A DNA stretch of 34,042 nt, from positions 1 through 34,042 of IMG/VR virus record IMGVR_UViG_3300036761_001709; one strand, written 5' to 3'. Source of the DNA: a virus. Below, in pieces: positions 1 through 34,042 of this stretch. Numbering within the stretch: the first letter of the stretch is position 1; each line of letters opens with the position of its first letter. A model generated the notes under the pieces. The model did not search any database and was not told the DNA's origin. It saw only the letters and a list, made by a program, of their open reading frames with translations. A program made the translations under genes and the position numbers.

Positions 1-565
1 AACTTTTGAACAAGCAATTCCGATCGTATTGAGACATGAGGGTGGTTACGTAAACAATCCTAATGATCCGGGTGGTGTTACAAATTATGGAATTTCAATT
101 CGCTTTCTGGCAGATCATTTGGAAGCAGGTGATTTTGATGGTGATGGTGACGTTGACGCAGAAGATATTGCCAACATGACTGTTGAACAAGCACAAGAAA
201 TTTATCGTCAATTTTGGTGGGATCCGTACGGTTATGAACGTTTTGTTGATCAAACTATCGCAACAAAAACTTTTGATCTTGCAGTTAATATGGGAGCAAA
301 ACGTTCTCACATTCTTCTTCAGACGGCAGTCAACAAGGCCTTTGGTCTTAACTTGACGGTTGATGGTAATCTTGGTAAGGCCTCTTACAATGCCATTAAC
401 GCATGCCACGATGGTGATGATGAACAAACACTTCTCACTGCATATTGTCATGAAGTGTGGGCTTTCTATCAACGGTTGATTGCCAACAATTCAAAATTGA
501 AAGTATTTGCTAAGGGTTGGAAGAATCGCGCCTATGATTTGGGACAAGCTAATCAACTAGGTTGA
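1..565 (+). CDS. GH108-type endolysin (N-acetylmuramidase), 5' partial
   Basis: Peptidoglycan-degrading enzyme that would open the host cell wall at lysis. The frame is open from base 2 to the stop at 563-565, so the true start lies before the window. The segment RHEGGYVNNPNDPGGVTNYG carries the glutamate and the DPGG-TN-G signature of the glycosyl hydrolase 108 family (lysozyme-like muramidases of phages). It is followed by an acidic loop, DFDGDGDVDAED, that resembles a dockerin/EF-hand calcium loop, and by a C-terminal helical part (NMGAKRSHILLQTAVN) matching the peptidoglycan-binding half of that family. No signal peptide can be judged because the N-terminus is missing. The family assignment is strong; calcium binding is inference. 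Confidence 0.88.
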   Translation, partial: TFEQAIPIVLRHEGGYVNNPNDPGGVTNYGISIRFLADHLEAGDFDGDGDVDAEDIANMTVEQAQEIYRQFWWDPYGYERFVDQTIATKTFDLAVNMGAKRSHILLQTAVNKAFGLNLTVDGNLGKASYNAINACHDGDDEQTLLTAYCHEVWAFYQRLIANNSKLKVFAKGWKNRAYDLGQANQLG

Positions 566-614
566 TTTGTTAATCTACTTCTTTGACAATCATTATTTCA
601 TAAAAGGAATCCAT

Positions 615-1646
615 ATGTTGAAGATTACACCATTGCATAGTCCAACGCATGAACAAGTCGTTCAATTTAATGATGATAAAACAGGATTACAAGCCATCAT
701 TGCTATTCACTCAACAAAAAGAGGACCGGCACTTGGTGGTACACGGTTTTGGTCATACGCTACTGAACAAGATATGCTTAATGATGTGCTTGCTTTAAGT
801 GAAGCAATGACATACAAGAATGCAGCGGCAGAATTGCCATGTGGTGGTGGCAAAGCTGTTATAAATTTGCCTCCCGGGGTAAAGAAAACTTCCGAGTTGT
901 TAAAAGCATACGGTGAAGCAGTTAATTATTTCAATGGCACATATATCACTGCGGAAGATGTTGGTTGTCAACCGGGTGACATGACAATTATTTCTTCGGT
1001 AACTCCATACTGTCCGAAGAATGAAAAACCATCAGGACCAGCAACGGCACTTGGTGTTTTATCTGCCATGATTGCTGGCATTAAACTTGGTATATATGAA
1101 CTGCGTGATGCAACTGTCGTTGTTCAAGGTGTTGGAAATGTTGGTTCAATGTTATGTGAAATGTTGGTTCATGCAGGAGCAGAAGTGATAGTGACGGACA
1201 CGGATGGCTGGAAGGTTAATGCGTTGATCAAACGGTTCCCTTCTATTAAGGCGTTACAGTCATCATCTTATTTGCAACCAGAACCACTTGCAGGAAAAAT
1301 CAAAATATTTGCACCATGTGCATTGGGACCAGCACTTCGTGTTGGTGATGCAGCATTGATGGCATCACATTACGATATCGTTTGTGGTGCTGCAAACAAT
1401 GCTGTTGAAAAAGCAGCAAATCAAGAACTAGAAGCCGCTGGTATTACGTATTGTCCTGATTTTATTGCAAATGCTGGCGGTGTGATTTCTGTTCACCATG
1501 ATATCATTGGTACAACCCATCCAATGGTTGTGGCTGCTGATATTATTCGTATTGGTTCAAGAATGTTTGATATTCTTGATGGCATGGTGAATCATATCAC
1601 CGCTATGGACAGTGCTATTGAATATGCAAAAGAGCGTTTGAAATAA
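615..1646 (+). CDS. NAD-dependent leucine dehydrogenase (Glu/Leu/Phe/Val dehydrogenase family)
   Basis: Predicted to interconvert branched-chain amino acids and their 2-oxo acids with NAD(H), in the cytoplasm. The ATG at 615 follows AAGGAA with good spacing and gives 343 residues, slightly shorter than the ~360 of bacterial leucine dehydrogenases. The N-terminal domain has LGGTRFW, then MTYKNAAAE (Lys68) and CGGGKAV (Lys80), the same positions as the two active-site lysines of Bacillus leucine dehydrogenases. The nucleotide-binding domain has GPATALGVLSAM followed by VQGVGNVG, a Rossmann GxGxxG loop. CGAANN and FIANAGGVI near the C-terminus are also typical. All key residues are present, so it is probably active. 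It stands 49 bases after the lysin gene and is an unusual gene for a phage. Confidence 0.93.
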   Translation: MLKITPLHSPTHEQVVQFNDDKTGLQAIIAIHSTKRGPALGGTRFWSYATEQDMLNDVLALSEAMTYKNAAAELPCGGGKAVINLPPGVKKTSELLKAYGEAVNYFNGTYITAEDVGCQPGDMTIISSVTPYCPKNEKPSGPATALGVLSAMIAGIKLGIYELRDATVVVQGVGNVGSMLCEMLVHAGAEVIVTDTDGWKVNALIKRFPSIKALQSSSYLQPEPLAGKIKIFAPCALGPALRVGDAALMASHYDIVCGAANNAVEKAANQELEAAGITYCPDFIANAGGVISVHHDIIGTTHPMVVAADIIRIGSRMFDILDGMVNHITAMDSAIEYAKERLK

Positions 1647-1650
1647 AAGT

Positions 1651-1731
1651 TTTGCACTTTGTATCTCACTGCTCAATACATCGAACCCCGTCGATTGAAA
1701 AATATGTGATTTGAAATTTAGGAGTTGTATT
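1651..1731 (+). promoter_or_regulatory. Leader with small hairpin and ribosome binding site
   Basis: The gap before the HENVH protein gene holds a hairpin ATCGA-ACCCCG-TCGAT (about 1680-1696) and AGGAG at 1720-1724, which is 7 bases before a GTG codon at 1732. That spacing is why GTG at 1732 is preferred over the ATG at 1747. No late-promoter element is visible. Confidence 0.4.
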
Positions 1732-2208
1732 GTGCTGGACTATCGGATGGTCATCAATAAGATTTATTTGTCACTAAGATGTCTCCTTGTGGCAGCATTG
1801 CTTATCACCACCGACTGTCACGCCACCGATCTTGATATTGAAGGCCGTGAAATGTTTAAAATCCTACACGATGAACAAGGCTGGCCATTACCAAAAGAGT
1901 ATCCTCAGTACACACTTGGTATAACAGATGATGCTCCTCTTGTTTGTAAGAAATCAGGCCGGGCCTGTTATTCAAATGGACGAATATGGATCTCTCGTGA
2001 ACTTCTTGATAATGATATGATGCGTAAATCCGTAATTTTACACGAAAATGTTCATCATTTACAGCAAGAAAAAAGTGGACCAGCTGTAACATGTATTCAA
2101 AATTGGAAGAGAGAAATAGACGCCTATCATGCACAACAGACGTATCTTTCTGATCATTATAGAATATTTCTTGGACTCACTGTATCTATATTTTGTGTCC
2201 CCGAATAA
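1732..2208 (+). CDS. Secreted HENVH zinc-metalloprotein, unknown substrate
   Basis: 158 residues from GTG 1732 (AGGAG seven bases upstream). A basic N-terminus and the hydrophobic run LLVAALLITT form a signal peptide, with a possible signal peptidase I site after CHA. The segment SVILHENVHHLQQE contains an HExxH-type zinc motif (His-Glu-Asn-Val-His), so a zinc-dependent peptidase fold is likely. Four cysteines (CKKSGRAC, and C near the end) could form disulfides in the periplasm. No named family was recognised. The last 23 bases overlap, tail to tail, the minus-strand GIY-YIG gene, so the C-terminus may have been altered by arrival of that gene. Confidence 0.7.
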   Translation: MLDYRMVINKIYLSLRCLLVAALLITTDCHATDLDIEGREMFKILHDEQGWPLPKEYPQYTLGITDDAPLVCKKSGRACYSNGRIWISRELLDNDMMRKSVILHENVHHLQQEKSGPAVTCIQNWKREIDAYHAQQTYLSDHYRIFLGLTVSIFCVPE

Positions 2209-2899
2209 TAGAAACTAAGCGCACCGTCCATCCTTTGTATTCAGTTCTTCGTCCTTTACTGACATCGATAATTGCATCGGGACGAAGAGCGTGTTCTCTA
2301 CAAAACTTAACCATACCACCAGTTATTAGATGAATTAATCCGTTGGGGTCAATAAACTCAAAAGTTTTTGCGTTGGGATTGTTGGGGCCTTTACCTGATC
2401 GTGTTAATCGAATTCGTTTCATATCATTAGAGTGTTGTTGTCGAAGGTGTGTCGCTTTTTCTATTCCATGAACTTCTTCATAAGTTTTGTTTGCTAGTCG
2501 TTCTTTTGTTAATTGTCCAATTTTTTCTTTAACTTCCTTGGTGTGTGTTCTTCCGTACATACCATTATCTTTGCCTCGAAGAATGGGGCCACTATTACCA
2601 CCAAGTGTGGTGTTATAGCCATTATAAAAAGTGTCATACGTGTCGATTAGTTCTATTTCAGCTCGGAATGCTTCTTTGGAACTGTCACAGACGTATAATA
2701 GTGTTTTTGTCCATACAGACTTCTCAAACTTGGCTTTGCGAATAGCACGATGAAACTTACTTTTGATATGAAGCGTACATCGCGCCTCGACGACGTGTTT
2801 GTTGAACCGCCAATCAATAGTTTTGCTAGTTGTGCCAATATAGGACTTTCCTGTATGCTTGTGGCTAAACATATAAATAGAGTGTGTGTATTTGTTCAT
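2186..2899 (-). CDS. GIY-YIG homing endonuclease with NUMOD3-like repeat
   Basis: 237 residues; the ATG at 2899 is preceded on the minus strand by GGAAGAAGT, a usable ribosome binding site. The N-terminus reads SIYMFSHKHTGKSYIGTTS, the GIY-YIG nuclease core. A central GKDNGMYGRTHTKEVKEKIG matches the NUMOD3 DNA-binding module of phage Seg/I-Tev-type enzymes. The C-terminal PNGLIHLITGG...FCREHAL...YKGWTV resembles the helix-turn-helix part common in these nucleases. It is a free-standing selfish gene, opposite to its neighbours, between two unrelated genes. The late promoter of the phosphoesterase (2872-2879) lies inside its 5' end. Its own promoter is not visible. Confidence 0.9.
   Translation of the reverse strand: MNKYTHSIYMFSHKHTGKSYIGTTSKTIDWRFNKHVVEARCTLHIKSKFHRAIRKAKFEKSVWTKTLLYVCDSSKEAFRAEIELIDTYDTFYNGYNTTLGGNSGPILRGKDNGMYGRTHTKEVKEKIGQLTKERLANKTYEEVHGIEKATHLRQQHSNDMKRIRLTRSGKGPNNPNAKTFEFIDPNGLIHLITGGMVKFCREHALRPDAIIDVSKGRRTEYKGWTVRLVSIIRGHKI
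2872..2879 (+). promoter_or_regulatory. T4-type late promoter element TATAAATA
   Basis: Perfect TATAAATA. In T4 this element spans about -13 to -6, which puts the start of transcription near 2885, 40 bases before the phosphoesterase ATG at 2925 and upstream of its AAGGAAA binding site. Confidence 0.75.
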
Positions 2900-2924
2900 A
2901 CTTCTTCCAAGGAAACATGTATAT

Positions 2925-3728
2925 ATGATTATAAGACCGATCAGTGATCTCCACTTGGAGTTTGCTCCAATTCTTCGAATGATTGAACTTGAAACAGACA
3001 AGGACACTGTTCTTGTACTGGCGGGAGACGTATGTGCAGTCCCTCATTATGATAGAATTGGAAGACGATTCTTCAAAATGATGTCCGAACAATTCAAACA
3101 CATCATCTATGTATTTGGCAACCACGAATTCTATAATGGCGGATCGTTCCTCTACAGTCGTGAGTGGCTCAAAGAACATTTTGCAAAAGATGGTATCACT
3201 AACATTCACCTTTTAGAAGATGAAACAAAAGTGATTGATGATGTAGCATTTGTTGGAGCTACGTTGTGGACGGATTTTAATAAAGGCAATCCAGTAGTGA
3301 TGGAATTGTCAAGACACTACATGGCTGATTATTCACAAACGTTTTGGGATCATCCGGACCGTCGAACGAACAATGATTGGCGCAGGTTATGCCCACAAGA
3401 TACGTATGATGTTCATAAAGCTTCAAAACAATATGTTTTTCAATCTGCTAAAGAGCAGAAAGATTTTGGTCGTAAGGTTGTCGTTGTGGTCCATCATGGG
3501 ATTAGTGAAGAATCAGTCCATCGGCGCTTCAAAGGCAATCACATGAATCCGGCGTTTATTTCAGATTTGGTTCCTGAAATACTTGAAGTTCAGCCAAACA
3601 TAGTCGTTCATGGACATGTGCACAATTGTTTTGATTACATGATTGGAGAAACACGTGTTATTGTCAATCCTCGTGCTTATCCAAATGAGCACTTTGAGTG
3701 GGATGAAGCTTTGACAATTGAATTGTAG
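2925..3728 (+). CDS. Calcineurin-like metallophosphoesterase
   Basis: 267 residues, ATG 2925 with AAGGAAA nine bases upstream. All five metal-binding blocks of the calcineurin-like phosphoesterase superfamily are present in order: SDLHLE (Asp8, His10), AGDVC (Asp35), GNHEFY (Asn66, His67), VVVHHGIS, and HGHVHNCFD. It should therefore be a dinuclear-metal phosphomonoesterase or phosphodiesterase. The substrate (protein phosphate, nucleotide or RNA end) cannot be read from sequence. It is served by the late promoter at 2872 and is divergent from the GIY-YIG gene, with only 25 bases between the two start codons. Confidence 0.9.
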   Translation: MIIRPISDLHLEFAPILRMIELETDKDTVLVLAGDVCAVPHYDRIGRRFFKMMSEQFKHIIYVFGNHEFYNGGSFLYSREWLKEHFAKDGITNIHLLEDETKVIDDVAFVGATLWTDFNKGNPVVMELSRHYMADYSQTFWDHPDRRTNNDWRRLCPQDTYDVHKASKQYVFQSAKEQKDFGRKVVVVVHHGISEESVHRRFKGNHMNPAFISDLVPEILEVQPNIVVHGHVHNCFDYMIGETRVIVNPRAYPNEHFEWDEALTIEL

Positions 3729-3757
3729 GAAGGGTTGGGAAACTAGCCCTTTCTTGT

Positions 3758-3794
3758 TTCTCCGTATAAATAGAATGACTTAGGAGAATTCACA
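3758..3794 (+). promoter_or_regulatory. Late promoter TATAAATA (3765-3772) inside an SD-hiding inverted repeat
   Basis: TATAAATA at 3765-3772 predicts a start near 3778. TTCTCC at 3758-3763 is the exact complement of GGAGAA at 3783-3788, which includes the ribosome binding site of the gene at 3795. RNA reading through from upstream could pair these arms and hide the site; RNA starting at 3778 lacks the left arm. Confidence 0.7.
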
Positions 3795-4049
3795 ATGAAT
3801 CTTAATTACATTCGCAAAGTTGCCGGTCTTCCACTTGTGGAAGCTAGTGATGCATCACCAGCACACGAACAGAAAGAACATGCACTTTTCAAAAAGTGTT
3901 GCGAGGATCTCGCAAAGGTTCAATCAATGTGCGAAGCACGTTTGAAAGAAAAATTGACAGATGAGCATAAAAAGCAATATACAGATCTTTGCAATTGCGC
4001 AAAGGGATGTTGCGAAGATATGCGTAAACATCTAACAAGCTACAAGTAA
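3795..4049 (+). CDS. Small cysteine-rich helical protein, late
   Basis: 84 residues, ATG 3795 with AGGAGA eight to twelve bases upstream. The N-terminus MNLNYIRKVAGLPLVE is a style seen in many T4-superfamily hypothetical proteins. The rest is charged and helical, with seven cysteines arranged as pairs (KCCEDLAKVQSMC, CNCAKGCCEDM), which suggests metal binding or a cysteine-linked helical hairpin. No family was recognised. Expression is predicted to be late because a perfect TATAAATA lies 30 bases upstream. Confidence 0.75.
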   Translation: MNLNYIRKVAGLPLVEASDASPAHEQKEHALFKKCCEDLAKVQSMCEARLKEKLTDEHKKQYTDLCNCAKGCCEDMRKHLTSYK

Positions 4050-4061
4050 TTGCCAATAAAT

Positions 4062-4095
4062 CTAACCTGTTGACCTTATAAGTTAAACAGGTTAG
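4062..4095. repeat. 10-bp perfect inverted repeat (hairpin)
   Basis: CTAACCTGTT at 4062-4071 is the exact reverse complement of AACAGGTTAG at 4086-4095, with a 14-base loop. It lies just after the cysteine-rich gene. No clear T-run follows, so it may be an RNA 3'-end stabiliser, a weak terminator or a protein site. Confidence 0.6.
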
Positions 4096-4140
4096 GATGA
4101 TTATAAGCTTTTACGGATTGGAATAGACCGATCTGTTTTA

Positions 4141-4160
4141 ATATCGAGGAGTTCGATATG
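4141..4160 (+). promoter_or_regulatory. Hairpin enclosing the ribosome binding site of the NMNAT-Nudix gene
   Basis: ATATCGA (4141-4147) pairs perfectly with TCGATAT (4153-4159). The ribosome binding site GGAG is the hairpin loop and the ATG at 4158 is partly in the stem. This is a likely translational control element. Confidence 0.6.
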
Positions 4161-5180
4161 TCAAAAATCTACGATTACGTTATTTTCATTGGACGGTTCC
4201 AACCATTCCATGCTGGCCACAAACTAGTGGTTGATACTGCTTTATCAATCGCTGATAAGGTTATTATTTGCATGGGAAGTTCTTTTTCTCCTCGTACACC
4301 TAAGAATCCCTTTACCGTTACCGAACGTGAAAGCATGTTATACGACACGTTTCCGGATCAAGTTGCAAATATTAGGGTTGCTTTCATTCGTGATCAGTTG
4401 TATAACGATCAAATGTGGGCGGCTAGTATTCAAGAAGAAGTTGATCGAATTGTTCATAGTAATGGATGGACAGACAAACCTCCCCGTGTTGCAATTATTG
4501 GTCATTCAAAAGATGACAGCAGCTATTATCTGAAAATGTTCCCACAGTGGACTCTCATTGAACACGAGATGGATGACATGGTTAATGCGACAGACATTCG
4601 TGAGTTGTATTTTGAAGGTAAGAATTTGAAGTTTTTGCAAACTATTCTGTCAGCGCCAGTGTTCCGTCGTTTGGAAGTGTTCAAAATGACGCAGGAGTAT
4701 AAAACACTGGTAAAGGAACATACCATCATCAAACAGTACAAGAAACGTTGGGAAGTTGCTCCATTCCCGCCGACGTTTGTTACAGTTGATGCTGTGGTTG
4801 TTCAATCCGGGCATGTCTTAATGGTCACTCGAGATGCTGCACCAGGGGAAGGTCTGAAAGCGTTGCCTGGTGGATTCCTTGAACAAGATGAAACTTTGAT
4901 CGATGGTGTTATTCGTGAACTTCGTGAAGAAACCGGTGTAAAAGTACCTGGACCAGTGTTGAAAGGTTCTATTAAAGCATCACATGTGTTTGATGCTCCA
5001 AAGCGTTCTTTGCGTGGTCGCACAATTACTCATGCGTTCTTGATTGAACTTCCACCTGGTACACTACCACCTGTTAAAGGTGGTGATGACGCCCGCGATG
5101 CTTTTTGGGTTCCTGTCAGTGAAATTCATAGTGATGAATGTTTTGATGATCATTATGATATCATTCATTATTTTCTATAG
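4158..5180 (+). CDS. Bifunctional nicotinamide-nucleotide adenylyltransferase / Nudix hydrolase
   Basis: 340 residues. The N-terminal domain (about 1-190) has IGRFQPFHAGHKLVVD at residues 11-26, the GxFxPxHxGH signature of nucleotidyltransferases that join NMN and ATP into NAD, and the helix FTVTERESMLYD typical of the NadM branch. The C-terminal domain contains a complete Nudix box at about residues 238-260 (GGFLEQDE...RELREETGV), which would hydrolyse ADP-ribose or related dinucleotides. This fusion is known in bacteria and in phages. The gene directly precedes a P-loop nucleoside-kinase-like gene, so both may work in NAD recycling. The start lies in a small hairpin (4141-4159). Confidence 0.92.
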   Translation: MSKIYDYVIFIGRFQPFHAGHKLVVDTALSIADKVIICMGSSFSPRTPKNPFTVTERESMLYDTFPDQVANIRVAFIRDQLYNDQMWAASIQEEVDRIVHSNGWTDKPPRVAIIGHSKDDSSYYLKMFPQWTLIEHEMDDMVNATDIRELYFEGKNLKFLQTILSAPVFRRLEVFKMTQEYKTLVKEHTIIKQYKKRWEVAPFPPTFVTVDAVVVQSGHVLMVTRDAAPGEGLKALPGGFLEQDETLIDGVIRELREETGVKVPGPVLKGSIKASHVFDAPKRSLRGRTITHAFLIELPPGTLPPVKGGDDARDAFWVPVSEIHSDECFDDHYDIIHYFL

Positions 5181-5189
5181 TTGTATTCT

Positions 5190-5223
5190 CTAGAACGGTG
5201 AGGTAATATCACCGTTCTAGGAG
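5190..5223 (+). promoter_or_regulatory. 12-bp perfect hairpin abutting the ribosome binding site of the P-loop kinase gene
   Basis: CTAGAACGGTGA (5190-5201) pairs with TCACCGTTCTAG (5209-5220) around a 7-base loop. The AGGAG at 5219-5223 that serves the ATG at 5232 begins in the last two bases of the stem. It could stop or shield the upstream mRNA and also tune translation of the next gene. Confidence 0.65.
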
Positions 5224-5231
5224 ATTTAGTA

Positions 5232-5774
5232 ATGCAAGAAAATAAAAAACTAACAGTTATAAATTTCTTTGGTGGTCCTTTCGTTGGCAAATCAACTATT
5301 GCTCCTTTACTCTTCGGCAAGATGAAGAAGAAAGGTTACAAAGTTGAATTTGTTCATGAATTCGCAAAAGATTGTGTGTGGGAAAGCATGTCACACATCT
5401 TTACCGAACAAGACTATATCTTTGCCCAGCAACATCGGATGATTCGTCGTCTCGTTCGTCATGATATTGATTACGCAATCGTTGATAGCTCAATTCTTCT
5501 GGGACTCTTGTATATGCCTGATTGGTTTCCTAAAACATTTGAACCATTCTTACTTGAAGTGTTTCATTCGTATACCAACATTAATATCTTCCTAGAACGC
5601 AATCTAGCAATTCCTTATATCGAAGCCGGTCGCAATCAAACAGAAGAACAGGCAAAACAGAAAGATGTTGAATTGAAGGAATTGTTACATAAGCATTCAA
5701 TTCCATATGAAAGTTTTATTGTTGATGATACGGTTGAAGATCGTATTTTAGCTCAACTTCCAAATCTATGTTGA
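5232..5774 (+). CDS. P-loop kinase of the AAA_28/NadR-like type
   Basis: 180 residues, ATG 5232 after AGGAG. FFGGPFVGKSTIAPLLF (residues 12-28) is a Walker A loop; VDSSILLGLLYMPDWF around residue 80 carries the Walker B-like aspartate. The pattern VEFVHEFAKDCVWE and the tail with charged helices match P-loop ATPases annotated as AAA_28 or as the ribosylnicotinamide-kinase half of NadR. Placed directly after the NMN adenylyltransferase gene, the natural reading is phosphorylation of nicotinamide riboside to NMN. The kinase family is clear; the substrate is inferred from context. Confidence 0.72.
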   Translation: MQENKKLTVINFFGGPFVGKSTIAPLLFGKMKKKGYKVEFVHEFAKDCVWESMSHIFTEQDYIFAQQHRMIRRLVRHDIDYAIVDSSILLGLLYMPDWFPKTFEPFLLEVFHSYTNINIFLERNLAIPYIEAGRNQTEEQAKQKDVELKELLHKHSIPYESFIVDDTVEDRILAQLPNLC

Positions 5775-5787
5775 CTTTACCCTCAAT

Positions 5788-5795
5788 CATAAATA
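5788..5795 (+). promoter_or_regulatory. Late promoter element CATAAATA before tRNA-Met
   Basis: CATAAATA predicts a transcript start near 5801, nine bases before the first base of the initiator-like tRNA. This suggests the tRNA is also made late with a very short 5' leader. Confidence 0.55.
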
Positions 5796-5809
5796 AGATG
5801 TACTTCTAT

Positions 5810-5882
5810 TGCGGGATAGAGCAGTGGCAGCTCGTCAGGCTCATAACCTGAAGGCCGGGGTGTTCGATTCCCTCTCCCGCTA
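5810..5882 (+). tRNA. tRNA-Met(CAT), initiator-like
   Basis: Full cloverleaf: D-stem GAGC/GCTC, anticodon stem TCAGG/CCTGA with loop CTCATAA, T-arm loop TTCGATT. Bases 1 and 72 are T and T and cannot pair, the hallmark of bacterial initiator tRNA. The three G:C pairs of the host initiator anticodon stem are only partly kept. CCA is not encoded. Confidence 0.88.
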
Positions 5883-5903
5883 ATGCGAGGAGTTAATCAC
5901 TTC

Positions 5904-5947
5904 TCATGGTTTTGTTCGAGTTTTAATATCGAACCATAAATAGTGAT
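5904..5947 (+). promoter_or_regulatory. Hairpin and late promoter CATAAATA (5935-5942) before the GIY-YIG gene
   Basis: ATGG...TTCGA and TCGAA...CCAT form an imperfect hairpin ending in the promoter element. The element starts exactly 13 bases before the ATG at 5948, so by T4 spacing the mRNA would begin at the A of ATG (leaderless). Confidence 0.5.
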
Positions 5948-6628
5948 ATGGATGAATATCATTATGTGGTGTACAAAACTACAAACAATGTGAATGGTAG
6001 AACGTATGTTGGAGTTCATAAAACCAAAAACATTGATGATGCATATCTGGGGTCGGGTACGCTTATCAGGCGTGCTGTGAAGAAATATGGCCGAGAGAAC
6101 TTTTCGAAGGTGATATTGGCCGTCTTCGATAATCCTGATGATATGTTTTTTATGGAGGAACTGCTCGTTAACGAAACAACCCTTCAAGAAAACAAATCAT
6201 ACAATCTTGTTCGAGGTGGACGAAATTCCATTAGCTTTGTTAATGATAACCTGGAACAATTTCGTCCTGCGGAAAAAAGGAAACAATGGGCGGCAAAGGG
6301 TCGCCAGGCAATAAACGAGTTATATACCATTGAAGAGCGCCATGTCTGGAGCATTCGAGGAACAAATCGTGCGAAAGAGCTTCAAGTTGGCTTGTATAAT
6401 TCTGCTAACAGAGCTTTGGGTGGGTTTGCAGGGAAACAACATACGGAGGAAAGTAAGCGAAGTATTGGCGAAAAGAACTCGCAACTCCAGAAAGGAAAAC
6501 GCAATTCTCAATTTGGTAAAATTTGGATTTACAGCGACAAACAGAGAAAATGCTTGTCAGTTCTTAAAGATGCTGCTAATGTCTATCTTGAACAGGGATG
6601 GAAAAGGGGTCGTAAGAAATACATGTAG
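5948..6628 (+). CDS. GIY-YIG homing endonuclease with NUMOD3-like motif
   Basis: 226 residues, ATG 5948, no ribosome binding site upstream. YHYVVYKTTNNVNGRTYVGVHK is the GIY-YIG core (here VVY and YVG), followed by YLGSG...AVKKYGRENF, typical of phage homing nucleases. GKQHTEESKRSIGEKN is a NUMOD3 DNA-binding motif and the C-terminal KIWIYSDKQRKCLSVLKDA a second modular motif. It sits between an initiator-like tRNA and a structured non-coding stretch leading to bS21. I looked for a group I intron core around it and did not find one, so it is probably free-standing. Confidence 0.9.
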   Translation: MDEYHYVVYKTTNNVNGRTYVGVHKTKNIDDAYLGSGTLIRRAVKKYGRENFSKVILAVFDNPDDMFFMEELLVNETTLQENKSYNLVRGGRNSISFVNDNLEQFRPAEKRKQWAAKGRQAINELYTIEERHVWSIRGTNRAKELQVGLYNSANRALGGFAGKQHTEESKRSIGEKNSQLQKGKRNSQFGKIWIYSDKQRKCLSVLKDAANVYLEQGWKRGRKKYM

Positions 6629-6976
6629 AGGAGGAAAGCTCCTACTGGGTCAAGCTGGTAATCTACGCCAATCAGTTGCATGGGTGAGTGATACTTCATC
6701 TACTGTAGCCTATATGGAGTCTTCAAACAAGTTCGCTTGAATGATAACTGTATAGCGTTGTTGATAACGTATATCAATCCCTTCGTAAGGGTTAGAAACG
6801 GTCCAACTATTGGGTAGTATAGTCCTGGCTGATGGTAACAAGCCGCTACGGTTCGAGGAATGCTGGATTGAAAGATACCAGTATACTGAGAGTCTACAAG
6901 AGTGTGGCACTGACCAACTTTATCTCTGATTGGCCCTTTGGGTGGCTTGACCCAAATAGACTATAAGAAAGAGCAA
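6629..6976 (+). ncRNA. Structured non-coding stretch upstream of bS21 (leader or ncRNA)
   Basis: No convincing protein gene in 348 bases. Hairpins include AGGAG-GAAAG-CTCCT (6629-6643), CAAG-TTCG-CTTG (6728-6739), the palindrome CAGTATACTG (about 6879-6888) and TTTGGGT/ACCCAAA (6937-6956). TATAGTC (about 6818-6824) is the exact complement of GACTATA just before the bS21 start (about 6959-6965), so a long-range fold could hold the region together and mask the bS21 translation start. No known RNA class was recognised. Confidence 0.5.
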
Positions 6977-7201
6977 ATGCCAAAGATTGATCTTAATCCA
7001 GAAAGACAGTCCATTAAGGACATCGAAGTCGCCCTTCGTAAATTGAAGAAGAAGGTTGAAGCCGGTGGTGTCCTCAAAAAGCTCCACGAACTTGAGGCAT
7101 ACGAGCGCCCAGGCATCAAACGCAATCGCAAGCGTTCAGCGGCGATTATGCGTTGGAAGAGGGAGCAAGACAAAACAAAACTTCCGCCAAAATTATACTA
7201 A
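6977..7201 (+). CDS. rpsU: Phage-encoded ribosomal protein bS21 homologue
   Basis: 74 residues from ATG 6977. The segment VALRKLKKKVEAGGVLKKL followed by EAYERPGIKRNRKRSAAIMRW and a C-terminal KLPPKLY reproduces the organisation of bS21: an FxxALRRFKRxxEKAGVL helix, then Y(E)KPxxxRKRKxxAAxxR, then a basic tail ending in LY. bS21 sits at the platform of the 30S subunit near the anti-Shine-Dalgarno and helps start translation. Phage copies are known and may replace the host protein on ribosomes. The binding site is weak (AAGAAAGAG), and the preceding leader is strongly structured, which suggests translational control. Confidence 0.88.
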   Translation: MPKIDLNPERQSIKDIEVALRKLKKKVEAGGVLKKLHELEAYERPGIKRNRKRSAAIMRWKREQDKTKLPPKLY

Positions 7202-7214
7202 GTACAAATTCTTC

Positions 7215-7271
7215 ATGAGCAATTCATTCAAGAAACTAGTAAAGCTATTCCAACAGGATACGGAAAAATGA
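7215..7271 (+). CDS. 18-residue peptide translationally coupled to the next gene
   Basis: ATG 7215 opens an 18-codon frame (MSNSFKKLVKLFQQDTEK) whose TGA overlaps the ATG of the next gene in an ATGA junction at 7268-7271. The peptide is amphipathic and basic. No good ribosome binding site is seen, so it may be a coupling leader peptide or the remnant of a longer gene. Confidence 0.35.
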   Translation: MSNSFKKLVKLFQQDTEK

Positions 7272-7504
7272 AAGCACTAAAACTTCCGGTAGTCATTCAG
7301 AAACTAATAGATCGCGCCTTTATGAAAAAATGGCTCCATTCCACCTATTCGTCTCATTATGATTCTAAGCCTGGTGATTTGATTGAATCCTTAACAGTAC
7401 GAGAACGTGAATTGCTTATGAAAGCAACACAAGAAGATTTTCAAGACACCGATCATCGAATTGAACAAGATTTGCAAGCCGCCAATAAACGTAAAACAGT
7501 TTAA
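7268..7504 (+). CDS. Small helical protein, unknown
   Basis: 78 residues, ATG 7268. Basic N-terminus (MKALKLPVVIQKLIDRAFMKKW), then LTVRERELLMKATQEDFQDTDHRIEQDLQAANKRK, which is predicted to be all-helical and charged. No transmembrane segment, cysteine pair or recognised motif. Its start overlaps the stop of an 18-codon frame, so it may depend on translational coupling. Direct neighbour of bS21; a shared function is not demonstrated. Confidence 0.65.
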   Translation: MKALKLPVVIQKLIDRAFMKKWLHSTYSSHYDSKPGDLIESLTVRERELLMKATQEDFQDTDHRIEQDLQAANKRKTV

Positions 7505-7636
7505 GGAACTTCACGTTTATAACACATATATAGAACTACACACGACTTAGAAGGCTGGGTAGTAGTACCGAACCTTCACTTAACTCACTTTAATAAATTA
7601 GGATCTTAGTGAGTGGTCCGTATAAGAGGGGTCGCA
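7505..7636 (+). promoter_or_regulatory. Intergenic hairpins upstream of the zinc-ribbon protein
   Basis: Two inverted repeats are visible: AAGG/CCTT around GCTGGG (about 7550-7578) and ACTCACT/AGTGAGT (about 7583-7616). The second ends close to the AGAGGGG binding site of the gene at 7637. No late-promoter element is seen. Confidence 0.35.
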
Positions 7637-8566
7637 ATGATGTATGGAAATAAGCTAGCCGTAGCTATCAAATCCAACGGTAAAGTCCTTCGTGAATTTA
7701 AGGACATCGTTTATCTGCCATTCAGCGCAGAATACTCAATTTTTATTAAGAATCTCGAAACAGTTCGTGCTTCAATCAAAATTTTGATTGACGGCAATGA
7801 TATTGGTGAAGGAACGACGTTTGTCATTCCTGCGAGTTCGTCTATTGAAATTGAGCGATTTGTTAAGAATGGAAACTTTAACAAAGGTAATCGCTTCAAG
7901 TTTATTGAGCGCAACGCCTCCGTTGAAAATCATCGAGGTATTGGTGGTGAAGATGGATTAGTTGTTGTTGAATATCAATTTGAACAACGTGCACCAAAAA
8001 CTGAATATGTTTATAAAGAGGTTGTTGAAATTGAACGACGTTGGCCACGACGCTTGGGTTGGAATGAACTGCATACTCCTCCACCAATTTGGTACGGCGC
8101 CGGGGCGATATCGAGTTCGAATCTAATCCAAGCTAATTCCGGAACTAGTAATTTGAGGGGAGCAACTCTTAATTCTAGTGGTGGTCAAGGAGTAGAATCC
8201 GCTACATCGCTCATCGGCTCTAGTGGTGATCACGGTGAGCAAGTATTGCTAAATTCAGCAAATACATTCTCACAAACAGTGTATGATTCATGTCCAGCAT
8301 CCTCTGGAAATTTTTCTGCAAACGATGCTGGTATTACTGCTGCAGGTTCTGTGTCAGAACAGAAATTTCAAACAGCAGCATGGTTTCCAACACAAGCTGA
8401 AAAGTACAGTTTGGTATTAAAGTTGTTGGGACAGACGGAAACAGGTAAACAGGTTGTACAAGCAGTTACAGTAAAAAAGAAACAGAAGTGTTCCACATGT
8501 GATCACATGAATAAGGCCAATGCCAAGTTCTGCACAGAATGTGGTACCTCGTTGGAAATAGTGTAA
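7637..8566 (+). CDS. Conserved phage protein with C-terminal zinc ribbon
   Basis: 309 residues starting MMYGNKLAVAIKSNGKVLREF; ATG 7637 is six bases after AGAGGGG. The first half is beta-rich (FSAEYSIFIKNLETVRASIKILIDGNDI...TTFVIPASSSIEIERFV), like a phage surface or accessory domain. The middle is low-complexity, rich in Ser, Gly, Asn and Thr. The C-terminus CSTCDHMNKANAKFCTECGTSLE is a textbook C-x2-C...C-x2-C zinc ribbon. I recall similar proteins in T4-superfamily phages but no known function. It is closed by a strong intrinsic terminator at 8570. Confidence 0.8.
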   Translation: MMYGNKLAVAIKSNGKVLREFKDIVYLPFSAEYSIFIKNLETVRASIKILIDGNDIGEGTTFVIPASSSIEIERFVKNGNFNKGNRFKFIERNASVENHRGIGGEDGLVVVEYQFEQRAPKTEYVYKEVVEIERRWPRRLGWNELHTPPPIWYGAGAISSSNLIQANSGTSNLRGATLNSSGGQGVESATSLIGSSGDHGEQVLLNSANTFSQTVYDSCPASSGNFSANDAGITAAGSVSEQKFQTAAWFPTQAEKYSLVLKLLGQTETGKQVVQAVTVKKKQKCSTCDHMNKANAKFCTECGTSLEIV

Positions 8567-8569
8567 TAA

Positions 8570-8595
8570 TCGGGGGCCATGTGCCCCCGAGTTTT
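8570..8595 (+). terminator. Intrinsic terminator
   Basis: CGGGGGC-CATGT-GCCCCCG, extended by a T-A pair, then GTTTT. Directly follows the zinc-ribbon gene and precedes the next late promoter. Confidence 0.88.
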
Positions 8596-8605
8596 CCCTG
8601 CCAAA

Positions 8606-8629
8606 CATAAATATCCTCAACTGGAGGAT
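8606..8629 (+). promoter_or_regulatory. Late promoter CATAAATA (8606-8613) with SD-hiding hairpin
   Basis: ATCCTC at 8613-8618 pairs exactly with GAGGAT at 8624-8629, which contains the ribosome binding site TGGAGGA. The T4-type start point would be about 8619, immediately after the left arm, so only the late transcript has the site free. Confidence 0.68.
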
Positions 8630-8633
8630 TCAC

Positions 8634-9005
8634 ATGGCTGTATCCGATTTTTTATCTGCTAATAAATTACTTACAAAAGTTGCTGCCGGAGTAGCGGCGA
8701 TTGTTACCATTGCAACCGCTGCTGCAGCAGTAGATGGTCGGTATGTGAAAACAGCTAACTTTGAACAATACCAACAACGTCAAGAACAACTTAGTCAAAA
8801 AATTGTTGTTCGTCAGGACATGACCTCATTTCAAATGAGAGTTCAACAATTGGAAGATAAGTTGTTTGAGCTTCGTCAGGTGGAACATCCATCAGCAGCT
8901 CAAAGAGCTATGGTTCTTCGATATCAAGATCAACTTCGAGCTGCTCAGACTGCATTACGAGATGCAGAACAGGCTCTCAGAATTCTGGAAGTCCCGAGTC
9001 GTTAA
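8634..9005 (+). CDS. Membrane-anchored coiled-coil protein, late
   Basis: 123 residues, ATG 8634. Residues ~12-33 (LTKVAAGVAAIVTIATAAAAV) form a single hydrophobic segment. The remainder, from ANFEQYQQRQEQL to the end, is a glutamine- and leucine-rich coiled coil (RVQQLEDKLFELRQ...DQLRAAQTALRDAEQALRIL). The design, a membrane anchor with a long helical rod, resembles phage spanin-like or accessory envelope proteins, but no function can be assigned. It has a late promoter 28 bases upstream and overlaps the minus-strand protease gene by four bases tail to tail. Confidence 0.78.
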   Translation: MAVSDFLSANKLLTKVAAGVAAIVTIATAAAAVDGRYVKTANFEQYQQRQEQLSQKIVVRQDMTSFQMRVQQLEDKLFELRQVEHPSAAQRAMVLRYQDQLRAAQTALRDAEQALRILEVPSR

Positions 9006-9676
9006 TTTGTCATCGTTTTTTCTGGACCAAGTGAGCTTAGTCCGTTTACTGTAGGCTGACCTGTTGGCAGTTTAATAAATGATCGAACTTTAAGAACTGA
9101 CACGCCAATAGCAATGTAATGATGCATATCAGAAATATTGAAATTTGGTGGACCTTGTGGGATACCAATAATTGAATCAACGATTGCAACGAGTTTGCTA
9201 TCTTTCTTCGTAAACATTCCACCGCCGGAATTACCAAACGTAATATCCACCGTTGTTACCATTTGTTCATTCTTATTGAGACCTTGAAAGCGACCCTCTG
9301 TTGCAAGTTGAACTTCCACAAGTTGATACAGAGGATAACCAACACCAACTAATTCTTCATCGATGCTTGGAATACCATCCGCCAAAGGTGCACAAGGACA
9401 GTGTATATCTGGTGCATATAATAATGCCAAATCGCCAAAAGGATCTATCTTGACAACACGTGCCCTGGCATAATTATCAATGACAATTGACCCTTTTGGA
9501 ATAGCTAAAACCACATGAGCAGAAGTAATCAAATAACCATCAGCAATTGACACACCAGAACCACTAGCTGTTTGAATTTGAATTTGATGAACATACGAAC
9601 GTTCTTTTGAAAAGTCTTGAGCTGATACACCCACTGTACTGATCAGTAAGCAAAGTGTTAATAGTAGTCTCTTCAT
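9002..9676 (-). CDS. Secreted trypsin-like serine protease
   Basis: 224 residues. The signal peptide MKRLLLTLCLLISTVGVSA is followed by a chymotrypsin-fold domain with a full catalytic triad: His54 in ITSAHVV, Asp82 in FGDLALL and Ser150 in FGNSGGGMF. The substrate pocket residues and spacing resemble DegP/HtrA-type proteases without a PDZ domain. It should act in the periplasm or outside the cell. The ATG at 9676 has AGGAGA upstream and a perfect minus-strand TATAAATA at 9701-9708, so it is a late gene. A phage periplasmic protease might process envelope or virion proteins, which is inference. Confidence 0.9.
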   Translation of the reverse strand: MKRLLLTLCLLISTVGVSAQDFSKERSYVHQIQIQTASGSGVSIADGYLITSAHVVLAIPKGSIVIDNYARARVVKIDPFGDLALLYAPDIHCPCAPLADGIPSIDEELVGVGYPLYQLVEVQLATEGRFQGLNKNEQMVTTVDITFGNSGGGMFTKKDSKLVAIVDSIIGIPQGPPNFNISDMHHYIAIGVSVLKVRSFIKLPTGQPTVNGLSSLGPEKTMTN

Positions 9677-9700
9677 TTCATTCTCCTGGCTTCATAACCC

Positions 9701-9708
9701 TATTTATA
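9701..9708 (-). promoter_or_regulatory. Late promoter TATAAATA, minus strand
   Basis: Reverse complement reads TATAAATA, predicting a start near 9695, 19 bases before the protease ATG at 9676, with AGGAGA between. Confidence 0.75.
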
Positions 9709-9737
9709 GATTAGTTGAAAGGGGACGGCGTCTCGAA

Positions 9738-10190
9738 ATAAAGTGTAAAAAATCAAAAATACCGTCCGAGTTCTATAAACGAACTTCGACTGCTGATGGC
9801 TTGCAACGTCAGTGTATTGTATGCATGAAACAAAATGACGCAATGTACTATCAAGCGAACAAGAAAAAGTTGATTAAGCGTTACGTGCGACAACAAAAGA
9901 GTCGTGCTCAAAAATTTTACAATTTGTTTAAGCAGTATGCTTACTGTACGGTCTGTCAAGAACAAGATGTGTGTTGTTTGGACCTACATCATATTGACCC
10001 TAAACAAAAAGACTTTACAATTTCATCTGTTTTAAGAACCTATACATGGGAGCGAATTGTTGACGAAATGGAGAAATGTACCGTATTATGTCGTAATTGC
10101 CATTCAAAGGTTCATAAGTATGGTGAGGCGTTTGTCGCTCAAAAGACCCTAAATCAAAATCTAGCAACAAAGTTTTTGAAGCTCGTATAG
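9738..10190 (+). CDS. HNH endonuclease, eroded N-terminus, overlapping tRNA-Arg
   Basis: The conserved part CTVCQEQDVCCLDLHHIDPKQKDFTI...CTVLCRNCHSKVH is a complete HNH core related to the HNH proteins at 14495 and 19419. Alignment by eye with those two shows that the frame upstream of the first TTG (9801) is also homologous (KCKKSKIPSEFYKRTSTADG...CIVC). However, the expected start codon is ATA (9738), and the second cysteine of the first CxxC is Ser. GGGGAC lies 11 bases before. Either a non-standard start or a start-codon mutation has occurred. The last ten bases, including the TAG stop, are the first bases of tRNA-Arg(TCT). Confidence 0.7.
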   Translation: MKCKKSKIPSEFYKRTSTADGLQRQCIVCMKQNDAMYYQANKKKLIKRYVRQQKSRAQKFYNLFKQYAYCTVCQEQDVCCLDLHHIDPKQKDFTISSVLRTYTWERIVDEMEKCTVLCRNCHSKVHKYGEAFVAQKTLNQNLATKFLKLV

Positions 10191-10255
10191 TTCAGAGGTA
10201 GAACGGGGAATTCTAAATTCCTGCGTCGCGGGTTCGAGTCCTGCTGCGGGCACCA
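10181..10255 (+). tRNA. tRNA-Arg(TCT)
   Basis: Acceptor GCTCGTA/TGCGGGC (two wobbles), D-stem GTTC/GAAC, anticodon stem GGGAA/TTCCT with loop TTCTAAA, T-loop TTCGAGT, A73 and encoded CCA. Its first ten bases are shared with the end of the HNH gene. Confidence 0.93.
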
Positions 10256-10261
10256 TATTTT

Positions 10262-10352
10262 GGAAACTCGTGTTGTTTCCATCATAAATACGTTGTCATT
10301 TATATGACAGAAGAGAATACATTTTTAACTTTTATCAGACGGGAGAAGGAAC
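10262..10352 (+). promoter_or_regulatory. Late promoter CATAAATA (10283-10290) flanked by two hairpins
   Basis: GGAAAC/GTTTCC hairpin (10262-10280) just upstream, then CATAAATA (start near 10296), then a TGTCAT-TTAT-ATGACA hairpin (about 10295-10310) in the leader. GGGAGAAGGA serves the ATG at 10353. Confidence 0.6.
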
Positions 10353-11672
10353 ATGAAGACATATGTAGGTATCGCACGCGATCATAGCGTTTCAATTCGC
10401 AGTTACGGTCTCGAAGGTGCATGCACCAAAGACTACAATACGCAAATCGCGGCAATTCAAGCAGGTTCAACACAATACAATCAAGACTCAATCGTTAGCG
10501 TTGTTCGTTTCAGCGACGTCGTCGAACGTGAAGTCGTCAATTCGCCGGTTGGAGTTTTGACACCTATCACAATATATCGTGCTAATGGTGGTTCGACCCG
10601 ATTGTACGACGGTATCGGCGAACTGATTTCAATTTTCGAAAAGTTACCAGATGCAAACGATCCGAACGTTGCGTTCTTGATTATGGCTATTACCGACGGC
10701 GAAGAGAATTCTTCTCGTACCTGGCGTAGTGATCATCTGCAACGTAAGATGCATCAATTGCAAGGAACAGATCGTTGGACATTCACGATTCGCGTCCCAC
10801 GCGGGTTCAAACGTGCGTTGGTTCAACGTGGGTTCTATGAAGGTAACGTCTTCGAATGGGAACAAACACAACAAGGAATGCAAATTGCAGAAGCGGCAAC
10901 TTCACTCAGTGTTGGTTCTTACTATGCAGCACGTTCACGTGGTGTAACGATGACCAAATCGTTTTACACAACGGATTTGAGCAATGTTAATATCAAGACA
11001 ATTCAAACGAACTTGATTGATATTTCCAAGCAAATTAGTGAATGGAAAGTCAATACTGATACAGAGTCACAAATGCAAATTCGTGAATTTGCAGAAAAGA
11101 TGAGTGGTAAGCCAATGCTTCGTGGGGCTGCATTCTACGAACTAGTTAAGAAAGAAGATGAGGTTCAAGAATATAAATTGATCATGATTCGTGACCGTGC
11201 AACACGTGCTGTATATTGTGGTCCGAATGCACGTCAACTTCTCAATCTACCAACAAGTGGCACAATTCAACTTCGTCCAGGTGATCATGCAGCGTATGAC
11301 GTGTTTATCCAATCAACCTCTGTTAACCGCAAGTTGCCAGTTGGCACGACATTGATGTATTGGCCAAATGTTGGTGTGGGGTACATTGAAGGCAAGAGTG
11401 CACCAAAAGCTGCTGCATCAACTCCAGCCGTCAAACCTGCTCGCAAAGTTGGTGATCCCTCTCAACTAGTTCGTAAGCAACAAATTGCTGCTGGTATTGT
11501 TCCAACGACACCTTCGGGAGGAGATTGGAATGCTGGTTATACGACTGGTTATAAACATGGCCGTGGAAAACAAGCCAATCTAGCAAAGAAAGGTACGTTT
11601 GCCGGTAATGCGACTGCATATCAAGAAGGTTTCACTGATGGTAAGGCAAAGAAGGCAAGTAAAGTCAAGTAA
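10353..11672 (+). CDS. VWA-domain protein with basic C-terminus
   Basis: 439 residues, ATG 10353. The N-terminus is a von Willebrand A fold with an intact metal-ion-dependent adhesion site: DHSVS at residues 10-14, the threonine in GGSTRLYDGIG (Thr82) and ITDGEEN (Asp115). A middle domain (residues ~230-350) is of unknown type. A linker rich in Ala, Pro and Lys follows, then a tail with GYTTGYKHGRGK and YQEGFTDGKAKKA, which looks like a short repeated Gly/aromatic motif. VWA proteins in phages often pair with AAA+ ATPases; such a pair exists at 27878-32246, but no direct link is shown. Closed by a strong terminator. Confidence 0.85.
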   Translation: MKTYVGIARDHSVSIRSYGLEGACTKDYNTQIAAIQAGSTQYNQDSIVSVVRFSDVVEREVVNSPVGVLTPITIYRANGGSTRLYDGIGELISIFEKLPDANDPNVAFLIMAITDGEENSSRTWRSDHLQRKMHQLQGTDRWTFTIRVPRGFKRALVQRGFYEGNVFEWEQTQQGMQIAEAATSLSVGSYYAARSRGVTMTKSFYTTDLSNVNIKTIQTNLIDISKQISEWKVNTDTESQMQIREFAEKMSGKPMLRGAAFYELVKKEDEVQEYKLIMIRDRATRAVYCGPNARQLLNLPTSGTIQLRPGDHAAYDVFIQSTSVNRKLPVGTTLMYWPNVGVGYIEGKSAPKAAASTPAVKPARKVGDPSQLVRKQQIAAGIVPTTPSGGDWNAGYTTGYKHGRGKQANLAKKGTFAGNATAYQEGFTDGKAKKASKVK

Positions 11673-11687
11673 TTTAGTTTCAAACTG

Positions 11688-11719
11688 AAAATGCCCGTTT
11701 CGACGGGCATTTTTCTTTT
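11688..11719 (+). terminator. Intrinsic terminator
   Basis: ATGCCCGT-TTCG-ACGGGCAT flanked by AAA and TTTTTCTTTT: a UUCG tetraloop hairpin with a perfect 8-bp stem. The A-run upstream makes it potentially bidirectional. Confidence 0.92.
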
Positions 11720-11756
11720 GGGGGGTCAATAAGATAAAAACGTTAGTTGCCCCTTG

Positions 11757-11788
11757 TCTCCTATAAATATCATCACATCCATGGGAGA
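11757..11788 (+). promoter_or_regulatory. Late promoter TATAAATA (11762-11769) inside an SD-hiding inverted repeat
   Basis: TCTCC at 11757-11761 is the complement of GGAGA at 11784-11788, part of the binding site GGGAGA for the ATG at 11796. The predicted transcript start (about 11775) removes the left arm. Confidence 0.68.
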
Positions 11789-11795
11789 TTCCACA

Positions 11796-13565
11796 ATGAA
11801 ACAAGGCTTCATCATTGCTAAGAACAAGCAATCTAAGCTGTTCTTCAGCTCGCTCGGCTCTTACGACCGTCCTATTTGGACGGACAAATTAGAAGAAGCC
11901 GCATCATTTCACAGTGATTCAGTTGCTCATGCTTCAGTCAAGAAGCTATGGGAACATCGTCATTGGTCATCAAAAGTTGTTGCTATTTCTGAACTAGAAG
12001 CATTTAGAATCGATCCAGCAACACATGACAAATTACCAATTGTGCCACAAGGTGAAACTGGTGACGCTGTATCTCCAGACGATGCTTCTGCGGATGTTGA
12101 TTCACATTCTGAATATGCACCTGATGATGAACATGATGAACATGATGAACATGATGAACATGATGAACATGATGAACATGATGAACATGATGATCCAGAA
12201 GATATGGATTCTGATCCAAACTCAAGTGAAAGCGAAACAGATCACATGGATTCTGATTCGTCTGATTCTATGGAAGATCAGCTCAGCGCAGATTCAACAG
12301 CTGATGAAGATAGTGATGTTGATGGTGATCAAGGCGATGAAGAATGTCCAACATGTCATAAACATGCTGGTCAACATGAAGAAAATTGCGAAATGTCAAT
12401 GCCTGTTGTTTCTCAAGAAGAAGAACACACACGTGGCGTGTTCAGGGATGGTGAGAAGGTAAAGTGGCACGGACATGATGCAGAAATCATCGGTCACCGT
12501 CGCGGTGAAACTGATTTTGTTGTTGTTCGTGTGGGTGGGCTTGACCGCAAAGTTCCGTACACGGAAATTACAAAAGTAACGGAATCAATTGAAGGTGTAA
12601 ATCCACATATTGGTGCTCAAACAGCATCGGCTCATCCAGCCGGTGAACGTGCTGGACAGGCCCGCGCCGGAGAGCATGCCTGGTCAAATGCAAAACATGT
12701 ATACGTATATCTCAATGGTCGCAAATACGATTTTGAAAATAATGCACCAGCTGCAATTCTGTTCATCAAGAAGTTAACTCCTGATGAACAGAAACTTGCA
12801 AAGATGGTTACAGAAAGTCCAGCATTAACTCTGACAAATCTTCCAGCCGGTGAACGTGCTGGACAGGCCCGCGCCGGAGAGCATGCCTGGTCAGATCCAT
12901 CGCAGGCAAAACATGTATGTGTATATCTCAATGGTCGCAAATACGATTTTAAAAACAATGCAGCTGAAGCTGTTCGATTCATGCAGAGGTTAACTCCTGA
13001 TGAACAGAAACTTGCAAAGATGGTTACAGAAAGTCCAACGATGCCTAAGCGTCCTGGTAACGATCCTGCTCCACCACAAGAAAATAAGGATCTAATTCCA
13101 AACCTAACAAAACCAAAAGTTACAGACATTGGTTTTGATGATCCAGCTAATATTCCTCACCCACCAGAAACCGATCTTACATACGCAACAGCGATGGCGC
13201 ATGATGAAAAAGTAAAGATTCCTGGTAATGTGTTGGCAGCCTTGAAAGATAGTATCAATGTGTTCCGTAAAGCAGCCGACTATAACAATAATCGTGATGA
13301 TGCACAATCATCATTCTGTATGACAGTTACGGGTGCACTGGAAGAGCTTCACGATCATATTAGTCAGGGTACAGTTGAAGGTCTTAAGCAAGCACAAATT
13401 AAGATGTCTTCTTGGATGAATCCAATTACAACAAACATTCCTGATGTTGTTCGTTTGTTTGTCGTTAATGGTGGACGCCAGCCAACATTGAAAGATATGT
13501 TTGACACTAAGCGTGGTGAAGCACTATTGAAGCGTGCATCCAAAGGCTTTGGATATAAGGATTAA
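11796..13565 (+). CDS. Large late protein with DEH repeats and duplicated module
   Basis: 589 residues, ATG 11796. The N-terminal ~75 residues form a small folded domain (MKQGFIIAKNKQSKLFFSSL...). A very acidic region follows, with seven tandem DEH triplets (residues ~112-132) and many Asp/Ser runs. Next come a CPTCHKH...C cluster and an SH3-like basic beta domain (VKWHGHDAEIIGHRRGETDFVV). Then there are two copies of a module that starts PAGERAGQARAGEHAWS and continues with KHVYVYLNGRKYDFENN and LTPDEQKLAKMVTESP. A helical C-terminal domain ends in KRASKGFGYKD. No known family. The layout suggests a structural or scaffold-like protein, but function is unknown. Confidence 0.8.
   Translation: MKQGFIIAKNKQSKLFFSSLGSYDRPIWTDKLEEAASFHSDSVAHASVKKLWEHRHWSSKVVAISELEAFRIDPATHDKLPIVPQGETGDAVSPDDASADVDSHSEYAPDDEHDEHDEHDEHDEHDEHDEHDDPEDMDSDPNSSESETDHMDSDSSDSMEDQLSADSTADEDSDVDGDQGDEECPTCHKHAGQHEENCEMSMPVVSQEEEHTRGVFRDGEKVKWHGHDAEIIGHRRGETDFVVVRVGGLDRKVPYTEITKVTESIEGVNPHIGAQTASAHPAGERAGQARAGEHAWSNAKHVYVYLNGRKYDFENNAPAAILFIKKLTPDEQKLAKMVTESPALTLTNLPAGERAGQARAGEHAWSDPSQAKHVCVYLNGRKYDFKNNAAEAVRFMQRLTPDEQKLAKMVTESPTMPKRPGNDPAPPQENKDLIPNLTKPKVTDIGFDDPANIPHPPETDLTYATAMAHDEKVKIPGNVLAALKDSINVFRKAADYNNNRDDAQSSFCMTVTGALEELHDHISQGTVEGLKQAQIKMSSWMNPITTNIPDVVRLFVVNGGRQPTLKDMFDTKRGEALLKRASKGFGYKD
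12127..12189 (+). repeat. 9-bp tandem repeat (GATGAACAT x7)
   Basis: Seven in-frame copies of a 9-base unit encoding Asp-Glu-His. A likely slippage-prone tract inside the acidic linker of the 589-residue protein; the unit number may vary between isolates. Confidence 0.85.
12639..12893 (+). repeat. Two GC-rich ~50-bp direct repeats within a coding sequence
   Basis: A segment of about 50 bases encoding PAGERAGQARAGEHAWS occurs at about 12639-12689 and again at about 12843-12893 with essentially no differences, while the sequence after each copy has diverged. Its base composition is clearly more GC-rich than the surrounding gene. Confidence 0.8.
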
Positions 13566-13569
13566 TTTG

Positions 13570-13728
13570 ATGACACTTGATGAGATTGTAGTTGAGAAAA
13601 AGGTTCTAAAAGAAGGAACTGCACCACGTGCGACTTCACCCATGGCGAAGTCGTCAAACAAAGGAAAGCAGAAAACTACAAAACGAGCAAAAGCTCGTCG
13701 TGTTACTTTTCAATGGTCCGGCGGTTGA
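13570..13728 (+). CDS. Small basic protein, unknown
   Basis: 52 residues, ATG 13570, four bases after the preceding stop and without its own strong ribosome binding site, so probably coupled. The N-terminal MTLDEIVVEKKVLKEG is helical; the rest (KSSNKGKQKTTKRAKARRVTF) is strongly basic, suggesting nucleic-acid binding. No family recognised. Confidence 0.55.
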   Translation: MTLDEIVVEKKVLKEGTAPRATSPMAKSSNKGKQKTTKRAKARRVTFQWSGG

Positions 13729-13854
13729 TTTACTATAACAAATCACATATACTTACAAAATATTGAAACTTGACAGTTGGAAAGACAACGGCTACCCAAA
13801 GTGCTAATGGAGAGTGGTTGGATACATCCATTGAAATAGTTTCAAAAACTGTTG

Positions 13855-13875
13855 ACCTCTTCTATAAATAGAGGT
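13855..13875 (+). promoter_or_regulatory. Late promoter TATAAATA (13863-13870) inside an inverted repeat
   Basis: ACCTCT (13855-13860) and AGAGGT (13870-13875) flank a perfect TATAAATA. The start of transcription would be about 13876, at the head of a highly structured RNA. Confidence 0.65.
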
Positions 13876-14116
13876 ACAGTAATTAAATATTTGCTTTACA
13901 AAATTTAACCGAAGGGTAATGAAATGCAACATTGTCTACACCAACATAGCTGGCAACTGAGCGATAGTTCGCTCGGGCTGAGCTCTATGCGTTCATATCG
14001 ATTTGAACGTGTTGAGCAGCCTAGCAGCTCCCTTCGTGGAGATGATCTGAGAGCATAATTTCAGAAAATCAGAACAAACACGAAGGGCAGCTCCGGAAAC
14101 GAAGCTGCCCTTTTTA
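13876..14116 (+). ncRNA. Candidate late ncRNA with its own promoter and terminator
   Basis: About 240 bases between a perfect late promoter and an intrinsic terminator. Contains hairpins CTGAGCGA/TCGCTCGG (13957-13976), CGTTCA/TGAACG (13990-14009), a TCTGA/TCAGA hairpin (about 14047-14066) and a long-range 9-bp pairing CCCTTCGTG (14030-14038) with CACGAAGGG (14079-14087). The last of these competes with the terminator stem. A 44-codon frame (13924-14058, MQHCLHQHSWQLSD...) is open, but its sequence is constrained by the hairpins and its binding site is poor, so RNA function is favoured over a peptide. Confidence 0.6.
14085..14116 (+). terminator. Intrinsic terminator
   Basis: GGGCAGCT (14085-14092) pairs with AGCTGCCC (14103-14110), followed by TTTTTATTT. 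The GGG of the left arm is also part of a competing 9-bp pairing with 14030-14038, so a terminator/antiterminator switch is possible. Confidence 0.88.
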
Positions 14117-14130
14117 TTTGCTCTTTGATG

Positions 14131-14356
14131 TACGTCCAGATAGGAAACGAGATCCTACTGTGGACGTAAAATATACAGGAATTGTCGGCGGCTAGGATGA
14201 AAGTACTGGCGTGAACAGTACGAGTAAAAGTAGTCACCACAGGGACAGCCTGTGGTAGAGTACGATAAGTATTCTAGAGGAACACTATAGAGGATGGTGG
14301 ATTCCCGTATGGGGATTCACTGCTTAGTCTGCGGACAAAGGTCTTCTGTAGTGTTC
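14131..14356 (+). ncRNA. Structured RNA element, unknown class
   Basis: No protein gene. Nested and consecutive helices: TACGTCCA/TGGACGTA (14131-14138 with 14161-14168) enclosing TAGGA/TCCTA; GTACTG/CAGTAC (14203-14221); ACCACAGG/CCTGTGGT (14236-14256, perfect 8 bp). A 12-bp stem GAACACTATAGA (14280-14291) with TCTGTAGTGTTC (14345-14356) encloses a 10-bp stem 14297-14306 with 14311-14320. This density of pairing is far above that of neighbouring coding DNA. It ends 21 bases before tRNA-His. Confidence 0.6.
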
Positions 14357-14377
14357 TTAGTGGATTTTCACTTCAAT

Positions 14378-14452
14378 GGTGGTCGTAGTGTAGTGGTTCT
14401 GCATACTTGGCTGTGAACCAGGGGGTACCGGATCGTAACCGGTCGATCACCC
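14378..14452 (+). tRNA. tRNA-His(GTG)
   Basis: Acceptor GGTGGTC/GATCACC, anticodon stem CTTGG/CCAGG with loop CTGTGAA, T-stem ACCGG/CCGGT with a non-standard T-loop ATCGTAA. C at position 73, as in His tRNAs. Only CA of a CCA end is encoded. Confidence 0.82.
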
Positions 14453-14454
14453 CA

Positions 14455-14480
14455 AGTTCAACTATAAATAAAGTTGAACT
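14455..14480 (+). promoter_or_regulatory. Late promoter TATAAATA (14463-14470) inside a 9-bp inverted repeat
   Basis: AGTTCAACT (14455-14463) and AGTTGAACT (14472-14480) flank TATAAATA. The binding site TAGGAAG of the HNH gene starts four bases after the right arm. The predicted start near 14476 removes the left arm. Confidence 0.62.
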
Positions 14481-14494
14481 CAATAGGAAGTGAA

Positions 14495-14917
14495 ATGTCA
14501 GCAAAACGAAAAATTTGTACACAATGTAAGAAAGAGAAAGCTATCACAGAATATCGCCGTGATAGACTGCGAACAGACGGTCGAAATTCAGCTTGTAAAG
14601 TTTGCATGCGAAGTTTGCAAAGTAAACGATATAAAGAACTTTATTCACAAACAAGAGCAACACGTGATAAAGCTCTTAGAGATGAAAATCGAAAGAAACT
14701 TGATGAAATTAAACGGTTTTGTGGATGTTCGTGTTGTGATGAAAAAGAACTTGTATGTTTGGAATTTCATCATCGCAATTCATCGCAAAAAGATTTTACA
14801 ATTGGTCAAAATACTCACAGAACGTGGAATTATATTGAAAGTGAGATTTCAAAATGTACGATTGTGTGTTCAAATTGTCATAAAAAGATTCATGCTGGCT
14901 TAGTGAAAATCCCCTAA
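14495..14917 (+). CDS. HNH endonuclease, zinc-finger type
   Basis: 140 residues, ATG 14495 with TAGGAAG upstream. An N-terminal CTQCKKEKAITEYRRDR...DGRNSACKVC zinc finger is followed by the HNH core CGCSCCDEKELVCLEFHHRNSSQKDFTI...CTIVCSNCHKKIH. The core contains the double histidine FHH and closing N-x-H, so it should be an active homing-type nuclease. Close relatives lie at 9738 and 19419. It occupies the gap between tRNA-His and an unusual tRNA that begins 20 bases after its stop. It has a late promoter inside an inverted repeat. Confidence 0.9.
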   Translation: MSAKRKICTQCKKEKAITEYRRDRLRTDGRNSACKVCMRSLQSKRYKELYSQTRATRDKALRDENRKKLDEIKRFCGCSCCDEKELVCLEFHHRNSSQKDFTIGQNTHRTWNYIESEISKCTIVCSNCHKKIHAGLVKIP

Positions 14918-14937
14918 GAGCATTACGTGTTCTTAAT

Positions 14938-15009
14938 TGGAGAGTAGCTCAGAGAAAGAGCACCAGCAACTACGGCTGGATGTCGATGGTTTAAGTCCAT
15001 CCTTTCCAA
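14938..15009 (+). tRNA. Atypical tRNA, anticodon position reads CTA, A33
   Basis: Acceptor TGGAGAG/CTTTCCA, D-stem GCTC/GAGC, anticodon stem CCAGC/GCTGG and T-stem GATGG/CCATC all pair, but the anticodon loop AACTACG has A at the universally conserved T33. The D-loop AGAGAAA lacks G18-G19, and the T-loop TTTAAGT lacks C56. If read normally the anticodon CTA would decode the amber codon. Possibly decayed or non-decoding. Confidence 0.6.
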
Positions 15010-15014
15010 CAAAT

Positions 15015-15105
15015 GGTAGATTGGCAGAGTGGCGATTGCAGCGGTTTGCTAAACCGTAGACTGGCGAAAGTCGGTCCATAGGTTCGAGTCCTATATCTAC
15101 CGCCA
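15015..15105 (+). tRNA. tRNA-Ser(GCT)
   Basis: Acceptor GGTAGAT/ATCTACC, anticodon loop TTGCTAA closed by GCGGT/ACCGT, long variable arm (GACT...AGTC), T-loop TTCGAGT, G73 and CCA encoded. A regular class II serine tRNA. Confidence 0.93.
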
Positions 15106-15166
15106 AATTGATAAGCACATGTTGAGGGACTGAAAAGACATGTCACCACTGGTCAACGTTCCAAAT

Positions 15167-15238
15167 ATCTCGTGTAAGGGAATTACCTCGGACCCTGCGA
15201 AGGTTTGAAGTGCCGTTCAACTCGGCAACGGGATGCCA
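15167..15238 (+). tRNA. Atypical tRNA, anticodon GCG (Arg?)
   Basis: Acceptor ATCTCGT pairs fully with ACGGGAT, anticodon stem GGACC/GGTTT with loop CTGCGAA, T-stem TGCCG/CGGCA with loop TTCAACT, G73 and CCA encoded. The D-arm (GTAA/TTAC) is short and leaves no room for bases 8-9. Anticodon GCG would read CGC; bacteria normally use ACG there. Confidence 0.6.
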
Positions 15239-15253
15239 AATTAAAAGTTTAAT

Positions 15254-15329
15254 ACCATCATAGTGTAGTGGTTCTGCACGCGATCCTGTCACGGTTGAAG
15301 TAGGAGTTCGATCCTCCTTGGTGGTGCCA
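15254..15329 (+). tRNA. tRNA-Asp(GTC)
   Basis: Acceptor ACCATCA/TGGTGGT, anticodon stem CGATC/GGTTG with loop CTGTCAC, T-stem AGGAG/CTCCT, G73 and CCA encoded. The D-arm resembles that of the tRNA-His at 14378. Confidence 0.88.
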
Positions 15330-15340
15330 AATTATTATAT

Positions 15341-15426
15341 GGGGTGTTAGCATAGTCTGGCTTAATGCGCTTGCCTGTCACGTGTCACGCAAGAGATCAC
15401 GAGTTCAAATCTCGTACATCCCGCCA
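15341..15426 (+). tRNA. tRNA-Asp-like with duplicated anticodon loop
   Basis: Acceptor GGGGTGT/ACATCCC, D-stem GCAT/ATGC, anticodon stem CTTGC/GCAAG, T-stem ACGAG/CTCGT, G73, CCA encoded: every stem is intact. The anticodon loop, however, is 14 bases because the heptamer TGTCACG is present twice (15376-15382 and 15383-15389). Removing one copy restores a normal tRNA-Asp(GTC). Confidence 0.75.
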
Positions 15427-15428
15427 AT

Positions 15429-15503
15429 AGGAGAGTAGCTCAGATGCAAGAGCGCAGCCCACGGGGGCTGAGGTCGATGGTTTAAATCCATCCTCTCCTA
15501 CCA
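15429..15503 (+). tRNA. Atypical tRNA, anticodon position reads CGG, A33
   Basis: Acceptor AGGAGAG/CTCTCCT, D-stem GCTC/GAGC, T-stem GATGG/CCATC, A73, CCA encoded. The anticodon arm is one base short (stem CAGCC/GGCTG leaves a six-base loop), position 33 is A, the D-loop lacks GG and the T-loop is TTTAAAT without C56. It shares these defects, and much sequence, with the tRNA at 14938. Confidence 0.55.
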
Positions 15504-15595
15504 ATTATAAGGAAAAGAGATACCGTGATCTTCCAGCCAGCAAGGGCTGGTGACTTCCACAACCGGGAAGTCTAATAAATGCACGGGCCAATTTT
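15504..15595 (+). other. Spacer with two hairpins
   Basis: CCAGCC/GGCTGG (about 15533-15550) and GACTTCC/GGAAGTC (about 15552-15572) are perfect short hairpins between tRNA genes; they may be processing signals or tRNA debris. No gene seen. Confidence 0.35.
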
Positions 15596-15680
15596 GCGTG
15601 TGTGCCCGACCGGTAAGGGGCGAGGCTGTAACCCTCGAGCATGCTAGCCATAGGTGGTTCGATTCCATCCACACGCACCA
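15596..15680 (+). tRNA. tRNA-Tyr(GTA)
   Basis: Acceptor GCGTGTG/CACACGC, anticodon stem CGAGG/CCTCG with loop CTGTAAC, long variable arm, T-loop TTCGATT, A73, CCA encoded. A class II bacterial tyrosine tRNA. Confidence 0.93.
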
Positions 15681-15690
15681 AGTTTTAAAT

Positions 15691-15773
15691 GTATCGGCTG
15701 GGCATTGGCGAGCCCAAGTGGCTGTAACCCACCCGTCTAGGCTGTGGCGGTTCAACTCCGTCCCGATACACCA
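15691..15773 (+). tRNA. tRNA-Tyr(GTA), second copy
   Basis: Acceptor GTATCGG/CCGATAC, D-stem GGGC/GCCC, anticodon loop CTGTAAC closed by GTGG/CCAC, class II variable arm, T-loop TTCAACT, A73, CCA encoded. Diverged from the first tRNA-Tyr, so not a recent duplicate; position 8 is C rather than T. Confidence 0.85.
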
Positions 15774-15790
15774 TTGATTCAAGCGGAAAA

Positions 15791-15824
15791 AGCTGCCCCA
15801 ACACCTTGGAAAGGTATGGGGCAC
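15791..15824 (+). other. Strong hairpin between tRNA genes
   Basis: TGCCCC...GGGGCA encloses ACCTT-GGA-AAGGT (about 15794-15823). No T-run follows, so it is more likely a processing or stability element than a terminator. Confidence 0.4.
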
Positions 15825-15836
15825 CTATACCAATAT

Positions 15837-15912
15837 GGTGCATTGGCAGAGCGGTTAGTGCGTTTCCCTCATAAGGAAAAAAACAGTGGTTCGAATCCAC
15901 TATGCACCACCA
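15837..15912 (+). tRNA. tRNA-Met(CAT), elongator, or Ile with modified CAT
   Basis: Acceptor GGTGCAT/ATGCACC, anticodon stem TTTCC/GGAAA with loop CTCATAA, T-stem AGTGG/CCACT, A73, CCA encoded. Base 1 pairs with 72, so it is not an initiator. A lysidine-modified Ile tRNA cannot be excluded. Confidence 0.85.
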
Positions 15913-15943
15913 AGTTGTGATTAACTTAACTTTCAGAAATAAT

Positions 15944-16030
15944 GCCTTTGTGGTGGAATTGGTATACACACGATGTTGAGAACGTCGGCCCTTAAGTGGG
16001 ATGCAGGTTCGATTCCTGTCAAAGGCACCA
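15944..16030 (+). tRNA. tRNA-Leu(GAG)
   Basis: Acceptor GCCTTTG/CAAAGGC, anticodon stem CGATG/CGTCG with loop TTGAGAA, variable arm GCCC/GGG, T-loop TTCGATT, A73, CCA encoded. Confidence 0.92.
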
Positions 16031-16034
16031 AGTT

Positions 16035-16100
16035 GTTGCGTAGTAAGACGGTTACTTCACTTATGGAAAAAGAGAGTTAGAGGTTCGATTCCTCTCCTGG
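16035..16100 (+). pseudogene. tRNA-like remnant (T-arm only)
   Basis: A perfect T-arm AGAGG-TTCGATT-CCTCT at 16079-16095 has no matching acceptor or anticodon stem. The upstream part starts GTTGCGTAG, as does a second remnant at 20712, so the two share an ancestor. Confidence 0.45.
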
Positions 16101-16150
16101 AAAGCTGGTGCTACTTCGTCACTGTCTGCGACTTTAACTCAGCTTGAAAT

Positions 16151-16220
16151 GGCGAGATAGTTTAATGGAGAACATCCCCAAATGGAGGGGATAGCGTAGG
16201 TTAGAATCCTTCTCTTGCCT
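16151..16220 (+). tRNA. Atypical tRNA, anticodon position reads ATG, A33
   Basis: Acceptor GGCGAGA/TCTTGCC, D-stem GTTT/GAAC, anticodon stem TCCCC/GGGGA with loop AAATGGA (A33). The T-loop TTAGAAT lacks C56, and the 3' end CTA stands in place of CCA. Third tRNA in the window with A33. Confidence 0.55.
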
Positions 16221-16295
16221 CTAATTAACTGGACGAGAAAACCCACGAACCTGACATGATGGATGGTTCAAAGCACGAATCAAAGTAAAAATTAT

Positions 16296-16372
16296 CAGGG
16301 TGTGATGCCAATTGGAAGGCGACCTCTTTTGGAAAGAGGAATATGCACGTTCGAGCCGTGTCACCCTGACCA
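16296..16372 (+). tRNA. tRNA-Pro(TGG)
   Basis: Acceptor CAGGGTG/CACCCTG, anticodon stem CCTCT/AGAGG with loop TTTGGAA, T-stem GCACG/CGTGT, A73, CCA encoded. Confidence 0.92.
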
Positions 16373-16383
16373 AGTAATACAAT

Positions 16384-16462
16384 CTCTCTTTCGCCTAGTC
16401 TGGTTATGGCACCTCGTTTGGGGCGAGGAAAAACGTCCGTTCGAATCGGACAAGAGAGACCA
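16384..16462 (+). tRNA. tRNA-Pro(TGG), second copy
   Basis: Acceptor CTCTCTT/AAGAGAG, anticodon stem CCTCG/CGAGG with loop TTTGGGG, T-stem GTCCG/CGGAC, A73, CCA encoded. Diverged from the copy just upstream. Confidence 0.92.
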
Positions 16463-16466
16463 AGTT

Positions 16467-16544
16467 GTCCCTATCGTCTATTGGTTTGAGGACGGGAGCC
16501 TTTCAAGCTCCAGAGCGCGGGTTCGAATCCCCGTAGGGACGCCA
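16467..16544 (+). tRNA. tRNA-Glu(TTC)
   Basis: Acceptor GTCCCTA/TAGGGAC, anticodon stem GGAGC/GCTCC with loop CTTTCAA, T-loop TTCGAAT, G73, CCA encoded. Confidence 0.94.
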
Positions 16545-16549
16545 AGTAT

Positions 16550-16640
16550 GGAAGATATCGCGACGGCTCGCGGCCTTGCCTTGAAAACAAGTACAGCGGT
16601 GATGAACCGCTGGGGGATCGACACCTTCTATCTTCTGCCA
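16550..16640 (+). tRNA. tRNA-Ser(TGA)
   Basis: Acceptor GGAAGAT/ATCTTCT (G1:T72 wobble), loop CTTGAAA, strong variable arm CAGCGG/CCGCTG, G73, CCA encoded. The T-loop ATCGACA departs from consensus and pair 31-39 is mismatched, so activity may be reduced. Confidence 0.82.
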
Positions 16641-16647
16641 AGTTAAT

Positions 16648-16724
16648 GCACAGGTAGCTCAGCCTGGTAGAGCAGCTGGTTGAAAACCAGCGTGGCGGTG
16701 GTTCAATTCCATCTCTGTGCACCA
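16648..16724 (+). tRNA. tRNA-Phe(GAA)
   Basis: Acceptor GCACAGG/TCTGTGC, D-stem GCTC/GAGC, anticodon stem GCTGG/CCAGC with loop TTGAAAA, T-loop TTCAATT, A73, CCA encoded. Confidence 0.94.
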
Positions 16725-16731
16725 ATAAATA
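16724..16731 (+). promoter_or_regulatory. Late-promoter-like element AATAAATA before the GNAT gene
   Basis: Starts in the last base of the tRNA-Phe CCA and lies exactly 13 bases before the ATG at 16737, so a T4-type start would coincide with the start codon. Confidence 0.4.
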
Positions 16732-16736
16732 ACACC

Positions 16737-17126
16737 ATGAAACTAACCGAAATCATTACTGATGACACTGAAACATTTAAGAGATTGTTTCAAGTATTTA
16801 TCAACAGTAGACAGCGTAATCAGTGGTTGGAAACTGACACGATCAAAATCTACATACGCAAAGGTACACACATGATTGATGGAAATCTTGCCAAGACCCT
16901 CGACATCGCAAATATCAACATCGATGAAACGGAGCGTGGTCAGGGTGTTGGAACAATGTTGATCGATTGGCTGCATCAACAAAATCCGTTTCCTGTAACA
17001 CATGTTGAAAATATTCAAAATCCACGTTTGTATACACACCTAAAGAGGCTCGGTTGGTTAGATGTTGCTGGTACGGAGCCGCCAAGTGTTTACAAACTCA
17101 AATACATCCATCGACTAACGGTTTAG
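16737..17126 (+). CDS. GNAT-type N-acetyltransferase, C-terminus read from a tRNA gene
   Basis: 129 residues, ATG 16737, 12 bases after tRNA-Phe, no ribosome binding site. DIANINIDETERGQGVGTMLIDWLHQQ contains the acetyl-CoA-binding R-GQGVG-x-L motif of the GNAT fold, preceded by a beta strand with the typical polar pattern. The domain is short and lacks part of the usual C-terminal strand. The substrate is unknown. The final codons (YIHRLTV and stop) are the acceptor and D-arm of tRNA-Glu(CTC), so the natural C-terminus may have been lost. Confidence 0.75.
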   Translation: MKLTEIITDDTETFKRLFQVFINSRQRNQWLETDTIKIYIRKGTHMIDGNLAKTLDIANINIDETERGQGVGTMLIDWLHQQNPFPVTHVENIQNPRLYTHLKRLGWLDVAGTEPPSVYKLKYIHRLTV

Positions 17127-17176
17127 GTCGCTACGTTCTCAGCGTGGAAATACCGGCTCGAATCCGGTTGGGTGTA
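17104..17176 (+). tRNA. tRNA-Glu(CTC)
   Basis: Acceptor ACATCCA/TGGGTGT, D-stem GAC/GTC, anticodon stem CTACG/CGTGG with loop TTCTCAG, T-stem ACCGG/CCGGT with loop CTCGAAT, A73; CCA not encoded. The first 23 bases overlap the end of the GNAT gene. Confidence 0.8.
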
Positions 17177-17191
17177 CATTAGTTACTCGAT

Positions 17192-17265
17192 GGCCCTGTG
17201 GTGTAGTGGTAACATGACTGTCTCCAAAACAGATGACCGAGGTCCGATTCCTTGCAGGGTCGCCA
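17192..17265 (+). tRNA. tRNA-Trp(CCA)
   Basis: Acceptor GGCCCTG/CAGGGTC, D-stem GTGT/ACAT, anticodon stem CTGT/ACAG with loop CTCCAAA, T-loop TCCGATT, G73, CCA encoded. Confidence 0.9.
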
Positions 17266-17266
17266 A

Positions 17267-17444
17267 ATGAAATACTATTGTGATGATCGAAGACATCTTG
17301 GTTCCATGGCGAACGATATCCACATTACGATATTCCAAAACGAAGAATTGTTGAAGTGACAACAAAGTGCAATTTAGTAAGTAGTAAAGAATTATTAACA
17401 ATGATTAAAGCAGCCGTGGCAGAGGTGGTCCTACGTGCGCGAGC
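17267..17444 (+). pseudogene. Broken small phage gene (HYDIPKRRI type)
   Basis: ATG 17267 opens MKYYCDDRRHL and stays in frame only to a TGA at 17357-17359. In another frame the same stretch encodes HYDIPKRRIVEVTTKCNLVSSKELLTMIKAA, which reads on into tRNA-Phe and stops at about 17444. I recall these two blocks together in one small conserved phage protein (DUF4031-like), where they are joined by a middle segment that is missing here. So it appears to carry an internal deletion plus a frameshift. Confidence 0.6.
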
Positions 17445-17488
17445 CTGAAGAGCTTGAGATATCCGTTCGATTCGGGTCGGCTGCGCCA
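17410..17488 (+). tRNA. tRNA-Phe(GAA), second copy
   Basis: Acceptor GCAGCCG/CGGCTGC, anticodon stem CGAGC/GCTTG with loop CTGAAGA, T-stem ATCCG/CGGGT, G73, CCA encoded. The extended D-loop is unusual for Phe. Confidence 0.85.
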
Positions 17489-17501
17489 ACTAAATAGTAA
17501 C

Positions 17502-17550
17502 GGTCTCGTGGCGGAATTGGTAGACGCGCAAGCTTGAGCTTGGTAGACTT
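17502..17550 (+). pseudogene. tRNA-Leu 5' half, split from its 3' half by an HNH gene
   Basis: GGTCTCG acceptor strand, TG, and the canonical Leu D-arm GCGGAATTGGTAGACGC are followed by an anticodon arm with loop CTTGAG (one base short). Then the HNH unit begins. GGTCTCG is the perfect complement of CGAGACC at 18090-18096, the 3' acceptor strand of the tRNA after the HNH gene. Confidence 0.75.
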
Positions 17551-17567
17551 GCTCATAAATAAGAGCA
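17550..17567 (+). promoter_or_regulatory. Late promoter CATAAATA (17554-17561) in a small hairpin at the HNH start
   Basis: TGCTC (17550-17554) pairs with GAGCA (17563-17567), the latter including AAGAG and the A of ATG. The element starts exactly 13 bases before ATG 17567. Confidence 0.5.
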
Positions 17568-18013
17568 TGAAGTATACCAAAGAATTATTAGAACAACACG
17601 TCCCCCACGTTCATTCAAATGCGGAATTAGCACGCAGACTGGGGATTGTTCCCACAGGAAGTAACACAACCAACCTGGCAAAGCGGTGTCGTCAGCATAA
17701 CATAGACACCGCTCATTTTACAGGTCAAGCCCACAAACGTGGCAACCATGCTAACAATCGATTAGCACATTCGGAAGTGTTGGTGCTGCGCGATAAGATG
17801 CAAGGTAGAAACTCTGTTGCAAGGTTACGTAGAGCCATGTTAGAGTCAGGAATACAATACCGTTGTGAGTGTGGCAATGAGGGAGTGTGGAGAGAAAAAC
17901 TACTACCCCTTGACATTGATCATATCAATGGTGAATTTTGGGATAATAGGCGCAGCAATCTGCGGTTCATGTGTCCAAATTGTCATAGGCAAACGGATAC
18001 GTGGGGTAAATAA
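17567..18013 (+). CDS. HNH endonuclease inserted in a tRNA-Leu locus
   Basis: 148 residues, ATG 17567. The N-terminal half (SNAELARRLGIVPTGSNTTNLAKRCRQHNI) looks like a helix-turn-helix DNA-binding domain. The C-terminal half CECGNEGVWREKLLPLDIDHINGEFWDNRRSNLRFMCPNCHRQ is a complete HNH core (DIDHINGE, N-R-x-NLR, CPNCH). It is of a different HNH subfamily from the three FHH-type proteins in this window. It starts in the remains of a tRNA-Leu 5' half and stops one base before the next tRNA-Leu, so its recognition site is probably in that tRNA gene. Confidence 0.92.
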   Translation: MKYTKELLEQHVPHVHSNAELARRLGIVPTGSNTTNLAKRCRQHNIDTAHFTGQAHKRGNHANNRLAHSEVLVLRDKMQGRNSVARLRRAMLESGIQYRCECGNEGVWREKLLPLDIDHINGEFWDNRRSNLRFMCPNCHRQTDTWGK

Positions 18014-18014
18014 T

Positions 18015-18100
18015 GGGATCGTGATGTAATTGGTAGCCTTCACACGTTGAGATCGTGTGGCTCGTAGAGCGTGGGGGTTCGAGTCCCTCCGAGACCACCA
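18015..18100 (+). tRNA. tRNA-Leu(GAG), second, with patched 5' end
   Basis: Anticodon stem ACACG/CGTGT with loop TTGAGAT, variable arm GCTC-GTA-GAGC, T-loop TTCGAGT, A73, CCA encoded. The acceptor 5' strand GGGATCG mismatches the 3' strand CGAGACC at two positions, and the D-arm is poor. The 3' strand matches the 5' half stranded upstream at 17502 instead. Confidence 0.78.
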
Positions 18101-18117
18101 TTAGAAAGGGAGTACAA

Positions 18118-18660
18118 ATGAAAGTACGCATCGGTAAATATCGTTCATGGATCGGTCCATATCAACTTGCTGACATGTTGCAGTATGTTGGTTTGTCTGA
18201 AGATCGCTGTTATGCAATTGGAAAGTGGTTAGCAGAAACATGGCTCAATACTGCATGTGAATGGCTCCATAGTAAGAAGAACCGAGCAGTAAAGATTCAT
18301 ATTGATGATTATGATGTGTGGTCAATGGATTCCACGTTAGCGTATATTGTGTTGCCGATGCTGAAAAAACTTCAAGAAGTAAAACACGGCTCGCCCATGA
18401 CGGATGATGAAGACGTACCGGAACAACTTCGTTCAACGGCAGCTCCTCCAACAAAAAGTGAATGGGACACGGATGATCTATTTCATGATCGTTGGGCGTA
18501 CATTCTTGGTGAAATGATTTGGGCATTTGAACAAATTCATCCTGAGAACGAAGAGGAACAATTCAAAAAATACAAGGATGAAGAGAGAGACGAGAGAGAA
18601 AAACGAACCAGCAATGGCCTGCGATTGTTCGGGAAGTACTTCCGAGCATTGTGGGATTGA
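18118..18660 (+). CDS. Conserved T4-superfamily phage protein, unknown function
   Basis: 180 residues, ATG 18118 with AAAGGGAG upstream. Segments such as IGKYRSWIGPYQLADML, KIHIDDYDVWSMDSTLAYIVLPMLKKL, EDVPEQLRSTAAPP and the end NGLRLFGKYFRALWD are strongly conserved in a family I remember from many tailed phages, always as hypothetical. Mixed alpha-helical, no signal or membrane segment. A broken second copy of its C-terminus lies at 19184-19336. Confidence 0.85.
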   Translation: MKVRIGKYRSWIGPYQLADMLQYVGLSEDRCYAIGKWLAETWLNTACEWLHSKKNRAVKIHIDDYDVWSMDSTLAYIVLPMLKKLQEVKHGSPMTDDEDVPEQLRSTAAPPTKSEWDTDDLFHDRWAYILGEMIWAFEQIHPENEEEQFKKYKDEERDEREKRTSNGLRLFGKYFRALWD

Positions 18661-18662
18661 TA

Positions 18663-19184
18663 ATGAAGATTGAAGACATTATCGAATCGTTAAATTTCAC
18701 AACCAACATCGCATGGAACGGCGACGTGGGTACATTTGAAGTTAACAACCAAAAGTTTGTGATTACCGTTCGCCCAGCAAATGCCAATGAGAGACAAACG
18801 TTTGTTCCATTCTTTGGCAATCGTGCAAATGTGGGAAATGTTGACTTTTCTGCCGTTACACCAGATGGAACATTGACACAAGATTTAACATCCACGTCTG
18901 GAGCAACAGCAATGAAAGTTTTTTCAGTTGTTGCTCAAGCAGTAGCAGAACAAATTGCGCAACATCAATACAATATAGTCGTATGTGTTGCAAAACAGAG
19001 TGCAAGTCCTACCAACTATACTAATCGTGTTGTCGCGTATGAAACAATCATTGAACGGGCGGCACGAAAAGCAGGAATGTTGTCAATGACATTGGTGAGC
19101 AACGTAACAGAGACTGTATATGTTGTGTATAAACTTGAGCTACATGCTGAAATGCAACACGTTAAACAACATTTAGATACTTGA
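18663..19184 (+). CDS. Conserved-looking phage protein, unknown
   Basis: 173 residues, ATG 18663, two bases after the preceding stop. Starts MKIEDIIESLNFTTNIAW. The central part (FEVNNQKFVITVRP...NVDFSAVTPDGTLTQDLTSTSGATAMKVFSVVAQAVAEQI) and the end (YETIIERAARKAGM...ETVYVVYKLEL) suggest an alpha/beta fold. The two-part layout with IERAARKAG resembles phage proteins near acetyltransferase-like folds, but this is not secure. It lies between an intact gene and a truncated duplicate of that gene. Confidence 0.7.
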   Translation: MKIEDIIESLNFTTNIAWNGDVGTFEVNNQKFVITVRPANANERQTFVPFFGNRANVGNVDFSAVTPDGTLTQDLTSTSGATAMKVFSVVAQAVAEQIAQHQYNIVVCVAKQSASPTNYTNRVVAYETIIERAARKAGMLSMTLVSNVTETVYVVYKLELHAEMQHVKQHLDT

Positions 19185-19336
19185 TTTGGACTTTTGAACA
19201 AATTCATCCAGACAATGATTGGGAATGTCAATATTTTGGACCCACGTTTAATATGGAAGGTCATGATAAACATAATCAACGAATCGAAAATGGTTTACGA
19301 TTGTTTGGGAAATATTTTCGAGCGTTGTGGGATTAA
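19184..19336 (+). pseudogene. Truncated duplicate of the 18118 gene (C-terminal 50 codons)
   Basis: Open frame IWTFEQIHPDNDWECQYFG...ENGLRLFGKYFRALWD ending in TAA at 19334-19336. It matches the end of the protein at 18118-18660 (IWAFEQIHPEN...NGLRLFGKYFRALWD). There is no start codon or 5' part. The DNA of the two ends differs at many third positions, so the duplicate is old. Confidence 0.85.
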
Positions 19337-19375
19337 AATAATGTCAAGTTTCCTTAGCAAAGAATGGTGATTTTT

Positions 19376-19407
19376 CGTTTTCGAATAGTAAATAGATTTC
19401 GAAAGCG
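19376..19407 (+). promoter_or_regulatory. 10-bp inverted repeat with weak late element AGTAAATA (19387-19394)
   Basis: CGTTTTCGAA (19376-19385) pairs with TTCGAAAGCG (19398-19407); the HNH ribosome binding site AGGAG starts at the next base. The element deviates at two positions from TATAAATA. Confidence 0.45.
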
Positions 19408-19418
19408 AGGAGAATCAC

Positions 19419-19847
19419 ATGAAAACGTGTTCATCGTGCAGTAAAGGGAAATCAAACAATGATTTCCGACGTAACAAAAATGCACCAGACGGCTATCAAT
19501 ATTACTGTAAGCTGTGTGCGAGTGAAAAGATTCGATCTGCTTATAAAGCAAAGTATGCTTACAAGGTTAGAACGCGATCGAATAAGCGTCTTGCGGAGAA
19601 TCGACAACGAATTCAGAATTACAAGCTGCAGCATCCATGCAATTGTGGTGAAATTCATGTGGCTTGTCTTGAATTTCACCACACAGGTGGAAAGGATTTT
19701 ACCATTGCTGAACGAATGACTAATGCATGGGAAACGATTGAACGCGAGATTCAAAAATGTATAGTTGTATGTCGTAATTGTCATGCAAAAATACACTGGG
19801 AAGATCAACTGGACAGGCGCGCCAGAGCTGATTCGAAATCAGATTGA
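19419..19847 (+). CDS. HNH endonuclease overlapping tRNA-Ser(CGA) by 49 bases
   Basis: 142 residues, ATG 19419 with AGGAG seven bases upstream. A zinc finger CSSCSKGKSNNDFRRN...DGYQYYCKLC is followed by the HNH core CNCGEIHVACLEFHHTGGKDFTIAE...CIVVCRNCHAKIHW, a close relative of the proteins at 9738 and 14495. The conserved domain ends at KIHW, exactly where tRNA-Ser begins (19799). The remaining residues EDQLDRRARADSKSD are simply a translation of the tRNA. Confidence 0.92.
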   Translation: MKTCSSCSKGKSNNDFRRNKNAPDGYQYYCKLCASEKIRSAYKAKYAYKVRTRSNKRLAENRQRIQNYKLQHPCNCGEIHVACLEFHHTGGKDFTIAERMTNAWETIEREIQKCIVVCRNCHAKIHWEDQLDRRARADSKSD

Positions 19848-19885
19848 ACCGGTAACGGTTTGGGCTTCGATTGCTCGATCTTCCA
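19799..19885 (+). tRNA. tRNA-Ser(CGA)
   Basis: Acceptor GGAAGAT/ATCTTCC, D-stem CTGG/CCAG, anticodon loop TTCGAAA closed by CTGA/TCAG, variable arm AACCG/CGGTT, T-loop TTCGATT, A73; CCA not encoded. Its 5' 49 bases lie inside the HNH coding sequence. Confidence 0.85.
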
Positions 19886-19897
19886 CAAATGTAATAT

Positions 19898-19981
19898 GGC
19901 CATGTGGTGGAACTGGTATACACGCTATCCTCAGAAGGTAGTCCTCGCAAGGGGTTGCAGGTTCGAGTCCTGTTATGGCCA
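19898..19981 (+). tRNA. tRNA-Leu(CAG)
   Basis: Acceptor GGCCATG/TATGGCC, anticodon stem CTATC/GGTAG with loop CTCAGAA, variable arm CCTC/GGGG, T-loop TTCGAGT, A73; CCA not encoded. Confidence 0.9.
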
Positions 19982-20023
19982 CAAACAATGTGAACTGTTA
20001 CGATCGAACAGTAATAGTCATTT

Positions 20024-20098
20024 GCCCTCGTGGTGTATTGGAGAACATATGACGCTTCGAACGTCATGAAAAGGGTTCGATTCCTTTCGAGGGTACCA
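20024..20098 (+). tRNA. tRNA-Arg(TCG)
   Basis: Acceptor GCCCTCG/CGAGGGT, D-stem GTGT/ACAT, anticodon stem TGACG/CGTCA with loop CTTCGAA, T-loop TTCGATT, A73, CCA encoded. Confidence 0.9.
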
Positions 20099-20113
20099 AA
20101 TTAGGAGCATATT

Positions 20114-20329
20114 ATGGGATGGAGTTTCATGCAACGTCAATGTCAAAACTGGCAAGATCAGTCAAGTTGGCGTAAACATGACGATACCTGTCCCTATTGG
20201 ATGGGACATAGCAAACGAAAGCGTGCCTTGAAGTGTGTTGGTGACTACCACTTTAATCAGTACTGTAGAGCGTCAGCACGGTTGCGTAAGTTGTATTGGA
20301 AATTACATCCACAAGAGAGAAGTTTTTAA
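20114..20329 (+). CDS. Small Trp/Cys-rich basic protein, unknown
   Basis: 71 residues, ATG 20114 with AGGAG upstream, 15 bases after tRNA-Arg. Contains CQNWQDQSSWRKHDDTCPYWMGHSKRKRALKCVGDYHFNQYC, with four cysteines and two histidines that could bind zinc, and a basic tail. No family recognised. Confidence 0.6.
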   Translation: MGWSFMQRQCQNWQDQSSWRKHDDTCPYWMGHSKRKRALKCVGDYHFNQYCRASARLRKLYWKLHPQERSF

Positions 20330-20332
20330 ATA

Positions 20333-20513
20333 TTGAGAAAGTGCGGTGTGGGCATCTGCTATCGAGGCGGAAATAGACACACAGGGCTGCGCAGGTCGTA
20401 TGGTCCGGGCACAAACGGTAGAAGCTGACGACGAGCTAACCCAAATGGGACTACTGTATGGCACTCTGAATGCTGGGTTGTGCGGATTGGTGTGAATCCA
20501 ATCATTTTCTCAA
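20333..20513 (+). ncRNA. Candidate structured RNA with tRNA-like T-arm
   Basis: TTGAGAAA (20333-20340) pairs perfectly with TTTCTCAA (20506-20513). Inside lie AACCCA/TGGGTT (20438-20443 with 20474-20479) and GATTGG-TGTGAAT-CCAATC (20485-20503), the last placed as a T-arm would be just before the 3' acceptor strand. At 181 bases this is too long for a tRNA unless it contains an insertion. No tmRNA tag frame or known class was recognised. Confidence 0.4.
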
Positions 20514-20523
20514 CAGAATCCAT

Positions 20524-20610
20524 CGCGGAATCGAGAAGTGGCTGTCTCACCGGGTTCATACCCCGGGCACGAAAGTGCAAGGTCTGGTTCGAATCCAACT
20601 TCCGCAACCA
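20524..20610 (+). tRNA. tRNA with Met anticodon CAT and a long variable arm
   Basis: Acceptor GCGGAA/TTCCGC with C1 opposite A72 (unpaired, as in initiators), D-stem GAGA/TCTC, anticodon stem CCGGG/CCCGG with loop TTCATAC, and a class II variable arm GCAC-GAAA-GTGC. The T-stem has one bulged base; A73 and CCA are encoded. A long variable arm is not expected in a Met tRNA. Confidence 0.7.
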
Positions 20611-20631
20611 AGTTATCATGTAAGTAAAATT

Positions 20632-20708
20632 CTAGATGTGGGAAAGCCTGGTTAATCTACCTCCCTCGGAAGGAGGAGACGCTGGTTCGAATCCAGCCAT
20701 CTAGACCA
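20632..20708 (+). tRNA. tRNA-Pro(CGG)
   Basis: Acceptor CTAGATG/CATCTAG, anticodon stem CCTCC/GGAGG with loop CTCGGAA, T-stem GCTGG/CCAGC, A73, CCA encoded. Confidence 0.92.
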
Positions 20709-20711
20709 ACA

Positions 20712-20832
20712 GTTGCGTAGGAGTGACATACTTCAATCCAAACCGCGAATAGGAGTTCGATTCTCCTGTAGTCGTCTAATGGTAAGACAGCGGTCAATAA
20801 GAACGTCATATCCGAACTATCTCTGTTGATAT
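20712..20832 (+). pseudogene. tRNA debris: T-arm and D-arm fragments
   Basis: A T-arm AGGAG-TTCGATT-CTCCT (20751-20767) follows GTTGCGTAG, as in the remnant at 16035. A D-arm GTCT-AATGGTA-AGAC (about 20774-20788) comes right after it. Neither can be completed to a cloverleaf. Confidence 0.4.
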
Positions 20833-20920
20833 TGGGGCGAGGAGTGAAGTGGTCGAGCCAGCAGCCTTTGAAGCTGTTCGCGAAAAGCGAAAGTACGTTC
20901 GAGTCGTACCGCCCTAACCA
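20833..20920 (+). tRNA. tRNA with Gln anticodon TTG and a long variable arm
   Basis: Acceptor TGGGGCG/CGCCCTA, anticodon stem GCAGC/GCTGT with loop CTTTGAA, class II variable arm TCGC-GAAAA-GCGA, T-stem GTACG/CGTAC with loop TTCGAGT, A73, CCA encoded. The D-arm is not canonical. The T1:A72 pair fits Gln, the variable arm and A73 do not. Confidence 0.7.
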
Positions 20921-20921
20921 A

Positions 20922-21701
20922 TTATGGAGTTTGACAGCCTTTGAGTAGCTTATCTTGTGCTGCTGGAGACATTGCAATAAAACCTGTCGTAGCCATTTGT
21001 TTGCCCTTGATGTACAAATAATTATTTCCGGCACCTGGACTACTTTCGTATTTGTACCAAACAAGATCACCACCAAGTGAATCACCACCAGCAATTACAG
21101 CAAATGTTCGTAAATTTTGAGTCCTTCCACGAAAAGATAAATTATAAACAATTGTGCTGCTATACACAGTGTTAAATTCCAATCCATTTCGTAGTGCTGC
21201 TTTTCGAATAGCCAAAAAATTATTAGTTTGAGGACCCCAGGTGAATCCAGAAGGATCTCCAGCATACAGGTCTGTTGTTCCTTTGAAATATGGATTGTTA
21301 ATTTTCTTGCGATGATCAGCCGCGGTAAAGATGTGATGGGGAATATTCTTTTTTGATATTTGTGTTACCGATCCTAATTTGGATTCCTGAGCAACAAGTT
21401 CTTTTACAGCGGTTTTTAACGCTTTACGTCGTGCTAGTGCGGCTGGCAATCGAACTATATATCCGTGCATTGTTGGCACGTAAGTTTTAAGAATCTTATC
21501 TTCTTGCAACATGGGATTTGGACCGCCAATGTATTTGATGGTTGTGTACGCATGTGGTGTGGAGGTATAAGCTTTATCAATTGAACTAACGATAATATGA
21601 GCCTGAAGCGCATCATCCCATAAGCTTTGATAATGAGCAATGTGGTGATCAATGATGGAAATTTCTCGTTCCAGCCCCGCTAATTTTTCATCGAATATCA
21701 T
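20922..21701 (-). CDS. Paralogue family protein A, unknown
   Basis: 259 residues on the minus strand. Its ATG (21701) overlaps the stop of the upstream gene in an ATGA junction, so the two are coupled. The N-terminal ~90 residues are helical (GLEREISIIDHHIAHYQSLWDD), the middle is basic. The C-terminal domain has NPYFKGTTDLYAGDPSGFTW, ALRNGLEFNTVYSS and FAVIAGGD...DLVWYKYE. The same landmarks in the same order occur in the proteins at 21698 and 24118. No signal peptide or known enzyme motif was found. It ends one base from tRNA-Gln. Confidence 0.75.
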   Translation of the reverse strand: MIFDEKLAGLEREISIIDHHIAHYQSLWDDALQAHIIVSSIDKAYTSTPHAYTTIKYIGGPNPMLQEDKILKTYVPTMHGYIVRLPAALARRKALKTAVKELVAQESKLGSVTQISKKNIPHHIFTAADHRKKINNPYFKGTTDLYAGDPSGFTWGPQTNNFLAIRKAALRNGLEFNTVYSSTIVYNLSFRGRTQNLRTFAVIAGGDSLGGDLVWYKYESSPGAGNNYLYIKGKQMATTGFIAMSPAAQDKLLKGCQTP

Positions 21702-22486
21702 ACTTGTACTGCCGATGGTTGATGTATTAATTGTATTTTTTTCAAAGCATTGATGATTCTACTTGGTTGAAGCGCACGAGATGTCTTGTGCTGTGTACCA
21801 AGAAGAAATAGGCGAGTGGTACGGTCATGACTAGGCTTGCGTGTATAGATAATGTCACCATGCCCACCAACAGCTAGAAAAGCAGGATTGCCTCTGCTTC
21901 CTTCACTGGCATATACAACATCGAAGTGTAGACCATACTTGGCCATTAATTGTTTGAGATTATAAAATTCAACAGCTGCAATTGCATCCCAATTAAAGCC
22001 TTCAGGTGAACCAGCGTATCGGTTTATAGTCGAAAAATAATATGGATTATCAACAGTGTCACGACCACTCAACCTAACTACCTTAGGTACTTGAAAAGCA
22101 GGAATTTGTATTGCTGCTGCTTGTGGATCCGCAATAACAGATTGTTTCATTGCTGATCGCTGAGCTTTTCGATTTTTATCGATCTCTTTTTCTAGTCGAT
22201 CACCAGCACGGCTGATGTTGTTTAATTCTATTGCTAACCGTTGATGCTGTGGAGTGTTAGTAATGTATATTACACCACCACGACCATATGGTGACTTTAA
22301 TGATAGATATTCAATATCGTTAGGATTCTTTTTTACATGAATGGGATTCGTTTGTGATATTTGATTTTCAAGATCACCAAAAATACTTCGATAATGATTT
22401 AATCGATGATCAAGCGACTTTTGAACTCGTTTGAGACGAATTAGTTGGTCTTCAACAGATTTCCCGGCAAAATCATTAATTTTCAT
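21698..22486 (-). CDS. Paralogue family protein B, unknown
   Basis: 262 residues, ATG 22486 on the minus strand, downstream of the minus-strand half of a palindromic late promoter. N-terminal coiled coil (VEDQLIRLKRVQKSLDHRLNHYRSIFGDLENQ), then a second basic helix (GDRLEKEIDKNRKAQRSAMKQ). The C-terminal domain has NPYYFSTINRYAGSPEGFNW, LKQLMAKYGLHFDVVYAS and NPAFLAVGGHGDIIYTRKP. It is the closest in layout to the protein at 24118. Confidence 0.75.
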   Translation of the reverse strand: MKINDFAGKSVEDQLIRLKRVQKSLDHRLNHYRSIFGDLENQISQTNPIHVKKNPNDIEYLSLKSPYGRGGVIYITNTPQHQRLAIELNNISRAGDRLEKEIDKNRKAQRSAMKQSVIADPQAAAIQIPAFQVPKVVRLSGRDTVDNPYYFSTINRYAGSPEGFNWDAIAAVEFYNLKQLMAKYGLHFDVVYASEGSRGNPAFLAVGGHGDIIYTRKPSHDRTTRLFLLGTQHKTSRALQPSRIINALKKIQLIHQPSAVQV

Positions 22487-22518
22487 AAGGTAGTTATCTT
22501 TTGGAGTTCATGAGCTAG

Positions 22519-22530
22519 TATTTATAAATA
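22519..22530. promoter_or_regulatory. Palindromic bidirectional late promoter
   Basis: TATTTATAAATA is a perfect 12-base palindrome carrying one TATAAATA on each strand, overlapping by four bases. The plus element (22523-22530) faces the gene at 22556; the minus element (22526-22519) faces the gene starting at 22486. Confidence 0.8.
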
Positions 22531-22555
22531 TCCCTGAATCCAAGGAAAATACACC

Positions 22556-23452
22556 ATGAAAATTAAAGACGTTCTAGCAGAAATGGCCAAGAAAGATGAT
22601 GCAGAAGCTCTGTATCTTCAGCACGTAATAAACAGCGGAATGAGTCGTAGTGATTTCATTAGCCTATTACAAAAGCAATTGGGTATGACACCAGCTGGTG
22701 CTGCGACATACTACCACAATGCTAAAACAGCTCATACTGCTGGGAAGATTAGTGGAAGTCCTGCATCACCAATCGCACCCGCTGCTCTAAATCCTGCACA
22801 CGCGGTTTCAACACCTCGTGCAGCTAAAGTTGCTCCAGTCCCTGTTCAAGCAGCCCCAGCACAGTGGCTCTTGGATAAAAAAGTGAACGCTACAATAAAT
22901 CCAAGTGGTCTTTATGATGTACAAGGTGATGTGGATCTTGGTCCAATAAGTGAAAAAGAACTTCCAATAGCCTTTGGACATGTGGCAGGGAACTTTTTAT
23001 GTTCTGGTGGCGACTTAATGACCCTAAAAGGATGTCCAACATTAGTTGATGGTGATTTTTTTGTTGATCACAATCAATTGGCGTCTCTCGTTGGTGGACC
23101 AACGGCAGTTGGACTACACGTGACCGTATCAGGAAATGAACAACTTTCTTCACTGGAAGGTGCACCACAACAAATTGGTGGTAAGTTGTATCTTCAAGCA
23201 CTTCCAAATTTGAAATCATTGCAGAACATTCACAAGTCAATAAAACAAATTAATGGCGTGATTGACCTGACTGGAACACCCATCCAATCTAACGTTCTTG
23301 GGTTGTTGATGATTAAGAAACTTCCAAGTGTGAAAATGGATAACAAAAAAGTGATGGAAATTATCAATAAACATCTTGCCGCCGATCGTGATATTCACCA
23401 GTGTCAGGAAGAATTGCTTGAAGCAGGACTTGCAAATTTCGCTCGTCTTTGA
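22556..23452 (+). CDS. Leucine-rich-repeat-like phage protein
   Basis: 298 residues, ATG 22556 with AAGGAAAA upstream. The N-terminal ~60 residues are helical (MKIKDVLAEMAKKDDAEALYLQHVINSGMSRSDFI). A linker rich in Pro, Ala and Val follows, then an LRR-like solenoid from residue ~130: NFLCSGGDLMTLKGCPTLV, DFFVDHNQLASLVGGP, LHVTVSGNEQLSSLEGAP, LYLQALPNLKSLQNI. Each repeat is about 20 residues with the L-x-x-L-x-G-x-P pattern common in phage LRR proteins. Such proteins probably bind other proteins; the target is unknown. Late expression from the palindromic promoter. Confidence 0.85.
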   Translation: MKIKDVLAEMAKKDDAEALYLQHVINSGMSRSDFISLLQKQLGMTPAGAATYYHNAKTAHTAGKISGSPASPIAPAALNPAHAVSTPRAAKVAPVPVQAAPAQWLLDKKVNATINPSGLYDVQGDVDLGPISEKELPIAFGHVAGNFLCSGGDLMTLKGCPTLVDGDFFVDHNQLASLVGGPTAVGLHVTVSGNEQLSSLEGAPQQIGGKLYLQALPNLKSLQNIHKSIKQINGVIDLTGTPIQSNVLGLLMIKKLPSVKMDNKKVMEIINKHLAADRDIHQCQEELLEAGLANFARL

Positions 23453-23459
23453 GATTAAT

Positions 23460-23533
23460 TGCCTTGTAGTGTAATGGTAGCACACGAGCCTCTGAAGTTC
23501 GTTGTCTTGGTTCGAATCCAGGCAGGGTAGCCA
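23460..23533 (+). tRNA. tRNA-Gln(CTG)
   Basis: Acceptor TGCCTTG/CAGGGTA (T1:A72 as in Gln), D-stem GTGT/GCAC, anticodon stem CGAGC/GTTCG with loop CTCTGAA, T-loop TTCGAAT, G73, CCA encoded. Confidence 0.92.
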
Positions 23534-23587
23534 ATTACAATTGAGGTTGTCAAAGAGGGGAATAAGTAGTACAGTGATCGTTTAAAT

Positions 23588-23665
23588 GCACACGTGTCGG
23601 AGTGGTCAAACGAGACTGCCTGCAAAGCAGTAAAATCGGGAGTTCGAATCTCTCCGTGTGCTCCA
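23588..23665 (+). tRNA. tRNA-Cys(GCA)
   Basis: Acceptor GCACACG/CGTGTGC, anticodon stem ACTGC/GCAGT with loop CTGCAAA, T-loop TTCGAAT, T73 (the Cys identity base), CCA encoded. Confidence 0.93.
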
Positions 23666-23672
23666 ATAATCA

Positions 23673-23680
23673 GATAAATA
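23673..23680 (+). promoter_or_regulatory. Late-promoter-like element GATAAATA before clpS
   Basis: One base off consensus; predicted start near 23686, only five bases before the ATG at 23691, inside its GAGGTG site. May be weak or chance. Confidence 0.35.
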
Positions 23681-23690
23681 GAGGTGTTAG

Positions 23691-24011
23691 ATGACAGAGC
23701 ATGATCAAGATGGTGGAACAGGTACGATTTCGATCGAAAGAGAAGAAATTAGTATTAAGCAACCATCGATGTATCAGGTCATACTGTATAATGATGACTA
23801 CACTCCATTCAATTTTGTAATGGATGTATTGGTGAAATTCTTTCAGATGGATAGCCAAAAGGCTTTTAATGTCATGATGGTTGCTCATACAACTGGGAAA
23901 GTAATTTGTGGCGTATATCCGAAAGATATCGCTGAAACAAAAGCTAACCAAGCTACAGAGTATTCAAAAGTACGTGAACATCCGTTACAGTTTTCTGTAG
24001 AAGAAGTATAA
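23691..24011 (+). CDS. clpS: ClpS-like adaptor protein
   Basis: 106 residues, ATG 23691, about the length of bacterial ClpS. YQVILYNDDYTPFNFVMDVLVKFF carries the conserved YNDDxTPxxFV segment that forms the N-degron pocket. MMVAHTTGKVICGVYPKDIAETKANQ matches the conserved H-x-x-G-x-x-x-x-G-x-x-x-x-x-IAETK helix that contacts ClpA. It should deliver N-end-rule substrates to ClpAP or block host ClpS. Flanked on both sides by tRNA genes (Cys and Gly). Confidence 0.93.
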   Translation: MTEHDQDGGTGTISIEREEISIKQPSMYQVILYNDDYTPFNFVMDVLVKFFQMDSQKAFNVMMVAHTTGKVICGVYPKDIAETKANQATEYSKVREHPLQFSVEEV

Positions 24012-24028
24012 AGTGACGCAAATTTAAT

Positions 24029-24102
24029 GCGGGTATGGTATAAAGGTTGTGCCCCAGACTTCCAATCTGGAGATAAGGGTCCGAGTCCCTTTACCCGCTC
24101 CA
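24029..24102 (+). tRNA. tRNA-Gly(TCC)
   Basis: Acceptor GCGGGTA/TACCCGC, anticodon stem CCAGA/TCTGG with loop CTTCCAA, T-stem AAGGG/CCCTT with loop TCCGAGT, T73, CCA encoded. Confidence 0.92.
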
Positions 24103-24117
24103 AGGAGTACAGCAGCA

Positions 24118-24900
24118 GTGGAATTAGAAGAATTATTTGAATCGGACGATGAGATGCTTAGTCGGTATGACCGACAATTGCGTTCGATTAATCACCGTCT
24201 CCAGTTTTGGAAAGATCAGTGGGATGATTTACATACTTCACCCCATATTTTTTCATTGTGGCGTGCGGGTGTGTCCGGAATACCAATACATAATCAAAAA
24301 GTAATTGGAAATGACCTGGTCGATGAGATTAATCATCCAGAATTGGTGACTGCATTGACAAATATGCTTGCAAAGAAGGAAACACTGGTCGCGAAAAAAG
24401 CTACCACCATTAGACAGCAAAAAGCAACAGCACATAAGATTTCAAAAGCGAAACAAGCAACAAAAATTTCAAGTACGATTGCGAACATACCACCAACAAT
24501 CGATCTACCACATAAAAGTTCAACAGGGGTGAAGTTCCGAACAACCCGAAATCCATATTTAGATTTTTCACATTTTCAATTTGCAGGTAATGCTGATGAA
24601 TATCATTGGAAGGGTGATGTTGTTTATTATCTTAAACTTAAAACCCTGCTTCATAAGTATGGTTTAAAATTTGATGTTGTATATGTTAGCCGTGATGCAG
24701 ATCCAACAAAACCAGCTGCGTTTGCCGCAATTGGACAAAGTCCAAAAGGACCGTTGGTGTGGTATCGTGGCGGTAATGGAGGAAAATCTAGTCGTTTCTA
24801 TGCACCAACATTTTGGCATCTTGGTGTAAATGTAAAATCTTTAACAACGTGGCCTGATAGTTGGGTACACTCTTTTAAGGAATTATCTAACAACCCATGA
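24118..24900 (+). CDS. Paralogue family protein C, unknown
   Basis: 260 residues from GTG 24118, ten bases after AAGGAG, which itself follows the CCA of tRNA-Gly. N-terminal helices (MLSRYDRQLRSINHRLQFWKDQWDDL), a Lys/Ala/Thr-rich basic linker, then NPYLDFSHFQFAGNADEYHW, LKTLLHKYGLKFDVVYVS and AAFAAIGQSPKGPLVWYRGG. These are the same landmarks as the minus-strand proteins at 20922 and 21698. The TGA stop overlaps the first two bases of tRNA-Cys. Confidence 0.75.
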   Translation: MELEELFESDDEMLSRYDRQLRSINHRLQFWKDQWDDLHTSPHIFSLWRAGVSGIPIHNQKVIGNDLVDEINHPELVTALTNMLAKKETLVAKKATTIRQQKATAHKISKAKQATKISSTIANIPPTIDLPHKSSTGVKFRTTRNPYLDFSHFQFAGNADEYHWKGDVVYYLKLKTLLHKYGLKFDVVYVSRDADPTKPAAFAAIGQSPKGPLVWYRGGNGGKSSRFYAPTFWHLGVNVKSLTTWPDSWVHSFKELSNNP

Positions 24901-24970
24901 CGTGATGGCTGAATGGTCAGGCGGCAATTTGCAAAATTGTCTTATGTAGGTTCGAATCCTACTTACGTCT
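24899..24970 (+). tRNA. tRNA-Cys(GCA), second copy
   Basis: Acceptor GACGTGA/TTACGTC, anticodon stem GCAAT/ATTGT with loop TTGCAAA, T-stem GTAGG/CCTAC, T73; the 3' end CAA replaces CCA. Starts within the TGA stop of the preceding gene. Confidence 0.9.
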
Positions 24971-24989
24971 CAAATAAGGAATTTGTATC

Positions 24990-25463
24990 ATGGAACAGCC
25001 TAACCAAGATAATCACCCTGATTATCATAGTGGCATTGGTACTATTGTGTATGATCCATATCGTGGAGATATGAAGGGTCGTACAAAGTGGTGGTGTATT
25101 GTTGAAGTTGACAAAGAAATTACGCGCTACTACCGTTGGTGGTTGCAACGTGAAAAACACATTATTCTTCAAAAACCAGCATGGGATGCTCACATTTCTG
25201 TTATTCGAGGTGAGCATGCTTGTTCTCAACATCCTGAATTTTGGAAAAAGTATCAGGGTCAGAAAATTCATTTCAAATACGAACATGGCAACCTTTGTCG
25301 GGAAGCTGATGCGGATGGTGGATTTTTCTATTGGATCGACGTAGACTGTAATTTCTTAAATCAAGTTCGTGCGGAATTTGGATTGCCACGTGGTTGGCGA
25401 TTTCATCTTACTATTGGACGTACGTATCAGTACGAAGCACGAAAACCAAAGGGAAAATTATGA
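24990..25463 (+). CDS. 2H phosphoesterase, candidate Acb1-like anti-CBASS nuclease
   Basis: 157 residues, ATG 24990 with AAGGAA upstream. Two H-x-S/T motifs define the 2H phosphodiesterase fold: HIS at residues 68-70 (AWDAHISVIRGE) and HLT at 139-141 (WRFHLTIGR), 71 residues apart. GTIVYDPYRGDMK and KWWCIVEVDKEITRYYRWWL precede them. From memory, T4 Acb1, which degrades the cyclic nucleotides used by CBASS immunity, has about 150 residues and a similar histidine spacing. The fold is secure; the Acb1 role is probable but not proven. It starts a set of three genes with overlapping starts and stops. Confidence 0.75.
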   Translation: MEQPNQDNHPDYHSGIGTIVYDPYRGDMKGRTKWWCIVEVDKEITRYYRWWLQREKHIILQKPAWDAHISVIRGEHACSQHPEFWKKYQGQKIHFKYEHGNLCREADADGGFFYWIDVDCNFLNQVRAEFGLPRGWRFHLTIGRTYQYEARKPKGKL

Positions 25464-25603
25464 AAAATATGTGGATTGATATTCAGTTGTGGTGGGATTC
25501 GCTCTCCTCCGAATTACGAGAAGTACTAAAAATGACCATTTTTGTTTTCATTATCATTATACTTTTAAGTTCATTATTATTATCCTTATTAAATAACGAA
25601 TGA
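25460..25603 (+). CDS. Small single-pass membrane protein
   Basis: 47 residues; ATG 25460 overlaps the preceding stop (ATGA). After MKNMWIDIQLWWDSLSSELREVLK comes one hydrophobic segment, MTIFVFIIIILLSSLLLSLL, and a three-residue tail, so the C-terminus is in or across the membrane. Translationally coupled to the 2H phosphoesterase and to the following gene. Function unknown. Confidence 0.65.
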   Translation: MKNMWIDIQLWWDSLSSELREVLKMTIFVFIIIILLSSLLLSLLNNE

Positions 25604-25914
25604 GTACCTGGAAACCAACATCTGTTGAAGAGACACCAGTCTTGCGTCTTAGTGCTTGGGTTGTATATGAATTGCCAGACGGCAGTCGACATTTCAATGG
25701 ATTTAACATGACAGAAGGCGAAGGTCGTGTGTCTTCACCAATTGTACAATGGGATCCAATCACACGTTGTGGAGTAACACGTAGTGGACGGGTATACATG
25801 CTTGAAGGTGCTTCCTATATGAACATAGAAGCATCATACGTTTGGGATACGTGGCGGCATATCTACGGAATTATGAAATATACTGATGTTTCAAACGAAT
25901 ATGAAAATCAATAA
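25600..25914 (+). CDS. Conserved phage hypothetical protein
   Basis: 104 residues; ATG 25600 overlaps the stop of the membrane peptide. LSAWVVYELPDGSRHFNGFNMTEGEGRVSSPI...GVTRSGRVYMLEG is a pattern I recall from small conserved proteins of many tailed phages, with W-V-L-DGSRHF, EGRVSS and TRSGRxYxLxG blocks. No function is known to me. Beta-rich, no signal peptide. Confidence 0.75.
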   Translation: MSTWKPTSVEETPVLRLSAWVVYELPDGSRHFNGFNMTEGEGRVSSPIVQWDPITRCGVTRSGRVYMLEGASYMNIEASYVWDTWRHIYGIMKYTDVSNEYENQ

Positions 25915-25917
25915 ATA
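25910..25917 (+). promoter_or_regulatory. Late-promoter-like element AATAAATA before tRNA-Val
   Basis: Overlaps the TAA of the preceding gene; predicted start near 25923, five bases before tRNA-Val. Confidence 0.35.
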
Positions 25918-25927
25918 GGGAATTACA

Positions 25928-26002
25928 GGGTGGTTAGCTCAGCGGTAGAGTTTTTGCCTTACACGCAAGATGTCGGGGGTTCGATCCCCTCACCACCCAC
26001 CA
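25928..26002 (+). tRNA. tRNA-Val(TAC)
   Basis: Acceptor GGGTGGT/ACCACCC, D-stem GCTC/GAGT, anticodon stem TTTGC/GCAAG with loop CTTACAC, T-loop TTCGATC, A73, CCA encoded. Confidence 0.93.
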
Positions 26003-26023
26003 AAATACGGAGATTTATACAAA

Positions 26024-26248
26024 ATGACGAAACAGTTGTTGCTGCCGAATTTTCTTAATATATTCGAACATAAACTTGTTCGAATGAAGAAACAAATCAA
26101 AACTGAACTCGATAAGCCAAAAAAAGAAAGGAAACGTGCGGAATTGAAAGATTTGCTTAAGGGTGCAAAACACTTGCAAAATGCAATTGGTAAAGTGAAG
26201 AAACAAACTATCAAGTTGTGCCCGCATTGTGGTAAAGAAGTTGAATAA
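26024..26248 (+). CDS. Small basic helical protein with C-terminal CxxC
   Basis: 74 residues, ATG 26024 with CGGAG upstream. Mostly basic helix (HKLVRMKKQIKTELDKPKKERKRAELKDLLKGAKHLQNAIGKVKKQ), ending LCPHCGKEVE, half of a zinc ribbon that could pair in a dimer. Nucleic-acid binding is plausible. No family recognised. Confidence 0.65.
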   Translation: MTKQLLLPNFLNIFEHKLVRMKKQIKTELDKPKKERKRAELKDLLKGAKHLQNAIGKVKKQTIKLCPHCGKEVE

Positions 26249-26250
26249 CT

Positions 26251-26280
26251 GGGAGTATGGCGTAATGGCAGCCGCAAAAA
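26251..26280 (+). pseudogene. tRNA 5' half (acceptor strand and D-arm only)
   Basis: GGGAGTA, TG, then a D-arm GGC-GTAATG-GCAGCC, after which AAAAATTA leads directly into tRNA-Leu(TAG). No 3' half is found nearby. Confidence 0.55.
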
Positions 26281-26283
26281 TTA

Positions 26284-26368
26284 GGGCCGGTGGCGGAATT
26301 GGTAGACGCACCAGATTTAGAGTCTGGCATCGAAAGGTGTGAGAGTTCGAGTCTCTCACGGCCCACCA
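26284..26368 (+). tRNA. tRNA-Leu(TAG)
   Basis: Acceptor GGGCCG/CGGCCC, Leu D-arm GCGGAATTGGTAGACGC, anticodon stem CCAGA/TCTGG with loop TTTAGAG, variable arm CATC-GAAA-GGTG, T-stem GAGAG/CTCTC, A73, CCA encoded. Confidence 0.94.
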
Positions 26369-26378
26369 AGGAGATAGT

Positions 26379-26501
26379 ATGAATTATGTAAAATGGGGTG
26401 TTATTGCTGTATTTGCTCTTATATTTGCTCTTGTAGTTGCATGGTTAGGAATCGGAGCGTGGCATCAAATACAGTACGTGAAAGTTTTGTGGCACTCGTA
26501 A
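26379..26501 (+). CDS. 40-residue membrane peptide
   Basis: ATG 26379 with AAGGAGA upstream, starting right after the CCA of tRNA-Leu. Sequence MNYVKWGVIAVFALIFALVVAWLG is one transmembrane helix, followed by IGAWHQIQYVKVLWHS. Its end overlaps the next gene by 13 bases in another frame. Good ribosome binding site and a clear helix support a real small gene. Confidence 0.6.
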   Translation: MNYVKWGVIAVFALIFALVVAWLGIGAWHQIQYVKVLWHS

Positions 26502-26668
26502 GAACGTGTTGGAGATGTAATACGCCCATACAACAATGTATGGGCGGTATTGCTGCTGGCAATCTTCTTGCATTCTGGGAGGGGAAACAAACAACTATTC
26601 GCGAAACTTGTGGAACGTGTGTTCTCGAATATGAAATTCGACCATATCTGCTCCCATCAGAAATATAG
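26489..26668 (+). CDS. Small zinc-ribbon protein
   Basis: 59 residues from GTG 26489, overlapping the membrane peptide and probably coupled to it. CWRCNTPIQQC...CGTCVLEYEIRPYLLP has two C-x2-C pairs about 37 residues apart, a zinc ribbon. The start is uncertain because the binding site is weak; the frame is open further upstream, but that part overlaps the membrane peptide and is low in coding character. The last base of its TAG stop is base 1 of tRNA-Ser. Confidence 0.6.
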   Translation: MALVRTCWRCNTPIQQCMGGIAAGNLLAFWEGKQTTIRETCGTCVLEYEIRPYLLPSEI

Positions 26669-26759
26669 GAAGAATGGCTGAGTCTGGCTTAAGGCACTAC
26701 GTTGGAAACGTAGCGGAGAGGTAACTCTCCCGTGGGTTCAAATCCCACTTCTTCCACCA
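26668..26759 (+). tRNA. tRNA-Ser(GGA)
   Basis: Acceptor GGAAGAA/TTCTTCC, anticodon stem CTACG/CGTAG with loop TTGGAAA, variable arm GGAGAG-GTAA-CTCTCC, T-stem GTGGG/CCCAC, A73 (Ser usually has G), CCA encoded. Confidence 0.92.
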
Positions 26760-26821
26760 AAATAATTTCATATATACTCTAATACACCCTTACATAAGTT
26801 TGGGGTTAATAGGAGCCGACC

Positions 26822-27229
26822 ATGAAACATATTATCTCTATCGCAATTGCTGCTGTGTTGTCTCTAGCTGCTTTTGGTAGCTGGGCACAAAGTGAAAATC
26901 TTCCAAATGATGTTTGTACACTCCGTGGTAACATTGCTTCCATGATTGTTGGTCAAAAAAGTCAAGGCGCCCCTCTAGAGGCACTAAAAGGCTCGTTTGG
27001 CAGCTGGCTAAGGAGTGGCATGCGAGGCTCGGATCAATTGCGACAAGCTCAAATGAAAGATTGGTTCAATACGTGGACAGGAGAAGTTTTTGAGCGCTGG
27101 TTTGAATCAGTGTACACAAAATATGACGTTGATTACAAAAAAGCATATGAACAAGAACATGCTGATTGCTTGGCACGTAATAATGCAAAGCCGGTTGACA
27201 CAGAGGTTGACACAACAGAGGTAAAATAA
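26822..27229 (+). CDS. Secreted helical protein, unknown
   Basis: 135 residues, ATG 26822 with AGGAG upstream. MKHIISIAIAAVLSLAAFGSWA is a signal peptide with a good cleavage site before QS. The mature part is helical and polar (MKDWFNTWTGEVFERWFESVYTKYDVDYKKAYEQEHADCL), with two cysteines that could form a disulfide in the periplasm. No known family; a periplasmic or superinfection-related role is speculation. Confidence 0.75.
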   Translation: MKHIISIAIAAVLSLAAFGSWAQSENLPNDVCTLRGNIASMIVGQKSQGAPLEALKGSFGSWLRSGMRGSDQLRQAQMKDWFNTWTGEVFERWFESVYTKYDVDYKKAYEQEHADCLARNNAKPVDTEVDTTEVK

Positions 27230-27240
27230 CTGTTTTATGA

Positions 27241-27446
27241 GATTATGTGCCCGAATCCCTGTATGGTTAAGACACATAATCAATAGTCTGGTGGACCAAA
27301 GAAGTGGATTACGCAGAGGAAAGGCGCCTAACCGTTGAAGCGTAGTCTTGCCGTAAGGAAGGGTAGCTCATAAACTATCCGTGGCGAAGTGGAAGCCGCA
27401 CCGCGTGGCTCAATACCCAGCAGAAAGGTGGAATGCCTTTCTTTTT
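27241..27446 (+). ncRNA. Structured non-coding stretch ending in a terminator-like hairpin
   Basis: No protein gene. GATTATGTG/CACATAATC (27241-27249 with 27273-27281, perfect 9 bp), GATTACGC/GCGTAGTC (27307-27314 with 27340-27347), GGGTAG/CTATCC (about 27361-27380) and the terminal hairpin AGAAAGG/CCTTTCT (27422-27442) followed by TTTT. It stops at the first base of tRNA-Arg(ACG). Confidence 0.5.
27422..27446 (+). terminator. Intrinsic terminator directly before tRNA-Arg(ACG)
   Basis: AGAAAGG-TGGAATG-CCTTTCT then TTTT; the next base is G1 of the tRNA. Confidence 0.65.
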
Positions 27447-27522
27447 GCCCTCGTAGTTCATTGGATAGAACGCTTCGCTACGAACGAAGAGGTAGGGGGT
27501 CCGATTCCCTCCGAGGGTACCA
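27447..27522 (+). tRNA. tRNA-Arg(ACG)
   Basis: Acceptor GCCCTCG/CGAGGGT, D-stem GTTC/GAAC, anticodon stem CTTCG/CGAAG with loop CTACGAA, T-loop TCCGATT, A73, CCA encoded. Needs host tadA to become ICG. Confidence 0.94.
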
Positions 27523-27524
27523 AT

Positions 27525-27600
27525 TGGCGATTAGTTTAGAGGCAAAAACACTACCTCGACATGGTAGAGACCACAGGTCCGAGTCCTGTATCGCCAACCA
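27525..27600 (+). tRNA. tRNA-Val(GAC)
   Basis: Acceptor TGGCGAT/ATCGCCA, D-stem GTTT/AAAC, anticodon stem CTACC/GGTAG with loop TCGACAT (C at position 33 in place of T), T-stem ACAGG/CCTGT, A73, CCA encoded. Confidence 0.85.
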
Positions 27601-27658
27601 CATCTTTAATCGAAGTCGTCATAAATATCTCTTACAACACAGTTTTCGTGGAGATGTG
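27599..27658 (+). promoter_or_regulatory. Late promoter CATAAATA (27620-27627) inside a start-hiding inverted repeat
   Basis: CACATCT (27599-27605, beginning in the tRNA-Val CCA) is the exact complement of AGATGTG (27652-27658), which overlaps the GGAG binding site and touches the ATG at 27659. Predicted start near 27633. Confidence 0.65.
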
Positions 27659-27874
27659 ATGAAGATTCTCGAAATCCAAGAGCGCTTGCTTGAACACCAA
27701 CGTTTGAAAGAAAAACAAGCTGCTTCCCCTTTAGTTGAACGTGTGGTACAATCATCTCGTTCATCTCATGTTTTCGGCTTAGACCCAATTCTTGATGCAG
27801 ACACCATCGAACAAATTGATGCCTTCAAACACAGCAATCCTCAGTTGTACAAAAAAATCATGAATATGGACTAA
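27659..27874 (+). CDS. Small helical protein upstream of the AAA+ gene
   Basis: 71 residues, ATG 27659 with TGGAG upstream. Helical and charged (MKILEIQERLLEHQRLKEKQA), then VFGLDPILDADTIEQIDAFKHSNPQLYKKIMNM. No known family. The next gene starts three bases after its stop, so it forms an operon with the AAA+ and VWA genes under a late promoter. Confidence 0.75.
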   Translation: MKILEIQERLLEHQRLKEKQAASPLVERVVQSSRSSHVFGLDPILDADTIEQIDAFKHSNPQLYKKIMNMD

Positions 27875-27877
27875 CAC

Positions 27878-30436
27878 ATGAAAAATCAGCTAGTTCGTCT
27901 TGCCGAGAAAGTTCTTGGCCACATGTCACACTATAGCGAAGGACACCATAAGGGTGGTGTCCTTTTAACTGGCGATCCAGGCGTGGGAAAAACAACATTT
28001 GTTGAAACACTTGCAAGCCTTCTAGGCATTCATGCTGTTGTTGTGGAAGTCCCCCACATTACTGAAGAGCATTTGATTAATATTCCGTTCATTGTGTTTA
28101 ATCCACAGTCTAATTCCACCCAAACTGGTGTTCAGCAAATCACATCTGAATATAAACTGGTATTGGCTCAGTCGAACCTGTACAATCAACTCGCTCATGC
28201 TCGTCCAATGGAAGATCATGCGTATATAGAGCATATCAAGCATTCTCCAAACTACATCCAACAATTGTACAAAGCGTTCGGTGGAACAGAAACAAAAATT
28301 CCTGACGCATTCAAACAGGCACGTCAAACATATGGTGTGATTTTGTTTCTTGACGAATACTATCGTCAAACATCCATGAGAATTCGAAATATTCTCCGTG
28401 GTATTTTGAACAATAAAATTGGAATGCATACAATTCCTGATAATGTGTATATCATGTATGCATCAAATATGCGCGATCAGGGGTTGGAGAGTATTCCTCC
28501 AAATAATCAATTTACGGCTATCGATTATAAAACACCTCGTAAAGAGGACTGGTTTGATTGGCTCGTGGCTAAGTATCAAAATGATACGCACGTTCGTCTC
28601 AACGAAAATATCATTAAACATTTTAAAAAGTTGTTAAAAGATGAACACATGAGTTACGTTGATGTTGCAAAGGAAGTTCGCACGTCACCACGCCGCTGGG
28701 AACAACTTTTGTTGTACATTAATTCTGGCATTCCTGTACGTGACGAACAAGATGCACGTGCGTTGATTACAAACGTTCGCAACAACTTTATTAATTATCA
28801 AACTGGTCAACATAGTGATTTAGCGGATAAAATTGTTGATGCAACGGCCAAATTGATCAAAGAAACATCGAATGTTGATGTGAGTAGTAGCAATCTTCTT
28901 GAGCCACACGAGTGGCGTGAAGCGCTAAACCATCAAGTTGAGCAAGCAATGAAACTTGGTGAACGTCGCAAGTACATTCCTGTTGTATCAGGACCTCCAG
29001 GAATTGGAAAAACAGCTCAAGCCGCCGCCGTTGCCGATAAACATAATCTGCGTTTGATTGAAATTGAAGTTAGCCAATTAAATCCAGATGATGTTGTAGG
29101 GTTACCGCTTCCTGGCGATCGCAAAGATGAAGAAATTGCCGTGAAATTCTCAGTACCTAAGCTGTATCGAGAAATTATGGATAAGATTAAGCACGCTGAT
29201 GAAGCGTATATTGCTGACCTAAAGAAGAAGTATGGAACTGATGCAAACAAACATATCAGTGCCTATATGGATCAGCGTTGGAAATATTTGATTTTCTTTG
29301 ATGAAATCAACACAGTTGATGAAAAGACTTTTAATGCTCTGCGTCGTGTTATCTTAGAAAAAAACTTCGGTCCATCTGGTGACGAAAGTGGAAAACTTAT
29401 TGAACTACCAAAGAGCGCTATTGTTGTTGCTGCTATGAATCCTCAAGGTAGTCACACAACAGAAATGACACAGCATTTTAAAGATGTGGTTGATATTATT
29501 CCGGCGTCTGCTAGTTGGAAACAAACGAAACAGTGGCTTGGAGCTAAAAAATTCAAAGGAATCCCTGAAGAAGTTTCCACAGTTGCAATGAATGTTATGC
29601 AAGCGTTTGTTGATAAGTTCAAGGAAAAAGGTTCGGAACATTCTGCCGATCAACGTCCATTTCACTTGGATGTGGGATCACCATTGTATATCTCTCCACG
29701 CGAATATACGGATATTTACGCAACATTGGTTCGTGAGTTGAATTCAGGAATTTCAAAAGTACTTAACGATGACTCAATTAAGGCTGATCAAATTCGTTCA
29801 GAGATTGATGATGTTATTGGTGAAGCATTGGAAGATTCATTGAATTTTATTTTCGACAAGCATGGAGTAGACAAGGAAGAATTCATGCATCAGTTGAAGG
29901 CATGGGTCTCTGCACTTGATGCAAGTATTTTAGGTGGCGTGTTGTCAAAGAAAGCTAAAACAACACCAATGGGACAAACATTGTCCAGCTATATGGATGG
30001 TAAAAACATCACAAACATGTCCGATGATATTGACATCATCAATGCCAACAATTCAGTCAACAATGCTCAATTCATTGAAGACGTTCGCGATATGATTGTA
30101 TCTAAACTGAAAGATGATGCTTCAATTCAACAATATATTTTGAAAGAAGATCAGCCAAAAGTGACATTGAAAGGTGATACAATTACTACAGATCCAAGTA
30201 CAAAAGTTTCATCTTTTGAGAACTTCATTCTTGCGTTGTTGTATACATTACACATTCACAAATATCAGAATGATCGCGTTGCATCTGTGGGACGAGCTTT
30301 GTCTTCTTCATTGTCAGAAACCATCAGCAAGTTGTTTAAAGCTAATAAAATTACAGATGATGTCAAGGATGAAGTTGCAACATCAACAGTTCAACTGCGA
30401 AGCGATATCCACGATCTTCTCTCCAAATTGAAGTGA
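27878..30436 (+). CDS. Tandem AAA+ ATPase, MoxR-like
   Basis: 852 residues, ATG 27878. Two AAA+ modules: the first has Walker A GDPGVGKT (residues 32-39) and Walker B LFLDE (156-160); the second has Walker A GPPGIGKT (about 372-379) and Walker B IFFDEIN (about 471-477), followed by VAAMNPQG, a sensor-1 block typical of MoxR ATPases. A long helical C-terminal region (residues ~600-852) follows. MoxR ATPases work with VWA-domain partners to remodel protein complexes. The next gene encodes just such a partner eight bases downstream, so they very likely form one machine. The gene is probably late. Confidence 0.9.
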   Translation: MKNQLVRLAEKVLGHMSHYSEGHHKGGVLLTGDPGVGKTTFVETLASLLGIHAVVVEVPHITEEHLINIPFIVFNPQSNSTQTGVQQITSEYKLVLAQSNLYNQLAHARPMEDHAYIEHIKHSPNYIQQLYKAFGGTETKIPDAFKQARQTYGVILFLDEYYRQTSMRIRNILRGILNNKIGMHTIPDNVYIMYASNMRDQGLESIPPNNQFTAIDYKTPRKEDWFDWLVAKYQNDTHVRLNENIIKHFKKLLKDEHMSYVDVAKEVRTSPRRWEQLLLYINSGIPVRDEQDARALITNVRNNFINYQTGQHSDLADKIVDATAKLIKETSNVDVSSSNLLEPHEWREALNHQVEQAMKLGERRKYIPVVSGPPGIGKTAQAAAVADKHNLRLIEIEVSQLNPDDVVGLPLPGDRKDEEIAVKFSVPKLYREIMDKIKHADEAYIADLKKKYGTDANKHISAYMDQRWKYLIFFDEINTVDEKTFNALRRVILEKNFGPSGDESGKLIELPKSAIVVAAMNPQGSHTTEMTQHFKDVVDIIPASASWKQTKQWLGAKKFKGIPEEVSTVAMNVMQAFVDKFKEKGSEHSADQRPFHLDVGSPLYISPREYTDIYATLVRELNSGISKVLNDDSIKADQIRSEIDDVIGEALEDSLNFIFDKHGVDKEEFMHQLKAWVSALDASILGGVLSKKAKTTPMGQTLSSYMDGKNITNMSDDIDIINANNSVNNAQFIEDVRDMIVSKLKDDASIQQYILKEDQPKVTLKGDTITTDPSTKVSSFENFILALLYTLHIHKYQNDRVASVGRALSSSLSETISKLFKANKITDDVKDEVATSTVQLRSDIHDLLSKLK

Positions 30437-30443
30437 GATACTA

Positions 30444-32246
30444 ATGGGCCGCTTGCGTAGAGTGTTCATGGAAGGTCTCGAGAACAGGAAATATGCACCT
30501 GGTCAGGTGAAGTTTTCTGCTTCAACTTTAAACGATCCTCATATTCGTAAAATTCTACAAGAAATTTCAACCACTACAGGAAAGCCTGTCAGCGAACTTG
30601 CACAACATATTGCAAAAGAACAGGCCGAATTTCAAGACATTGCTAAGAAGGCACCTGTATTGTATTCAACTCTTGAAAAGAACGTTGTTGAAGATTCTAC
30701 GTTTAACATGTTTCAAAAAGCAAAAGTTCCAGTTAATGGACCAAAATTAAACACCACAACATTTTATAGATTAATGCGAAGCATTCGTGCCGACCATGAT
30801 GAATTTCTTCCCTTGCGAAGTTTTGTTGATCGTAGAACACTAACAACTCCCAAGATTATCTTTACACAAGAGGGTGATACAGGTCCATATCGATCAGTTA
30901 CCACTGCCGCTGCAACACCAACTGGTGATTTCATTTTTAATGTACCATTCTGTCAAGCATTACTTGACTATGCTCATCTTAAAGGCCTTAAACCTAAAGG
31001 TCATAAGTACATTTCCAATGGTGGTGATATTCCCGACGAATATGCTTATATTGAATTCTTGATTATGCATGAATTTATGCATTACAGTAATGATGATTTT
31101 TTCTATCAAAAGATCATTCCGAATGCTAATCCCAAAATCATTAACTGGGTTGGTGATTTTCGAACAAACTATCTACTTGTCAAGAGTGGATACGAGCAAC
31201 TCCCCATAGGATTATTTAATGATGATATTAACTACGATCGACAAGCACATTACGTTGATATGTACAAAATTGTTGAAGATGAATTCAAAAAACTTGGCAA
31301 AGATCAACAAGATAAACTACGAGCAAAGCTTGATGGCATGTCTGATGATCATGAACCCGGACAACAGCAGGGTGAGGAAGAAGAAATTCCTGATGGAGTT
31401 ACTCCATCTGATATAGATGCTAATGGTACAAGTATTGATAGAAAAATGCGAGATGCCACAGATTCTACCAATGAAGAACGTGATAAAAAGCAAGAAGGAG
31501 AAGGAAAAGGTCCGGGTCAAGGTGGCACACCTGGTACTGCAAAGCACGAAAAACCGCAAGGAATTGATTATTCAAAAATTATGCCAACGTTCAATTGGCA
31601 AACGCTAATTCGACGTTTTGTTTCTTCAGCACGTCCACGTTCAGAAGAAACTTATGCAAAGCCACACCGTCGAAATGTATCAGGATTAGATATTGCACGT
31701 CAGGTTGGTGCATCTGCTATTAAACCAGCAGAGAAACCAATGGATTTTGCAGATATTTCGCTTGGATTTGTCATTGATAGTTCCGGATCAATGTCAAACG
31801 TTATCACTAGTGTCATGTCAAACGTTGTTAATTTAATGAAAACACCAATATTCCGCAAAACACAAGTGTTATTTTTTCGTTTTAGTGGTTCATACGAAAT
31901 TTACAAAATGGTATTCTCTACTAATCAAGCTGGAAAAGTGGATACGTGGACAGCTAAACCAAAATATGACCACAAAGCAATTGATTTACTTAATCAACAT
32001 TTTGGTGCTGGAACAACATTTTCTTCCGCTTTGGCTGGAGAAATTGGTGGAGCATTAAGTGCAGGATATAATATGGTATTTTTCTTAGATGCGGATATTA
32101 ACAGTGGTGAAAATCTTCAAAACTTTGCCGCGTTGGTTAAAGCCCATCCAAAAAATGTATTTGTGATATTTGATAGTCGTGCCACATATATTAGTTTCCG
32201 TCAAATATCAGGCATTTCTACACCAAATATTACGTATTTTCAGTAG
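30444..32246 (+). CDS. HEXXH plus VWA-domain partner of the MoxR-like ATPase
   Basis: 600 residues, ATG 30444. A central LIMHEFMHYSNDDFF contains a zinc-binding HEFMH at about residues 209-213. A Glu/Gly/Gln-rich linker (about 300-375) leads to a C-terminal VWA domain with GFVIDSSGSMS (about 441-451), a complete D-x-S-x-S metal site, and FLDADINSG later. The combination of a metallopeptidase-like domain and VWA is seen in bacterial DUF2201-type partners of MoxR ATPases. It may unfold or cut a host or virion protein; the target is unknown. Confidence 0.88.
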   Translation: MGRLRRVFMEGLENRKYAPGQVKFSASTLNDPHIRKILQEISTTTGKPVSELAQHIAKEQAEFQDIAKKAPVLYSTLEKNVVEDSTFNMFQKAKVPVNGPKLNTTTFYRLMRSIRADHDEFLPLRSFVDRRTLTTPKIIFTQEGDTGPYRSVTTAAATPTGDFIFNVPFCQALLDYAHLKGLKPKGHKYISNGGDIPDEYAYIEFLIMHEFMHYSNDDFFYQKIIPNANPKIINWVGDFRTNYLLVKSGYEQLPIGLFNDDINYDRQAHYVDMYKIVEDEFKKLGKDQQDKLRAKLDGMSDDHEPGQQQGEEEEIPDGVTPSDIDANGTSIDRKMRDATDSTNEERDKKQEGEGKGPGQGGTPGTAKHEKPQGIDYSKIMPTFNWQTLIRRFVSSARPRSEETYAKPHRRNVSGLDIARQVGASAIKPAEKPMDFADISLGFVIDSSGSMSNVITSVMSNVVNLMKTPIFRKTQVLFFRFSGSYEIYKMVFSTNQAGKVDTWTAKPKYDHKAIDLLNQHFGAGTTFSSALAGEIGGALSAGYNMVFFLDADINSGENLQNFAALVKAHPKNVFVIFDSRATYISFRQISGISTPNITYFQ

Positions 32247-32336
32247 TTGGTAGACTTGTGTGACTTCATGGAGCAAATTATAAACGCGTTGACAGACTCA
32301 AAGGAATCGTTGAATATATAAGGGCATGATTGTAAT

Positions 32337-32419
32337 ACCAGTGTGGACAAATTGGTAAAGTCGCCAAGTTCAAACCTTGGTCTCGTAAGACATTGTCGGT
32401 TCGACTCCGACCACTGGTA
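32337..32419 (+). tRNA. tRNA-Leu(CAA)
   Basis: Acceptor ACCAGTG/CACTGGT, D-stem GAC/GTC, anticodon stem CCAAG/CTTGG with loop TTCAAAC, variable arm TCT/AGA, T-stem GTCGG/CCGAC, A73; the 3' end CAA replaces CCA. Confidence 0.92.
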
Positions 32420-32446
32420 CAAATTAACTAAACTAGATGAGCAAAA

Positions 32447-32653
32447 ATGGCAACTACAGCAGCAAATAAGAAACTTGAAGGTCTTTACATTCGCAAATAT
32501 AATGGTAAGACTGTTGTTTCTTGTCTGTACAACGGGCGTGGTATCGGACATGGTAAGTATTTCGCTGCCATGGTTGATAGTGCTCTTGTACTAGATGCAA
32601 CTGGTCGTCCAATTCCTTTCACCGAACTTGGTGATCTTGTGCGAGCACTTTAA
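32447..32653 (+). CDS. Small conserved-looking phage protein, unknown
   Basis: 68 residues, ATG 32447 (MATTAANKKLEGLYIRKYNGKTVVSC). Compact beta-rich sequence with VVSCLYNGRGIGHGKYFAAMVDSALVLD. Weak ribosome binding site. Its TAA shares one base with the ATG of the next gene, which suggests coupling. No family recognised. Confidence 0.65.
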   Translation: MATTAANKKLEGLYIRKYNGKTVVSCLYNGRGIGHGKYFAAMVDSALVLDATGRPIPFTELGDLVRAL

Positions 32654-32892
32654 TGGTAGAATCTGATTCTATTACAGTTAATGGATTGTCACTTCCATCA
32701 AGAATCGCCCTCCGAATTTTTGTGATTACATATCTTTTATGTTGTTGGACGATTATTGGATATGTTATTGGATGGGGTGATCCAGACAATAGTCTTCACA
32801 CTTCTGCTCTGGCATGGTCATTTGGAACATCATCTGCAACGTTATTCGCATACTGTGTTGATAATTGGAATGTAATACGAAATGCAAAATAA
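32653..32892 (+). CDS. Small two-helix membrane protein
   Basis: 79 residues, ATG 32653 overlapping the preceding stop by one base. Two hydrophobic segments, LRIFVITYLLCCWTIIGYVIG and LAWSFGTSSATLFAYCV, suggest two transmembrane helices. Function unknown; ends four bases before a tRNA-Leu fragment. Confidence 0.7.
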   Translation: MVESDSITVNGLSLPSRIALRIFVITYLLCCWTIIGYVIGWGDPDNSLHTSALAWSFGTSSATLFAYCVDNWNVIRNAK

Positions 32893-32896
32893 TAAT

Positions 32897-32940
32897 GCCC
32901 TCGTGGTGGAATGGTAGACACGGGATATTTAGGCCACGTT
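32897..32940 (+). pseudogene. tRNA-Leu 5' half
   Basis: GCCCTCG, TG, a Leu-type D-arm GTGGAATGGTAGACAC and part of an anticodon arm (GGATATTTAGG), broken off one base before an intact tRNA-Leu(TAA). GCCCTCG is also the 5' acceptor strand of the tRNA-Arg genes at 20024 and 27447. Confidence 0.65.
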
Positions 32941-32941
32941 T

Positions 32942-33025
32942 GCCGGAATGGCTTAGGTAAATTGGTACAGCCGCTCGACTTAAGATCGTGTGCTTTTGTG
33001 GGTTCGAATCCCTCTTCCGGCACCA
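32942..33025 (+). tRNA. tRNA-Leu(TAA)
   Basis: Acceptor GCCGGAA/TTCCGGC, D-stem GCT/AGC, anticodon loop CTTAAGA closed by CGA/TCG, short variable arm, T-loop TTCGAAT, A73, CCA encoded. Pairs 28-42 and 50-64 are T:T mismatches. Confidence 0.85.
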
Positions 33026-33042
33026 AAAAATGGAGAAGAAAT

Positions 33043-33360
33043 ATGTTGGATATTACTAGAGAGAATTTGGGACAAGAAGTTTTAAGTTCCGAAATACCAG
33101 TAGTGTTAGATTTTTGGGCGGCGTGGTGTGGTCCTTGTAAGATGATGGCACCAGTGTTCGAACAGCTGGCCGAACAATTTAAAGATAAAGCAAAATTCGC
33201 CAAAGTAGATATTGATACCAACACAGACCTAGGACAAAAATTCAATGTTCGTGGCATTCCAACGTTTGCATTAATCAAAGCTGGAACAGTCATTGATGTT
33301 GTGGTTGGAGCAAGATCGCAATCACAAATGCAAGCATGGTTGGAAAAAAATCTAAGCTAA
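33043..33360 (+). CDS. trxA: Thioredoxin
   Basis: 105 residues, ATG 33043 with GGAGAAG upstream, 17 bases after the CCA of tRNA-Leu. VVLDFWAAWCGPCKMMAPVFEQLA carries the WCGPC redox site (Cys29, Cys32). IDTNTDLGQKFNVRGIPTFALIKAG carries the cis-proline loop, and the C-terminal helix ends ...LEKNLS. All catalytic landmarks of a classical cytoplasmic thioredoxin are present. In phages it may feed ribonucleotide reductase or act as a polymerase partner. Confidence 0.96.
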   Translation: MLDITRENLGQEVLSSEIPVVLDFWAAWCGPCKMMAPVFEQLAEQFKDKAKFAKVDIDTNTDLGQKFNVRGIPTFALIKAGTVIDVVVGARSQSQMQAWLEKNLS

Positions 33361-33434
33361 TAATTCAGGATTGACCTATTTCTTTTCTTGATGTAAAATT
33401 CAGACTTTCCTAAACAAATGTAAATACAAAAATA

Positions 33435-33524
33435 GGAAGTGTGGCAGAGAGGTCTATTGCACCTGCCTTGAAAGCAGGCGAGCCCGCAAGGGCTCCGTGG
33501 GTCCGAATCCTACCACTTCCGCCA
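33435..33524 (+). tRNA. tRNA-Ser(TGA), second copy
   Basis: Acceptor GGAAGTG/CACTTCC, anticodon stem CCTGC/GCAGG with loop CTTGAAA, variable arm GAGCCC-GCAA-GGGCTC, T-loop TCCGAAT, G73, CCA encoded. Confidence 0.94.
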
Positions 33525-33632
33525 ATTACGGCTGGCAAATGCATGCTGGGTAATCGTGGTGAGTCGATCCAGGAAACTGGGTTGTGCAGGTGAATTAACA
33601 CTGGCGAAGCCACGCCAATAGACGAGGGCTAT
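33525..33632 (+). promoter_or_regulatory. Structured leader before the last gene
   Basis: CCAG-GAAA-CTGG (about 33571-33582, GNRA tetraloop) and TGGCG-AAGCCA-CGCCA (about 33602-33617) precede GAGGG and the ATG at 33633. No promoter element seen. Confidence 0.35.
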
Positions 33633-34042
33633 ATGACTACTATTAAAAAAGGTTATCGTTTGACAGTAACTTCGTGGGAGAATGATTCTGATAACCATTG
33701 GACCATTTCTCATGAAGGATACACGCAAGAAGAAATGGCTTTCTTAGTCGACTTTGTACAGTTGTTTTATTCAAAGAACGATTACAAAGGCCGGGAGGGA
33801 TTTGGTAATATGTACGACCCGCATCAGTGCGAATGGGAAGGTTTGGTGGCAGCATTTACCAAACTCGTCAAAAAACATGGTGTGACAGTTCTCAATACAT
33901 TAGAGTACGAAGTCACACAAGAGGAAATGAGTGACGAAAATACTTCGAGCGATCTCGTCTCTGAGCTTCACGGAAAATTTTTTGGTTACGGGGACTTTAC
34001 GACACGTGTATTGGACACTTTTATTGTCGAATACATTCCGAT
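33633..34042 (+). CDS. Conserved phage protein, 3' partial
   Basis: ATG 33633 (GAGGG upstream) opens a frame that runs off the end of the window: at least 136 residues starting MTTIKKGYRLTVTSWENDSDNHWT. The opening K-GYRLTVTSWENDxDN is a pattern I remember from a widespread family of hypothetical proteins in large tailed phages. Acidic, soluble, no membrane segment or known catalytic motif. Confidence 0.8.
   Translation, partial: MTTIKKGYRLTVTSWENDSDNHWTISHEGYTQEEMAFLVDFVQLFYSKNDYKGREGFGNMYDPHQCEWEGLVAAFTKLVKKHGVTVLNTLEYEVTQEEMSDENTSSDLVSELHGKFFGYGDFTTRVLDTFIVEYIP

Follow-up and report, generated by a model that had tools for sequence, protein, structure and literature searches.

The question raised by this locus is why each of its four HNH endonuclease genes ends at, near or inside the 5′ end of a tRNA gene. 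The window analysed here is an entire IMG/VR record of 34,042 bases, which showed 100% identity with a 54-kb contig from this phage where the two were compared. ARAGORN called 37 tRNA genes in the window, without exception on the + strand, and the four HNH genes lie on that same strand. The original prediction had set every HNH gene against the start of a tRNA, and the coordinates of the ORFs and tRNAs were confirmed, with the HNH stop codon and the tRNA start at 10190 and 10181 (gap of −10 nt), 14917 and 14938 (+20 nt), 18013 and 18015 (+1 nt), and 19847 and 19799 (−49 nt) for HNH1 to HNH4, respectively. The features at these junctions are as follows.

9738..10190, + strand, HNH1 (phrog_2255 family), no usable start codon at the 5′ end
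10181..10255, + strand, tRNA with a CTA anticodon, called by ARAGORN
14379..14454, + strand, tRNA-His(GTG), directly 5′ of HNH2
14495..14917, + strand, HNH2 (phrog_2255 family)
14938..15010, + strand, degenerate tRNA-like gene with a CTA anticodon, no U33 and no CCA
17502..17543, + strand, 5′ portion of native tRNA-Leu(GAG) (GGTCTCG...TTGAG...), separated from its 3′ end by HNH3
17567..18013, + strand, HNH3 (phrog_10822 family), within the tRNA-Leu locus
18015..18100, + strand, mosaic tRNA-Leu(GAG), 28.5 bits
19182..19337, + strand, 3′ end of gene 18118-18660 repeated in part, immediately 5′ of HNH4
19419..19847, + strand, HNH4 (phrog_2255 family), final ~16 codons inside the tRNA-Ser gene
19799..19885, + strand, tRNA-Ser(CGA), folded by eye, acceptor GGAAGAT/ATCTTCC

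Profile assignment placed HNH1, HNH2 and HNH4 in phrog_2255 (E values of ~1e-26 to 1e-29) and HNH3 in phrog_10822 (E value of 8.6e-42), which bears out the earlier division into two HNH subfamilies; the HH..NCH..H catalytic residues are conserved in the HNH genes, and no further phrog_2255-type gene was found across the 34,042-base record. Each HNH gene forms a separate ORF, bounded by the ends of tRNAs or other genes, and none interrupts a protein gene; no group I or group II intron was matched by Rfam in the window at E≤10. With a nuclease domain, a sporadic presence with empty sites and no intron or intein, the genes fit the free-standing (intronless) class of homing endonuclease genes, and co-conversion is present as a sequence footprint only, in the phage pairs D69/D181 and SP-107/nataliec described below and, within the window, in the mosaic tRNA-Leu only. 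Membership of the SegB family was rejected, since the window genes belong to HNH families and not to GIY-YIG.

All four HNH genes end no more than 60 nt from the start of a tRNA, as do 8 of the 26 other genes in the window (Fisher p=0.018) and, counting within the array only, 7 of 17 (p=0.055). On its own, adjacency in a single window is modestly unusual and weak evidence, and relatives of both HNH families were therefore fetched, giving a comparison set of 142 loci, including two reference phages, and 103 non-redundant HNH genes. A tRNA lay within 1.5 kb of 82 of these 103 genes (46/47 in family 10822 and 36/56 in family 2255). HNH genes away from tRNAs, which had been named as an outcome that would speak against tRNA targeting, thus do occur, with no tRNA within 1.5 kb in 20 of the 56 members of family 2255 and in 1 of the 47 members of family 10822. 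Among the 82 genes, 46 (56%) ended within 60 nt of the start of a same-strand tRNA, as compared with 43 of 176 control ORFs (24%) drawn from the same loci (p=1.2e-6), and 23 (28%) overlapped the tRNA, as compared with 9 controls (5%, p=7e-7). The adjacency between HNH genes and tRNAs is therefore significant, through the wider set of relatives. HNH stop codons were common at tRNA positions 8-10 or 13-15, and the overlap peaks at −10 and −15 arise because reading frames that enter a tRNA meet stops at these positions.

The same counts bear on passive accumulation, by which HNH genes would collect in arrays that are dispensable, gene-poor and rich in spacers, with their tRNA-side endings a by-product of packing that involves no tRNA targeting. 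Such packing agrees with the window genes other than HNH that end close to a tRNA start, and with the 24% of control ORFs that do likewise in related loci. We nevertheless consider this explanation unlikely, since the HNH genes exceed controls from the same loci in both proximity and overlap; the position of HNH3 inside a tRNA gene, the sharing of isotypes despite unrelated flanks, and exchange tracts that centre on the HNH gene and consist of tRNAs, all presented below, also argue against it.

HNH3 lies inside a tRNA gene. A syntenic relative (IMGVR 3300019458_000021, loci L178 and L258; 46-79% protein identity across shared genes) carries an intact tRNA-Leu(GAG) with the acceptor GGTCTCG/CGAGACC at the empty site. 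In the window, the tRNA at 18015 scores 28.5 bits, below the Rfam cut-off, and has two mismatches in the acceptor stem, its 5′ end being GGGATCG and its 3′ end CGAGACCACCA. Its first ~45 nt are nearer to another Leu(GAG) lineage (local alignment score of 46 with L181a and 28 with the syntenic L178), while its last ~41 nt, ending in CGAGACCACCA, are nearer to the syntenic tRNA (50 versus 36) and correspond to the native 3′ end. From the intact tRNA-Leu of the relative and the half-wise alignment scores, we conclude that HNH3 interrupts the native tRNA-Leu and that a mosaic tRNA is formed downstream. A group I intron in tRNA-Leu around HNH3 was rejected, as Rfam gave no intron match and the gene lies between the 5′ part of one tRNA and a mosaic tRNA that is complete. 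The mirror case was found at locus L007, with a complete tRNA-Gly upstream and a tRNA-Gly 3′ half directly after the HNH stop. Split or duplicated tRNAs were clear only at HNH3, L007, L021, L104 and L115, and the remnant test, in which a piece of the adjacent tRNA was sought in the HNH leader or trailer, was negative at most loci, so that the idea of an HNH gene always lying inside a tRNA was dropped. The proposal that HNH-adjacent tRNAs are damaged was likewise rejected: it holds for three of the four in the window, but in related loci most score ~40-71 bits.

The syntenic relative also lacks HNH1 and HNH2, and retains HNH4 as a relic. At the HNH1 locus, the relative has the CTA tRNA (L258:3846-3925) without HNH1. 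The window copy of this tRNA had been described as tRNA-Arg; ARAGORN assigns it the anticodon CTA, which is not an Arg anticodon. The TAG stop of HNH1 is formed by tRNA positions 8-10. HNH1 is probably inactive, because no ATG, GTG or TTG start occurs until 9801 and its N-terminal zinc knuckle lacks the first Cys. At the HNH2 locus, the relative has tRNA-His with neither HNH2 nor the degenerate tRNA. The tRNA-like gene at 14938, previously called an atypical tRNA, is indeed degenerate (79% identity to the tRNA at 15429, and unmatched by Rfam even when E≤10 was allowed), and the earlier assignment is completed by its anticodon, CTA. The HNH4 reading frame runs into a tRNA gene, whose DNA specifies its C-terminal residues. 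The tRNA-Ser(CGA) concerned, at 19799-19885, was called by neither ARAGORN nor Rfam in the window, and has 91% identity to an ARAGORN-called tRNA-Ser(CGA) of the relative (L178:4573-4664). There, tRNA-Ser is kept, and in front of it 24 nt from the 3′ end of the HNH gene persist as a relic, indicating that HNH4 was lost from the relative at this site.

Empty sites were not confined to this pair. Comparing relatives with and without an HNH gene at the same tRNA, as the original prediction had proposed, gave empty sites in FelixO1/nataliec and D69/D181 as well as in L178/L258. In nataliec, tRNA-Gly and tRNA-Thr are separated by a 3-nt spacer, into which ORF47 of FelixO1 is cleanly inserted; the TAA stop of ORF47 coincides with the spacer, 1 nt ahead of tRNA-Thr, and ORF44 of the same phage overlaps tRNA-Ile. 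In Salmonella phage FSL SP-107, compared with nataliec, an HNH gene before tRNA-Ser is accompanied by a different upstream tRNA-Gly. For KC139640, whose tRNA coordinates are mis-annotated, ARAGORN calls were taken instead. Vibrio phage D69 carries an HNH gene that D181 lacks, and the two were aligned segment by segment. The flanks show 99.7% identity over 347 and 773 nt, whereas the four tRNAs around the HNH gene (Met, Arg, Gly and Leu) are 66-83% identical and the next six 98.7-100%. Read from this alignment, the difference is a sharp exchange tract of the HNH gene together with tRNA genes. The replaced tRNAs in D69/D181, the SP-107/nataliec tract and the mosaic tRNA-Leu at 18015 support the suggestion that HNH genes may drive reshuffling of the array.

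The boundaries of the D69/D181 tract coincide with tRNA ends, as would also be expected if tRNA blocks moved as units, through recombination between conserved tRNA sequences or by the action of another nuclease, with the HNH genes as passengers. Conserved tRNA arms could act as recombination sites, and GIY-YIG homing genes are present in the window, among them a candidate for such a nuclease.

5948..6628, + strand, GIY-YIG (SegE-like) homing endonuclease gene, 64 nt past tRNA-Met 5809-5883

Block movement does not fit with FelixO1 ORF47, where the HNH gene alone was inserted into a 3-nt spacer, or with the fact that two unrelated families repeatedly have their HNH 3′ ends at the 5′ ends of tRNAs, and we regard it as quite improbable.

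Related HNH genes in otherwise unrelated phages also tend to share the tRNA isotype, a pattern that we take as suggestive. HNH pairs at 41-63% identity share Leu (L101/HNH3, L103/L104, L019/L103 and L157/L160), Ser (HNH4/L021) or Asp (L023/L024 and L033/L034) in contigs without homologous flanking proteins. In the dereplicated set, 11 of 47 genes had their nearest HNH relative at the same isotype, as compared with 5.3 expected, a moderately significant excess (p=0.02); the isotypes differ in many of the nearest-neighbour pairs. The earlier statement that the HNH genes target or exploit tRNA genes is thus well supported as regards insertion sites, from the empty sites, HNH3 within tRNA-Leu and the shared isotypes, while the one-window adjacency on which it had been built is weak. 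We tentatively put forward, as a possibility that we hold to be rather doubtful, that this is a class of HNH enzymes specialised on tRNA genes, with one isotype per clade, in which the mobile unit would include a tRNA half and re-form a mosaic tRNA immune to recutting. If true, such tRNA-regenerating homing would recombine tRNA bodies between phages and may aid escape from tRNA-cutting defences.

Location bias, empty sites, the tRNA-Leu split by HNH3, tRNA exchange tracts and mosaic formation are all present in the compared sequences, and in our judgement the HNH genes are probably free-standing (intron-less) homing endonuclease genes with tRNA genes as their landing sites. From the same patterns we infer DNA cleavage in tRNA genes, immunity, and homing as the cause. 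Driven by a T4-late-type promoter of its own, the HNH gene would be expressed late during infection, and the enzyme would cut the DNA of a co-infecting phage that has no HNH gene, either in a tRNA gene or at its 5′ border; recombination repair would then copy the HNH gene and some flanking DNA into the break. Such copying of gene and flank would explain why HNH 3′ ends lie at or in tRNA 5′ ends, with the stop often supplied by tRNA sequence, and adjacent tRNAs would be converted or made mosaic during repair. Elements that may control expression lie upstream of three of the genes.

14455..14480, no strand assigned, hairpin whose loop contains TATAAATA (T4-late-type −10), 5′ of HNH2
17550..17567, no strand assigned, hairpin whose loop contains CATAAATAA, 5′ of HNH3
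19372..19411, no strand assigned, 14-bp hairpin over the ribosome-binding region, 5′ of HNH4

HNH1 has no such upstream hairpin. Among 107 HNH members, 31 have ATAAATA within 80 nt upstream, as compared with ~3 by chance. Control by a hairpin and a late promoter has been reviewed for I-TevI, segB and mobE (PMC2988022), and the hairpins upstream of HNH2, HNH3 and HNH4, with late-promoter-like loops in those of HNH2 and HNH3, match it. A quite different explanation for the junctions is that the genes no longer home, their 3′ ends being fused to tRNAs for expression so that RNase P matures the mRNA 3′ end of proteins with another role. Compatible with this, both the window and L178 preserve an ORF that overlaps the tRNA, and HNH stop codons frequently lie within tRNAs, but in L178 the body of HNH4 is gone while the tRNA is still there, and HNH genes are sporadic between close relatives, making it extremely unlikely.

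Returning to homing at tRNA genes, several known systems invite comparison. The T4 enzymes MobA-E (HNH), SegF and SegG perform intronless homing in which the neighbouring target gene is co-converted. Likewise, the nuclease genes studied here stand beside a converted neighbour, of which HNH-carrying genomes have a divergent allele, although the known targets of MobA-E, SegF and SegG are mostly protein genes and those of the window HNH genes would be tRNA genes. Some integrative elements attach at tRNA genes and leave the tRNA restored. The HNH insertions resemble these in lying in or at a tRNA gene that is present afterwards, and differ in having no integrase, in being one-gene insertions of ~0.45 kb and, at HNH3, in supplying the 5′ half of the tRNA. 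The closest parallel is SegB of T4/T6, a free-standing GIY-YIG homing endonuclease whose gene lies in the tRNA cluster (PMC13096335, PMC2988022 Table 1). SegB has been reported to cut within tRNA genes at the motif RAWTSGAAC, which we read as the T-arm, and to promote the inheritance or amplification of tRNA genes; amplification of tRNA-Tyr is described against Septu, and cutting in the tRNA region is tied to escape from this tRNA-cutting defence (PMC13096335). Like SegB, the window HNH genes are free-standing homing genes beside tRNAs with hairpin and late-promoter signals. In contrast to this GIY-YIG enzyme, they are HNH nucleases of two families, their 3′ ends abut or overlap tRNA 5′ ends, and HNH3 is located within a tRNA gene, where a mosaic tRNA has been re-formed; moreover, the SegB study found no preference among isotypes (PMC13096335), whereas relatives of the HNH genes tend towards a common isotype. 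On this comparison, the window HNH genes may best be read as the HNH counterpart of T4 SegB.

HNH genes are widely annotated in phage tRNA regions, FelixO1 among them, whose HNH genes are of the type found in the window and likewise lie among tRNA genes (PMC3185647). The FelixO1 genome paper records the HNH copies, and its accessible portion does not note tRNA junctions or an empty-site comparison (PMC3185647). In a literature search with partial journal coverage, no description was found of HNH genes meeting the 5′ ends of tRNAs, of split tRNAs or of tracts in which HNH genes and tRNAs are exchanged. If HNH enzymes home at tRNAs, selfish drive, beyond codon usage, could explain the long, fast-changing tRNA arrays of large phages and would account for the spread, duplication and mosaics of tRNAs, and two HNH families would join SegB.

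Two further observations concern the array. TAG recoding, an idea raised by the two CTA tRNAs, was rejected, TAG being the ordinary stop of 7 of 30 genes. As a control, the window's GIY-YIG gene at 2189-3007 gave seven relatives, all distant, with none near a tRNA, a number too small to weigh; at the spot of the other GIY-YIG gene (5948..6628), the L178/L258 relative carries an HNH relic.

A GIY-YIG SegE-like homing gene stands 3' of tRNA-Met in the window (5809-6628), while in the syntenic virus IMGVR 3300019458_000021 (loci L178 and L258) the same site after tRNA-Met is occupied by an HNH relic (L258:653-906), suggesting, from this sequence comparison, that different homing genes replace one another at a single tRNA. 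At 18118-19337 the window carries a phrog_11543 gene (18118-18660), next to it gene 18663, and beyond that a partial repeat of the phrog_11543 gene's 3' end; both the insert and this partial copy are missing from the syntenic virus.

Junctions with tRNAs were not confined to the four HNH genes, as three other window genes overlapped tRNA starts by 1-23 nt:

Genes 17104, 24899 and 26668: non-HNH, one acetyltransferase-like and two others

In Agrobacterium phage Atu_ph07, the relative of HNH3, the window's phrog_10822 gene, ends 1 nt from an opposite-strand tRNA-Leu (L167:1483-2338).

Two window tRNAs (10181-10255 and 14938-15010) carry a CTA (amber) anticodon, and a CTA tRNA is retained in the syntenic virus (L258:3846-3925). 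Despite both tRNAs, TAG serves as an ordinary stop codon in 7 of the 30 window genes. The degenerate tRNA at 14938 is 79% identical to that at 15429-15503, whose anticodon loop has 6 nt. Two further stretches, 16033-16100 and 32949-33012, are tRNA-like without a tRNA call, and similar copies were found in relatives (L178:2270-2307 and 958-1017; L181:1920-1981 and 5037-5099).

Upstream of tRNA-Tyr, a stretch of ~85 nt (15515-15597) was 94% identical to L258:8318-8402 of the syntenic virus, exceeding the identity of most tRNAs or proteins; it matched no Rfam family and may be a conserved RNA. In Vibrio phage D69, a partial GOLLD RNA match (L019:3178-3426; 87 bits, sub-threshold, the matched region being truncated by the locus end) adjoins the phage's tRNA array.
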